From assembly GCA_030681265.1 (NCBI GenBank), contig JAUXXD010000137.1, positions 1 to 50,702 on the forward strand: a stretch of DNA of 50,702 nt, given 5' to 3'. The notes beneath the pieces were generated by a model that was given only the letters and a program-made list of their open reading frames with translations, was not told the DNA's origin and ran no database searches. Positions 1-50,702 of this stretch are shown piece by piece. This DNA is from Candidatus Didemnitutus sp. GTDB taxonomy: Bacteria; Verrucomicrobiota; Verrucomicrobiia; Opitutales; Opitutaceae. Made by a program: the position numbers and the translations under genes. Each line of letters begins with the position of its first letter. The first letter of the stretch is position 1.

Positions 1-1
1 C

Positions 2-853
2 GACAAGATGCTGAAGTCGCTGGCACAGGTCGGCGGGCGCATCGACGCAATATTCTTCTGCCCGCATACCCAGGCCGACAACTGCGAATGCCGCAAACCG
101 AAACCCGGCCTGCTACTCGATTACCTGCGCGACCCGACGTGGGATCGCGCCGCCTCCGCCGTGATCGGTGATCGCGAAACCGATGTGCAACTCGCTGCCG
201 CACTTGGCGTCGCCGGATTGCGTTACGATCCCGCACAACTCAATTGGACCGAAATCGCACGCCGCCTGATCGACGCGCCGCGCCGCGCCACCATCGTGCG
301 TCGCACCAAGGAAACCAACATCACCGTTTCCGTCGATCTCGACACGCCCGGCCCCGCACAACTCGCGACTGGCATCGGCTTCTTTGACCACCTGCTCGAC
401 CAGATTGCGAAAAATGCCGCCATCGGTCTCAGCATCACTTGCGAAGGCGATTTGGAAATCGACGAACACCACACCGTCGAAGACGTCGGCCTCGCGCTCG
501 GGCAGGCATTGCGCCAGGCGCTCGGCGACAAACGCGGCGTGGGCCGCTACGGCTTCGTGCTGCCGATGGACGAAGCCTGCGCGCAAGTCGCATTGGATTT
601 GAGCGGACGCGCCTACTTCGTGTTCGAAGGCAAGTTCACGCGCGAGATGGTCGGTGAGTTGCCCACCGAACTCGTGCCGCACTTCTTCCGTTCGTTGAGC
701 GATGCCCTCGCCGCCACGCTGCACATGCGCGTCACCGGCGAAAACAATCACCACCTCGTCGAGACGTTGTTCAAAGGTTTTGGCCGCGCGTTGCGTCCCG
801 CCATCGCACGCTCCGGTGACGGCGGCGTGCCGAGCACGAAGGGAGTGCTCTGA
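2..853 (+). CDS. hisB: Histidinol-phosphatase / imidazoleglycerol-phosphate dehydratase, 5' end cut by window
   Basis: Bifunctional HisB of histidine biosynthesis, cytosolic. The visible 283 residues lack the start of the N-terminal HAD-type phosphatase domain. Its later motifs CECRKPKPG (Cys-rich zinc loop) and IGDRETDVQLAA are present in the first 65 residues. The dehydratase domain begins near ATIVRRTKETNI and carries both metal-binding His clusters, DEHHTVEDVGLALG and ENNHHLVETLFKGFGRAL. The two-domain fusion is the enterobacterial-type HisB arrangement. Its TGA stop overlaps the hisH ATG by one base, which indicates translational coupling in a his operon. hisG, hisD and hisC would be expected further left. 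Confidence 0.95.
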   Translation, partial: DKMLKSLAQVGGRIDAIFFCPHTQADNCECRKPKPGLLLDYLRDPTWDRAASAVIGDRETDVQLAAALGVAGLRYDPAQLNWTEIARRLIDAPRRATIVRRTKETNITVSVDLDTPGPAQLATGIGFFDHLLDQIAKNAAIGLSITCEGDLEIDEHHTVEDVGLALGQALRQALGDKRGVGRYGFVLPMDEACAQVALDLSGRAYFVFEGKFTREMVGELPTELVPHFFRSLSDALAATLHMRVTGENNHHLVETLFKGFGRALRPAIARSGDGGVPSTKGVL

Positions 854-1443
854 TGCTCGCGATTGTCGATAGCGGCGGTGCCAATATCGCCTCGGTGCGC
901 TTCGCGCTCGAGCGTCTCGGTGTCGCGAGCGAACTCACCGCGGATCCCGCCGTGATTCGCGCCGCTGAGCGGGTGATTCTGCCCGGCGTCGGTTCCGCCG
1001 CCGAAGGCATGAAGCGGCTGCATGCGAAAGGCCTCGTTGCCTGCGTGAAATCCCTCACGCAACCCGTCCTCGGCATCTGCCTCGGCATGCAATTGTTGTT
1101 TGATTCCTCCGAAGAGGGACCCGTTGACGCCTTGGGCCTCGTGCCCGGCCGCGTGGCGCGGTTGCCCGAGTCCACCGGCATCACCGTGCCACACATGGGT
1201 TGGAACACCGTGCAATTGCGTCGGCCCGCGCCGCTGTTGCGCGACATCGCCGCCGATGCGCGCTTCTATTTCGTGCACAGTTACGCCGCGCCAGTGACGA
1301 GTGACACCGTCGCCACCGCCGCGCACGGCAGCGCCTTCGCCGCAATCGTGCAGCGCGCGAATTTCTCCGGCGTGCAATTCCACCCCGAACGCTCCGGCCC
1401 CGCCGGCGCGCAACTCCTCCGCAATTTCCTCACCGCCACCTAA
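853..1443 (+). CDS. hisH: Imidazole glycerol phosphate synthase, glutaminase subunit HisH
   Basis: Class I glutamine amidotransferase subunit that hydrolyses glutamine and channels ammonia to HisF. It is 196 residues, the normal HisH length. The nucleophile Cys76 lies in GICLGMQLL, and the His177/Glu179 pair in VQFHPERS completes the triad. The oxyanion-strand segment ILPGVGS is at about residue 42. The start is the ATG overlapping the hisB stop. After the stop comes a palindromic 27-base element and then hisA, so hisH is followed by a slightly longer gap than its neighbours. Confidence 0.95.
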   Translation: MLAIVDSGGANIASVRFALERLGVASELTADPAVIRAAERVILPGVGSAAEGMKRLHAKGLVACVKSLTQPVLGICLGMQLLFDSSEEGPVDALGLVPGRVARLPESTGITVPHMGWNTVQLRRPAPLLRDIAADARFYFVHSYAAPVTSDTVATAAHGSAFAAIVQRANFSGVQFHPERSGPAGAQLLRNFLTAT

Positions 1444-1454
1444 TCCACCAAGCC

Positions 1455-1481
1455 GGTTTGTAATATAATACGTTACAAACC
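1455..1481. repeat. Palindromic intergenic element, copy 1 of 2
   Basis: Perfect 9-base arms GGTTTGTAA and TTACAAACC flank a 9-base AT-rich centre (TATAATACG). The inner 25 bases (1456-1480) recur exactly, in reverse complement, at 34144-34168. Here the element lies 11 bases after the hisH stop and 31 bases before the hisA start. As RNA it would be a weak, AU-rich hairpin; as DNA it could be an operator. TATAAT at 1464-1469 resembles a -10 box, but no matching -35 box was recognised. Confidence 0.85.
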
Positions 1482-1512
1482 CTCCGGGTCTTCTCCTGCT
1501 CACTCACGTTTC

Positions 1513-2244
1513 ATGATTCTTTATCCAGCAATTGATCTGCGCCTCGGGCGCGTGGTGCGGCTCACCGAAGGTAGTTTCGAAGCCGAGACGGCGTATCGCA
1601 ACGATCCCGAAGCGGTCGCGCGCGAGTTCGCCGCAGCCGGCACGACGTGGTTGCACCTTGTGGATCTCGACGGCGCGAAAGATCCGGCGATGCGCCAGAC
1701 GGCACTCGTCGAACGCGTCGTGGCGGCGAGCGGACTCCGCGTGCAATCGGGCGGCGGCATTCGCGATGAAGCGCAAGTGACCGCACTCCTCGCGGCGGGC
1801 GTGACGCGCGTGATCATCGGCAGCCTCGCGGTCAAGCAACCGGAGTTGGTCGGTGCGTGGCTCGAAAAATTTGGACCGGAACGCATTATTCTCGCGCTCG
1901 ACGTGCGGTTGCAGCCGGAGACCGGCGTGCCGCAAGTGGCGATCGCGGGTTGGCGCGCCGACAGCGGACTCGCGTTGGCGGGCGTGATCGAAAGTTTTCT
2001 TGCGCGCGGATTGAAGCACCTGCTTTGCACCGACATCAGTCGCGACGGCAAACTCACCGGACCGAACTTCGAACTCTACACGTCGCTGCGGCGCGATTAC
2101 CCGACGCTGGAAGTGCAGGCGTCCGGCGGCGTGTCTTCGCTCGACGATTTGCGCCGATTGCGCGCCGACCGCATTCCCGGCGCGATCATCGGCCGCGCGC
2201 TCTACGAAAAGAAATTCACCCTCGCGGAGGCCCTCGCATGTTAG
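1513..2244 (+). CDS. hisA: ProFAR isomerase HisA
   Basis: Single-domain (beta/alpha)8 isomerase of histidine biosynthesis that performs the Amadori rearrangement of ProFAR to PRFAR. It is 243 residues, as usual. Catalytic Asp8 is in YPAIDLRLG and the second catalytic Asp is in [15 protein letters not shown] (Asp174). Phosphate-binding loops SGGGIRD and ASGGVSS are present. The start ATG has no clear Shine-Dalgarno sequence (preceded by CTCACTCACGTTTC). The 3' end overlaps the hisF start by seven bases, so the two are probably translationally coupled. Confidence 0.95.
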
Positions 2245-3005
2245 CGCGGCGCATCATCCCGTGCCTCGATGTGCGCGACGGCCGCGTGGTGAAGGGCGTG
2301 CAGTTTCGCAACCACGAGGACGTGGGGGACATCATCGAGCTGGCGCAGCGCTATCGCGACGCCGGCGCCGATGAACTGGTTTTCTACGACATCACGGCGA
2401 GCAGCGACGGCCGCACCGTGTCCGCCGACTGGGTGGAGCGCGTCGCGCGCGTGCTGGACATCCCGTTTTGCGTGGCGGGCGGCATCCGCTCCCTTGACGA
2501 TGCGCGGCGCATCTTGCACGGCGGCGCGGACAAGGTGTCACTCAATTCGCCCGCGCTCGAACACCCGGAGCTGATCGGCGCGCTCGCCGCGGAGTTCGGC
2601 GCGCAATGCGTCGTGATCGGCATCGATAGCCGCGCGGAAGACGGTGATTATTTTGTGAAGCAATACACGGGCGATCCCGATAAGACGCGCGCCACGCGTT
2701 GGCGCACGCTCGACTGGGCGCGCGAAGTGCAACAACTCGGCGCGGGCGAAGTGGTGCTCAATTGCATGAACCAGGACGGAGTGCGCGCGGGCTACGATAT
2801 CGCACAGCTCAGTCTGGTGCGCGCGGTGTTGACGATTCCGCTTGTCGCGTCCGGCGGCGCGGGTGCGCCCGAACATTTCCGCGATGTCTTTCGCGACGCC
2901 GGCGTGGATGCCGCGCTGGCCGCGTCGGTATTTCACCGCGGCACGATTCCGCTTCCCCAACTCAAATCCTACCTCGCCCGCGAGGGCATTTCCATCCGTC
3001 AATAA
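2238..3005 (+). CDS. hisF: Imidazole glycerol phosphate synthase cyclase subunit HisF
   Basis: Cyclase subunit that uses ammonia from HisH to form IGP and AICAR. It is a (beta/alpha)8 barrel of 255 residues. Catalytic Asp11 is in [15 protein letters not shown] and Asp130 in VVIGIDSR. The phosphate-binding motifs AGGIRS and ASGGAG are present. The chosen ATG overlaps the end of hisA and has a GGAGG eight bases upstream inside hisA. A longer in-frame reading into hisA is not needed, because the family starts at this Met. Confidence 0.95.
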
Positions 3006-3021
3006 CCGATCCCCTGATTTG

Positions 3022-3098
3022 AACCACAGAGACACAGAGTTTACGGAGTCCGCTCCGGCTTCGTTTTTATTCTCTGTGCCCTCCGTGTCTCTGTGGCT
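3022..3098. repeat. AACCACAGA-type interspersed hairpin element
   Basis: Twelve-base perfect inverted arms CCACAGAGACAC (3024-3035) and GTGTCTCTGTGG (3085-3096) bound a spacer. Weaker pairing continues inwards (ACAGAG with CTCTGTG). The element fills most of the hisF-hisIE gap. It has the same layout and a related sequence (AACCAC + RGA repeats) as the element at 49734-49858, so both probably belong to one dispersed family. In an mRNA it would form a long hairpin within the his operon. Confidence 0.8.
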
Positions 3099-3110
3099 CC
3101 CTCCTCTCCG

Positions 3111-3725
3111 ATGAACCCGCTCCCTACTCTCGATTGGCAGAAATCCGACGGCTTGCTGCCCGCCATCATTCAAGACGCCGACACGCACCAAGTGCTGATG
3201 CTCGGCTACATGAACGCCGACGCGCTGCGCCAAACCGAGGAAACCAAACGCGTGACGTTTTTCTCGCGCAGTAAGAATCGGCTGTGGGTGAAAGGCGAAA
3301 CGTCCGGCCATTTTCTCGACGTCGTCGGGCTTGCGGCGGATTGCGACAACGACGCGTTGCTCATCACCGCACGGCCTAACGGACCGACCTGCCACCGCGG
3401 CACCTGTAGTTGTTTCAGCGAAGGCGGCGCCAGCGGCGCGGGATTTCTCGGCGAACTCGAACGCACCATCGCGGCACGGCTCGCGGCGGGTGATGAGAAA
3501 AGTTACACAGTGCGCCTGGTGCGCGAAGGCGTGAAGCGTGTCGCGCAGAAAGTCGGCGAAGAGGGCGTGGAAACCGCACTCGCGGCAACGGCGGGTAGCG
3601 ACGAAGAGTTGCGCGGCGAAGCGGCGGATTTGCTCTATCACTTGATCGTGCTCCTGCGCGCGAAGGGACTCTCGCTCGCCGAAGTGATGGCGGTGCTGGA
3701 AACGCGTCACGCGGCCAAACGCTGA
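3111..3725 (+). CDS. hisI: Phosphoribosyl-AMP cyclohydrolase / phosphoribosyl-ATP pyrophosphatase HisIE
   Basis: Bifunctional enzyme for steps two and three of histidine synthesis. It is 204 residues, matching fused HisIE proteins. The HisI domain (residues about 1-105) has the metal-binding signature DCDND and GPTCHRGTCSCF. The HisE domain (about 112-204) has the helical pyrophosphatase motif KVGEEGVETALAA and a DLLYHLIVLLRAKG helix. ATG 3111 gives the family N-terminus. A GTG 18 bases upstream is in frame but lies in the repeat arm and adds a non-conserved stretch. No Shine-Dalgarno sequence is visible. Likely the last gene of the his operon. Confidence 0.94.
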   Translation: MNPLPTLDWQKSDGLLPAIIQDADTHQVLMLGYMNADALRQTEETKRVTFFSRSKNRLWVKGETSGHFLDVVGLAADCDNDALLITARPNGPTCHRGTCSCFSEGGASGAGFLGELERTIAARLAAGDEKSYTVRLVREGVKRVAQKVGEEGVETALAATAGSDEELRGEAADLLYHLIVLLRAKGLSLAEVMAVLETRHAAKR

Positions 3726-3843
3726 GTGCGGCAGGCGTGCGCGGCGCGCGGTGGTGCCCCGTCGTGGCCGCGCATGGCAATTCCGGTGTCGCGTCGCGCG
3801 GGCAAACTTCTATGCGTTGACGGCAACCCCACCCCACCCCACC

Positions 3844-4326
3844 ATGAGCCAACGCCAGACTGCCGACGAATGGTTCTCCGTCTACGGCGAGAGCCACCAG
3901 AACAAAACTAACGAACTCATCCACTGGATCTGCGTGCCGGTGATCTTCTACTGCGTGCTCGGCCTGGTCTGGTCGATCCCCGTGCCCGCGCTGTTCGCGG
4001 AGGCCGCGCCGTGGTTCAACTGGACTCAACCCGTCGCCCTCGGCGTGCTGTTCTTCTACCTGCGCCTGTCGGTGCCGCTCGCGGTGGGCATGTTCCTGTT
4101 CATGAGCGTCTGCTACGGCCTGATCGAGTGGCAGTTTTTATCGGGCTGCACCTTCCCGGTGTGGAAGAGCAGTTTGATTTTATTTGTCGTCGCGTGGATC
4201 GGCCAGTTCATCGGCCACAAGATCGAGGGCAAGAAGCCGTCGTTCTTTCACGACCTCGTCTTTCTGCTTATCGGCCCGGCGTGGCTGATGCATTTCGTGT
4301 TCAAGAAAGTTGGCATCGCCTACTGA
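3844..4326 (+). CDS. DUF962 / Mpo1-like membrane protein
   Basis: 160-residue integral membrane protein of the DUF962 (YGL010w/Mpo1-like) family. It begins with the family's soluble segment SVYGESHQNKTNELIHWICVP, cut here as ESHQNKTNELIHW, containing the conserved His and Asn. Three to four hydrophobic helices follow, then the diagnostic FIGHKIEGKKPSFF and LLIGPAW near the C-terminus. Yeast Mpo1 is an iron-dependent 2-hydroxy fatty acid dioxygenase whose His residues bind iron; activity here is inferred only. The ATG is preceded by repeated CCCCA pentamers rather than a Shine-Dalgarno sequence. Convergent with the next gene, 26 bases away. Confidence 0.82.
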   Translation: MSQRQTADEWFSVYGESHQNKTNELIHWICVPVIFYCVLGLVWSIPVPALFAEAAPWFNWTQPVALGVLFFYLRLSVPLAVGMFLFMSVCYGLIEWQFLSGCTFPVWKSSLILFVVAWIGQFIGHKIEGKKPSFFHDLVFLLIGPAWLMHFVFKKVGIAY

Positions 4327-4352
4327 GCGGAGCCGAACTCGCGCGCGCGGCG

Positions 4353-5834
4353 TTACATCCGCGGCGGCATCACCAGCGGACCGTCGCGCGGCGGCATCGG
4401 CGCGTAGTCGGGCCGGGCGAGCCCGCTGACGAGTTGCTGCACCGCGACGGGCCGGCCCGTGGCAAAACATTGGTTGGCCGCCGCGCCGATGAGGATGGAG
4501 TTCGCACCCGCGCGTTCGTCGGCGGCGCGGAGATACTTGTCGGCGGGTGGTTGCGGCAGGAAAACATCATCGAGCATCAGCTTGTCGCCACCGCCGTGAC
4601 TGCCCTTGCCGCTCCAGGGCGTGATGTCCCGGACCTCGCCCCGCAAGGGGAAGACCCGGGTGCGCACGCCGCCATCGACCACGCCGCCCTGTTCCGTGTC
4701 CGTTCCGCTCACGTAGATTTTCTCGAGGATGGAATGTTCGATGCGCCCCTGCGTGCCGTTGAAGGCGATCTGGTATCCCTCCCACGCGTTGAAGGCGTTG
4801 AGCGAATAGCTCAGCGTCGTGCCCGTGTCGTAGCCGACGACCACGTTCATCGTGTCCTCGATGTCGATGTCGGGACGGAACACGCAGCGGTCGCGGAAAT
4901 AGCCGTCGTGCGACTCCTGGTCGAGGTAGAGCTCCTTCAGTTTCGGGTTGTCCGCCAAACCGAGAAAGAAGCCGCACTTTTTCTGCTCGGGGCAGGTGTG
5001 GCAGCGCTCGTGGTGCGATTGCAGACCCAGCCGCTGCGCCATGGCCGGCGTGTAGAACTCGCGCTTTCCAGTCGCGGTGACAGAGACCGGCACGGCCCCG
5101 AGCCACCAGTTGACGAGATCGAAGTGGTGCGTGGCCTTGTGGATCATCAAGCCGCCGGAGAACTCCTTCTGGCTGTGCCAGCGGCGAAAGTAGTCGGCGC
5201 CATGACTGGTGTTGAGCAACCACTGGAAATCCACCGACAGCACCTCGCCGATCTCGCCGGACATGAGGAGGTCCTTCACCTGCGTGCGCGGCGGCGAGTA
5301 GCGGTAGTTGAAGAGGACGCGGCACTCGCGGCCGGTGCGCGCCCGGACGTCGAGGATGCGCTGGCATTTCTCGGGCGTGGTGGTCATCGGCTTCTCGGTG
5401 ATGACATCGCAACCCGCCTCCATTGCGGCGACAATGTAGTCGTCGTGCGTGGAATCGACCGTCGTGACGATGATAAAGTGCGGTCGCTGCTCGGCGATCA
5501 TCCGGCCGAAGTCGCTGTGCAAATAGCCGGGCGGGATGCTCGCGCCATGCGCGGCCGACCGCGCCTGCGCCACCCGGATGCGCCCCGGATTCAGATCGCA
5601 CAACGCCACCAGCTCCGCGTGCTCGCGATAGTTGCCCTCGATGGCGTCGTGATACATCTGCGCCCGCGAACCGAGACCGACGATGGCGTAGCGGCGGCGG
5701 GTCCCGCCGCTGGACGCGAGGACGCTGCCTGACGCCGTGGCGCCGATGGCGAGGCCAAGCCCAGCCAGTGAAACGGTCTTGAGAAACGCACGGCGATCCA
5801 CGTCGCCGCCAGCACCGCCGAAGTTAGCCTTCAT
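4353..5834 (-). CDS. Gfo/Idh/MocA family oxidoreductase with Tat signal
   Basis: 493-residue NAD(P)-dependent oxidoreductase, probably acting on a sugar or cyclitol; the substrate cannot be read from the sequence. A twin-arginine signal DRRAFLKTV (Arg14-Arg15) followed by a hydrophobic stretch to about residue 40 predicts folded export. The Rossmann fold follows with YAIVGLGSRAQMY (about 49-61), and the family EKP motif is at 147-149. A CHTCPEQKKC cluster lies in the second half; its spacing could bind metal and is also seen in related environmental members. The gene stands alone between convergent and tandem neighbours, with no pathway clue. Confidence 0.85.
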   Translation of the reverse strand: MKANFGGAGGDVDRRAFLKTVSLAGLGLAIGATASGSVLASSGGTRRRYAIVGLGSRAQMYHDAIEGNYREHAELVALCDLNPGRIRVAQARSAAHGASIPPGYLHSDFGRMIAEQRPHFIIVTTVDSTHDDYIVAAMEAGCDVITEKPMTTTPEKCQRILDVRARTGRECRVLFNYRYSPPRTQVKDLLMSGEIGEVLSVDFQWLLNTSHGADYFRRWHSQKEFSGGLMIHKATHHFDLVNWWLGAVPVSVTATGKREFYTPAMAQRLGLQSHHERCHTCPEQKKCGFFLGLADNPKLKELYLDQESHDGYFRDRCVFRPDIDIEDTMNVVVGYDTGTTLSYSLNAFNAWEGYQIAFNGTQGRIEHSILEKIYVSGTDTEQGGVVDGGVRTRVFPLRGEVRDITPWSGKGSHGGGDKLMLDDVFLPQPPADKYLRAADERAGANSILIGAAANQCFATGRPVAVQQLVSGLARPDYAPMPPRDGPLVMPPRM

Positions 5835-5919
5835 GGTGCCGATTGCTACGCGGCCCCGCGCCCGGCGGCAATCGCGTTCGCCCGGCTCGGCCGGAAATCC
5901 CTGTCATCCGGCGGCCGGC

Positions 5920-6384
5920 TCAGCCCTTGCCGCCGCGGAGCACGACGACGTTGGCGAGGTCGTTCTTCTCGAACTCGGCCCAGTAGCGCTCCTCGAGTTT
6001 TTTCAATTGTTCCTCGGTGGACGGCGCGGGTTCGACGCCCGGCGTGTCGAGCGTGCGCTTGGCGGCCGCGCCTGCGTGATCGCGGTCGGCGAGGCGCTGG
6101 ACGAGTTCGTGCCAGAAGGCGTCGTTCTGGAAATCGAGTTGAAGCTCCTTGATGCGGTCGTCCTCCGCGAGTTTCGGCGACGGTTGCAAAGTGCCGTCGT
6201 CGCGCTCCTCCACCAGGTCCGCGCAACCCATCTCCGTGGCGAGCTGCATGAGTTTTTGGTCGAAGGCGAAATAGCGTTTTGCGAGCGCGGTGTCTTCGCC
6301 CTGATAACCGGTGACCGCCCACATGCCGAGGTGCACGAGTTCGAGGAGCTGGCGGTATTCTTTCGGAGTGAACGAGACTTTCAT
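5920..6384 (-). CDS. Hypothetical protein, 154 aa
   Basis: Not recognised. The start at 6384 gives MKVSFTPKEYRQLLELVH; an upstream GTG would add 19 low-complexity residues and is less likely. The protein looks soluble and helical, with many Glu/Lys in its C-terminal third (a PSTEEQLKKLEERYW helix), and ends in Gly-Lys-Gly. No signal peptide or membrane segment. It lies 57 bases downstream of the Sel1/TonB-C gene on the same strand and may be co-transcribed with it. Coding is supported by its base composition and sensible amino-acid content. Confidence 0.7.
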   Translation of the reverse strand: MKVSFTPKEYRQLLELVHLGMWAVTGYQGEDTALAKRYFAFDQKLMQLATEMGCADLVEERDDGTLQPSPKLAEDDRIKELQLDFQNDAFWHELVQRLADRDHAGAAAKRTLDTPGVEPAPSTEEQLKKLEERYWAEFEKNDLANVVVLRGGKG

Positions 6385-6441
6385 GGCAGGAACCAACCGT
6401 TGCCCGACGACGGCAGCCCGCAAGCGCGAAAGACGAACCAC

Positions 6442-8775
6442 TCAATCGTTTAGATTAAAAGTAATCGTCACTTCACCCGGCCCCGGTTTCCTCACTCCAT
6501 TTTTGACCTCGGGCGAGTATCGCCAAAACGACACGGCGGCGCGCGCGGCGTGGCCAAACTCCGGAGCGGTAGCCGACAGCACGCGGACGTCCCGGCAAAA
6601 ACCCTCATCATCAATGCGAAATCCCATGCGCGCTTCACCCTCGACGCCCTCGCGCCTTAAGCGAAACGGATACTCCGGATTTTCCTGCCAGATCACGCGC
6701 AGGGGAATGTCTTGGTCCGCCTCGGCGACATCCAGTGGTTCGGCAGCGGCCGCGATCAATTGATCGAGCTTTTTAGTTCCCGCAGTCTCCCGCGGAATCA
6801 TCGCGCGCAACTCTTTTGCCCGCTCGAGTGAACGCGGAATACCCACTCCAAACGCATAGCTGCGCGCAAGAGCCGTTAGCGTCCACGGGTCCTTGGTTTC
6901 AAGATCGCGGCTCCACCAGCGAACGGCGGCGGCAAAATCCTGCGAGACGGTCAGCCCTTTGAAATGGAATATGCCCAAAGTGGATGCGGCACCGGGCTGG
7001 TTTTTTTCGGCTGCTTCTTCCAGCCACTTGATAGATTGCGCATAGATTTCGGGCGTCGCGCCAACACCCGCGGCGAGCAACTGACCTTGTCGCAATCTAA
7101 GCGCAGGTGACCCGTCAACGGCTCCGGCCCCGACCCATCGCCACGCTTCTTCCGGATTATGGTGAGGAGACTTGGTGTTTCCCAAAATGCGGACCAAGCG
7201 CTCGATCGACCAACGGTGTTTTTTCTCACCGGCTTGCCGGTAATATGCGAGCGCCCTCGCAACGTCTTGCGGCACTCCCTCGCCTCGTTCGAGAGCCCAA
7301 CCCGCCAAGCTCATCGCATAGACATGGCCGCCCTCGGCCGATTGCTCAAACAGCGCAAACGCCCTGGTCGCGTCTTTCTCCACTCCTTTGCCGTCGGCAT
7401 AGCGCTCACCGAGGATGCGCGCGGCCCGCGGTGAACCCAGTTGCGCCGCCCGCGCATAGAGTTCCATCGCACGCTCATCGTCGGCCGACATCCCCTTTCC
7501 CTCTTCCAGTCGCTCTGCCAATTCCAAGACGGCCGCCCGATAGTCCTGCTTGGCGGCCCGTTCGAGATAGTCTCGCGCCAACTCCACATTCTTTGGCGCG
7601 CCGTTTCGCCCGGCGAAGAGTTGATCCGCCACGGTCAATTGTGCCGCGGGGTCTCCGGCTTCTGCACGACCAAGAATCGCCTGATAATCGCCCAATATCC
7701 TTCCCGTGAGTTCCTGATATTCTTGGCTCGACTTGGCCAGCATCTGCTCAACTCGCGCGCGGTTGGCCTCGGTCTCCTGCCGCAGCTCCTGCATCCGCTC
7801 GTCGTGGGTCGCGTGTTGGTAAACCCGAAATCCCTGCGCTCCGATCACCAGCACCAGCGGCAGCACTGCAAGGCCGACTTTTCCCCAGCGCTTGCTCCGA
7901 TCAAAAACGCGATACCAACGGCTTTCTCCAAATCTTTTCGCGTAAACCGCATTGGCCAGCGCCTCGCGGCGGATATGGCCCATTTCGACCTCGGCCAAGC
8001 GCTGCCACACCGCATGGGCTTCGTGGTATTTCTTGTGACGAAAGTAGTTCGCCGCCAACGCGACCGCCACGTCGTGCTGCTTGGGTTCGCGCCGGAATGC
8101 CAACTCCGCATTTTCCGTTGCGCCGGGCGCATCGTCCCAGAGGTCGAGCACCAACTTTATCCGCTTGGCTTCGCCATCGTTCGGATAGCGCGCGAGCCAG
8201 CCGTTAATCGCATCTCTGGTCTTCTCTCGCGGCGCGCCGGTCTCGATCAGATAGTCCGCCCGGAACTTGAGCGCCGCTCGATAATCCGGTGACGCATCGA
8301 GCGACGTCTGGACGGCCCTGAGCGTTTCCTTGGGTTGCACCCACACGCGATGGTGCCGGGCGCGAGCGAGCTGTTGTTCCGCGGAGAGCGCACGCCCATT
8401 GTCGCCCAGCAGTTCGCGCCGCATTGCCCGCGTTCCCCAATGGGCAATCTCCAGCGACAGGTCATCAATGGGCGTTCCTTCGGGCGCGCCGCCGATTCCC
8501 ATTTCAACCGCTTCGGCAAATCGACCAAGTCCGTCGCTGTGGGAAAAAACCCTGGCTCCCTGCAGCGCGAGGCTTTTGCCACCAAAAAAGCTAAATGTAG
8601 TAATCACCTGTTTGTGTTCAGGTCCAAAGCGAGACTCGATCGAAACCAGCTGGTCCCAGCGGTGTTTGATCTTTCTAAACGGCCAAACGCTCAACCCGGC
8701 CGGCCGCGCGGTGTATCCCTGATAGGTGGGGTATTTCACGGAATTATTCGTTGGGCCCCGTGGGCAAATCCGCAC
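6442..8775 (-). CDS. Membrane-anchored Sel1-repeat protein with C-terminal TonB domain
   Basis: 777 residues from a GTG start; a second in-frame GTG 12 codons later is equally possible. Residues 1-290 form a TPR-like helical region with no signal peptide. A single membrane helix at about 299-317 follows the positive run DRSKRWGK, placing the N-terminus in the cytosol. A coiled-coil stretch (about 325-365) and a run of Sel1-like repeats (about 372-650, e.g. AAQLTVADQLF and AARILGERYADGKGV) follow. The end, residues about 690-777, looks like a TonB C-terminal domain (YPFRLRREGVEGEARMGF, then AVSFWRYSPEVKNG). The architecture suggests a transenvelope scaffold or energy transducer; the partner is unknown. 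Confidence 0.78.
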   Translation of the reverse strand: MRICPRGPTNNSVKYPTYQGYTARPAGLSVWPFRKIKHRWDQLVSIESRFGPEHKQVITTFSFFGGKSLALQGARVFSHSDGLGRFAEAVEMGIGGAPEGTPIDDLSLEIAHWGTRAMRRELLGDNGRALSAEQQLARARHHRVWVQPKETLRAVQTSLDASPDYRAALKFRADYLIETGAPREKTRDAINGWLARYPNDGEAKRIKLVLDLWDDAPGATENAELAFRREPKQHDVAVALAANYFRHKKYHEAHAVWQRLAEVEMGHIRREALANAVYAKRFGESRWYRVFDRSKRWGKVGLAVLPLVLVIGAQGFRVYQHATHDERMQELRQETEANRARVEQMLAKSSQEYQELTGRILGDYQAILGRAEAGDPAAQLTVADQLFAGRNGAPKNVELARDYLERAAKQDYRAAVLELAERLEEGKGMSADDERAMELYARAAQLGSPRAARILGERYADGKGVEKDATRAFALFEQSAEGGHVYAMSLAGWALERGEGVPQDVARALAYYRQAGEKKHRWSIERLVRILGNTKSPHHNPEEAWRWVGAGAVDGSPALRLRQGQLLAAGVGATPEIYAQSIKWLEEAAEKNQPGAASTLGIFHFKGLTVSQDFAAAVRWWSRDLETKDPWTLTALARSYAFGVGIPRSLERAKELRAMIPRETAGTKKLDQLIAAAAEPLDVAEADQDIPLRVIWQENPEYPFRLRREGVEGEARMGFRIDDEGFCRDVRVLSATAPEFGHAARAAVSFWRYSPEVKNGVRKPGPGEVTITFNLND

Positions 8776-8976
8776 TGTTCTCCTGCGCCCGTGAGTATGC
8801 TCTCTGCTTGTTCATAGGATCACTTCTGGCCCGTGATCAATTATTCGCGTGAGCGTGCAGGTCGCCCGTCGGCTGACAAGCCTGCTTCAATTACCAACGG
8901 CGGCATTGACCGCCCTCCGGCCGCCCTCTTCACTCAGTCGCTGCTGACCGTGCGGTCGGCCCCCTCCTTTTTCCCA

Positions 8977-10500
8977 ATGTCCTCCACCGAAACTCCCCAT
9001 CTCATGGAATCCCTGGTGTCGCTCGCGAAGCGCCGGGGCTTCGTCTACCCGTCCTCCGAAATCTACGGTGGCCTCAACGGCTTCTTCGATTACGGCCCGC
9101 TCGGCGTGGAGTTGAAGCGCAACATCCGCGATTGCTGGTGGCGCGACATGGTGCAACGCCGCGACGACATCGTGGGCATCGAGACGTCGATCATCATGCA
9201 CCCGAAAGTGTGGGAGGCCTCCGGCCACGTCGCCGGCTTCACCGACCCGCTGGTCGATTGCAAGGTGAGCAAGCAACGCTACCGCGCCGACCAGTTGTTC
9301 TTCGCCGCGGTCGTCGTGGACAACAACACGATCGGCTACGTCTCCGCGCTCGAAAGCGAAAACACCGTCGGCGAACTCCAAACCGCCGCCGAGCAGCTCA
9401 AGCGCAAGAAGGCCGTGCAGGGAACCCTCGCCGCCGTGCAACCGAAGGAATTCACCGAGGCCACCGCCGAGGAAATCCCGCTCATCCCCTCGCCCGCCAC
9501 CGGCGAACCCGGCAGCCTGACGCCGCCGCGCGCGTTCAACATGATGTTCGAGACCAACGTCGGCGCGATGCGCGACGCCTCGTCCGTCGCCTACCTGCGG
9601 CCCGAGACGGCGCAGGGCATGTTCGTCGACTTCAAGAATGTCTCTGACACCACGCGCGTGAAACTGCCCTTCGGCATCGCGCAAATCGGCAAATCCTTCC
9701 GCAACGAGATCACGCCGCGCAACTTCATATTCCGCTCGCGCGAGTTCGAGCAGATGGAGATGGAATACTTCATCCACGAAGACGCCGACTGGGCGCAGTG
9801 CCACGAAGAGTGGATCGTCTGGTGCGAAAACTGGCTCCGCAGCATCGGCCTGCCCGACAGCCATCTCTCGCGCTACACGCACCCGAAGGAAAAACTTGCG
9901 TTCTACTCCCGCGGCACGGTGGACATCATGTTCAAATATCCGTTCGGCGTGCAGGAACTCTGGGGCATCGCCGCGCGCGGTAACTACGATCTCACGCAAC
10001 ACGCCAACGCCAGCGGCAAACCGCAGGAATTGTTCGACGAAGCGACGAAGAAGAAAATCGTGCCGCACGTCATCGAGCCCGCCGTCGGAGTGGATCGCAT
10101 TCTCCTCGCCGTGCTCGCTGCCGGTTACGCCGAAGAGGACGTGACCGACGACAAGGGTAACGTCGAGAAACGCACCGTGCTCCGCTTCTCTCCGCGCATC
10201 GCGCCGGTCAAAGTCGCCATCTTGCCTTTGCTCAAAAACAAGGAGCAACTCACCAACCGCGCGAAGGATCTCTACACCAAACTCCGCCGCAACTACGCCG
10301 TGCAATACGACGACGGCGGCGCGATCGGCAAACGCTACCGCCGGCAGGACGAGGCCGGCACGCCGTGGTGCGTGACGATCGATTTCGAGACGATCGAGAA
10401 ACCCGGTGACACCTTCACGCTCCGCGAGCGCGACTCGATGCAGCAACGCCGCATCACCGAAGCCGAACTCTTCGCGCTGCTGGCCGAACACGTTTACTGA
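8977..10500 (+). CDS. glyQS: Glycyl-tRNA synthetase, single-chain type
   Basis: Class II aminoacyl-tRNA synthetase charging tRNA-Gly, homodimeric alpha2 form, 507 residues. Evidence: N-terminal [18 protein letters not shown](F)[17 protein letters not shown], motif 2 [19 protein letters not shown], motif 3 [14 protein letters not shown], and an anticodon-binding domain from about residue 400 (VAILPLL to the end). ATG 8977 is chosen because the family N-terminus begins there. An upstream ATG at 8833 would add 48 atypical residues, and ATG 9004 is a possible shorter start. The 201-base divergent gap before it holds no recognised feature. Confidence 0.95.
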
Positions 10501-10512
10501 ACCCCCGCCCCC

Positions 10513-11700
10513 ATGAGCAAATCCTCTTCCGCCAAATTCCTCTGGGAAGATCCGCTGCGTTTTGATCCGTTGCTGACCGAAGACGAGCGCGCCGTGCGCG
10601 ACTCGGCACGCGATTATTGTCAGGGCAAATTGATGCCGCGCATTTTGGAGGGGAATCGCCACGAGATTTTTCACCGCGAAATTCTCACTGAAATGGGCGC
10701 GCTCGGGCTGCTCGGTTCTACCATCGAGGGCTACGGCTGCGCAGGCGTGAATCACGTTTGCTACGGTCTCATCGCCCGCGAGGTCGAGCGCGTGGACTCC
10801 GGCTATCGCTCCGTCATGAGCGTGCAATCGTCGCTCGTGATGCATCCGATCAACGCCTACGGCAGCGAGGAACAGCGCCAGAAATACCTACCTCGTCTCG
10901 CAACCGGCGAACTCGTGGGCTGCTTCGGTTTGACCGAGCCCAACCACGGTTCCGATCCGGGCAGCATGGCGAGTCGCGCCACCAAGACGGCGGACGGCTG
11001 GTTGTTGCGCGGCTCCAAGACGTGGATCACTAATTCGCCGATCGCCGACGTGTTCGTCGTGTGGGCGAAGGACGATGCGGGCGAAATTCGCGGCTTCATT
11101 CTCGAAAAAGGCATGCGCGGACTCACGGCGCCGAAGATCGAGGGCAAGTTTTCCCTCCGCGCTTCGCCGACGGGCATGATCATGATGGACGACGTGCCGG
11201 TGCCGGACGCGAATTTGTTGCCCAACGCCTCCGGCCTCAAAGGCCCGCTCGGTTGTCTCACGAAGGCGCGCTACGGCATTTCGTGGGGTGCGCTCGGCGC
11301 CGCGGAATTCTGCTGGCATGCGGCACGCCAATACACGCTCGACCGTAAGCAATTCGGCCGACCGCTCGCCGCTAATCAACTCATCCAGCTCAAACTCGCC
11401 AACATGCAGACGGAAATCACGCTCGGGTTGCACGCTGTGTTGCAATTGGGGCGGTTGATGGACGCCGGCCAGGCGGCACCGGAAATGGTTTCGATGCTCA
11501 AGCGCAACTCCTGCGGCAAGTCGCTCGACATCGCCCGCGTCGCGCGCGACATGCACGGCGGCAACGGCATCTGCGACGAATACCACGTCATCCGCCACGT
11601 GATGAATCTCGAGTCGGTCAACACCTACGAAGGCACGCACGACATCCACGGATTGATCTTGGGCCGCGCGCAAACGGGTATCCAGGCCTTCGTCAACTGA
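10513..11700 (+). CDS. gcdH: Glutaryl-CoA dehydrogenase-type acyl-CoA dehydrogenase
   Basis: 395-residue FAD enzyme, probably oxidising and decarboxylating glutaryl-CoA to crotonyl-CoA. The sequence follows this subfamily closely: [61 protein letters not shown]. The C-terminal [20 protein letters not shown] carries catalytic Glu373. It begins 12 bases after glyQS on the same strand. No other lysine/tryptophan degradation genes are in the window, so the substrate rests on subfamily resemblance alone. Confidence 0.88.
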
Positions 11701-11711
11701 CCGCCGCGCCT

Positions 11712-12200
11712 TTGGAAAACGAGTGCCACTTTTCGCCTGACCGGCGTCACCGCTACAGTTTGATCCATCGGTGGAACGCGCTGTTCAGCGACCGGCTCAT
11801 CATGTGGATCGGACTGAACCCGAGCACGGCCGACGAAGCCAAACTGGATCCGACGCTCACACGCATCCGTTCTTTTTCGCAGCGCGAAGGTTTTGACGGC
11901 TTCTGGATGGCCAACCTGTTCGGCCTGCGCACGCCCTACCCGAAGGAAATGATGGCCACGCCCGATCCCGTCGGACCGGAGAACGACGCGGCGCTGCTCG
12001 CCGGGGCGGAGCGTTGCGAGATCATCGTCGCCGCGTGGGGCGTGAGTGGCGAATACCAGTCGCGCGCCGATGCGGTCGTGCGGCTCCTTGCCGGGCGCGA
12101 ATTGTGGTGCCTCAGCACGACGCAGGGCAGCCACCCGCGCCACCCGCTCTACGTTTCGGCGAAACAACCGCTCGTGCGCTACCACGGCCGCGCGAAGTAA
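11712..12200 (+). CDS. DUF1643 family protein
   Basis: 162-residue soluble protein of unknown function. The family core is visible: IMWIGLNPSTADEAKLDPTL, then GFDGFWMANLFGLRTPYP and a final GSHPRHPLYV. The TTG start at 11712 is chosen because the conserved block RYSLIHRWN lies before the first ATG (11802). It starts 11 bases after gcdH, so it could be co-transcribed, though no functional link is known. Ends 24 bases from a convergent gene. Confidence 0.8.
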   Translation: MENECHFSPDRRHRYSLIHRWNALFSDRLIMWIGLNPSTADEAKLDPTLTRIRSFSQREGFDGFWMANLFGLRTPYPKEMMATPDPVGPENDAALLAGAERCEIIVAAWGVSGEYQSRADAVVRLLAGRELWCLSTTQGSHPRHPLYVSAKQPLVRYHGRAK

Positions 12201-12224
12201 GTCGGCCGCGCGGGGGGCCGTGCG

Positions 12225-12620
12225 TCACGGGCTATTCACATCAATTTCGATTTCGCGCAGGTTCGCTCTTTCCGCGCGATAGGTGGTGCGCGGCACGAAA
12301 GTTTTCTTGAATAGGCGTAAGTTGGAAATTTCCGAGAGCACGAAGGTGCGCCAACCGGGCGGAGGTCCGCTGCGACTTTGTCCACTGATCTGCCAACCGA
12401 GTAACGCCACGCGGCCGCCCTTCACGGTGCCGAGTGCGTGCGGTTCGAATTCACGCGACAAACCTTGGTAACGAAAACGTAGGATGCGACGCCCGCGAAT
12501 GGCGGTGCGGATTTTCTCGCGCGTTTGCTTTTCCTTAATCGGCTCCGCCGCGGCGGATGCCGGCAGCAATAGCCACAGGCCCGCCGCTCCCACGGCCCAG
12601 AGGAAGCCGCGACGATTCAT
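12225..12620 (-). CDS. Exported WYL-like domain protein
   Basis: 131 residues. The N-terminus MNRRGFLWAVGAAGLWLL is a signal peptide with a Tat-like RRGFL motif, cleaved near ASAAAEP. The mature part resembles the beta-sheet WYL fold: KIRTAIRGRRILRFRYQG, REFEPHALG, then GRVALLGWQISG and GWRTFVLSEISNLRLF. WYL domains normally sit in cytosolic regulators behind a DNA-binding domain, so a stand-alone exported version is odd. A start seven codons earlier is possible but would bury the signal. The WYL assignment is by eye and tentative. Confidence 0.65.
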   Translation of the reverse strand: MNRRGFLWAVGAAGLWLLLPASAAAEPIKEKQTREKIRTAIRGRRILRFRYQGLSREFEPHALGTVKGGRVALLGWQISGQSRSGPPPGWRTFVLSEISNLRLFKKTFVPRTTYRAERANLREIEIDVNSP

Positions 12621-12706
12621 GATCAAGCAAACTTTTAGCACCCCGCCACGCCCCCGACAAGTCCACTTTTATATTGGCAACCGGGCTCGCCCCTCCAATT
12701 ACGACC

Positions 12707-12780
12707 CGCCGCGGCGAGGCGCTTGCGCAAGTAACACCTGCCGCCGGATTCCTATTGCTGGGCGCACGCCGCGGCGAGGC
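12707..12780. repeat. 14-base direct repeat, 60 bases apart
   Basis: CGCCGCGGCGAGGC occurs at 12707-12720 and again at 12767-12780 in the 211-base gap between two leftward genes. The unit is itself nearly palindromic (CGCCGCGGCG). A palindrome CTTGCGCAAG lies between the copies. No gene is seen in this gap. Confidence 0.5.
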
Positions 12781-12831
12781 TCTCGGATGCGGAAAACGAA
12801 GCGATCTCCCGTCGTGCCGACGACGGCGTAA

Positions 12832-13602
12832 TCACGGCGTCGCCAACACCGGTCGCCTGTCCGCCAACCAATCCACCAGCGGCAAACGCAGGCGGATCAT
12901 CTCCTGCACCGCGAGCGCCGCGGCTCGGTGGGCGCCCTCGCGGGAATAATGCGTGTCGTCCTGCCAGCCCTCCGGTTTGCGCTCGTAGGTTTGCGGCGGA
13001 ATCCACAGGTGCAACCGCTTCGAACCCTCCACGCCCCGCTCCTCCTCCAACGCCCGCGTCAACGCGAACAGTTCCAGCAGCGGCACGCCCTCGGCTTTCG
13101 CCACCTCGCGGGTGACGACGAGATACTCGCCATGTGTGTCGAGCACGCGCGGTTTCGCGCCGCTGGTATCCCATTTGCGCCGCGCCACCGCGGTGGCCAG
13201 CAGCGGATGCGCACCGCGCGCGCGCACCTCGGCGACGAAGCGCCGCAGATTTTCCGCATACTCACCGCGCGGCTCGGTGTAGCGCGCGGGGTCCTCGCGC
13301 TTGGCGTCGTTGTGGCCGAATTGCAGCAACACCCAGTCGCCCGGCGCGAGCGCGTCGAGGAGCTGTTGCCAGTGCCCGCGCTCGCGAAACGATTTCGTGC
13401 TGCGCCCGTTCACGGCGTGGTTCACCACCAGCGCGGGGTCGGCGAAGAAACGCGGGAGCACCTCGCCCCACCCGTATTCCGGATTCGGGGTGTCGCGCTC
13501 CTTCGTCGCCATCGTGGAGTCGCCCGCCAAATGCAACCGCGCGGGAGCGGCCGTCGCCGCGGCACACCACCAGAGCAAAAAAAGCGCGCAACCGAATCGC
13601 AT
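12832..13602 (-). CDS. Exported SGNH hydrolase, rhamnogalacturonan acetylesterase-like
   Basis: 256 residues with a signal peptide ([12 protein letters not shown] to about Ala19). SGNH blocks are in order: AGDSTM with catalytic Ser29, [12 protein letters not shown] with the oxyanion Gly66, [11 protein letters not shown] with Asn98, and [10 protein letters not shown] with Asp215 and His218. The order, spacing and NGRSTKSF variant are those of carbohydrate-esterase rhamnogalacturonan acetylesterases, which remove acetyl groups from pectin side regions. An upstream in-frame Met would add 19 residues before the signal peptide and is rejected. No other polysaccharide genes are adjacent, so the substrate is uncertain. 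Confidence 0.85.
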
Positions 13603-13725
13603 GCCGGAGATTCGGGCCGCGACGGGGGCCGCGACAATGCCAAATCCACCGCCGGCCAAATCTTAAACGCCATCCCCTCGCGTGGCTGGCTTGCGCCCGC
13701 GCAGCACTTGGTGCTCAATCACGCC

Positions 13726-14367
13726 ATGCGTCTTTTCCTTTTCCTCTCGTGCGCCCTGGCCCTGACCAGTTGCAGCAGTGTCTATTACGGCGCGATGGAA
13801 AAAATCGGCATTCCGAAGCGGCAGATTCTCGTCGAACGCGTGGAGTCCGCCCGCGGCGCGCAACAGGCCGCGAAGCAACAATTCGCCAGCGCGCTCGAAC
13901 ACTTTCTCTCCGTCACCAAAGTGCCACCGACCGAACTCAAGGGCGTCTATGATCGGTTAAACGACGAACTCAAACGCAGCGAGGCGCGCGCCAAAGAAGT
14001 GCGCGATCGCATCGGCTCGATCGACAGCGTCGCCCAAGCCCTCTTCGGCGAATGGAACCTGGAGCTCGCGCAGTATTCCAACCCGGCCCTGCGTGCGCAA
14101 AGCGAGCGCCAGCTCGACGCCACCAAGCGCCGCTATGCCGAGTTGATGCGCGTAATGAATGTCGCCGCCGACCGCATGGAGCCGGTGCTGGTGACCTTCC
14201 GCGATCAAGTGTTGTTCCTGAAACACAATTTGAATGCGCAAGCCATCGCCGCGCTCAGCTCGACTTCACAGAATCTGCAACAGGACATCGGCCGCCTCAT
14301 CGCCGACATGGAGAAATCCATCAAGGAAGCCGACGCCTTCATCTCCACGATGCAGGCCGTTAAATGA
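13726..14367 (+). CDS. DUF2959 family lipoprotein
   Basis: 213-residue predicted lipoprotein. Signal MRLFLFLSCALALTSC with lipobox LTSC (Cys16). The body is almost entirely helical coiled coil (RGAQQAAKQQFASALEHF, then LNDELKRSEARAKEVRDR and SSTSQNLQQDIGRLIADM), matching the DUF2959 family start YYGAMEKIGIPKRQILVERV. Function unknown; likely anchored in the outer membrane facing the periplasm. It is divergent from the SGNH gene across 123 bases. Confidence 0.85.
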   Translation: MRLFLFLSCALALTSCSSVYYGAMEKIGIPKRQILVERVESARGAQQAAKQQFASALEHFLSVTKVPPTELKGVYDRLNDELKRSEARAKEVRDRIGSIDSVAQALFGEWNLELAQYSNPALRAQSERQLDATKRRYAELMRVMNVAADRMEPVLVTFRDQVLFLKHNLNAQAIAALSSTSQNLQQDIGRLIADMEKSIKEADAFISTMQAVK

Positions 14368-14425
14368 GTTTGCGCATCCGTCCGAAGGCCCAGTCCAAAT
14401 CAACCGAATCATCGCCCAAACCGTC

Positions 14426-14770
14426 GTGCCGCTAAAAATCAAATGGAACGACGACCGCGTGCGCGGCGCGACAACGGCCCTCCTGCTAATCACCCGAGAT
14501 AGACTGGCTCGCGGAGCAACCGAAGACTTGATCGCGGCTGCGTTAGCCGACTACCGCGAGGACCCCGCTGGATACAAACTCCTCAAAGCAACTTGGCCGC
14601 CCACCCATGATTGCGGGCCGTTGAAGCAAGTCGCCCATAAATCTTATTACCAAAATCTCCTCAGCGCCATCGACCGACTTCTGGCGAAGATCGAAAAGTC
14701 GAAGCTGCAATTCAGCAGTCTGCGTGAACTCGACAATTGGTTGATCGCGAGCCTCCGCAACGTCCGCTGA
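14426..14770 (+). CDS. Hypothetical protein, 114 aa
   Basis: Not recognised. The frame from GTG 14426 reads VPLKIKWNDDRVRGAT, then a helical body (DLIAAALADYREDPAGYK, KSYYQNLLSAIDRLLAKI) and ends LDNWLIASLRNVR. The upstream part of the open frame runs into the previous gene and is Arg/Ser/Pro-rich, typical of an unused frame, so a start near 14426 is assumed. No signal or membrane helix. It follows the DUF2959 gene by 58 bases on the same strand. Confidence 0.55.
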   Translation: MPLKIKWNDDRVRGATTALLLITRDRLARGATEDLIAAALADYREDPAGYKLLKATWPPTHDCGPLKQVAHKSYYQNLLSAIDRLLAKIEKSKLQFSSLRELDNWLIASLRNVR

Positions 14771-14791
14771 GCATTACCACCGCACGCCCGC

Positions 14792-16111
14792 TCATGGCAT
14801 CTTGGCGAAGGCGAGGTGCCGGATAACCTTCTCCTTTCCATCACGCCACCCTGCCTGCTTCACGCGCCAATAGATGATCGCGGCCAGCGTGTAGTTTTCC
14901 GGTGTGCCGATGCCGTGTTCGTAACAAAAGGCCAGGTTGCGCAAACCGATTGAGCAGCCCGCTTCGGCGGCCTGCCGTGTGTAGTGAAAGGCCTTCGTCT
15001 TGTTCTTGCGCACGTGCTTCATGTCGGAATTGCCCCAATAGTAGAGCGCACCCAACCACGCCGCCGCGCGCGCGTTTCCTTTATCGGCCAGTTCCCCAAA
15101 CTTCGCCAACCCCGCTTCGGCTTCCTTCGGCACCCCGAGTCCGCCGACCTGCATGTAAGCGAGAAACATCTTCGCGTCTTCCTCAAACGGCAGCGCGCGC
15201 TCGAAAAAATTCTTCGCCCGCGCGTAATCGCGTGTCGCATAGACCCCGACCAAGTGTGCCACACCCAACTCCACCCACGCGCGGGGGTCGCCGGTTTCGA
15301 GTGCCGCCAAGTCCGCCACCGCTGCCCGCGCGGCCGAGGGCGCGATTTCCTCTCCTTCGTTGAAGCGCCGCACCCGCGCGAGCAGGTAGAAAAAGCGCGC
15401 CCGCGCGTGCCCGGCGTCCGCCAGCATTTTCAATCTGTTCAAGCCCTGGTTGCTGTATTGCGCGAGTAGGCAGTAGTGCTCCATCGCCACCTCGAGATTC
15501 GGCGGGCCAAAAGTGCCGCCCATTTCGAAATCCACGCCAATCTCGAAGAGCCCCTGCGGTTGCCCAAGGGCCGCCGCGCGGCGGATCATCAGCGCGCCAC
15601 GCGCAACATCCTTTGGTCGCCCCTTCCCTCGCATGAAAAGCACTCCCTCGGTCGCGATCGCGGCCGGATAGCCTGCCGTCGCCGCTTTACCGAGTAATTC
15701 GACACCCGACTCGAAGTCGCCCGCGTATCCGGAGAGGCCGTTCAACTTCACTCGCGCCAAAGTGTCCAGCGCCACCAAACTGCCGTAGGCTGCAGCACCA
15801 TTGGCCAAAGTCTCGGCCGTCGCCAGATCCACCGCTGGCTCGACGCCATAGTCTTTGGCCAGCAACGAGAGACGCGCGACCCACGCTTGCACGTGCGGCG
15901 ACGGATCCTTGGCCAGTGATTCGCGCAGAAATTTTGTCGTGCCCTTCGGGCCCTTATCCTCGAGCGCCAGCAACACACGCAGTCCAAATAATTCCTCGCG
16001 TAATACCTCCGGTGACGCAGCGGGCCACACGTAATTCGTCGCCGCGCTGCACAAGCCAGCGAACGAAAACAAACCGCACCACACCACGCCACGGACCGAT
16101 TGCGTCTTCAT
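14792..16111 (-). CDS. Exported Sel1-repeat protein
   Basis: 439 residues. Signal peptide MKTQSVRGVVWCGLF to about Ala23. The rest is a solenoid of Sel1-like/TPR units, for example ESGVELLGKAATAGYPAA, GALMIRRAAALGQPQGLF, AKFGELADKGNARAAAWLG and AFHYTRQAAEAGCSIGLR, probably a periplasmic protein-protein interaction platform. Met at 16111 is chosen because the longer open frame upstream is Arg/Gly-rich, overlaps the divergent GNAT gene and would hide the signal peptide. It has a different plan from the TonB-C Sel1 protein at 6442-8775 and lacks a membrane anchor. Confidence 0.8.
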   Translation of the reverse strand: MKTQSVRGVVWCGLFSFAGLCSAATNYVWPAASPEVLREELFGLRVLLALEDKGPKGTTKFLRESLAKDPSPHVQAWVARLSLLAKDYGVEPAVDLATAETLANGAAAYGSLVALDTLARVKLNGLSGYAGDFESGVELLGKAATAGYPAAIATEGVLFMRGKGRPKDVARGALMIRRAAALGQPQGLFEIGVDFEMGGTFGPPNLEVAMEHYCLLAQYSNQGLNRLKMLADAGHARARFFYLLARVRRFNEGEEIAPSAARAAVADLAALETGDPRAWVELGVAHLVGVYATRDYARAKNFFERALPFEEDAKMFLAYMQVGGLGVPKEAEAGLAKFGELADKGNARAAAWLGALYYWGNSDMKHVRKNKTKAFHYTRQAAEAGCSIGLRNLAFCYEHGIGTPENYTLAAIIYWRVKQAGWRDGKEKVIRHLAFAKMP

Positions 16112-16273
16112 AAAAATTGCGCAGGCGGCCCGACCAGCGTGGTCCAAAGAGAGCGAAATCGTCGCAGCGTCTCCAGCGAATTCCACCGGCGTGCGCCAGT
16201 TTTCGGGCCAACCGCGAGCCCTCCGCGCGAGGTCGGCGTAGACAGACTCGCGCAGACCCGCCAACCTCGCGCC

Positions 16274-16747
16274 ATGTCTGCTGTGCTCCCCGTTTTGCGT
16301 CGCGCCACGGCCGTTGATAGCGCCGCGACATTCGCCTTCGTCGCGGGCGTGTTGGCGGAATTCGGGTTGCCCGCCGAAGCGCACAATACCGACGCCGATC
16401 TGGCAAACTTTGACGCGCACTACTTCACCCCCGGCGGAGACTTCGTCGTGTTGGCAACCTCCGAGGGAAAAATCGTCGGCTCGTGCGGTTTGTTTCCCGT
16501 GGGCGCCGGCACGGTCGAATTGCGAAAAATGTATCTCGCTCCCGCGTGGCGCGGGTGCGGTCAGGGGTGGCGACTGCTCGAGTGGGCGATGGCGCGAGCG
16601 CGGGCGTTGGGATTTCGCCGGATGACGCTGGAAACCGCGGCGGTGCTAAAAGGCGCGATCACGCTCTATGAACGCAACGGCTTCAAGCGCGACGACGCAG
16701 GTCGCCACTCGTGTCGTTGTGATGCGGCTTACGTGCGCGACCTTTGA
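16274..16747 (+). CDS. GNAT family N-acetyltransferase
   Basis: 157 residues, cytosolic. Acetyl-CoA-binding motif A is read as VELRKMYLAPAWRGCGQGWR, with RGCGQG as the pyrophosphate loop. It is followed by LLEWAMARARALGFRRMTLET and the C-terminal ALYERNGF-like LYERNGFKR strand. The substrate is unknown. ATG 16274 excludes an N-terminal Arg-rich extension that would overlap the divergent Sel1 gene. The cupin gene remnant begins five bases after the stop. Confidence 0.85.
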   Translation: MSAVLPVLRRATAVDSAATFAFVAGVLAEFGLPAEAHNTDADLANFDAHYFTPGGDFVVLATSEGKIVGSCGLFPVGAGTVELRKMYLAPAWRGCGQGWRLLEWAMARARALGFRRMTLETAAVLKGAITLYERNGFKRDDAGRHSCRCDAAYVRDL

Positions 16748-16751
16748 CTCC

Positions 16752-16887
16752 ATGGAAAAGATCGGCCTCAACGAAAAATTCGCGAAGTTCCGCGATCAGT
16801 GGAGTCCGAAACTCGTTGCGCAACTCAACGCGCAACACCGGTGACGCGGGCGGCACGCGCACCGTGGAAAATCCGGATCGGATTTAG
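16752..16887 (+). pseudogene. Cupin gene remnant with an internal deletion
   Basis: The first 30 codons from ATG 16752 read MEKIGLNEKFAKFRDQWSPK and then LVAQLNAQHR before TGA. This resembles the N-terminus of the small (about 115 aa) cupin / mannose-6-phosphate isomerase-like family. From 16831, two bases ahead in frame, the DNA reads RNTGDAGGTRTVENPDRI and stop (TAG at 16885-16887), which matches the C-terminal end of the same family (NTGD..RTV.. PxxI). The whole central metal-binding barrel is missing. A deletion between short CTCAAC/CAAC repeats would explain the junction. Its 3' end overlaps the last bases of the convergent ric gene. Confidence 0.65.
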
Positions 16888-17618
16888 GCGCGGCCCGCGA
16901 GAGCGAGCGCGCGCGGGAAGAGCACGTTGTTTTCCTTGTGCACGTGGCGCTGCAGATCAGTGGCGAATTCCGCGAGACCAGCCAGGAGAGCGCGATGCGT
17001 GTTGCACGCGTTGGTGTCGGGCTGGAAGCCGTCGGTCAATTCGCCGAGGCGGGCCGTCGCGCGCGTGGCGAATTCGTGTTCTTCTTCCATTTGACGAATC
17101 GGATTGGCGATAGAGCCGCAATGGAAGTCGTTGGCGACGCCAGCTTCGAGTTCGCGCACGAGCGGGAAAAGGATGCGCTCCTCTTTCGCCATGTGGGCGA
17201 ACATTTCATCGGCCAACAGCGTGGTGGTTTCGCTGACTTCGCGGAGGCGTTCGTCGCGCCAGGAGTGTTTGCGCGCGACGCGGTCGGCCATCTCAACGAG
17301 CCGCGGCAATTCGGTTTTCACATAAACGTGATGCGTGGTCTCGATGTGGTCGGCGAGTTGCGCGAGGGAAAGTTGATTGGGATCGATGCCTGGCGTGTTC
17401 GTGGCACTGGTCACCGCCTCGATTAATTCGGCATGCACGACGGCGGGTTCGTGTCCGTAGGCGCGGCACGCTTCGGTGAGTGCGCGTTTGCCGCCGCAGC
17501 AGTAATTGATGCCGAGGCGCTCGAAGACGCGGGCCAGCAGCGGATAATCGATGACGATTTGGCCGACGGTGGTTTCGACGGTGAAGGGAGGAGCGGCGTG
17601 GAGGCTCGGTGTGGACAT
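16884..17618 (-). CDS. ric: Iron-sulfur cluster repair di-iron protein RIC (YtfE/ScdA)
   Basis: 244-residue cytosolic di-iron protein that helps restore nitrosatively or oxidatively damaged Fe-S clusters. The N-terminal ScdA_N/DUF542 domain carries GINYCCGGKRALTEAC (Cys40-Cys41). The hemerythrin-like domain follows with the His/Glu ligand segments HIETTHHVYVKTELPRL, MFAHMAKEERILFPL, MEEEHEFATRA and HVHKENNVLFPRAL. Met at 17618 is the family start; the 23 upstream residues are Arg-rich and unlikely to be translated. A symmetric TTGA-N6-TCAA site sits 34 bases before the ATG, fitting control by a CRP/FNR/Dnr-type regulator. Confidence 0.92.
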   Translation of the reverse strand: MSTPSLHAAPPFTVETTVGQIVIDYPLLARVFERLGINYCCGGKRALTEACRAYGHEPAVVHAELIEAVTSATNTPGIDPNQLSLAQLADHIETTHHVYVKTELPRLVEMADRVARKHSWRDERLREVSETTTLLADEMFAHMAKEERILFPLVRELEAGVANDFHCGSIANPIRQMEEEHEFATRATARLGELTDGFQPDTNACNTHRALLAGLAEFATDLQRHVHKENNVLFPRALALAGRA

Positions 17619-17652
17619 GCGCCGACGATACCGCCAACCGCGCCGCCGTGCC

Positions 17653-17666
17653 TTGAGCCAAGTCAA
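17653..17666 (-). promoter_or_regulatory. CRP/FNR-superfamily type operator upstream of ric
   Basis: Half-sites TTGA and TCAA separated by six bases (TTGAGCCAAGTCAA), extended outward by CC and GG into an 18-base near-palindrome (17651-17668). It lies 34 bases upstream of the ric ATG. FNR/Dnr/Nnr regulators recognise TTGAT-N4-ATCAA-like sites, and ric/ytfE genes are commonly controlled by NO- or oxygen-responsive members. The regulator is not in this window. Confidence 0.65.
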
Positions 17667-17717
17667 GGGAACGCGAGGGCCGCACACGGTGTTTGGGGTT
17701 GCGGGTGACCAAGCGGT

Positions 17718-17742
17718 CCACTCGCTGGCGCTCGCGGCTACA
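17718..17742. repeat. REP-like element, copy 1 of 3
   Basis: Core CTCGCTGGCGCTCGCGGCTA followed by CA. It shares the CTCGCTGGYGCTC..GCTAC core with copies at 39148-39170 and 41324-41346. It lies in the divergent gap between ric and a small lipoprotein gene. Confidence 0.75.
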
Positions 17743-17811
17743 GGAGGGGGGCGGTTTTATGGAGTTGCGAGTCGGACTCTCTGGGATAAATTTGCGACAA
17801 CCTCCTTCTCC

Positions 17812-18159
17812 GTGAAAACAACCTTCGCCCTCCTTCTTCCCGCTGTTGTTGCTGTTGGTCTCTTGACTGGTTGCGGCACGCGTTCCACTGAAACCCGCGG
17901 CACGAATCCCGGACACCCGGGTGCCGCGGTCGGTTACGCGGTAGGAAACACCGCTGGCGCGGTCACTGGTTCGGTGGTCGGCGCCGTGGCGGCCGGGGCC
18001 GAAGGTATGGCGGATGCCGTGAAGGCGCCGTTCAACAACGAGCGTCGCTATGTGCGCAAGTGGCGCACGGAAACAACCTCCGATGGCCGCACGATTCAAG
18101 TGCCTTACGAAGTCGAGGTCGACGCGCATGGACGCGAGATCGTGCCGAAGTCCAACTAA
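17812..18159 (+). CDS. Small glycine-rich lipoprotein
   Basis: 115 residues from a GTG start. Signal VKTTFALLLPAVVAVGLL with lipobox LTGC (Cys21). A Gly/Ala-rich stretch (GAAVGYAVGNTAGAVTGSVV) resembles glycine-zipper segments of outer-membrane lipoproteins. The C-terminus is charged and ends with SDGRTIQVPYEVEVDAHGRE. No named family recognised. Upstream are the REP-like copy and a 65-base leader. Confidence 0.72.
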   Translation: MKTTFALLLPAVVAVGLLTGCGTRSTETRGTNPGHPGAAVGYAVGNTAGAVTGSVVGAVAAGAEGMADAVKAPFNNERRYVRKWRTETTSDGRTIQVPYEVEVDAHGREIVPKSN

Positions 18160-18171
18160 TCCAAGCGGGCG

Positions 18172-18196
18172 GGCGCCTGGCGCGGTTTATTTTTTA
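18172..18196 (+). terminator. Possible weak Rho-independent terminator
   Basis: A short GCGC-CTG-GCGC stem is followed by GGTTTATTTTTTAG, 13 bases after the lipoprotein stop. The stem is only four pairs, so this is tentative. Confidence 0.4.
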
Positions 18197-18280
18197 GTGT
18201 AGCCGAAACTTGGGTGGGGCTGCTGCAGTATTTCTGAAAATGCCTCGCTCCGGACCATCACGCGCGGGCGCTGTGTGCAC

Positions 18281-18310
18281 TAAAAACGGCGTCCCTTGTG
18301 AGGACGCCGT
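18281..18310 (-). terminator. Rho-independent terminator of the lpoB operon
   Basis: Perfect nine-pair stem ACGGCGTCC / GGACGCCGT with a seven-base loop. Read on the minus strand it is followed by TTTTTA. It lies 25 bases beyond the lpoB stop. Confidence 0.88.
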
Positions 18311-18334
18311 GAAATTTTACGGGGATCGAATCGC

Positions 18335-18937
18335 TTACCAACCGACGCCGGGGCGCTTGGTTTGTTTGGCGATTTGACGCTCTTCTTCCCAGACGGTGAG
18401 GCCGGTTTTGACTTCGACGAGCGACATCTGGAACGCGTAGGTGTTCTGCGTCATCTTGCCCGAGCGATCGGTCTGCTGGATGAGCTTTGCGTAGAGTGTG
18501 TAGTCGGGCAAAAGTGTTTTTTGCTTCTTACCGGACTGCATCTCTTCCATTTCCGCGGCTTCGCTGGCGACCACGGCGCGTTCGCCGAGACCGAGCGTGT
18601 TGGTGATTGCGATCTTGCCGGTCTGCGTGAGCGCGACGCGGATTTTTTTGATCAAAAGATCCGTATCGACCATCAACTGCGTGTTGTTGATCACGCGGTC
18701 GACCGCGAGGATGGCTGGCACGCGCGGGGCGCGTTCGAGCGCGTTGGACGAGAGCAGCGAACCCGTGAGTTGGTCGGCGGCGTTGGCCCAGTCCTGCGAG
18801 TTGATCGCGGAGGTGTTGAGGGCGTCGGGGCCGCGGGCGTCGACGGTGCGCGTCTCTTCGGTCGTGGTGCAACCGGTGAAGAGGAGCGAGGCCGAGAGCG
18901 CAGCGGCGCCAAGGAGCTTAGTGGGGGAATGTTTCAT
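18335..18937 (-). CDS. lpoB: Penicillin-binding protein activator LpoB
   Basis: 200-residue outer-membrane lipoprotein of the LpoB (COG3417) family; in E. coli LpoB reaches through the murein to activate PBP1b. Lipobox LFTGC (Cys23). A short Thr/Glu/Ala linker follows, then the compact domain with RVPAILAVDRVINNTQLMVD, LLIKKIRVALTQTGK, LLPDYTLYAKLIQQ and QMSLVEVKTGLTVWEEERQI. It is last in a five-gene leftward operon, 12 bases after ycfL, ending at a strong terminator. The linker is short, so span across the murein may depend on its partners. Confidence 0.9.
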   Translation of the reverse strand: MKHSPTKLLGAAALSASLLFTGCTTTEETRTVDARGPDALNTSAINSQDWANAADQLTGSLLSSNALERAPRVPAILAVDRVINNTQLMVDTDLLIKKIRVALTQTGKIAITNTLGLGERAVVASEAAEMEEMQSGKKQKTLLPDYTLYAKLIQQTDRSGKMTQNTYAFQMSLVEVKTGLTVWEEERQIAKQTKRPGVGW

Positions 18938-18949
18938 GATGAATTGGGT

Positions 18950-19369
18950 TTATTCGCGGAATTTGAGGCGGAAATCAACGGCGCGCGGGTTGATGGATAC
19001 CGTGGAGATGGTGGTGCTTTCGCGGCCCTGTAGCGCGAGGCCCTTCCAGGTTTCGTTGGGTGAGTCGATCGACATACCGTCGGCGTCAACCCACTCGAAC
19101 TTGTAGTTCAGGTGACGCGCGTTGTTTTTCAGATTTTCCACCGTCGCTTGGATCTTGAGCAAGTTGCCCGAGACCTTCGACTCGTTGATGGCGACGACGC
19201 GAAACGTGCCGGCGAGGGTGTTGTCGGTGATGACACGTTTGTCGGAGATGTAGTTGGGCGAGGCTTGGGACTCGGCTCGCTCATACGTGTTCACGTTGGT
19301 GGCGCAGCCGGAAAGCAGCACCACCGCAACGAGCGCAACGCCGGCGAGCGTGGAACGATAAGATTTCAT
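18950..19369 (-). CDS. ycfL: YcfL family lipoprotein
   Basis: 139 residues, DUF1425/YcfL family. Lipobox LLSGC (Cys22). Mature part is a beta-sandwich-like sequence (INESKVSGNLLKIQATVENL, HLNYKFEWVDADGMSI, final VDFRLKFRE). YcfL lies next to lpoB in E. coli, as here. Function unknown. It begins five bases after the COG3014 gene stop, so the two are co-translated or co-transcribed. Confidence 0.87.
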   Translation of the reverse strand: MKSYRSTLAGVALVAVVLLSGCATNVNTYERAESQASPNYISDKRVITDNTLAGTFRVVAINESKVSGNLLKIQATVENLKNNARHLNYKFEWVDADGMSIDSPNETWKGLALQGRESTTISTVSINPRAVDFRLKFRE

Positions 19370-19374
19370 AGATT

Positions 19375-20955
19375 TTATTTTAGTGTGAATTGCGACACGT
19401 GCAACGGCGCGTTGTTCGCGGTGGATTTGACGTAGATGACATTTACTGAACCTTCATCGATGGTGATGGTCTGCTGGGTGGCGCCGGCGGAAAGGACGAG
19501 TTGCCGGTTTTCCGGCGTGGCGAAGCGGGCGTATTGGAACTCCTTCGGGAGCGACGTCCACGTGCGGGTGTCGGCGATGTTGGTGGCCGCGTTGATGCCG
19601 CCCATGATCAATCCGGCGGCCAAGCCGGCGAACATGCCGCCTTGATCTTCGACCTGCTTTTGCACGGTGGCTTGGATGATGGCCTTCGTTGCGGTGGTGA
19701 TGAGCGTCTTGGTCACGATCGACGGCCACTCGTTCTTGAAGTCGTTGGCGACGACGCTGTCCATGCTCGCGACGGTGGAAGTGACAAACGTTTGTTCGCC
19801 AATACCGACGGAGAGCGTGCCGATGTAGTCGCTGTTGAATTCGAGCTTCGGGAACGCGGCGCCGACGTAGGCGAGGCGGCTGGTGACGAGGAAGGTTGGG
19901 ATATCCACGCGAATTTGGCCGCGCAAGGGCGCCGTGCCGGTTTCGAAAATGACGTAGGTGACGCCTTCGAGGGTCTTGCCTTCGGCAGCGTTGGCGGCGG
20001 CTTCGAGGTCGGCGCGGATGAAGTTGTTTTCCGGCACCATTTGCGCGACGCGTTCGAAGGACTTGCGGCCGCGTTCCCAATCGTCGCCCGTTTCACCGAG
20101 AGCGGTGAAGAACAAGCCGTCGAGGAACACCGCGAAAGGATTCACGTAGTCGCCATAGGGTTTCATCGGAGCGAGCGAAGCGTCGAGGGCGGCCTGGAGG
20201 GCGGGACCGGTGCGGGCATCGTCCATCGCACGATTGCTATCGTAAGAGGCGGATTTGCCGGACTCGTCCTTCAATTCGCCGCGAGCGGCCTTGGCGGAAT
20301 CTTCCTGGAGGGCGGCGATGCGTTTTTCGTTGTCGGCCACGGCGTCGCGTTGGCGTTGGAGCGAGCGGTTGAGTTCGACGCGGGCCTTATCCTTGTCGCC
20401 TAGTTCGATGTAGTTGAGCGCCTTGTAGGCGTTCATCATCACTTTATCGTAGGAGCGGCCGCGGTAGGGCAGGTTGGCCTGATTGGTCATCATGGCGCCG
20501 ACCTCGGAGCCGACTTTGAGTTTGGCCTGTTCTTCCCAGTAGTTGACCCGTTCTTCGGCTTTGTCGAAGGCCTCGTTGGAGCGGCGCAAGTAATGTTCGG
20601 CGACTTCGCGGTCGGTCGGGGGTGGCGGGGGTGGCGGGGGTTCTTCGCCTTTTTTCACCGGCGCTGGAGGCGGCAATATGCTCGGCACGGTGGCTGGGTC
20701 AGCGAGGCCCGCGGTGCGCAGGGTGGCGCCTTGTTCAAAACGGAAAACCAGTTCGTCCTTCGAGCCGGCCGATTTATTGGCCTGTTGATCGATCTGCGGC
20801 ACGGCCTGCATCAAACTGCCGCTGCGTGACGATTGGGTGAAGGCTTTGGTGTCTTGTTCGTAGGTTTGGCAGCCGGCAACCAGCAGTGTAAGCACGAGGG
20901 CGCCCGCGATTTGGGTGATCCGGCGCGGGTTCAGCGTCGCATGGGTTTGGTTCAT
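19375..20955 (-). CDS. COG3014 family lipoprotein
   Basis: 526 residues. Signal and lipobox VLTLLVAGC (Cys29); the Met at 20955 is chosen because it begins the signal sequence. The sequence has a proline-rich linker with eight consecutive prolines (GEEPPPPPPPPTDRE), a helical TPR-like region (SYDKVMMNAYKALNYIELGD; LERSLQRQ-like NRSLQRQRDAVADNEKRI), a beta-rich middle and a hydrophobic FAGLAAGLIMGGINAA segment. COG3014 genes commonly accompany ycfL and lpoB. The eight-proline run probably needs EF-P for translation. Confidence 0.85.
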   Translation of the reverse strand: MNQTHATLNPRRITQIAGALVLTLLVAGCQTYEQDTKAFTQSSRSGSLMQAVPQIDQQANKSAGSKDELVFRFEQGATLRTAGLADPATVPSILPPPAPVKKGEEPPPPPPPPTDREVAEHYLRRSNEAFDKAEERVNYWEEQAKLKVGSEVGAMMTNQANLPYRGRSYDKVMMNAYKALNYIELGDKDKARVELNRSLQRQRDAVADNEKRIAALQEDSAKAARGELKDESGKSASYDSNRAMDDARTGPALQAALDASLAPMKPYGDYVNPFAVFLDGLFFTALGETGDDWERGRKSFERVAQMVPENNFIRADLEAAANAAEGKTLEGVTYVIFETGTAPLRGQIRVDIPTFLVTSRLAYVGAAFPKLEFNSDYIGTLSVGIGEQTFVTSTVASMDSVVANDFKNEWPSIVTKTLITTATKAIIQATVQKQVEDQGGMFAGLAAGLIMGGINAATNIADTRTWTSLPKEFQYARFATPENRQLVLSAGATQQTITIDEGSVNVIYVKSTANNAPLHVSQFTLK

Positions 20956-20998
20956 AATGGGGTATCTTTTCTGTGTGTTGGTGGGTTTACGGAAAAAA

Positions 20999-21883
20999 TC
21001 AGCCTTCGTCCTCGGCGACGACGGCGCGGACAATGGCGCCGCTGGCGATGCCGCGATCTTCGATGATTTCGGCTTGGGAATTTTGCGGCGTGACGCGCGT
21101 CACGCGGACTTTGCCGACGTAGACTTCTTCGCGGCTGCGCTCGCCCGTATCGGGATCGACGAGTTCGTCGCCCAGAGCGAAGACTTCCCAAATTTGGCCG
21201 ACGGAGACTCCGGCTTGGTCGTTGCGGTTGATCGTCACGATGGCGTCGCGTTTGCCGATGATGCGGGCTGGATAAATGGCGTCGGTGGCGCGGCCGGAAA
21301 TTTTCTGGGCGATTTCGCGGACGGCCTGGGAGAGCAACTCGTCGCTGGCTTCGCCGATGCGGACGGACGTGTTTTCCGAACGGTTTTCGGAGTCGCGTTG
21401 CAGGACGGAGAAGTTGGCGCTGGCGATGGAACGCTGCGTGGCGACTTCGGTGATCTTGGCGACGGCGGAGATTTCGATGGCGCGCGCGCGAATCGTCTTG
21501 CCGAGGGCGGCGAGGCGGCGCTCTTCCGTGCGGTCGTTGAAGTTGTCGACGCGGATGGTGAGAATGTAGTCGGCTTGGTTGAAGCTGAACGCAGCACCGG
21601 CCGCGGCGGCTTCAGTCGCGAGGGCATCGACGTCGGCGCGCTCGATCATTTCGAAGCGGCGTGTGTTGAGCAGGCGGTCGTGCACTTGGGACTCGAGGCT
21701 TTGCAGAATACTATCGAGTGACAGGTGCACGCCCTGCGCGGCCATGCGTTTGGCGACGGCGGGATTGGCGGTGATTTTAGTCACGGCTAGTTTCTTTTTG
21801 CCGGGGGCTTCTTGTGCGAAGCCCAGACCGGCGGAGAGTGAGGTGGCCACGACGGCGGCGAGGAGGATTCGTCCGATTTTCAT
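20999..21883 (-). CDS. CsgG-like exported protein
   Basis: 294 residues with a signal peptide (MKIGRILLAAVVATSLSAGL to about Ala23) and no lipobox. The N-terminal half matches the CsgG/LpoB-like fold: KKLAVTKITANPAVAKRM, LESQVHDRLLNTRRFEMIER, DVDALATEAAAAG, then YILTIRVDNFNDR. The C-terminal part adds a small beta domain (VTINRNDQAGVSVGQIWEVF; VYVGKVRVTRVTPQNSQAEI), as found in flagellar-assembly T-like or pore-associated envelope proteins. Lacking the lipid anchor of real CsgG, it is unlikely to be a curli pore. Second gene of the lpoB operon. Confidence 0.7.
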   Translation of the reverse strand: MKIGRILLAAVVATSLSAGLGFAQEAPGKKKLAVTKITANPAVAKRMAAQGVHLSLDSILQSLESQVHDRLLNTRRFEMIERADVDALATEAAAAGAAFSFNQADYILTIRVDNFNDRTEERRLAALGKTIRARAIEISAVAKITEVATQRSIASANFSVLQRDSENRSENTSVRIGEASDELLSQAVREIAQKISGRATDAIYPARIIGKRDAIVTINRNDQAGVSVGQIWEVFALGDELVDPDTGERSREEVYVGKVRVTRVTPQNSQAEIIEDRGIASGAIVRAVVAEDEG

Positions 21884-21918
21884 AGGAGAGTAAGTTGGGG
21901 TTGCGGCGGTGGAGCGGC

Positions 21919-23130
21919 TTAGCGACCGAAGAGCGAGCGCTCGTTGATGGTGATGCCTTCCTTGGTATTGACGTTCACTTTGAAGCCGCTGTTTTCGAGG
22001 GCCTTGGCCTCGCCTTCGAGGACCTTGACCTCGGCATCCGTGAGTTTCGCGCCGTTCTTGAGGTTGTTGATGAAAGCGGTGGCGTCCTTCCAGCGGGCGT
22101 AGCCGGCGTCGCTCATCTCGAGGGTGACATTGAGTTTTTGGCCGTTGGCGAAATTGACGGTGCGTTCCCATGGCTTGAAGCCTTCGCGCACGACACGGAG
22201 TTTGCTCAGGCCCGCTTTCACTTGAATCGTGCCCGGGGCCGTGCCCATGGCGATGCCGTCGATTTCCACCGTGGCGGAGAGGGCGGCGACTTTGAATTTG
22301 CTTTGGGAAATGGTGAGGGTGTTTTCCGCGCCGATGCGCACATCGGGGATGTAGAGGTCGGCGACTTCGGTGGAGAGTTCGACGTTGACGAGGGCGGCGG
22401 CGGCGTTCGGCGTGCCGAGGCGGCCGCGATCGATGGCGCGCTTGAGGCTGGTGGCAACTTTGCCGGCGGCTTCATCGAGGAGGCCGTTGTAGGCGTCGGA
22501 GCGTTCGTTGCTGGAGGCGGCGGATTGTTGCACGAGCATGTTCGTGCGGACGGTGTCTGCGGCGAGGCTGGCGCCGGTGGTGCCGTCGAGAATCTTGTAG
22601 GTGACGCGGGCGATGCGTTCTTCGTTCACCGCTTTGACGCCGTAGGCATCGACGGTGCGTTGGTTGGCTTCGAGGCCGGAGATGGAAACTTGGAGCACGT
22701 AGTCGGCGCCCATGGTTTGTGAGAGGCGCACGGCGGAGGTGCTGTCGGCGAATTGCGCGTCGAGGTCGGTCGCCTTGGCGCCGGGCGCGAGTGCGCTGAC
22801 GGCGTTGAGGGTGGTTTCGGCGGAGATGACGCGCAGGCCGAGGTCGGTGACGCGGGAGGTGATGAAATCTTCGAGCGCCCCTAATTGCGCGTCGCCGCTC
22901 TGGCCGGCGCGATTGGTGACGACGATCGCCACTTGGTATTGGGCGGGCTTCGTTTGCACTTGGCGCACCGTCGCGGTGGTGGTGACGGTGTGCTCTTGGA
23001 TCGTCTTGCCGTCCTGTTCGAAGGTGCGGCTCTTGACGTCAGCTTGGGCGGGGGATTGGGCGAGCGCGCCAGTGCTCAACACGAGAGCGGTCAGCGCGGA
23101 AATGAAGAATCGAGGAATGGTAGTGTTCAT
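21919..23130 (-). CDS. Exported PEGA-domain protein
   Basis: 403 residues, first gene of the lpoB operon. Signal peptide ends near TGALA (Ala24). Residues about 60-265 look like a CsgG/LpoB-type domain (QVAIVVTNRAGQ, EDFITSRVTDLGLRVIS, MGADYVLQVSISGLE). Residues about 285-335 are a PEGA beta domain (TVEIDGIAMGTAPGTIQVKA, LRVVREGFKPWERTVNF). A helical tail follows. PEGA domains are surface or cell-wall associated modules. With its neighbours it likely forms an envelope assembly linked to murein synthesis. A 253-base gap upstream should hold the promoter. Confidence 0.75.
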   Translation of the reverse strand: MNTTIPRFFISALTALVLSTGALAQSPAQADVKSRTFEQDGKTIQEHTVTTTATVRQVQTKPAQYQVAIVVTNRAGQSGDAQLGALEDFITSRVTDLGLRVISAETTLNAVSALAPGAKATDLDAQFADSTSAVRLSQTMGADYVLQVSISGLEANQRTVDAYGVKAVNEERIARVTYKILDGTTGASLAADTVRTNMLVQQSAASSNERSDAYNGLLDEAAGKVATSLKRAIDRGRLGTPNAAAALVNVELSTEVADLYIPDVRIGAENTLTISQSKFKVAALSATVEIDGIAMGTAPGTIQVKAGLSKLRVVREGFKPWERTVNFANGQKLNVTLEMSDAGYARWKDATAFINNLKNGAKLTDAEVKVLEGEAKALENSGFKVNVNTKEGITINERSLFGR

Positions 23131-23295
23131 AGCAAGTTGGTGTGGGCGTGACTGTTTTTGTTCCGCTCGCGAAAATCGATCAGTCCAATCGTTCCGCCGA
23201 AAAAACGGTCGGTGCGCGGTGGACCGTCAGCGCGGGGACATTTACCTGATTCACAGCACGCAATATAGAAGGCCAAAACGACGGACGCAAGCGCC

Positions 23296-23336
23296 CAAAT
23301 GTTGCTATACGAGCATTTGCGTAGGGGAATTCCCTA
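23296..23336. promoter_or_regulatory. Two adjacent inverted repeats upstream of the lpoB operon
   Basis: CAAATG-N12-CATTTG (23296-23319) is followed at once by TAGGG-GAATT-CCCTA (23322-23336), whose core GGGAATTCCC is a 10-base palindrome. They lie 166-206 bases before the PEGA gene start and just after the ilvA stop on the same strand, so they could be operators or part of a terminator. No T-run is present. Confidence 0.4.
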
Positions 23337-23383
23337 GGCCCGCCCTTGCCTGACGCCAAAATCCGCGCGGCGCGGTGGTGCGC

Positions 23384-24598
23384 TTACTTCGCCACGACGA
23401 GCGGGAACCCGGCCTTGCGCAACGCACGGTGCAGCGCACGGATGTGCGCGTGGTCGCGGGTCTCGATCGTGCACACGGCGTTGACCGCATGGACGTCGGG
23501 CCCGCTGAACGCGCGGTCATGGGTCACTTCCTTAAAACTCGCGCCGGACTCGGCAATGACGCGTGCCAACGCCGCCAGGCCACCCGGTCGATCGCTGATC
23601 GTGACCGTGAAACGCGTGATGCGGCCATCGCTGACGAGACCGCGTTCGATCACGCGACTAAGAATCGCCGGATCGATGTTGCCGCCGCACGTGATGAGCA
23701 CCACGCGTTTGCCGCGTAACTCCGGTAACTGCCCCGACATCATCGCGGCCAACGGCGTCGCCGCCGCGCCCTCCACGACGATTTTTTCCATTTCGATCAT
23801 ACGCAGAATCGCGAGGGAAATTTGGTTCTCGGTGACTTTGACGACGCCGTCAACGCGGTCGCGGATGAGCGAAAACGCGTTCGTGCCGACCGTGAGCGTG
23901 GCAAGACCATCGGCGAGCGTGCCGCGACGGCCAACGAGCACGGGCTTGCCGGCTTGGAGTGCGGCGCTGAGATTGCCCGTCACCGTGCTTTCGACGGCGA
24001 ACACTTTGACGCGCGGCTTGAGCGCCTTGACGGCGACCAATATGCCCGCGAGCAATCCGCCGCCGCCCACTGGACAAACGATGGCGTCGACATCATTGAC
24101 TTGCTCCAACACTTCGAGGCCGAGCGTGCCCTGCCCCGCGATGATGTCCGGCGCGTCGAAACCGTGGATGTAGGTGAAGCCCTCGCTCGCCGCGAGCGAG
24201 TCGGCATGGGCGCGCGCTTCGGAAAAATCGCGTCCGTGCACGAGGACGTGCGCGCCGAGGCGTTTGCAGGTGCTGATTTTGATCAACGGCGCGTAGTCGG
24301 GCATCACGACCGTGACGGGGCAGTCGAGCAACTGGCCGTGGTAGGCGAGCGCGGCGGCATGATTGCCGGCGGAAGCGGCGACGACGCCGCGGCGCCGTTG
24401 GGCGGGCGTAAGTTGCGCGAGCGCGTTGCGCGCGCCGCGTTCCTTGAACGAACCGGTGCGCTGGAGATTATCCAGTTTCGAAAAAATGCGCGACCCAGTG
24501 ATTTCGGAAAGCGGAATCGACTCCGCACAGGGCGTGTTCACGACGACGCCGGCGATGCGTTTCCGCGCGGCACGAATATCTGCAAGGGTAACGGGCAT
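23384..24598 (-). CDS. ilvA: Threonine ammonia-lyase with ACT domain
   Basis: 404-residue PLP enzyme converting threonine to 2-oxobutyrate, first step toward isoleucine or threonine catabolism. The Schiff-base Lys52 is in TGSFKERGARNAL, the phosphate loop in CPVGGGGLLAG, with ASAGNHAAALAYH and ITCGGNIDP also present. A single ACT-type domain (residues about 328-404, RFTVTISDRPGGLAALARVI) places it in the shorter TdcB/IlvA-with-one-ACT group rather than the two-ACT biosynthetic enzyme. Met at 24598 fits the family start. Lies alone on its strand between two long gaps. Confidence 0.92.
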   Translation of the reverse strand: MPVTLADIRAARKRIAGVVVNTPCAESIPLSEITGSRIFSKLDNLQRTGSFKERGARNALAQLTPAQRRRGVVAASAGNHAAALAYHGQLLDCPVTVVMPDYAPLIKISTCKRLGAHVLVHGRDFSEARAHADSLAASEGFTYIHGFDAPDIIAGQGTLGLEVLEQVNDVDAIVCPVGGGGLLAGILVAVKALKPRVKVFAVESTVTGNLSAALQAGKPVLVGRRGTLADGLATLTVGTNAFSLIRDRVDGVVKVTENQISLAILRMIEMEKIVVEGAAATPLAAMMSGQLPELRGKRVVLITCGGNIDPAILSRVIERGLVSDGRITRFTVTISDRPGGLAALARVIAESGASFKEVTHDRAFSGPDVHAVNAVCTIETRDHAHIRALHRALRKAGFPLVVAK

Positions 24599-24838
24599 GG
24601 GGGATGGGCGCCGTTCTAGCGTCCCGCCACTCTCGCGCAACAAAGATGCGGTCGTGTTGCTGCGCCCGCGCCAGCATTGGGGCCGCGGCGCGCCAGCGCG
24701 CTACTCCGCGCACCCCATGGTCCATCGTAAACACGGGCCGGTCATGGCGGTGATTAGCGTTGCCGCACACCGCGCGGCGTCTAGGAAGTGTCGTTGCTCG
24801 GTGCGCGGTTTCTCCGTTCGCCGGCTGACCCACGAATC

Positions 24839-25192
24839 ATGTTTCAAGTCACTTTTTCCGCCCAAGGCATGCAAGAGCTTAACCGGCTCGATAAACTGGC
24901 CCAAATGGAGGCCATCGAGCCGATCAGCAACGTCAGTCCGAGTGATTTGGCGCATCCGCGCGAGCCGTTGGGCAAGTTTAGCCGTGCCGGCACCGATTTT
25001 TACCGTCTCCGTTCCGGCGATTTCCGCTTCTATTTCACCGTCGAGGGCGACCATCTCCACACGCACTACATTTTGCACAAGGCGTCGTTGGAGGACGCGT
25101 TGTTTCGCATGAAATTACCCGTGTCGGAACAACAACTCTTCGAACAACACTCCAAGTTCTGGCGCTACCTCGAGAGTTTGACCAAGAAGTAG
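24839..25192 (+). CDS. RelE/ParE-like small protein
   Basis: 117 residues. The fold signature of RelE/ParE-type proteins is visible: GKFSRAGTDFYRLRSGDFRF, then YFTVEGDHLHTHYILHK, a beta hairpin with the Arg-Leu-Arg and Phe-Arg residues typical of the family. No antitoxin-like gene lies upstream (240 bases without a recognised gene) or downstream, where pssA begins 10 bases later. It may therefore be a domesticated RelE-like protein rather than a toxin. Met at 24839 gives MFQVTFSAQGMQEL as N-terminus. Confidence 0.6.
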   Translation: MFQVTFSAQGMQELNRLDKLAQMEAIEPISNVSPSDLAHPREPLGKFSRAGTDFYRLRSGDFRFYFTVEGDHLHTHYILHKASLEDALFRMKLPVSEQQLFEQHSKFWRYLESLTKK

Positions 25193-25202
25193 TCCGCATC
25201 CC

Positions 25203-26108
25203 ATGCCCGACCTCACCGATCGCGAAAACCCCTACAATGTCACGCAGGCGAGCCGGATTTATTTCCTGCCGAACCTGATGACGGCGGGCAACCTGTTCTG
25301 CGGCTTCGTCGCCGTGATCAAGTGCATCCAGGCACGTCTCATCACCGACGGCGGTGAATACGCGCTCTTGCACCCCACGCTGACGCCGTTCGACCTCTAC
25401 ACCGAGGCGGTCTGGTTCATATTGCTGGCGGTCGTCTTCGATTCGCTCGATGGGCGCTTGGCGCGCATGGGCGGACGCACGTCGCTGTTCGGCGCGGAGT
25501 TTGATTCGCTGGCCGATGTGGTGTCGTTCGGTATCGCGCCGGCCTTGATGGTGTTCTTTCTGATTCTGGCGCCGCGCGGAGACTACCAGTGGTTTCGCGA
25601 GCTGGGCTGGTTGATCGCGTTCGTCTACTTGTTATGTGGGGCGGTGCGCCTGGCGCGCTTCAACGTCATCACGAACCCCCTGCTCCATCGTGCCGAAGCG
25701 GAATCGCACAAGGATTTCGTCGGGCTGCCGATTCCCGCGGCGGCGGGCACGGTCGCGACCTTGGTGTTGCTGTTGCTCAACTTGGCCGCCAACGACCGCG
25801 AGTTACGCCAATTCACCCTGGCTTTGCCGCTCCTGCTCCTTCTCGTCGCCATGCTGATGGTGAGCACGGTGCGCTACCCGAGCTTCAAGCAGGTGAACTG
25901 GGAAACGAAGACGCGCTTTCGCACCTTCGTCCTCGTTTTCATCGCTGGCATCGTGATCTGGCGCCTGCAGGAGGTTGCGTTCTTCTTTCTCTTCCTCGCT
26001 TACATCGCCTACGGACTCTTCGAACACTACCGCCGTGGCGTGCGCCACACCAAGATGAGAGTTCTGCGCAAACGCATTGTGAAGATGCGCGAGGAATCGT
26101 CTGAATAA
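25203..26108 (+). CDS. pssA: CDP-diacylglycerol-serine O-phosphatidyltransferase
   Basis: 301-residue integral membrane enzyme making phosphatidylserine from CDP-diacylglycerol and serine, leading to phosphatidylethanolamine. The CDP-alcohol phosphotransferase motif DG-x2-AR-x8-G-x3-D-x3-D is complete in DSLDGRLARMGGRTSLFGAE followed by FDSLAD. N-terminal FLPNLMTAGNLFCGF and about eight hydrophobic helices fit the family. The C-terminus is basic (MRVLRKRIVKMREE). It follows the RelE-like gene by 10 bases. Confidence 0.92.
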   Translation: MPDLTDRENPYNVTQASRIYFLPNLMTAGNLFCGFVAVIKCIQARLITDGGEYALLHPTLTPFDLYTEAVWFILLAVVFDSLDGRLARMGGRTSLFGAEFDSLADVVSFGIAPALMVFFLILAPRGDYQWFRELGWLIAFVYLLCGAVRLARFNVITNPLLHRAEAESHKDFVGLPIPAAAGTVATLVLLLLNLAANDRELRQFTLALPLLLLLVAMLMVSTVRYPSFKQVNWETKTRFRTFVLVFIAGIVIWRLQEVAFFFLFLAYIAYGLFEHYRRGVRHTKMRVLRKRIVKMREESSE

Positions 26109-26302
26109 CTTTCTCCTGTGAACAACCCGCCGGTTATTCGGACTTATTCAGGAACTTTGCGCAGCGTTGGCCGACGTGTTTTTCCCTCTGGCGAAAGCTC
26201 GCTTACCACGATATTCGTGCACCATAATAATACGGATACTATCTTATTGAATCTCTCTCTATCTAACCTTTGTGTGGAAAACCCAGCTCCAGCCCACTGC
26301 CG

Positions 26303-27427
26303 ATGAAATTTAAGATCAACCGCGACCACTTCAGTAACGGCCTTGCCCAAGTCCTCAACGTTGTCGGCTCCAAGGCCGCCATGCCAATCTTGAGCAACGT
26401 GCTGATCGAGGCCGAGAAGGATTACCTCTCCCTCTCGACCACCAATCTCGACCTCGGCATCCGTTGCAAAATCAAAGCCGAGATCAAAGAGCCCGGCAGT
26501 GTCACCCTGCCCGTCAAGCGCCTCGCCACCATCGTGCGCGAGCTGCCCAACGTCGATGTCACCGTCGAAGGCTCCGCCTCGCACCAAGTAAAAATCACCT
26601 CCGGCGGTTCGCATTTTAAGATCATGGGGCTCGGGGCCGACGACTTCCCCAAACTACCAGACACCGGCGACGACAAGACCTTTGCCTTGGAACAAAGCGA
26701 GCTCGCCGGCATGCTCGGCAATGTCGCCTACGCGCAATCGACCGACGAAACCCGTTACATTCTCAACGGCGTCTATTTCAACTTCCGCGAGGGCAAACTC
26801 GCGCTCGTCGCCACCGATGGCCGTCGCCTGGCACTTGTTAGTAAAGAAATGGAAGTCCCCGCCGCCAACACCGGCGCAATCATCCTCCCCGCCAAGACCG
26901 TGGCCGAATTACTCCGCCTCCTCGGCAAGGGCGACAAGCTGACCATTTCCTTCAATGAACGCCGCGCCGCGTTCCAGATTGAGACGAACAAGGACAACAG
27001 CGGCCTGACCGACGCGATTTACCTCTTCTCGAAAGTCGTCGAAGGAAATTATCCCAATTACCAACAGGTTATTCCCAAGGAAACGCATCAGCGGATTAAG
27101 CTCGATCGCGAGAACTTCCTGCAATGCGTGCACCGCGCGGCCTTGGTAACGTCGGAGAAGTCCAATTCGGTGCGCATCAAACTCACGAGCAACTTGCTTG
27201 AGATCACCGCATCGTCGCCTGATTTCGGCGAGGCGCACGAGTCGATCGCGATCGATTACAGCGGGACCGAACTCCAAGTGGCCTTCAACCCGCAATTCGT
27301 GATGGATCCGCTCCGCGCGTTGACCAAGGACGAAGTTTACTTCGAGCTGAAGGACGAGGTTAGCCCCGGCGTCTTCAAGACCCTGGAGAGCTTCGTCTGT
27401 GTCATCATGCCGGTGCGCCTGAGCTAA
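26303..27427 (+). CDS. dnaN: DNA polymerase III sliding clamp, beta subunit
   Basis: 374 residues, full-length beta clamp that tethers DNA polymerase III. Three similar domains follow in order, from [20 protein letters not shown] with [11 protein letters not shown] and [14 protein letters not shown], through domain 2 ([30 protein letters not shown]), to the C-terminal [14 protein letters not shown] 26303 is the family start. The 194-base AT-richer upstream gap separates it from pssA; dnaA is not in the window. One match to the DnaA box consensus, read on the minus strand, lies 22 bases before the start codon. Confidence 0.95.
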
Positions 27428-27483
27428 GCCGCCCGGGTTCGTCGCCAATTTTCGCCCCGCGGACAGCTGTTCGCCGCCCGGTC

Positions 27484-28365
27484 ATGTCGGAAGTCATAAC
27501 CATTGTCCTCGCGCCCGCCGCGGCCCTGCTGCTGGCGTTGTTCTACATCAACCTGCGGGTCGCCTCGCCGATGTTGGCGATACCGATCCGTTGGTTGCGG
27601 TGGCTGTTGTTCGCGCTCTTCGTGGCCTCGGCGAACGAGCAATTCGGCTGGATCGACCGACCCTTTTGGGTTGTGGCGGTGAGCGCGTTTCTCCTCTGGT
27701 TTGTGCTCGAATCCGGTTTTAATTGGCTGCGCGTTTCCGCGATCAGTCTGAGTCCGTTGCCGCTGTTTCCCAAATTCGTGGCCAACACCGGCGGCGACGA
27801 GTGGCCGGTGCAGGAGCGCTTGCTGCGGGTGCGCGATTGGTTGCGCGATAATCGCTTTACCGCCACGCAAGCACTGAAGGCCGAAGTTGGCGGCGGCATC
27901 TGGTTGCGCGTGTCAATTTATCAGAGTCACGACAACACCGTGCGCGCCCAGGTGGCGTTTCTGCCCCAGGACAGCGGCGCCATTACGGTGTGTTTCAGTT
28001 TGTCCACCGAGACGCAAAGCGGCCGACGCTACGTCACCGATAATTTTTTCCTCCCCTTCGGCGGTTTTTATCCGGAGAGCTGGTTCCTCGCGCGCAGTCC
28101 GTGGCGACGGTCATTGCCGCGGTTGCTCGCGCATCACTTGCAACGGATCCAGCGCGCCGAGGAAGTAGCGGTGCCGTGGGAAACCACCCCGATCGACGAC
28201 TTAAATCGCCAGCAGCAGATGATGGAACAGGTGAACACCGAACTGGGGTTTCTGTTGCCGCATGCCGAGCGCGAAGAACACGGCAAGATCACGCCGGAAG
28301 GCCGCTTTCGCATCTGGCAGGAAGCGTGGCTGCTCGATTACTTCGGTCGCGCGCGGCATTACTGA
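27484..28365 (+). CDS. Hypothetical membrane protein, 293 aa
   Basis: Not recognised. Three hydrophobic helices at about residues 5-24, 35-53 and 61-79 are followed by a soluble domain of about 200 residues with Trp/Arg-rich segments (WPVQERLLRVRDWLRDNRF, GGGIWLRVSIYQ, GFYPESWFLARSPWRRSL) and a helical tail ending FGRARHY. A plausible cytosolic sensor-like or structural domain, but no motif supports a function. It follows dnaN by 56 bases on the same strand. Confidence 0.75.
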   Translation: MSEVITIVLAPAAALLLALFYINLRVASPMLAIPIRWLRWLLFALFVASANEQFGWIDRPFWVVAVSAFLLWFVLESGFNWLRVSAISLSPLPLFPKFVANTGGDEWPVQERLLRVRDWLRDNRFTATQALKAEVGGGIWLRVSIYQSHDNTVRAQVAFLPQDSGAITVCFSLSTETQSGRRYVTDNFFLPFGGFYPESWFLARSPWRRSLPRLLAHHLQRIQRAEEVAVPWETTPIDDLNRQQQMMEQVNTELGFLLPHAEREEHGKITPEGRFRIWQEAWLLDYFGRARHY

Positions 28366-28458
28366 GACGCGCGCGGTGCCCGCCATCAGCATCTGGTCGC
28401 GCCGACATCCGACTGGCAAAAACGCCGCGGCGGACTACCGTGATGGACTTAACCAACC

Positions 28459-28914
28459 ATGAAACTCTCTCACCTGCTTCGTTCCGCCCTCCTGTGCACC
28501 ATGCTCGCGTTGCCGCTTTCCGCTTACGAAGGCTGGATGACTGACGTCACCGCCGCGAGGGCCAAGGCTGCAGCCGAAGGGAAGCAACTCGTGCTCGAAT
28601 TCACTGGCTCGACGTGGTGCCCGCCGTGCAAGGCACTGCATGCGGAAGTGCTTACGTCGGCAGAATTCGCCGCTTACGCGGCCGACAAGGTGCTCGCGCT
28701 GGTGGATTACCCGCGCGCGAAAGATCGCACGCCCGAAAAAATCGCGGCCGATCCGGAGTTGGCGCGCCTCATCGCGTTGAAGGACGAGTATAAGGTGCCC
28801 GGTTTCCCTACGATGTTCGTCTTCGACGCGAAAGGCCAAGAGCTCGCCAAGGTCGTCGGCTACGAAAAAGGCTCCGGCCCGGCCGCTTATCTCGCGGAAC
28901 TTACGAAGCAGTAA
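28459..28914 (+). CDS. Exported thioredoxin-fold protein
   Basis: 151 residues. Signal peptide MKLSHLLRSALLCTMLALPL, cleaved near LSAYE. Thioredoxin fold with redox motif STWCPPCKALH (Cys54, Cys57) and the cis-Pro segment VPGFPTMFVFD. The resemblance is to DsbD-gamma/thioredoxin-like periplasmic reductases. Likely reduces or isomerises disulfides in the periplasm; no partner (DsbD, cytochrome maturation) lies nearby. Confidence 0.85.
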   Translation: MKLSHLLRSALLCTMLALPLSAYEGWMTDVTAARAKAAAEGKQLVLEFTGSTWCPPCKALHAEVLTSAEFAAYAADKVLALVDYPRAKDRTPEKIAADPELARLIALKDEYKVPGFPTMFVFDAKGQELAKVVGYEKGSGPAAYLAELTKQ

Positions 28915-29006
28915 GCAACCCCACCACCAGGCAGACGCGCCGCCAGTGGCGTGTTGCACCGGTAATATCGGCTCGTCACCCGGCCGCTTCCCGCTAGCCG
29001 TAAATC

Positions 29007-29303
29007 ATGTTGCTCTTCGCCGCCTCTGCGCTCGAAACCGCTCAAACTGTCCCCGCGGCCACTTGGCTGAAGCTCGGCATCGTCATCGCCTCGTTGGTCG
29101 CATTGGTTTTCATCCTGCGAAAAATTGCCGGGATGAACAAAATCCTCGTGGGCGTGGCCGTGGGCGTCGTCCTGTCCGTGATTTTCTTTTCGTGGGTCTA
29201 TAAACGCAACGAACCCAGCTGGATGACGCCGATCGTCGACAAGGTCGCGCCGTTTTTTCCAAAGGCGAACGCGTTCGAAAAACGCCGCAACAACGCACCG
29301 TAA
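29007..29303 (+). CDS. Small two-helix membrane protein
   Basis: 98 residues. Hydrophobic helices at about 19-38 (WLKLGIVIASLVALVFIL) and 44-64 (NKILVGVAVGVVLSVIFFSW), with a basic C-terminal tail (ANAFEKRRNNAP). No family recognised. 92 bases after the thioredoxin gene, 123 before gnd. Confidence 0.65.
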   Translation: MLLFAASALETAQTVPAATWLKLGIVIASLVALVFILRKIAGMNKILVGVAVGVVLSVIFFSWVYKRNEPSWMTPIVDKVAPFFPKANAFEKRRNNAP

Positions 29304-29426
29304 TCTCCGCGGCGATGGTGCGCGCGCCAACGTGCGCCAGGACAACCCGCGCGGCCTTTATGCCACTTTCGGCAATAGTAATTAGTTTGGTCTTTCCGGA
29401 GCGCGCCGCTAGCCTGCTCCTCTCTT

Positions 29427-30932
29427 ATGGCCAAGACACATTCTGATATCGGACTCGTCGGCCTGGCCGTCATGGGTCAGAACCTCGCCCTCAACATCGC
29501 CGACCACGGCTTTCGGATTTCGGTCTACAACCGCACGGTTGAAAAGACGGACAAATTCGTCGCCGAGAACCCCAACACGCCCGGTGGCCTCGTCGGCTCG
29601 AAGACACTCGCCGACTTCGTCGCCTCCCTCGCCAAACCGCGCAAGGTCGTCATCCTCGTCCAAGCGGGCAAGGCAACCGACGCGGTGATCGATGGCCTCG
29701 TGCCGCTGCTCGCCAAGGGCGATATCATCATCGACGGCGGCAACGCACTCTGGACCGACACGATCCGCCGCGAAAAACAACTCCGCGAAAAGAATCTCCG
29801 CTTCATCGGCTCCGGTGTGTCCGGTGGTGAAGAAGGCGCCCGTTTCGGCCCGTCGCTCATGCCCGGTGGCGAATTCGCCGCGTGGAAAGAATTGCAACCG
29901 ATCTGGGAAGCCATCGCCGCCAAAGTTGACGGCAAGACTGGCAAACCCATCGCCGGCGCCAAGCCCGGTCAGCCCGTCTCCGGCGGCGTGCCTTGCACGA
30001 CCCACATCGGCGAAAACGGCGCGGGCCACTACGTGAAGATGATTCACAACGGCATCGAATATGGCGACATGCAGATGATCTGCGAAGCCTACGCGTTGAT
30101 GTCCGGCCTGCTCGGGCTCAAAGCCGAGGAAATGGGCGAAATCTTCTCCGAGTGGAACCGCGGCGCGCTCGACAGCTTCCTCATCGAAATCACCGCCGAC
30201 ATTCTCAAGCAGAAGGACCCCGCCAACAAGCGGAAGGCGTTCGTTGACATCGTGCTCGATACCGCCGGCCAGAAAGGCACGGGCAAATGGACTTCGACCA
30301 ACGCCCTCGATATGGGCGTTCCCGCCCCGACCATCGCCGAAGCCGTCTTCGCGCGCTGCATCTCGGCCATCAAGGACGAACGCGTCGCCGCCTCGAAGAT
30401 TCTCAAAGGCCCGAGCAAGAAATACCGCGGCTCGAAGAAGGCCCTCATCAAGGCCATCCACGACGCCCTCTACTGCTCCAAGATTTGCTCCTACGCCCAG
30501 GGCTTTCAGCTCATGCGCACCGCGCAACAGGAATACAATTGGAAGCTCAACTTCGGCGAGATTGCCCAGATCTTCCGCGGCGGTTGCATCATCCGTGCCG
30601 CCTTCCTGCAAAAGATAACCGAGGCCTACGCGCGCGACCCAAACCTCGCGAACCTCCTGCTCGACCCGTATTTCAACAAGATGGTGAAGCAGGCGCAGGA
30701 AAACTGGCGCAAAGTCGTTTCGCTCGCCGCCGAATGCGGTGTCGCGGCACCGACCTTCAGCTCCGCCCTCGCCTACTACGACAGCTACCGGTCCGCGCGA
30801 CTGCCGGCGAACTTACTCCAAGCCCAACGCGACTACTTCGGCGCGCACACCTACGAGCGCACCGACAAACCGCGCGGCAAGTTCTTCCACGTCGACTGGC
30901 CGGAGCCCACGCGCCCGCAACTGGAAGCTTGA
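29427..30932 (+). CDS. gnd: 6-phosphogluconate dehydrogenase, decarboxylating
   Basis: 501-residue NADP-dependent enzyme of the oxidative pentose phosphate pathway. Rossmann motif [18 protein letters not shown] with [10 protein letters not shown] (Arg after the second strand favours NADP), [20 protein letters not shown], catalytic block [19 protein letters not shown] and C-terminal domain with [16 protein letters not shown]. Slightly longer than E. coli Gnd (468 aa), in the range of the long homodimeric form. No zwf or pgl nearby. A hairpin immediately follows in the gap to the next gene. Confidence 0.95.
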
Positions 30933-30938
30933 GCCAAG

Positions 30939-30964
30939 CCCAGTTGGTCGTTTGACCCACTGGG
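30939..30964 (+). promoter_or_regulatory. Hairpin ending one base before the epimerase start codon
   Basis: CCCAGT-T-GGTC, loop GTTT, GACC-C-ACTGGG: ten pairs with one internal mismatch and a tetraloop. It fills the 33-base gap between gnd and the dipeptide epimerase and would sequester the ribosome-binding region of the latter, so it may set the translation rate or mark a processing point. No T-run follows, so it is not a standard terminator. Confidence 0.55.
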
Positions 30965-30965
30965 T

Positions 30966-31988
30966 ATGCAGCTCCGCTTTTCTCCCCTCACGCTGGAGTT
31001 GAGGCACGCGTTCACGCTCGCCGCGAGTTCGCGCACCACGACGCCGGCGATGTTGGTCGAGTTGGAACACGACGGCCTCACCGGCTATGGTGAGGCCGCG
31101 ATGCCTCCCTACCTCGGTGACACACAATCCACCGCCACCGCGTTCTTCGGTTGCCTCAATGCGTCGCGCTGGACCGATCCGTTTCGCACCGAAGAAATCC
31201 TCGCCGAAATCGACGCGCTCGTTCCCGGCAACACCGCCGCCAAGGCCGCGCTCGACATCGCACTGCACGATTGGATCGGCAAAAAACTCGGGCTGCCGCT
31301 GCATAAACTGTGGGGCTTGGACGCCGCGCGTGCGCCGGTCACTTCGTTCACCATCGGCATCGCTACGCCGGAAATTGTCCGCCAGAAAACCCGCGAGGCA
31401 GAGCCGTATCACATGCTCAAGGTGAAGCTGGGCCGCGACACCGACCAACAGTTGATCGAGACGATTCGTGAAATCACCGACAAGCCGCTGCTGGTGGACG
31501 CCAACCAGGGCTGGACCGACCGCGAGGACGCCCTGCGCATGAGCGAATGGCTCGCCGCGCGCGGCGTCGTGTTGATCGAACAACCCTTTGCCAAGACCGC
31601 GCTCGACGACACCGCGTGGTTGCGCGAGCGCAGCCCGTTGCCGTTGATCGCCGACGAAAGCGCGCAACGCCTCACCGACGTCGCACGGCTCCGCGGCGTG
31701 TTCGACGGCATCAACATCAAGCTGATGAAATGCACCGGCCTGCGCGAAGCCCACCGCATGATCACCGCCGCGCGCGCGCTCGAGATGAAAGTGATGCTCG
31801 GCTGCATGACCGAAACGTCCTGCGCGATTTCCGCCGCCGCGCAACTGGCGCCGCTCGCCGACTGGGCCGACCTCGACGGCGCACTCCTGATCACAAACGA
31901 TCCGTTCGACGGCGCCACCTTCGACAACGGCCGCATCCTTCCCTCCGCTCGCCCCGGCATCGGCGTGAGGCGTCGCGTTACTTCCTAA
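30966..31988 (+). CDS. ycjG: L-Ala-D/L-Glu (dipeptide) epimerase
   Basis: 340-residue enolase-superfamily enzyme of the muconate-lactonizing subgroup. Catalytic lysines K152-x-K154 in MLKVKLGRD and the second acid/base Lys252 in INIKLMKCTG; metal ligands Asp178 (DAN), Glu205 (IEQP) and Asp230 (ADES). The later segment WADLDGALLITNDPFDG has the DxD pattern typical of Ala-Glu epimerases. The enzyme converts L-Ala-D-Glu from recycled murein to L-Ala-L-Glu for degradation. First of three tightly packed genes with nagZ and an amidase, which supports this role. Other dipeptide specificity is possible. Confidence 0.88.
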   Translation: MQLRFSPLTLELRHAFTLAASSRTTTPAMLVELEHDGLTGYGEAAMPPYLGDTQSTATAFFGCLNASRWTDPFRTEEILAEIDALVPGNTAAKAALDIALHDWIGKKLGLPLHKLWGLDAARAPVTSFTIGIATPEIVRQKTREAEPYHMLKVKLGRDTDQQLIETIREITDKPLLVDANQGWTDREDALRMSEWLAARGVVLIEQPFAKTALDDTAWLRERSPLPLIADESAQRLTDVARLRGVFDGINIKLMKCTGLREAHRMITAARALEMKVMLGCMTETSCAISAAAQLAPLADWADLDGALLITNDPFDGATFDNGRILPSARPGIGVRRRVTS

Positions 31989-33065
31989 ATGACGACCGCT
32001 CCTCCAGCCGCCACACGGCACGAAAAAATCGGCCAATTGCTGATCGTCGGTTTCCGCGGCTGCACCCCGGCCGAGTGCGGGCTCGTCGTGCGGGACATCC
32101 AAACCCACCACATCGGCGGCGTGATTTTCTTCGATCAGGAAATGAGCGGCGGCACAATCGACAGCGCCTTCCGTCGTCGCAACATCGAGTCGCCGACGCA
32201 AGTGCGCGAACTCATCACTCATCTGCAAACGCAGGCGCGCGTGCCGCTACTCGTTGCGGTTGATCAGGAGGGGGGGCGCGTTAACCGCCTCAAGCCAGCC
32301 TACGGATTTACTGCGAGTATGTCGCACGAGGAACTCGGCGCGCGCAACGTGCTCGCGGGAACGCATCGCGCCGCCGCGGCCATGGCCGACACGCTCGCGA
32401 CCGCGGGCTTCAATCTCAACCTTGCGCCCGTCGTCGATCTCGACGCCAATCCCGCCAACCCGATCATCAAGGGCAAAGCGCGCGCGTTCTCGGCCGATCC
32501 GGAGATCGTCGCGCGGCACGCGGGCGAATTCGTGCGCGCGCACCGCGAGCGCGGCGTCGCGTGTTGCGCAAAACATTTTCCCGGCCACGGCAGCGCTGCG
32601 GGCGATACGCATCTCGGACTCGTCGATGTCTCCGCTACATGGCACCAGCGCGAACTCGTCCCGTTCCAACAACTGATCGCCGCCGATCTCTGCGACGTGA
32701 TCATGAGTGCGCACGTTTTCAATTCGCGCCTCGACCCGGAGCGCCCCGCGACGCTGTCGCGTGCGGTCATCACGGATTTGCTGCGCGGCCAGCTCGGTTT
32801 TCGCGGCGTGGTGGTGAGTGACGATCTGGAAATGAAAGCGATCTCGGCTCACTACGGCATGGACGAAGCGATCGTGGCCGCACTCAACGCCGGCGTCGAT
32901 GTGCTCTGTTTCGGCAACAACATGAGTTACGATCCCGACATCGCGCCGCGCGTGATTGCTGCGGTGTTGCGCGCGGTGGAAAGTGGGCGCGTCACCGAAG
33001 CGCGACTCGACGAAGCTTATCAACGCGTGTTAGCTCTCAAGCGGCGGCTCGGTTTGCTCACCTGA
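31989..33065 (+). CDS. nagZ: Beta-N-acetylglucosaminidase NagZ (GH3)
   Basis: 358-residue glycoside hydrolase family 3 enzyme, single-domain and without a signal peptide, as cytosolic NagZ. It removes GlcNAc from 1,6-anhydroMurNAc-peptides. VDQEGGRVNRLKP (92-104), the catalytic loop KHFPGHGSAAGDTHLGL (Lys195-Leu211, with the Asp-His acid/base dyad) and nucleophile Asp278 in VVVSDDLEMKAI are all intact. The ATG abuts the stop codon of the epimerase with no gap, implying translational coupling. Confidence 0.94.
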   Translation: MTTAPPAATRHEKIGQLLIVGFRGCTPAECGLVVRDIQTHHIGGVIFFDQEMSGGTIDSAFRRRNIESPTQVRELITHLQTQARVPLLVAVDQEGGRVNRLKPAYGFTASMSHEELGARNVLAGTHRAAAAMADTLATAGFNLNLAPVVDLDANPANPIIKGKARAFSADPEIVARHAGEFVRAHRERGVACCAKHFPGHGSAAGDTHLGLVDVSATWHQRELVPFQQLIAADLCDVIMSAHVFNSRLDPERPATLSRAVITDLLRGQLGFRGVVVSDDLEMKAISAHYGMDEAIVAALNAGVDVLCFGNNMSYDPDIAPRVIAAVLRAVESGRVTEARLDEAYQRVLALKRRLGLLT

Positions 33066-33084
33066 GTCTGCCGCTTTCTTCGTG

Positions 33085-34086
33085 ATGTTTTCTCCCCGTT
33101 TTTTTTCCACGCTCGGCGTCTTCGTCGCTTTCGCGCTGTTGTCCGGTTGCGCCACACCACCCGCCGCGCCGCTCTCGCGGCAGGGCGAAGAAATTGTCGT
33201 GGCCGGACAATTTTTTCCGATCGGCACGCCCGTCGTCACTTGGATGGATCCGGGCGGTTACGATGCGTATCGCGTGGAGCGGCGCTTCGCGCCGTTGGCG
33301 GAAAGCGGTTGGGACAAGACGGCGGCGGCGCGGCCCGACATTAAGTCGCCCAACCGCTACGGTCTGCGCGCGGTGAATCTCTCGAATGAGGAAATCTCCC
33401 GCGTGCGCGGCGGTGGCTGGGATCTGCCGTTGTTGCGGCGCGTGGTCGATCAATTCGTCCTCCACTACGATGCCTGCGGCATCAGCAAGCAGTGTTTCAA
33501 TATTCTCCACGACCACCGCGGGCTCTCGGTGCACTTCATGTTGGATCTCGACGGCACGATTTACCAAACGCTCGATGTGAAAGAGCGCGCGTGGCACGCC
33601 TCGACGTCCAACGACCGCTCCGTCGGTGTCGAGATCGCCAACATCGGCGCCTACGCGCCGGGCGATTTGTCGGTGTTGCAGTCGTGGTATCGCCGCGACG
33701 CCAAAGGCGGCACGGAAATCACCATTCCGGAAAAACTCGGCGACCCGCTGTTCCGCGTGAAAGGTTTCAAAGGCCGCCCGATTCGCCCCGAGCCGGTGAA
33801 GGGCAACATCCAGGCGACCGACCTCGTGCAATACGACCTCACGCCCGAGCAATACGCCGCATTGATCAAACTCACCGCCGCGCTCAGCAAAATCTTTCCG
33901 AAGATCAAACTCGACTACCCGCGCGACGCCAAAAGCCGACTCATCACGCACAAACTTCCCGACGCGCAACTTGCCGCGTTTCAGGGCGTCATCGGCCACT
34001 ACCACATTCAGACGAACAAGACCGACCCCGGCCCCGCGCTACAGTGGGACAAAATCATCAACGGCGCCCGCGCGCTGCGAAAGTAG
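33085..34086 (+). CDS. N-acetylmuramoyl-L-alanine amidase lipoprotein, AmiD-type
   Basis: 333-residue Amidase_2 (PGRP-like) enzyme cleaving the MurNAc-L-Ala bond. Signal with lipobox ALLSGC (Cys22) anchors it to a membrane on the periplasmic face, like E. coli AmiD. Zinc and catalytic segments: FVLHYDACG, VHFMLDLDGTIYQTLD with RAWHAST, and IGHYHIQTNKTDPG. Unlike cytosolic AmpD this copy is exported, so it should act before uptake. Start ATG 33085; a GTG directly before it is possible. It follows nagZ by 19 bases. Ends before a palindromic element and a convergent operon. Confidence 0.9.
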   Translation: MFSPRFFSTLGVFVAFALLSGCATPPAAPLSRQGEEIVVAGQFFPIGTPVVTWMDPGGYDAYRVERRFAPLAESGWDKTAAARPDIKSPNRYGLRAVNLSNEEISRVRGGGWDLPLLRRVVDQFVLHYDACGISKQCFNILHDHRGLSVHFMLDLDGTIYQTLDVKERAWHASTSNDRSVGVEIANIGAYAPGDLSVLQSWYRRDAKGGTEITIPEKLGDPLFRVKGFKGRPIRPEPVKGNIQATDLVQYDLTPEQYAALIKLTAALSKIFPKIKLDYPRDAKSRLITHKLPDAQLAAFQGVIGHYHIQTNKTDPGPALQWDKIINGARALRK

Positions 34087-34120
34087 TTCCGGCGTCGATC
34101 TCCGCCGCGCGCACCGCCTG

Positions 34121-34139
34121 AAAAACGCAGTGTGCTGCG
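34121..34139 (-). terminator. Rho-independent terminator of the murQ-yddW-ampG operon
   Basis: Stem CGCAG / CTGCG (34126-34139) with a four-base loop. On the minus strand it is followed by TTTTT (34125-34121). It lies 48 bases beyond the ampG stop. Confidence 0.7.
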
Positions 34140-34143
34140 GCCA

Positions 34144-34168
34144 GTTTGTAACGTATTATATTACAAAC
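34144..34168. repeat. Palindromic intergenic element, copy 2 of 2
   Basis: Exact reverse complement of 1456-1480: arms GTTTGTAA and TTACAAAC around a nine-base AT-rich centre. It lies 19 bases after the ampG stop and just before that operon's terminator. In both copies the element follows a stop codon closely and in the same orientation relative to the gene it follows. Confidence 0.85.
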
Positions 34169-34187
34169 GGGCTTTGAGCGATCGGGC

Positions 34188-35474
34188 TCAGGCTTTCTTG
34201 CCGAACGCAGGATCGATTTTGACGAAGGCGCAGGCGGCGAACGACGGGATCGTGCACGCCATCACCCAAAGAAAGAAATTCTGGTAACCGAGTTGTTCTT
34301 GTATCCAACCCGCCGCCATGCCGGGCAACATCATGCCGAGCGCCATGAAGCCGGTGCAAATCGCGTAGTGCGCAGTTTTGTGTTCGCCTTCGGCAAACAT
34401 GATCATCGTGAGCAAGTAGGCCGCGAAACCGAAGCCGTAACCGAATTGCTCGACCGCCAGCGCCGCACCAATCACGGCGACCGCACTCGGTTGCCACCAC
34501 GCGAGGGCGACGAAGATGAGGTTCGGCACGTTCATTGCAAAAATCATCGGCCACAGCAGCCGCTTGAGTCCGTAACACGAAATCACGTAACCACCGAGCA
34601 ATCCGCCGCCGGTGAGTGCGAGCACGCCGATGGTGCCGTAGGCGAGTCCGACCTGTTGCGTGCTCAAGGCGAGTCCGCCGACGTCGCGTCCATCGAGCAG
34701 GAACGGCGTGACGAGTTTCAGCAGTTGCGACTCCGCGAAGCGGTAAAGCAACAGGAAGCCGAGCATGACGCCGAGGCCGGGCTTGCGAAAAAATGCGCCG
34801 AACACCGCGACAAAATCCGCCATGAGCCGACCGCGTTGACGCACCGCGTGATCGGTCGGCGGCTGCGGCAGCACCAACGCATGATAGAGGCCCGCGACGA
34901 CCGCGAGGCCTGCGAGCAGTCCGAACACCAGCGTCCATGCCCGCGCCACGTCGCCCGTGTAATCTTGGAGATAACCCGCGAGATAAACGAGGCCGCCCTG
35001 CCCCGCGATCATCGCCAGTCGGAAAAACGTGCTGCGCACGCCGACGAACGCAGCCTGCTGGTGCGCGGGCAGCGCGAGCATGTAGAAGCCATCAGCCGCG
35101 ATGTCGTGCGTGGCGGAGCTGAACGCCAGCAACCAAAACATGGCGAGCGTCAGTTGGAAAAAGTGCGGGGCGGGAATCGTCAACGCCACCAATGCGAACG
35201 CCGCGCCGATGGCGAGTTGCAGCGAGACGATCCAGAAACGTTTCGTGCGAAACAAATCCACCACCGGCGACCACAACGGCTTGATCACCCACGGCAGGTA
35301 GAGCCAGCTCGTATAGAGCGCGATGTCGGTGTTGGAGAGTTTGAGATTCTTATACATGACGACCGAGAGCGTCATCACGACCACGTAGGGAATGCCCTGG
35401 CTGAAGTAGAGCGTCGGAATCCAACTCCATGCGCGGGCGGCATTGGCCGGTGGAGGAACAGGGGATGCGTTCAT
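34188..35474 (-). CDS. ampG: AmpG-like MFS permease
   Basis: 428-residue permease with about 12 membrane helices. The N-terminal SWIPTLYFSQGIPYVVVMTL and LYLPWVIKPLWSPVVDL follow the AmpG family pattern. Expected role is proton-driven import of GlcNAc-anhydroMurNAc (peptides) from periplasm to cytosol. It is last in a leftward operon after murQ and a DigH/YddW-like gene; its ATG overlaps the previous stop by four bases (ATGA). Substrate assignment leans strongly on this murein-recycling context. Confidence 0.85.
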   Translation of the reverse strand: MNASPVPPPANAARAWSWIPTLYFSQGIPYVVVMTLSVVMYKNLKLSNTDIALYTSWLYLPWVIKPLWSPVVDLFRTKRFWIVSLQLAIGAAFALVALTIPAPHFFQLTLAMFWLLAFSSATHDIAADGFYMLALPAHQQAAFVGVRSTFFRLAMIAGQGGLVYLAGYLQDYTGDVARAWTLVFGLLAGLAVVAGLYHALVLPQPPTDHAVRQRGRLMADFVAVFGAFFRKPGLGVMLGFLLLYRFAESQLLKLVTPFLLDGRDVGGLALSTQQVGLAYGTIGVLALTGGGLLGGYVISCYGLKRLLWPMIFAMNVPNLIFVALAWWQPSAVAVIGAALAVEQFGYGFGFAAYLLTMIMFAEGEHKTAHYAICTGFMALGMMLPGMAAGWIQEQLGYQNFFLWVMACTIPSFAACAFVKIDPAFGKKA

Positions 35475-37021
35475 GGCGAGCGGCGGGTGGAATTGAGCAA
35501 GAGTGTTGTGCGCGGACTTTCGTGGCCGAGGCGATCAACGGCACTCACGACCATCGCGTCGATCGGCCCGTGCGCGTCGTCGGCGGAAAGAGAAATGAAA
35601 TTTTCGTGCGCGGGTTGCGTGCGAAAGCGCCAGTGGTTTCCGTGGCGAAACCAAATCGCCAACTGCGTCGCGTTCTGCGGAGCGCGCACCACGACGCGAG
35701 TGGAGCTGTCGCGTTGGAGTTGCGGCGCGGCGAGCGACGACCGTCCGAGCCACGGCGACGCGGGCACGAGCGCCGGTTGCGCGTAAACGCCGCGCGCGAG
35801 TTGCGTGGCGATGCCCTGCCGGTCTTGCAGCAACGCGATCATGCTGAAGTGTGCGTGGCCACTCGCGGCGGGATGCGCGCGCGCGAGTGCGACCTGATGG
35901 GTAATTTCTTCGGGCCGCCACGATTGCGGTGTGTCGTTGATCGAGCTGGTGAAGAGCCCGGGCCAGAGATGGCGTTGGTGCGGATTTTGTTTTGCCCAGT
36001 AATCGAGCAACACGGGGAACGATTGCGCGGTGCGTTCGGCGGGCCAGTAGAGTTGCGGCACGAGATAATCCAGCCAGCCGCGCTCCAACCACAATTCGAC
36101 GTTGGCGTAGAGATCGTCGTATTGGCTGAAGCCCGCGATGCCGGGCGGACGCCGGTCTGGCCGACCGATGCCGAACGGACTGATGCCGAAACGCACCCAC
36201 GGTTTGATTTCGTGAATGGCGCGATACATCTGCGCGACGAGATGATCGACGTGGCTGCGGCGCCAGTCGGCCCGCGCGAGTTGCCCGCCGCCGGCGCGGT
36301 AACGTTGCCACGCGGGTTCGTCGGGAAAATCCACGGTAGTTTTGCTGACTTCGCTGCTGGGCTTGGCCTTGGCCGCGAGTGGAGCGGCGATCGGATACGG
36401 ATAAAAATAGTCGTCGATGTGCACGCCATCGATGTCGTAGCGCCGCACGACATCGCGGATGACCGCAAGCGTGCGCTCAACGGCGATCGGTTCCGCGGGA
36501 TCCATCCACAGTGCCGCGCCGTAGGTTTTCACCGCCGCCGGATGCGTTTTGGAAAGATGCGTGGCGGCGACGGGAGATTTTGCTTCGTGGTGGCGCGCGC
36601 GGTAGGGATTGAACCACGCGTGCAACTCCAGTCCGCGCCGGTGCGCCTCCTCGATCCACACTTGCAGCGGATCGTAGAAAGGAACGGGAGCGCGACCCTG
36701 GGCGCCGGTGAGATATTCGGACCAGGGCTCCAACGCGGAGGCGTAAAGCGCGTCGGCGGACGGCCGCACTTGGAGGATGATCGCGTTGAGATTGAGCGAG
36801 CGGGCGCGGTCGAGGATGGCGGTGATTTCGGCGCGTTGTTGCGCGACGGGCAAACCGGGCTGACTCGGCCAATCGATGTTGGCGACCGTGGCCACCCACG
36901 CGGCGCGCAATTCGCGCGGCGTCGGCGGCGCTTCGTTGGGTGTGCGGTCTGCCGTCGCGCAACCGCCGAGCACGGCAAGCGCGAGCAGGATCGCAACAAG
37001 GGGAAACGCAACGCGCCTCAT
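35471..37021 (-). CDS. DigH/YddW-like glycoside hydrolase lipoprotein
   Basis: 516 residues. Lipobox AVLGGC (Cys21). The (beta/alpha)8 GH10-like domain of the DUF187/YddW family is clear: RAAWVATVANIDWPS, LNAIILQVRPSADALY, LHAWFNPYRARHH, YDIDGVHIDDYFYPYP (the family's acidic pair) and LVPQLYWPAE. A C-terminal beta domain (about 430-516) could bind carbohydrate. E. coli YddW, renamed DigH, cleaves glycan strands denuded of peptides, so this enzyme may do so at the outer membrane. It overlaps murQ and ampG by four bases on each side (ATGA). Confidence 0.88.
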   Translation of the reverse strand: MRRVAFPLVAILLALAVLGGCATADRTPNEAPPTPRELRAAWVATVANIDWPSQPGLPVAQQRAEITAILDRARSLNLNAIILQVRPSADALYASALEPWSEYLTGAQGRAPVPFYDPLQVWIEEAHRRGLELHAWFNPYRARHHEAKSPVAATHLSKTHPAAVKTYGAALWMDPAEPIAVERTLAVIRDVVRRYDIDGVHIDDYFYPYPIAAPLAAKAKPSSEVSKTTVDFPDEPAWQRYRAGGGQLARADWRRSHVDHLVAQMYRAIHEIKPWVRFGISPFGIGRPDRRPPGIAGFSQYDDLYANVELWLERGWLDYLVPQLYWPAERTAQSFPVLLDYWAKQNPHQRHLWPGLFTSSINDTPQSWRPEEITHQVALARAHPAASGHAHFSMIALLQDRQGIATQLARGVYAQPALVPASPWLGRSSLAAPQLQRDSSTRVVVRAPQNATQLAIWFRHGNHWRFRTQPAHENFISLSADDAHGPIDAMVVSAVDRLGHESPRTTLLLNSTRRSP

Positions 37022-37920
37022 GGGTGCGTGGTGCGATCCTTCTCGCCGAGCGCGCGGCGCAAGTCGCCGTTCACGGCGTCGAGGGCCGCTTGGGCGGCGG
37101 CGGCGGGGAGATTGCGGCGCAGAGAGACGATGGCGGTCTTCACGCGGTGCTGGCACGCCGCGAGGGCGGCGCGGGCGGCGGACTCATCGGCGCCCGTGAC
37201 GCGCATGGTGAGCGCGACGGTGCGGCGGTGGAGTTTCGCGTTGGTAGGGAGAACATCGACCATCAGGTTGCCGTAAACCTTGTGCAGCCGCACCATCAGC
37301 GCACTGGAGAGGGTATTGAGCGCGATTTTTTGTGCGGTGCCCGCCTTGAGGCGCGTGCTGCCGGAAATTGTTTCGCTGCCCGTGTCAAGGGTGAGGCCAA
37401 TCTCGGCGTCGCGCGCGAGCGGTGAACCGGGATTGTTGGCCAGGCCGATGGTGAGGGCGCCGCTTTCTTTTGCCGCCGCCAACGCGCCGAGCACATAGGG
37501 CGTGGCACCGGACGCGGCGAGCAGCAGCACGACATCATGACGCGTCGGAGTCAGCGCGCGCAGATCGGCGGCGCCTTGCGCGGAGTCGTCTTCGGCACCC
37601 TCGACGGCTTCGAACATCGCGCTTTGACCGCCCGCGAGAAGTCCGAGCGCGCGTTCCTTGGGCCAGGAAAAAGTGGGAAACAATTCGACGCTGTCCAACA
37701 CGCCTAGACGACCGGACGTGCCGGCTCCGACGTAGATCAGGCGTCCACCGGCGGCGAGGCGCGGCACGGCCGCCTCGACGGCGCGCGCTAATTGCGGCGC
37801 GGCGGCATGCACCACGGCAGCGGCGTGTTGTTGATCGTCGGTGAACGCGCGGACGAGGTCCGTGGTCTCGTAGCGATCAAGGTCGGGATGGCGATCACTG
37901 GGGGTTTCGGTGGGCAACAT
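37018..37920 (-). CDS. murQ: N-acetylmuramic acid 6-phosphate etherase MurQ
   Basis: 300-residue SIS-domain enzyme converting MurNAc-6-P to GlcNAc-6-P and D-lactate. SIS motifs RLIYVGAGTSGRLGVLDSVE, FEAVEGAEDDSAQGAADL, VLLLAASGATPYVLGA, and the signature GSTRLKAGTAQKIALNTLSS with KVYGNLMVDVLPTNAKL are all present. Length equals the E. coli enzyme. Met at 37920 is the family start. It is first in the murQ-yddW-ampG operon and is divergent from anmK across 89 bases. AnmK makes its substrate, so a shared promoter region makes sense. Confidence 0.95.
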   Translation of the reverse strand: MLPTETPSDRHPDLDRYETTDLVRAFTDDQQHAAAVVHAAAPQLARAVEAAVPRLAAGGRLIYVGAGTSGRLGVLDSVELFPTFSWPKERALGLLAGGQSAMFEAVEGAEDDSAQGAADLRALTPTRHDVVLLLAASGATPYVLGALAAAKESGALTIGLANNPGSPLARDAEIGLTLDTGSETISGSTRLKAGTAQKIALNTLSSALMVRLHKVYGNLMVDVLPTNAKLHRRTVALTMRVTGADESAARAALAACQHRVKTAIVSLRRNLPAAAAQAALDAVNGDLRRALGEKDRTTHP

Positions 37921-38009
37921 CGGCGGAAGGAGATTCGTGCGTTGCGGGCCGCGATTCAATCGTGCATTGCCAGCGGAGTGGAAAATATCCGCCAACGAGG
38001 AAAACAGGG

Positions 38010-39143
38010 ATGAGCGCCGCGCTGCCTGCGGGGGATGGGTTTTTCATCGGCGTGATGTCGGGCACGAGCATCGACGGCATCGACGCGGTGTTGGTGCGCG
38101 GCGGAAACCGGCTGGAATTGGTGCGCGGGCACACGCGGACGTTTCCGGCGGAGTTGCGGGCGGAACTGCGCCGGTTGTGCACGCCGGGCGAAAACGAGAT
38201 CGAGCGGCTCGGCCGCGCCGATGTGGCGGTGGGGCGCGAGTTCGCGCAGACGATCCGGGAATTATTGGAAACCGCGGGCGTGAGGGCGGCGGACGTGCGC
38301 GCCATCGGGAGTCACGGCCAAACAATCCGGCACCGCCCGGCGGGGGACACGGCGTTTACGTTGCAGATTGGCGATCCCAACGTGATCGCAGCGCAGACCG
38401 GCATTGCGGTGGTCGCGGATTTTCGGCGCAAGGATTTGGCTCTCGGCGGCCAAGGCGCGCCACTCGTGCCGGCGTTTCACGACGCGCTGTTTCGCAAGAA
38501 TGGGTGCGAGCGCGTGATTTTGAATCTCGGTGGAATTGCCAACCTCACGGTGTTGCCCGGCGAGGAACAAAGTCCGGTGCGCGGTTTCGATACCGGGCCG
38601 GGCAACACGTTGCTCGATGCGTGGTGTCGCCGTGTCAAGGGTGAGCCGATGGATCGTGCCGGGGCGTTGGCGGCGCGCGGCGCGGTGATTGCCGCGTTGT
38701 TGGAACGGATGCTGGCCGATCCTTATTTCGCACAACATGCGCCGAAGAGCACGGGGCCGGAGTATTTTTCGTTGGCGTGGCTGGATGAGTGCCTGGTCGC
38801 CTTTGCGGGCGTCAGTGACGCGGAGGTGCAAGCGACCTTGGTGGCGCTCACGGCGCAAAGCGCGGCGGCGGCGATTGCGGATGCGACGAACGGGAGGGCC
38901 GTGGAAATTTTCGTCTGCGGCGGCGGGGTGCACAATCCGGTGTTGCTGGGCGCGCTGCGCAATCGGTTGCAAAATTCAACCGTGGCAACGACGGCGGCGC
39001 TGGGCGTCGATCCTGGTTGGGTCGAGGCAATGGCGTTTGCGTGGCTGGCGCAGCAACGCGTGTTGCAGCGACCGGGCAATTGCCCAGCGGTCACCGGCGC
39101 GACGCGACCGGCGGTGTTGGGCGGAATGTGGCTGCCGATGTGA
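38010..39143 (+). CDS. anmK: Anhydro-N-acetylmuramic acid kinase AnmK
   Basis: 377-residue kinase that opens 1,6-anhydroMurNAc and phosphorylates it to MurNAc-6-P. Motifs: GVMSGTSIDGIDAVLVRGG, SHGQTIRHRP, LQIGDPNVIAAQTGI, DFRRKDLALGGQGAPLVPAF with catalytic Asp, LNLGGIANLTVLPG and DTGPGNTLLDAW. ATG 38010 follows a purine-rich GAGGAAAACAGGG. A GTG 48 bases upstream is in frame but less likely. Divergent to murQ and convergent to the M20 peptidase gene. Confidence 0.95.
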   Translation: MSAALPAGDGFFIGVMSGTSIDGIDAVLVRGGNRLELVRGHTRTFPAELRAELRRLCTPGENEIERLGRADVAVGREFAQTIRELLETAGVRAADVRAIGSHGQTIRHRPAGDTAFTLQIGDPNVIAAQTGIAVVADFRRKDLALGGQGAPLVPAFHDALFRKNGCERVILNLGGIANLTVLPGEEQSPVRGFDTGPGNTLLDAWCRRVKGEPMDRAGALAARGAVIAALLERMLADPYFAQHAPKSTGPEYFSLAWLDECLVAFAGVSDAEVQATLVALTAQSAAAAIADATNGRAVEIFVCGGGVHNPVLLGALRNRLQNSTVATTAALGVDPGWVEAMAFAWLAQQRVLQRPGNCPAVTGATRPAVLGGMWLPM

Positions 39144-39147
39144 AGTC

Positions 39148-39170
39148 GGCTCGCTGGTGCTCTCCGCTAC
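39148..39170. repeat. REP-like element, copy 2 of 3
   Basis: GGCTCGCTGGTGCTCTCCGC followed by TAC. It lies between the convergent anmK and M20 genes, and its CTA (39167-39169) supplies the TAG stop codon of the M20 gene. Related copies: 17718-17742 and 41324-41346. Confidence 0.75.
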
Positions 39171-40372
39171 TTTTGGGGCAGCGTGATTTCGCCGCTGGCC
39201 AGACGATGCAGGACGAGGGCGGCGATTTGGGCGCGCGGCGCGAGGGTATCCACGCGACAATGTTCGCGATCGCTGTGGAGTTGGTCGCCGATCGGGCCGA
39301 GACCGTCGAGGTTGGGCAAGCCGGCGGCGGTGAGGAAATTGCCATCGGAGGCGCCGCCGCCATGGACCCACGTGAACGGCGCCACACCGACGTCGCGCGC
39401 GGCGCGTTGCCATTCGGGGAAGAGCACTTCTTCGGCGGGCAAACATTCCTTGGGCGGGCGATTGAGGCCGCCGGTGAGTTCGATTTTCATGCCAGTGGTT
39501 TCATGCACATCGAAGGCAATGGCGTGCAGGCGTCCCCACAGCGCGGGTAAATCCGGCGCGCGCGTGATGCGGATGTCGATTTCGGCGCTGGCGCGGTGCG
39601 GCACGACGTTGGTAGCTGCACTGCCGCCGCGGATGTTGCCGACGTTGACAAGGACACCGGGCAATTCGGCGGGGATTTTGGCGGCGGCGAGGAGGAACTC
39701 TGCGAGGCCGAGAATGGCGTTGCGGCCGTCGTTGGGGGTTTTCGCCGCGTGGGCGGCGCGACCGTGGCAAGTCGCGACGACGCCACCGGTGCCCTTGCGG
39801 GAGTGAATGATGTCGCCGTTGGGCCGCGCGGGTTCGAAGACGAGACCGAAGTGACAGCGCCGCGCGGCGTCTTCGAGCAACTGGCGGGTGCCGTGGGAAC
39901 CGGTTTCCTCGTCGGGCGTGAGCAGGACTTCCCAGCCAAGGTTGGCCGCATGCGCGGTTTGCTCGAACGCCTCCAGCGCGGCGAGGAGCGTGACGAGGCC
40001 GCCTTTCATGTCGGTGACGCCGGGGCCGTGGAGCGTGTGGGGGTCGGCCCAGCGGCAGATTTGAAAGGCGTCGTCGGCTTCGTAAACGGTGTCGTAGTGT
40101 CCGCAGAGAAAAATCTGTGTGGGCGCGGCGGGGCGCAGGCGCAGGCGGAGGGCTTGCGCGCCGGGCGGATTGAATCCTGCGGCATCGGCGGCGAGCGTCT
40201 CGCAGGTGGCGGCGGGAAACGCGCGGATGAATTCCTCGCGCAGTGCCGCGAGCATCCGGGCGAGACCGGCGGCGTGGCCGGAGCCGGAGTTGACGTTGGC
40301 CCATTGTTCGAGAAGGGCGCCGAATTCAGCAGTGCGCGATGCGAGCGCGGTGATTGATGGAGGAAGGGACAT
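39167..40372 (-). CDS. M20 family metallopeptidase, CPG2-like
   Basis: 401-residue two-zinc peptidase of the carboxypeptidase G2 (glutamate carboxypeptidase) type, no signal peptide. Zinc-site segments: CGHYDTVYEADD, GPGVTDMKGGLVTLL, TPDEETGSHGTRQL (general-base Glu-Glu), FEPARPNGDIIHSRKG and WVHGGGASDGNFL. A dimerisation domain sits in the middle (about 185-300). CPG2 relatives release C-terminal Glu; in this cluster a role in splitting Glu-containing murein peptides is an inference. Met at 40372 chosen; an upstream extension is Arg-rich and overlaps the DUF1460 gene. Follows DUF1460 by 41 bases. Confidence 0.87.
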   Translation of the reverse strand: MSLPPSITALASRTAEFGALLEQWANVNSGSGHAAGLARMLAALREEFIRAFPAATCETLAADAAGFNPPGAQALRLRLRPAAPTQIFLCGHYDTVYEADDAFQICRWADPHTLHGPGVTDMKGGLVTLLAALEAFEQTAHAANLGWEVLLTPDEETGSHGTRQLLEDAARRCHFGLVFEPARPNGDIIHSRKGTGGVVATCHGRAAHAAKTPNDGRNAILGLAEFLLAAAKIPAELPGVLVNVGNIRGGSAATNVVPHRASAEIDIRITRAPDLPALWGRLHAIAFDVHETTGMKIELTGGLNRPPKECLPAEEVLFPEWQRAARDVGVAPFTWVHGGGASDGNFLTAAGLPNLDGLGPIGDQLHSDREHCRVDTLAPRAQIAALVLHRLASGEITLPQK

Positions 40373-40413
40373 GAGCGGCGGCCAGTAAGAGGAAAGAGAA
40401 AGAAGGGAAATGG

Positions 40414-41436
40414 TTAGGGCGTGAACTTCGCGCCGCCGGGGAGCGTGACGCGTGGGGCGTCGGGGCCGTCGAGTTGACGGAGGTTGTCGAGGGGCGCGTT
40501 TTCCAGGCGGAGAAATTTGAAACCGAAGAGACGTGGTTTGCCGTGGGCGTCGCGGGTGGCGAGATCGGCGGTTTCGCGGGCGATGAAGTGAGCGAGCGAT
40601 TCTTCGCGCACCGCGGGCTCGGCAGAGTGAATGATGTGCAACTCGCCGTCGGGGCCGTGGGCGACGAGTCCGACGTGACCGATCCACGCATTGCCGCCGA
40701 AGATTGGGTTGGCAGGTGCGTTGGGGCGAACGACGCCGCGCACGATGTTGATCAAATCGCCGTCGCGCACGTGCGGCGCGGCGAGCGCGACATCGGCATA
40801 AGGAAGAAACGTGTCGCGGAATTCTTCCACGGGGAGCGCGACGGTGAGATGATAGCGATTCTTCAGGAAGCGGCCGCGATCGATTTTCGACGTGAAGACG
40901 GCGGTGCGGTCACCGGCGATCTCGGTGGTGAGGTCGCGGGCGAGCCAGCGGTTGGAGGGATTCCAGTCGGCTTCGGTGAAATGGTTGCGGGTGGCGACGC
41001 CGAGCAGGCCGTCGCGGTAGCGGATGCGTTGGAGCAGGCGCATGAAGCCCGGCCAATCGTGGCTGAGCGACATGGCGAGGGTGTGTTCGGCGAAGACGAC
41101 GCAATCGCTCTTGCCGAGCGAATAGAGTGGTTGGGGGTCGTGGGTTTCGAAGGGAAGTTCGCCGAGGAGGTAGATCTCGTAGGGTTGGCCGATATTTTTG
41201 CGCGCGAGGTGGAGGATGCGTTTTCGCCAATCGGGTTCGCTGGCCTGCAAGTGGGCGAGGTAGCGGTCGATTTCGGGCTCGGTGAATTCGTAGAGGGGCT
41301 TGGAAGAGTCGAATGCGTGAATCGGCTCGCTGGCGCTCGCCGCTACGGGCGCGGCGGTGGTGAGTCGCGGCGCGGTCAACGCGAGGGCAAGGGCCAGCGC
41401 GGTGGGGAGAAACCGAAAACCAAGGGAACGGCTCAT
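40414..41436 (-). CDS. DUF1460 N-acetylmuramoyl-L-alanine amidase-like protein
   Basis: 340 residues, exported (signal MSRSLGFRFLPTALALALAL, cleaved near Ala29). DUF1460 / amidase-like family with an NlpC/P60-type papain fold: LARKNIGQPYEIYLLG, the nucleophile Cys in LGKSDCVVFAEHTLAMSL, LGVATRNHFTEADW and the catalytic His in AWIGHVGLVAHG. Residues 31-38 (VAASASEP), just after the signal peptide, are encoded by a REP-like repeat (41324-41346) read in frame. Probably a periplasmic murein amidase or endopeptidase; pairs with the M20 gene downstream. Confidence 0.85.
   Translation of the reverse strand: MSRSLGFRFLPTALALALALTAPRLTTAAPVAASASEPIHAFDSSKPLYEFTEPEIDRYLAHLQASEPDWRKRILHLARKNIGQPYEIYLLGELPFETHDPQPLYSLGKSDCVVFAEHTLAMSLSHDWPGFMRLLQRIRYRDGLLGVATRNHFTEADWNPSNRWLARDLTTEIAGDRTAVFTSKIDRGRFLKNRYHLTVALPVEEFRDTFLPYADVALAAPHVRDGDLINIVRGVVRPNAPANPIFGGNAWIGHVGLVAHGPDGELHIIHSAEPAVREESLAHFIARETADLATRDAHGKPRLFGFKFLRLENAPLDNLRQLDGPDAPRVTLPGGAKFTP
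41324..41346. repeat. REP-like element, copy 3 of 3, inside a coding sequence
   Basis: GGCTCGCTGGCGCTCGCCGC followed by TAC. It falls inside the DUF1460 gene and is read in frame on the minus strand as Val-Ala-Ala-Ser-Ala-Ser-Glu-Pro, between signal peptide and mature domain. Confidence 0.75.
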
Positions 41437-41452
41437 GCGCAATGGGTCGAAA

Positions 41453-41529
41453 TGTAGGAGCTTGCTTGCAAGCGATGAGGGACGCACGCCGGCAGAAAGT
41501 CGTGAATCGCTTGCAAGCAAGCTCCTACA
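41453..41529. repeat. Perfect 24-bp inverted repeat (REP/BIME-like)
   Basis: Left arm 41453-41476 begins TGTAGGAGCTTGCTTGCAAG and ends CGAT; right arm 41506-41529 is its exact reverse complement, with a 29-base loop. Each arm also contains the shorter palindrome CTTGCAAG. It lies 16 bases before the DUF1460 start codon, in the gap to the TonB receptor gene. The arm resembles the GTAGGAGCNAGCTTGC REP sequences known from pseudomonads. Confidence 0.85.
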
Positions 41530-41581
41530 AATGCCGGTAATTTATCGAATACAGTCAGCTTGATCATTTCGGACGAGAGAT

Positions 41582-41612
41582 AAAAAAGGGCGATCCGGGA
41601 AGGGATCGCCCT
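41582..41612 (-). terminator. Rho-independent terminator of the TonB receptor gene
   Basis: Ten-pair stem AGGGCGATCC / GGATCGCCCT with a six-base loop. On the minus strand it is followed by TTTTTT. It is 31 bases beyond the receptor stop. Confidence 0.9.
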
Positions 41613-41643
41613 GAAGAATCACCGCGCGGGGCGCGGAGCTGGT

Positions 41644-44568
41644 TTAGAAGAATTTGTATTCAACTTGGAGGGTGAACGCGCGACCGCGTGGGTCGGCGAC
41701 GCGCGGTTCCCAACTGCTGCCGGCACCGGTGTTGGTGTCGTAGGCGACGGAGAACGGGGGGTCTTGGTTGAAGAGGTTCTTGATGCCGGCGATCACCGTG
41801 ATGTCCTTGTTCCAGCGGTAGGTCAGGCTGGCGTTGTAGGTGATATAGGCATCGACATTTGGCTTCCACAGGGGAGGGACAACGGTGCCGTTGGCGACGC
41901 CGGGGGCGACGTAGTCGATGTAGCCAGCGCGGTAGAGTTGGCTGACGCGACCGGTCCACTTACCTTGGCGGTAGGAAACTGCGGTGGTATATTTCCATTT
42001 CAGGCCGATATCGCTAGCGCGGGTGAAGCGACCGACTTCGCTGGCACCCCAAGCAGCCGAGGGGACGAGACGGGACTTCTTTTCGAGCAAGCGGGAGACG
42101 TTGAAGTCAGCGGTGAGTTTACCGTTGAGCACGTCGAAGTCGCCGCGGCCACCGAATTCGATGCCCTTGGTGGAGGTTTCACCGGCGTTGATCCAGCGAT
42201 TGTCGATCGCGGTGATGACGTTGGAGGAATTGCGAATAATCGCGTTGGGGAATAGCGTGTGGTTCGCGAGGATCGTGGTCGGCCCGATGATGAGGATCGT
42301 GCCATCGCGGTTGACGGACCACCAATCGGCATTGAGGGTGATGTTTTTGATCGGGGAGATGACAACACCGGCGGACATCATGGAGGCCTCTTCGGGGTTG
42401 AGGTTACTTTTACCGCCCGAGCGAATCTGAATGCTGTTCGGTGGGATGAGAATGCCGGTAGCTGGGTCGGTGAGATCGGCGCCGGCGTAAATGCTTTCGG
42501 TGACCGGATCGAATTGTTGCTTGAAGGTCGGGACGCGGAACCCGGTGCTGTAGGAACTGCGGAAGAGAATTTGCTCCGTCGGGGAGAAACGGAGGGTGAT
42601 CTTCGGATTGGTCGTGCTGCCGAAGCCGGTGTATTGGTCGCGGCGGCCGGCGAGATTGAGGTCGAGGCCCTTCCAGAGGGGAACCTGCAATTCAGCGAAT
42701 ACAGCCTTGATGTCGCGGCTGAGCGTGCCGGCGGTGGCGAGGGCATTGTCAAAGGGCGCGTTGAAGATCAACGAGTCGGCCGTGCTGACGTTGGTGCGTT
42801 GGTCGCCCTTGAATTCATAGGCTTCTTTGCGGAAGTCGAAACCGACGGCACCCTGGATGGTGCCGTGGGGCATTTTCCAAACTGGGCCGGCGGCGGCGAA
42901 ATCGAATTGGGTCGTCGTGAAGGTGCCGCCGTAGAGCGTCACGCCACTGGCGGAGGCGGCCCTAAGGCCGTCCATCGCGGCCTGGGTTTGCGTGTAGGAG
43001 AACGGATTAAGCACACCGGTGTTGATCAAATTAGCAAAGGGCACGGTGTAGTAATAGCCGTTGAGCAACCTGGATCTGCTTTCGCTCTCGGCGCGCGAGA
43101 GGCCGGTGCGATATTCCCAATCTTCGAGGAAACCGAGTTTGCCCTCCAGTGAGAAGAGCAGGCGGCGAGTGTCGCTAACGGTGTTGATCTCACGGTTGCC
43201 ACCAGGGAGCGCGCGCCAACGGAAAGCCATCGGCAGGCCGCGATTGGGGGCGAGCGCGGGGAAGTAGGCCACGAGGGCATTAAAGACACGCGTGTAATCG
43301 GCACCCGTGCTCGGGTAGGAGAGATTGTAGAACGGGTTGGGCACCGAGGTGCCGTTGGCCGTTGTGGTGTTAAGACCGGTCTGGCTGGTGATTTGGTTGG
43401 GCGAAAAACTCTTGGTTGAATCAGAACGGCCAATCACGGCCTCGACGGTGAGGATGTGATCGCCAAGTTTGGCGGAGCCACGACCAACAAAATTAGTATT
43501 CTTGACTGGTTGTTGGAGGACCGCGGCGCGACCGGTGTCCCAAGCCGAACCGTATTTCGAGGAAGCCGCTGCCCAGAGCTTTTCGTCGTAGGGGCCCATG
43601 CCATCGAGTCCGGCGTAACCGGCGGTGTTGGTCGGCAGATCGATGATGTTGATGCCGTTGACGCGAAGGGTGTTGGTGATGTCGGCCGGGTCGATCGGCC
43701 CGGCGGCCCGGCCCGTAGCGTTGATGTTGTCGCGGCTGAGGGCGTTATAGAGGGAGCTGATGGCGAAGAGGGTCGCAATCGGGGTGCCGCGCGTGTCGGG
43801 CGAGAGACCGCGGTCGGGTTGGAAGGTGTTGACGAAGTCGCGTTGGTCGCCGCGGAGCATTTCGTGTTCGGATCTGGCGAGCGAGGCCATGAAGTTCCAC
43901 TTGTCGGTGTTAAGGTCGCCCCAACCGCCGACGAGAGAGTAGCGGTGGATGTTGCCGCCGCCGTCTTGCGTGACGTCGGTGGCGGCGGTGGCGATGAGCC
44001 CTTGGAAATCGCGTCGCGTGATGAAGTTGATCACGCCGCCGATGGCGTCGGTGCCGTAGGTGGCGGACGCACCGTCTTTCAGGATTTCGACCCGCTCAAT
44101 GGCGGCAAACGGGATCGAGTTGAGGTCAACGACACCACCGTTCAGGCCGTGCGAGGCGATGCGGCGGCCGTTGAGGAGAATCAGCGTGGCGTTGGAGCCC
44201 TGGCCGCGCAAATTCGCGGAGGTGGCACCGTTGTTGCCGCGTTGCGCACCGGCGACGACGTCGGCGTTGCCCGCGAGATTGTCGAGACCGTTGCCGTTGA
44301 TGTTGAGGTTGGCGATCAACTGCTCCGCACTGGCGATGCCTTCCTGGGCGAGGTCGAGGCGCGTCAGCACCTGCATGGGCAGCGCGCCTTCATCGGCGAC
44401 GCGTTTGATCATCGATCCGGTGACGATGAACTTTTCCAACTTCACGGACGATTCTTTATCGGCGTCCTTCGTCGCAGAGGCCAGTTGGCCTGACGCGGAA
44501 GGGAAAATAGTGGCGGCGAAAATCGCCACAACTGAGAGATAACGGTTCCACAGTTGACGGGTGTTCAT
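41644..44568 (-). CDS. TonB-dependent receptor
   Basis: 974-residue outer-membrane receptor. Signal peptide MNTRQLWNRYLSVVAIFAAT to about Gly27. A short SSVKLEKFIVTGSMIKR leader precedes the plug, which shows LPMQVLTRLDLAQEGI, NLRGQGSNATLILLNGRRIA and VEILKDGASATYGTDAIGGV. The beta barrel fills the rest, with a late YNASLTYRWNKDITVIAG segment and C-terminal VEYKFF ending in Phe, as barrel proteins do. No STN domain, so sigma/anti-sigma signalling is unlikely. The ligand is unknown; position inside the murein cluster suggests, but does not show, murein fragments. Lies downstream of an AraC regulator; own terminator. Confidence 0.92.
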   Translation of the reverse strand: MNTRQLWNRYLSVVAIFAATIFPSASGQLASATKDADKESSVKLEKFIVTGSMIKRVADEGALPMQVLTRLDLAQEGIASAEQLIANLNINGNGLDNLAGNADVVAGAQRGNNGATSANLRGQGSNATLILLNGRRIASHGLNGGVVDLNSIPFAAIERVEILKDGASATYGTDAIGGVINFITRRDFQGLIATAATDVTQDGGGNIHRYSLVGGWGDLNTDKWNFMASLARSEHEMLRGDQRDFVNTFQPDRGLSPDTRGTPIATLFAISSLYNALSRDNINATGRAAGPIDPADITNTLRVNGINIIDLPTNTAGYAGLDGMGPYDEKLWAAASSKYGSAWDTGRAAVLQQPVKNTNFVGRGSAKLGDHILTVEAVIGRSDSTKSFSPNQITSQTGLNTTTANGTSVPNPFYNLSYPSTGADYTRVFNALVAYFPALAPNRGLPMAFRWRALPGGNREINTVSDTRRLLFSLEGKLGFLEDWEYRTGLSRAESESRSRLLNGYYYTVPFANLINTGVLNPFSYTQTQAAMDGLRAASASGVTLYGGTFTTTQFDFAAAGPVWKMPHGTIQGAVGFDFRKEAYEFKGDQRTNVSTADSLIFNAPFDNALATAGTLSRDIKAVFAELQVPLWKGLDLNLAGRRDQYTGFGSTTNPKITLRFSPTEQILFRSSYSTGFRVPTFKQQFDPVTESIYAGADLTDPATGILIPPNSIQIRSGGKSNLNPEEASMMSAGVVISPIKNITLNADWWSVNRDGTILIIGPTTILANHTLFPNAIIRNSSNVITAIDNRWINAGETSTKGIEFGGRGDFDVLNGKLTADFNVSRLLEKKSRLVPSAAWGASEVGRFTRASDIGLKWKYTTAVSYRQGKWTGRVSQLYRAGYIDYVAPGVANGTVVPPLWKPNVDAYITYNASLTYRWNKDITVIAGIKNLFNQDPPFSVAYDTNTGAGSSWEPRVADPRGRAFTLQVEYKFF

Positions 44569-44761
44569 ACGGGTTTGGTATTAGCAGGGTATTCTCCTGA
44601 CGAGAAACGCCAAGAGGGGGCGGTGAGAACGGAATGCGAGTTCCGCTACTCAACTATATTAGGTGGGCGCAATCTAGCTCAGACAGCTTGGGCTCCAAGC
44701 CGAAAGCGCGGGCGCGTCACCCGCCGCACAGGCGCTCTCTCTGAAATCCCCGTGCGGTTAG

Positions 44762-44796
44762 CATTTTCGTCAAAAAATTCATCATTTCTGCCAATC
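44762..44796 (-). promoter_or_regulatory. 35-base repeat, copy A: candidate AraC-regulator site
   Basis: Starts GCATTTTCGTCAAAAA (44762-44777) and matches 45739-45773 at 28 of 35 positions in the same orientation. It sits 193 bases upstream of the TonB receptor ATG and 40 bases past the AraC gene stop. Half-site-like TTCGTC and TTCATC are 12 bases apart. Confidence 0.6.
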
Positions 44797-44836
44797 ACCC
44801 AAAGGGCGTTGGCGCGGGCCAACGGCGCGAGGCCCG

Positions 44837-45757
44837 TCACACACGGATGCGGGAACGGGCCTTCGGTTTTCCCGGGGCGACCTTGCCGCTGTGGCGATAC
44901 GCCAGCGGTGAAACACCATACGACAACCGGAAGGCGCGACTGAAACTGTAGATCGACGCGAAGCCGCATTGCTCGGCGACTTCCGAGACGCGTTGCGGGC
45001 CGAGTCGCAACAGGCCGCACGCTTGTTCGAGGCGCAACCGCCGCAAGTGCCGGCCGATACTCACACCGCATGACGCGCGAAAACGCGCGCGCAGATGGCT
45101 CGGACTGATCCCAAGCGAAAGAGACAGCTCCTTGATGCCCGGGGGCGCACCGCTGCGTTGCGCGAGCTGGTTGATGCGCAAGATCAGTCCCGGCACCGCG
45201 TCCTGCGGGGGAGCACCGGTCGGCGACGGCAGCTTCAGTCGGCGCAACCGTGCGAGGAACAAGGCCAGCAACAGCACCGGCATTTCCTCGGTGCGTTCGG
45301 TTTCGTAGGCTTCGACCAACTCGGCCGCGAGTGCGAGGAGTGGCGGCTTCAGCTCAAACGGCCGATACCGCAACGCCGCGAGCGTCTCCACGTCCGTCAG
45401 CGAAAACGTCACGAAAAGCCACGAAAGCGACTCATTCGCCGGCGCGCTGTAGTGGTGAAATTGAAAAGGGAAAACCAACAACCCCTCGCCGGAGCGCAGC
45501 CGGATTTCGCGATCATCCACGCACACCGTCACCGCGGTGCGCAGCGCACAGATCAAGACGAAGCGATGGTGCAACGCGCGTCCGCGCTTCGGGCGATTGA
45601 GATCGGCGGCCGCCTTGCGTTGGAAGCACACGATGTTTTCCGGCAGGAGCAACGGCGCCGCGGGTCGCCCGAGCAATTGATAACCCGGTTGCGGCAGGCG
45701 AGCAACGAGTTCGCGGAGAGGGGGCTTGGGCGCGGCTGGCATTTTCGTCAAAAACAT
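44837..45757 (-). CDS. AraC family transcriptional regulator
   Basis: 306 residues. N-terminal cupin-like sensor region (LRSGEGLLVFPFQFHHYSAP, LSWLFVTFSL) of the sugar-binding AraC type. C-terminal double helix-turn-helix at about 205-290: IKELSLSLGISPSHLRARFR then RVSEVAEQCGFASIYSFSRA and FRLSYGVSPLAYRHSGK, the usual AraC signature. Met at 45757 or the Met five codons later (45742) may be the start; both fall within a 35-base repeat that recurs downstream before the receptor gene. Divergent from nagB, in line with the receptor: likely local regulator. Effector unknown. Confidence 0.9.
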   Translation of the reverse strand: MFLTKMPAAPKPPLRELVARLPQPGYQLLGRPAAPLLLPENIVCFQRKAAADLNRPKRGRALHHRFVLICALRTAVTVCVDDREIRLRSGEGLLVFPFQFHHYSAPANESLSWLFVTFSLTDVETLAALRYRPFELKPPLLALAAELVEAYETERTEEMPVLLLALFLARLRRLKLPSPTGAPPQDAVPGLILRINQLAQRSGAPPGIKELSLSLGISPSHLRARFRASCGVSIGRHLRRLRLEQACGLLRLGPQRVSEVAEQCGFASIYSFSRAFRLSYGVSPLAYRHSGKVAPGKPKARSRIRV

Positions 45758-45773
45758 CGTCGTTTTTGCTATT
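45739..45773 (-). promoter_or_regulatory. 35-base repeat, copy B: candidate autoregulatory site
   Basis: Matches 44762-44796 at 28 of 35 positions, with the first 16 identical. It covers both candidate start codons of the AraC gene (45755-45757 and 45740-45742) and extends toward the divergent nagB promoter region. Half-site-like TTCGTC and ATCGTC are 12 bases apart. Placement suits autoregulation. Confidence 0.6.
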
Positions 45774-45844
45774 TGAGACCCGCGCCGCGAGCTTTAAGAT
45801 GAACGCTGTCCCGCGTTGCTCCGGTTGCGCACGGCAAAACCCCC

Positions 45845-46666
45845 ATGATTCCCCCTTCGTCACCACTCGATTCCCGTCGCGACCGCCGTGGCGCGGTGTT
45901 GGTTTTTGACCACCGCGACAGAGCGGTGCGGGCCATCGCAACTGAGATTGCCGCGCTGATTCGCGAGCGGGCGCGAACGGGCCACGCTTGTGTGCTCGGA
46001 CTCGCCACCGGTTCGACGCCACGCGGCCTTTACGCGGAATTGGTGCGGTTGCATCGCGAGGAAGCGCTGAGCTTCGCCAACGTCACGACCTTCAACCTCG
46101 ACGAGTATTACCCGTTGGCACCGACGCATGCGCTGAGTTACCGGAGTTACATGCACGCGGAGTTGTTTGCCCATGTCGATCTCGACCCGGCGCGCACACA
46201 TTTGCCGTCGGGCACCGTGGCGGAAGCGGACGTTGTCGCGCATTGTGCAGACTACGAAGCGAAGATTCGCGCGGCGGGCGGCATTGATCTGCAGATCCTC
46301 GGCCTCGGTGGCAACGGCCACATCGGTTTCAACGAGCCCGGGAGTTCGCGCGACTCGTGCACACGCATGGTCACGCTTGCTCCGGGCACGCGCGGCGCGG
46401 CCGCCGCCGACTGGGGCGACACCACGCCGCCGCGCTACGCGTTGACGATGGGAGTGCGGACGATTCTCGACGCGCGCCGCATCGTGTTGCTGGCGTGGGG
46501 CGAGGGCAAAGCCGACATGGTGAGCGCCGCGGTGGAAGGCGCAGTGACGGCGCAAGTTCCCGCGTCGTTTTTGCAGGAGCATCCGCAGGCGCAATTTGTT
46601 CTCGATGCGGCCGCGGCCAGCGCGTTGACGCGCCCGTCCGCCGGGTCGGGCGAACCCTCTGGGTGA
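45845..46666 (+). CDS. nagB: Glucosamine-6-phosphate deaminase
   Basis: 273-residue enzyme converting GlcN-6-P to fructose-6-P and ammonia, final step linking amino-sugar recycling to glycolysis. VLGLATGSTPRGLYAEL, FNLDEYYPL (general-base Asp), LGGNGHIGFNEPGSS (catalytic His; Asn where E. coli has Asp141, as in Bacillus-type NagB) and LLAWGEGKADMV are intact. Residues forming the E. coli allosteric C-terminus are not evident, suggesting a non-allosteric form. Divergent from the AraC gene over 87 bases. nagA (deacetylase) is not in the window. Confidence 0.94.
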   Translation: MIPPSSPLDSRRDRRGAVLVFDHRDRAVRAIATEIAALIRERARTGHACVLGLATGSTPRGLYAELVRLHREEALSFANVTTFNLDEYYPLAPTHALSYRSYMHAELFAHVDLDPARTHLPSGTVAEADVVAHCADYEAKIRAAGGIDLQILGLGGNGHIGFNEPGSSRDSCTRMVTLAPGTRGAAAADWGDTTPPRYALTMGVRTILDARRIVLLAWGEGKADMVSAAVEGAVTAQVPASFLQEHPQAQFVLDAAAASALTRPSAGSGEPSG

Positions 46667-46671
46667 GCCGC

Positions 46672-47823
46672 TCAAATCCGCACAAACCAGCGCCGCCGCC
46701 ACATCACCCAACCTACGGCCAAGTGCACCAGCACGAACGCCACCGCGAAAAGCAGCGAGGCGTTGAGCGGATTCGCGTGTGGCACGAACGCGTTTTGGTA
46801 GATAAATCCTTTCAAATTCACCCGCGCTCCGTCGGCAGCAGTCCATTGGATGAAACCCATCGTCCTCGCGACCAATCCCGCGAGCACGAAGATCACAATC
46901 GCGTTCATGCCGTAGATGACGAACGGCATCGCCCACCGCCGCAGTCCGCGCACGTCGATCAGCCAGTAACACGCCGCCAGCAACGCCATCGCCCACCCCG
47001 CCATGAACACCGTGTAGGAACTCGTCCAAAGATTCTTGTTAATCGGCAACCAGCGATCAAGCACCGCACCGAGCGCGAGCAACCCCACGCCGCCGACCAG
47101 CAGACCGCCCGCTTTGCGCGCCGCCGTGAAATTTGTGCGCAACCAGTGTCCCGCCAACACGCCGAGTAGCGTCGTCGCAATCGCGGGCAGCGTGGACAAA
47201 ATTCCCTCCGGATCAAAGCCCGCTGCCGGCGCGCCCGACCACGTGTGGCCGGCGAGCAAATGCGCATCAACCCACCCCGGTAAATTGCCCACCGGCTCGA
47301 GTCCGCCCGCGCCATGGCCCGGCACCGGCACCCACGCCAGCGCCGCCCAATAACTAGCGAGCAACACCACCGCCCACCCCGCCTGTCCGCGCGGCCCGGT
47401 GCGCAAAAAAATCATTCCGACCGCGAGGTAGCACAGCGCGATGCGTTGCAACACGCCGGGCCAACGCAGCGTTGCCCACGAAAAATGATGCGCTGGCAAC
47501 AACCCGAACGGAAACGCCGCCAGCAACAGTCCAAGCCCGAAAATAATCGCCGACCGCCGCAGCACATGGCGCCGCAATTCGTCCGCACCACTCCCCTGCC
47601 CTTGCCGGCGCGCGAACGACAGTGTGAGCGAGACGCCCATGATCCACAGAAAACACGGAAACACCAAATCCGTCGCCGTCCAGCCGTGCCACGGCGCGTG
47701 TTGCAGCGGCGCGTAGACCGATTGCCACGAACCCGGATTATTCACCAGCAACATACCCGCAATCGTCGCGCCGCGAAACGCGTCGAGCGAAACGAGTCGA
47801 TCGGTGGCGGCGGGAATGGTCAC
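46672..47823 (-). CDS. nagX: NagX-like membrane acyltransferase (HGSNAT/DUF5009 type)
   Basis: 383-residue membrane protein with about ten helices. N-terminal RLVSLDAFRGATIAGMLLVN, HAPWHGWTATDLVFPCFLWI (conserved His) and MGVSLTLSF mark the heparan-alpha-glucosaminide N-acetyltransferase-like family; the late INKNLWTSSYTVFMAGWAMA and IYGMNAIVIFVLAG fit too. These transacylases move acyl groups across the membrane to amino sugars; nagX genes occur in GlcNAc utilisation loci. GTG start overlaps the dacB stop (GTGA), so it is translationally coupled to a murein carboxypeptidase. Convergent with nagB. Confidence 0.85.
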   Translation of the reverse strand: MTIPAATDRLVSLDAFRGATIAGMLLVNNPGSWQSVYAPLQHAPWHGWTATDLVFPCFLWIMGVSLTLSFARRQGQGSGADELRRHVLRRSAIIFGLGLLLAAFPFGLLPAHHFSWATLRWPGVLQRIALCYLAVGMIFLRTGPRGQAGWAVVLLASYWAALAWVPVPGHGAGGLEPVGNLPGWVDAHLLAGHTWSGAPAAGFDPEGILSTLPAIATTLLGVLAGHWLRTNFTAARKAGGLLVGGVGLLALGAVLDRWLPINKNLWTSSYTVFMAGWAMALLAACYWLIDVRGLRRWAMPFVIYGMNAIVIFVLAGLVARTMGFIQWTAADGARVNLKGFIYQNAFVPHANPLNASLLFAVAFVLVHLAVGWVMWRRRWFVRI

Positions 47824-49370
47824 GGTATTCCGGCGTAGCGCGCGAGCATCACCGCGAGCGCGTCGAGTTCATCGTGCGCGCGGCGCTTCGGTGCCGCGAC
47901 GTGACGATTGAGCATCAAACTGAAAACGAGCCGCTCGCCTGCGGCGCTGCGCACGTAACCCGAGACCGCCACCGCCCAGCGCAAGGTGCCGGTCTTCGCG
48001 CGCAGATTATCTTCGGCCGGCGTGTCCTTCATCCGCCGCCGCAGCGAGCCGCTGCGTCCCGCTAACGGCAACGACTCCGCAAACGCCGCCGCTTCGCGAT
48101 GCGTCGCCATAAATTCTAGCAACCGCACCGTGCTCGCCGCGGTAACGAGATTGTTGCGCGACAGCCCCGAACCATCTTCGAAGATCAAATCGCGCTCCGC
48201 GATGCCAAGCCCGCGCACAAATTCATCGAGTGCGTCCAACGCGAGTTCGTCGCTGCGTTGCCACGCGCGCGTCGCCGGTTCGCGACGCAACTCACCGAGG
48301 TGCGCGAAAACCAGATTGGTCGCGAGATTCTGCGACACCTGCATAAAATCGATCACGAGCTCGCGCATCGTTGGCGACGCCACCGCGCCGATTTCCACCG
48401 CTTCCGTAGTCGGAGCTTCCGGCCAGACCACGCCGCGCGCGCTTCCTTCGACGACGATGCCCGCATCGGCCAGCGCGGACTTCAAGGCCCGCGCAAACCA
48501 TTCCGCCGGACGCGGCACGGTGGCCTCCGTCATCTCTTCGCGTGCATCCACAGCGAGGGTGCCGAAGAATTGAACCGTGGTGCTGCCGGGCAACCGCTGC
48601 ACGCGCAAGGTGGACAGGCTCTCTGCGCTCGATGTGCGGGTGCGGTTGTCCACCACCAGGCCCGACCACGGCTCGAGAATTTCAATGGCGCACGGCTCAC
48701 CCACTGCCGCGCCCGGCCGCACGCGCACATCGACATAATTTTCCGCGAGCGTGATCGCCGACACTTCGGCGCCGTAGTAATCGTTGAGATCATCCGCCGT
48801 CCAACTTGCGCCATGTGGGAGGCAACGCAGCCACGTCGCATCCGCAATGAGGTCACCGCGAATCCGCCGCACGCCCGCAGCGCGCAGCGCGTTGATAAAC
48901 GGGGTGAACGCGCTCGCAAATTCCGGTTTATGCCGGCGCGCCCGCCAGCTTGGGTCACCACGGCCCGCGATCACGAGATTGCCCGTGAGTTCGCCGTCGG
49001 TCGTTACCTGTGCATCGGAAAGCAACGGCGTGATGATGCGGTAGTCGCCGCCAAGTTGTTCCAACGCCAGCGCGCCCACGTAGAGTTTGCTGTTCGACGC
49101 CGGACTGAGGCGTGCGTCCGGCTGGTATTCAAAAAGCGTTTGGCCTGAATCGAGCGAAGTAATTTTGATGCCCCACGCCGCCCCCGCAAATCGCCCTGCC
49201 GTGACAAACGCCGTCAACTCCGCACGCAGTGCTTCGCGCGTCGTGATCGGCGATTGCGGAGTGGCCGCAGTAGTGGCCGGAAGGGTCGGTGCGGCGTGCA
49301 GCGAGAGCGACAACGCGACGCCGGCGAAACCGACCAACGTTGTCCACGAACGAAGAGAAAAGAAGCGCAT
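47820..49370 (-). CDS. dacB: D-alanyl-D-alanine carboxypeptidase/endopeptidase (PBP4 type)
   Basis: 516-residue periplasmic class C penicillin-binding protein (peptidase S13), which trims D-Ala and cuts cross-bridges in murein. Signal peptide MRFFSLRSWTTLVGFAGVAL with cleavage near HAA. Active-site SxxK is Ser92-Asn-Ser-Lys95 in LSPASNSKLYVGAL, SxN in FEDGSGLSRNN, KTG in RAKTGTLRWAV. Large domain insert between the first two motifs as in PBP4. Met at 49370 begins the signal; an upstream Met is possible. First gene of the dacB-nagX pair. Confidence 0.93.
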   Translation of the reverse strand: MRFFSLRSWTTLVGFAGVALSLSLHAAPTLPATTAATPQSPITTREALRAELTAFVTAGRFAGAAWGIKITSLDSGQTLFEYQPDARLSPASNSKLYVGALALEQLGGDYRIITPLLSDAQVTTDGELTGNLVIAGRGDPSWRARRHKPEFASAFTPFINALRAAGVRRIRGDLIADATWLRCLPHGASWTADDLNDYYGAEVSAITLAENYVDVRVRPGAAVGEPCAIEILEPWSGLVVDNRTRTSSAESLSTLRVQRLPGSTTVQFFGTLAVDAREEMTEATVPRPAEWFARALKSALADAGIVVEGSARGVVWPEAPTTEAVEIGAVASPTMRELVIDFMQVSQNLATNLVFAHLGELRREPATRAWQRSDELALDALDEFVRGLGIAERDLIFEDGSGLSRNNLVTAASTVRLLEFMATHREAAAFAESLPLAGRSGSLRRRMKDTPAEDNLRAKTGTLRWAVAVSGYVRSAAGERLVFSLMLNRHVAAPKRRAHDELDALAVMLARYAGIP

Positions 49371-49500
49371 GCGGGGTGGCGTGGAAAATGCCCGCGCGCC
49401 GGCGTGTTGCAACAGCAGCGTTGGGGTTTGGTCACAGTGGGCACCGAGAATATCCCCGGGTTCACGGAAGGCAGAACCGCCCGCCGGTTGCGCGCGCCGC

Positions 49501-49668
49501 GTGTTGCGTGAATTGCACGAGGACGTGCAGGCGTTTTATCGCGATTGCCAGCCGACGCGCGAATTGATCGAGCTGCGCAACGCCGTGCAGACCGCGCTAC
49601 TCGTCGTGCACGCCGCCGCGCTCAATCCCGAGAGCAAAGGCTGCCACTGGGTGAACGCGGATGACTAA
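49501..49668 (+). pseudogene. C-terminal remnant of L-aspartate oxidase (nadB)
   Basis: Open from GTG 49501 to TAA for 55 codons: LRELHEDVQAFYRDCQPTRE, LIELRNAVQTALLVVHAAAL, NPESKGCHWVNADD. This follows the C-terminal helical domain of NadB, where LLELRNLVxVAELIV and ESRGxHxxxD are hallmarks. The roughly 450 preceding residues (FAD domain) are absent; upstream DNA to the dacB start shows no similarity. Probably decayed after deletion. A genuine 55-aa gene is possible but less likely. Confidence 0.6.
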
Positions 49669-49733
49669 GAGAGAAGAGCGGCAGGTTGCGTGTTCGTCGC
49701 GCAACTTGGCCTTTTGAAAACAAGGAGGCAGAG

Positions 49734-49858
49734 AACCACGGATTTCACGGATGGCACGGATTGTGGGAACGCGGAACCGTATGGTGGCCCCGGATCAGTC
49801 GGAAGTTCTTGCGGAAAGTTCCCGGTTTTTATCCGAGCAATCTGTGCAATCCGTGGTT
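49734..49858. repeat. AACCACGGA-type interspersed hairpin element
   Basis: Outer arms AACCACGGATT (49734-49744) and AATCCGTGGTT (49848-49858) are perfect; pairing continues imperfectly to about 30 bases per arm (left CACGGATGGCACGGATTG against the complement of ATCCGAGCAATCTGTGC). Contains short tandem CACGGAT units. Same plan as the element at 3022-3098. No gene is visible in the rest of the 244-base gap. Confidence 0.8.
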
Positions 49859-49912
49859 GATTGGATTGCTTGCCGGAGGTTGTGCGCGCGCCGCGCTACC
49901 CCTCTTGCCCGC

Positions 49913-50293
49913 TCAATGACAAGCCGACTTGGCGGCGGATTCGCGCGTGCAGGAGGCGACAGGGGCGACGGCTTGCGCGGCTTGGTCGATTTGCGCGAGG
50001 TATTTGGCGGGGTCTTTCTTAAAGGTCTTGATGCAACCCGCGCAGCAGAAGCGCACGAGGCGGTCGGACTGGCCCGCTTCCTGGTGCGTGTAATCCACCG
50101 GCTTGCCCATGCTGCCGAGTTCCTCGCCGGACACGACGCAGACCGTCAGCGGATACGCCGGAGCCGACTCGACTTGCGCAACTTGCTGAGGACTGCAGCA
50201 AGAGCCGGATTTTTTCGCCGGAGTCGCCGCTACGGCCACCGCCGCCGTAGCGAACACGGACAACACAAAGAAGAGAGCAGATTTCGTATTCAT
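49913..50293 (-). CDS. Exported Cys-rich protein with TRASH/YHS-like metal motif
   Basis: 126 residues. Signal peptide MNTKSALFFVLSVFATAAVA, cleaved near VAA. Mature part has Cys pairs at 32-33 (GSCCSP), 52 (TVCVVSG), 83-84 and 87 (VRFCCAGCIKTFKKDP), 115 and 125, with terminal His. The segment YPLTVCVVSGEELGSMGKPV to PAKYLAQID resembles YHS/TRASH heavy-metal-binding domains (Cys...CCxxC, with FKKDPxKY). Probably periplasmic copper or other soft-metal binding; no transporter or regulator is adjacent. An upstream in-frame start would bury the signal. Confidence 0.72.
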   Translation of the reverse strand: MNTKSALFFVLSVFATAAVAVAATPAKKSGSCCSPQQVAQVESAPAYPLTVCVVSGEELGSMGKPVDYTHQEAGQSDRLVRFCCAGCIKTFKKDPAKYLAQIDQAAQAVAPVASCTRESAAKSACH

Positions 50294-50385
50294 GGTATTC
50301 AACCTAGGGTTACGCGGCGCGGATTCCCCTGGGAAATTCCGGACGGCGCGCGACATTTCAGTAACCGTCCCGCCGCGGTTGCTAC

Positions 50386-50702
50386 TCAGAAGGCCGTTCC
50401 GTGGTCGTCGAGATCCTGAAGGCTCATGACTGGGGAATACATCACGCTCTTCAAGTCGGTGGAGCGGGAGTAGCCGTAATACTGCAGCCCGATCGTTTTC
50501 TTGATCATCTTGTAGAGTCGGAGCTGCGTTAGCTCGGGGCGCTCTAGTTTATCGAAGAACGACTCGCGGAGTCGCGCCGAGGAGACAATTGAAAGCCGAT
50601 CGTCATGAAAATGCCGCGCGAAAACAAAGCGGGTTGACCCATCTTCCGTGTTCAAATCGTCGTTAGTCAGAACGATGAAGGCCGTCTTTGGTGTGACATA
50701 GT
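50386..50702 (-). CDS. Partial gene, archaemetzincin-like without zinc ligands (5' end off window)
   Basis: 105 C-terminal residues visible, cut by the right edge. The pattern FIVLTNDDLNTEDGSTRFVF, LSIVSSARLRES, LRLYKMIKKTIGLQYYG, VMYSPVMSLQDLD follows the archaemetzincin C-terminal half (strand, FVFGxA, SxxRL, HELGH-xxGL, CVM, D). The HExxHxxG zinc motif is replaced by KMIKKTIGLQYYG and the Cys residues are missing. It may be a catalytically dead relative; the resemblance is weak and by eye. Confidence 0.5.
   Translation of the reverse strand, partial: YVTPKTAFIVLTNDDLNTEDGSTRFVFARHFHDDRLSIVSSARLRESFFDKLERPELTQLRLYKMIKKTIGLQYYGYSRSTDLKSVMYSPVMSLQDLDDHGTAF

Follow-up and report, generated by a model that had tools for sequence, protein, structure and literature searches.

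In textbooks, LpoB is the switch in the outer membrane that acts on a class A PBP, which in E. coli is PBP1b. FlgT is a protein of the Vibrio H ring. In E. coli, YcfL is encoded immediately upstream of LpoB, a linkage that the preliminary description of this locus names as known from enterobacteria, and both families are common to the operon analysed here. According to passages of PMC3060616, LpoB is restricted to enterobacteria and evolved recently together with its UB2H dock; a figure legend of that paper gives a 100-bit cut-off. Passages of PMC8406291 describe PVC bacteria whose cell wall genes do not include a class A PBP, as is found here, and the main text of that paper makes no mention of "Lpo" or "Opitut". 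Among the titles and abstract openings listed from the open-licence literature, none described the operon or an LpoB that lacks a class A PBP.

The operon of this study differs from the E. coli pair in several respects. It adds two FlgT/CsgG-fold neighbours, and it includes a gene (g3) with no similar gene annotated beside the pair in E. coli. Its LpoB has a linker of 27 residues versus 60 in E. coli and adds a conserved C-terminal tail, and no class A PBP was detected in the genome.

Organization and Conservation of the Operon

The operon consists of five co-oriented minus-strand genes at 18335–23130 of the window (the whole stretch of 50,702 nucleotides analysed), with intergenic gaps of 35, 43, 5, and 12 bases. 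The features are as follows.

21919..23130, minus strand: g1, 403 aa; secreted; TolB-N/CsgG/FlgT-middle-like domain followed by PEGA and a tail of helices
22411..22947, minus strand: g1 residues 62–240, predicted TolB-N/CsgG-like fold (model pLDDT 65 overall)
22114..22275, minus strand: g1 residues 286–339, PEGA domain (PF08308, E 4.4e-11, over the cut-off)
20999..21883, minus strand: g2, 294 aa after revision of its start; secreted, two-domain; resembles the FlgT middle and C-terminal domains
21269..21802, minus strand: g2 residues 28–205, predicted TolB-N/CsgG-like fold (model)
21014..21268, minus strand: g2 residues 206–290, C-terminal beta domain, aligning with the C-terminal part of FlgT
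19375..20955, minus strand: g3, 526 aa; lipoprotein; found next to LpoB in genomes across the phylum; a weak TPR signal
18950..19369, minus strand: g4, 139 aa; YcfL-family lipoprotein (DUF1425)
18335..18937, minus strand: g5, 200 aa; lipoprotein of the LpoB family; short linker; C-terminal tail conserved, with GW as its last residues
18791..18868, minus strand: g5 linker from Cys23 to the LpoB domain, 27 residues from the Cys to a conserved Trp
18371..18790, minus strand: LpoB domain of g5 (Pfam)
18286..18310, minus strand: intrinsic-terminator-like hairpin 3′ of the operon, 10 pairs (7 G-C), T tail

The gene calls agree with the five leftward genes and gaps of 5–43 bases described earlier. 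The products had been called exported or lipidated, and inspection by eye fits this: g3, g4, and g5 have a lipobox, and g1 and g2 have none and appear to be ordinary secreted proteins. The "strong terminator" said to close the operon corresponds to the terminator-like hairpin. It is located at the operon end and has the most pairs of all detected sites, but the scan of both strands, weak by itself, gave 12 sites versus 9.0 expected from shuffles.

The identities proposed for the last two genes were borne out by Pfam, with both families over their cut-offs: g5 matched PF13036 (E 7e-24, 84.8 bits vs. 22.3) and g4 matched DUF1425, PF07233 (E 2e-22, 79.4 bits vs. 28.3). The g5 protein missed the cut-off of the NCBIfam equivalog TIGR02722 (95.7 vs. 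110.55 bits). The profiles built in this study score E. coli LpoB and YcfL weakly (0.0016 and 0.04, Z 4000). When the E. coli row was left out, the top PDB match of the LpoB profile was still the solved LpoB structure (2mii), at 7e-8. The g3 protein had no significant match in Pfam or NCBIfam. Its sequence matches in the PDB were weak TPR matches alone, the best (E 1.4e-4) being to a designed protein. The label COG3014 is the naming of the preliminary description, and nothing was found for it in the open-licence literature.

Relatives of the operon were found through g3. All five genes occur in the order g1-g2-g3-YcfL-LpoB in 18 of the 21 relatives (g5 runs off the contig in L004 and L014), which confirms that the operon is real and not a chance arrangement. 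Two of the three exceptions are cut by a contig end (L017, L018), and L021 is without g1-g2. Across the phylum, where conservation had been suggested as a check, it is the close pairing of LpoB with the g3 family that recurs. The g3 family (profile A6) was found in 117 and LpoB in 129 of 194 genomes, 115 of them shared; these genomes are related, and all counts across genomes are thus not independent. Two genomes have g3 alone and 14 have LpoB alone, the LpoB match being weaker than 1e-7 in 10 of the latter. The two genes lie within 4 kb of each other in 102 of the 109 genomes with listed positions, and in one stretch in five of the six without (G088, G099, G143, G169, G181). Of 20 wider loci, 12 have CsgG-fold or PEGA genes close to g3; our own profiles detected none in the other eight.

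CsgG/FlgT-Fold Proteins

Structure models of middling confidence (pLDDT 65 for g1 and 72 for g2) predict a CsgG-type fold in both leading genes, as had been proposed. The g1 model aligned with CsgG 6lqh_A (Z 13.8, rmsd 3.7, 154 aligned) and FlgT 3w1e (Z 12.8, rmsd 3.4, 155 aligned), and the g2 model with 2iqi_A (Z 15.3, rmsd 2.9, 139 aligned) and CsgG 6lqh_A (Z 12.9, rmsd 4.7, 165 aligned). Sequence matches were fainter. FlgT_M in g1 (E 5e-6, 27.3 bits vs. 31.2) and CsgG PF03783 in g2 (E 0.002, 17.9 bits vs. 20.8) stayed below the Pfam cut-offs, as did FlgT_C in the g2 homologue of locus L064 (E 0.008). The upstream genes of six relatives passed the PF03783 cut-off. In the PDB sequence search, g1 had no match and g2 none that was significant. 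These models predict that g1 and g2 share the TolB-N/CsgG/FlgT fold.

The best Foldseek match of both proteins was FlgT (8z5n, 3w1e), not CsgG. For g2, the matches extend to residues 289–292 and cover the middle and C-terminal domains. The alignments begin at FlgT residue 98–119, so the N-terminal domain of FlgT is unmatched. The FlgT/CsgG fold alone is no demonstration of ring formation. The models also resemble the TolB-N-like fold of the CsgG, PelC, LptE, and DUF330 lipoproteins, from which g1 and g2 differ in having no lipobox by eye. No LpoB entry is among the 50 structural matches listed for each protein, so "LpoB-like" for g1 and g2 refers to the wider TolB-N/CsgG fold class. The three LpoB/CsgG-fold-like proteins said to occur together can be accepted for that wide LpoB/CsgG/TolB-N class, partly from models. 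Their joint occurrence and the conservation of the cluster make a complex of the operon proteins plausible.

LpoB without a Class A PBP

The source genome is 98.9% complete. It gave no match to the GT51 transglycosylase (control positive in 10 of 14) or to UB2H, and thus no PBP1b client (GT51 plus UB2H). It has two SEDS genes and two PF00905 transpeptidase genes, both with a class B dimerisation domain. With no detectable GT51 and both transpeptidases of class B, LpoB has no class A PBP here as a target. Regulation of murein synthesis, as proposed earlier, therefore finds no support in the form known for LpoB.

GT51 was absent from all 34 sampled genomes of the source's order. LpoB occurs in 21 of them, with only a weak match (1.7e-4) in G158. 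The remaining 13 have neither, so the module is dispensable for growth in those genomes. Across the 194 genomes of the phylum, LpoB and GT51 occur together in 34, LpoB only in 95, GT51 only in 28, and neither in 37; GT51 is also missing from 87 of the 115 genomes with g3 and LpoB. In other parts of the phylum LpoB may have a class A PBP as its client, since 34 LpoB genomes do carry GT51. UB2H matches occurred in 66 of the 194 genomes, 16 of them over the cut-off. Among 76 UB2H rows, 21 were in GT51-bearing genomes and none was within 3 kb of a GT51 match. As a possible LpoB dock these matches were rejected, the four best being of the UvrB or Mfd type.

An envelope-spanning complex had also been suggested. 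Measured from the Cys to the domain, the LpoB linker is 24–36 residues in all 76 measured frames (some retrieved twice; three further frames were unmapped), and at 27 residues versus 60 in E. coli, g5 has no long periplasm-spanning flexible tether. This argues against such a span.

Proposed Function and Alternatives

LpoB here probably does something other than activate a class A synthase. The explanation we lean towards overall is that LpoB belongs to an outer-membrane-anchored complex independent of class A PBPs, and that its E. coli pairing came later. The operon would encode a periplasmic complex of three lipoproteins (g3, YcfL, and LpoB) and two soluble CsgG/FlgT-fold proteins that may bind one another. 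LpoB, held close beneath the outer membrane, would be the docking piece for the other four and would not reach through the wall to a synthase. The client of the complex may belong to the upkeep of the outer membrane or the wall, with a SEDS-class B PBP pair as one possibility. The LpoB-PBP1b pairing of E. coli would then be a later recruitment of one module member with a longer tether.

An alternative is that the complex regulates murein synthesis through SEDS-class B PBP pairs. The fact that no SEDS or transpeptidase genes were detected beyond two of each, the role of LpoB in E. coli peptidoglycan synthesis, and the sacculi of an Opitutaceae strain (described in a passage of PMC5303756) are consistent with it. 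We regard it as unlikely, as the linker is short, LpoB is missing along with GT51 from 13 genomes of the order, and neither the window nor 53 LpoB loci showed a relative of the source's SEDS or class B PBP proteins (E 1e-5). Taken literally, the preliminary description would have LpoB activate a class A PBP, its role in E. coli. This reading can point to the LpoB-family sequence adjoining YcfL, an arrangement that E. coli shares; given a source genome with no GT51, no UB2H, and only two class B transpeptidases, it is extremely improbable. LpoB could instead be a relic of a recent class A PBP loss, and passages of PMC8406291 report several PVC bacteria without these enzymes. The absence of GT51 throughout the order makes the loss look old, and LpoB is still 64–94% identical between g5 and 19 Opitutaceae-type rows, with linker and neighbours fixed, so we give this little credence.

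The folds of g1 and g2 suggest two other machines. A curli-like secretion channel with the lipoproteins as accessories would fit their modelled CsgG fold and the CsgG Pfam matches over the cut-off in relatives. It is hard to reconcile with the FlgT best match, with the lack of a curlin repeat in the source genome (control positive in E. coli only), and with CsgG being a lipoprotein by its PDB titles, whereas g1 and g2 show no lipobox by eye; it is very unlikely. Parts of a flagellar basal-body ring would agree with that same FlgT match and with FlgI in the source genome, but the distribution of g2 does not track FlgI: ten genomes have a strong g2 (E below 1e-28), five with FlgI and five without a FlgI match, and FlgI also occurs in eight further genomes of the family that have no g2. 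A flagellar role is accordingly quite improbable.

Returning to the complex independent of class A PBPs, we read the locus as an old outer-membrane module of g3, YcfL, and LpoB, in many cases joined by CsgG/FlgT-fold proteins, that needs no class A PBP for its work. In this phylum, distant from the enterobacteria, 129 of 194 genomes match the LpoB family, 95 of the 129 lack GT51, and the neighbours recur, which calls the enterobacterial history of LpoB into question. We speculate, giving it somewhat less than an even chance, that LpoB was not born as an enterobacterial PBP1b activator. It would derive from an ancient class-A-independent module, from which the E. coli pair was recruited late, with the lengthened tether and UB2H as a dock making this possible, and which may control SEDS-class B synthases or another envelope machine in bacteria lacking class A PBPs. 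The verrucomicrobial LpoB offers direct access to the question of which role LpoB had before PBP1b, and the operon proteins are candidates for envelope control from the outer membrane where SEDS proteins are the only detectable peptidoglycan polymerases.

Flanking Region

Coordination with a nearby recycling island had been suggested but finds no support here. The PALP flank of the operon was found in only 4 of the 21 relatives; in 14 of the other 17, at least 2 kb of upstream sequence is available and has no PALP. In L021 the flank continues through 6PGD and 2.9 kb more, with no island gene found there. The island itself does exist in the window: it starts approximately 8 kb from the operon and contains MR/MLE, GH3, Amidase_2, MFS, and AnmK genes.

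Operon layout and conservation

The window corresponds to contig C93, part of a 3.56 Mb genome (G000) with 98.9% completeness. The operon and its terminator are listed below; signal peptides and lipobox cysteines were judged by eye.

23130-18335, minus strand: operon of five genes, with gaps of 35, 43, 5 and 12 bases
g1, minus strand: 403 aa, ordinary signal peptide
g2, minus strand: 294 aa, ordinary signal peptide
g3, minus strand: 526 aa, lipobox cysteine
g4 (YcfL/DUF1425), minus strand: 139 aa, lipobox cysteine
g5 (LpoB), minus strand: 200 aa, lipobox cysteine
18310-18286, minus strand: terminator-like hairpin at the end of the operon

The five-gene operon proposed in the preliminary description is a genuine, conserved unit. 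The same five genes in one order were found in 18 of 21 loci from relatives, which were found through the g3 search and are Opitutaceae or other Verrucomicrobia MAGs. Two of the 21 loci (L017 and L018) were cut at a contig end. Locus L021 held only g3-YcfL-LpoB, immediately preceded by the PALP gene that also flanks the operon in the window. Because L021 keeps these three genes without g1-g2, g1-g2 is a separable block. The PALP flank was present in only 4 of the 21 loci; among the other 17, 14 held more than 2 kb of upstream sequence without PALP and three held less than 2 kb. The operon therefore travels independently of its flank. A small lipoprotein-like gene at 17551-18159 (plus strand) is convergent with the operon, and a similar frame was seen in 12 of the 21 loci, the match often being short.

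Among 20 wider loci, our own profiles found a gene with a CsgG fold or a PEGA domain close to g3 in 12 (L054, L055, L057, L060, L061, L063, L064, L066, L068, L070, L071 and L072) and none in eight (L056, L058, L059, L062, L065, L067, L069 and L073). Pfam CsgG was over cut-off in L061, L063, L064, L066, L068 and L070. In L054 (genome G010), g1 was placed after LpoB, at the operon end.

Predicted folds of g1 and g2

The suggestion that the two leading genes share a CsgG-type fold agrees with the predicted models, both of which showed a TolB-N/CsgG fold. In the g2 model (pLDDT 72, pTM 0.63), residues 28-205 formed the TolB-N/CsgG arrangement, followed by a C-terminal beta domain. The top Foldseek match was FlgT (E 6.6e-15 for 8z5n and 7.9e-15 for 3w1e), with both domains covered and a poor global superposition (TM 0.38, rmsd 12.7). 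VIA gave Z 15.3 for 2iqi (rmsd 2.9, 139 aligned) and Z 13.6 for 8z5n (rmsd 11.5, 225 aligned). The g1 model (pLDDT 65, pTM 0.44) showed the same predicted fold at about residues 62-240, with CsgG 6lqh_A (Z 13.8), PelBC 9h80_A (13.6) and FlgT 3w1e (12.8) tied or nearly so. The PEGA domain of g1 was found by sequence.

LpoB and g3 as neighbours

In the phylum sample of 194 genomes, g3 is the steady neighbour of LpoB. The broad g3 profile A6 matched 117 genomes, 115 with LpoB and two without (G014 and G120); LpoB occurred without an A6 match in 14, 10 of them through LpoB matches weaker than 1e-7 (co-occurrence, Fisher p 2e-34, kinship ignored). In one of these 14 (G078), local profiles placed g3-like and YcfL-like frames next to LpoB. 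Of the 115 genomes, 109 had listed positions: LpoB and g3 lay within 4 kb of each other in 102, on different contigs in six, and 12 kb apart in G052. GT51 was absent in 87 of the 115.

Twelve further LpoB loci were inspected, and 10 held LpoB, g3-like and YcfL-like frames; no g3 was found in the stretch examined of L093 and no YcfL in L094. A second trio type also occurred in the family; its matches were weaker and its genes were arranged differently, including the order LpoB-g3-YcfL in L084, L085, L087 and L089. Genome G018 (L090) carried both types in tandem, the second (LpoB-g3-YcfL) about 1.4 kb downstream of the five-gene type. In L092 (G009), a YcfL frame stood between two LpoB frames, and a frame upstream of g3 matched the g2 profile twice.

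LpoB with no class A PBP found

The tether of LpoB, counted from the lipidated Cys up to the position matching the domain's conserved Trp in the alignment, was 25-27 residues long in 20 of 20 rows of alignment A4 (E. coli aside) and 17 of 17 rows of the overlapping alignment A7, whereas that of E. coli LpoB was 60. Of 80 LpoB frames, one was from E. coli and three were unmapped; the 76 measured, some of them duplicates, gave 24-29 residues in first-type LpoB and 34-36 in the second type. In published descriptions, the E. coli protein is about 145 Å long and passes through the wall to PBP1b (PMC9593243; PMC6220978). The A7 proteins had a conserved tail, ending in G-W or G-F, beyond the point where E. 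coli LpoB stops; the C-terminal end of second-type LpoB differed from this tail.

The GT51 profile (PF00912) had no match in G000, and the same search gave matches in 10 of 14 control genomes. Two PF00905 genes were present in G000; each carried the class B dimerisation domain and neither carried GT51. The genome also had two SEDS genes. UB2H is the dock on E. coli PBP1b, and it also had no match in G000. On the genes found, the LpoB mechanism as known cannot run in this organism, and regulation of murein synthesis in that way is not supported. Sacculi and DAP are reported for a Lacunisphaera strain of the Opitutaceae (PMC5303756), and the absence of class A PBPs from several PVC bacteria has already been published (PMC8406291). 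Among the papers listed on LpoB/YcfL and Verrucomicrobia peptidoglycan (titles and abstract openings), we found no description of LpoB without class A PBPs.

Across the phylum, LpoB was present in 129 of 194 genomes (127 over cut-off) and GT51 in 62. Both occurred in 34, LpoB only in 95, GT51 only in 28 and neither in 37 (odds ratio 0.47, p 0.02, without correction for kinship). Among the 34 genomes of the window's order, LpoB was found in 21 (weakly in G158) and GT51 in none. The reverse was seen in family f7, possibly Akkermansia, whose genomes had several GT51 matches and were absent from the LpoB list.

UB2H matched in 66 of the 194 genomes, 16 over cut-off. None of the 76 matching rows lay within 3 kb of GT51, and 21 were in genomes with GT51. 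They were considered as candidates for a PBP1b dock; the top four were of UvrB or Mfd type. Since PF14814 also responds to UvrB and Mfd, a UB2H match alone is no proof of PBP1b.

The operon is best read as encoding a complex anchored in the outer membrane, with g3, YcfL and LpoB at its core and FlgT/CsgG-fold proteins as partners. The FlgT and CsgG likenesses of g1 and g2 could also be taken as flagellar or curli, and both readings are weak. A SEDS-class B pair is a possible client of the predicted complex; however, a search of the window and of 53 LpoB loci found no relatives of the G000 SEDS or class B PBP proteins.

Peptidoglycan recycling island

The recycling island is genuine:

30966-39143: MR/MLE enzyme, GH3 (NagZ type), Amidase_2, MFS transporter and AnmK

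Its suggested coordination with the operon was not borne out by L021, where the shared flank continues through 6PGD and a further 2.9 kb and no island gene was found. In L002, L003 and L011 the available sequence stops within DnaN. An S13 carboxypeptidase gene was observed at 47823-49412.
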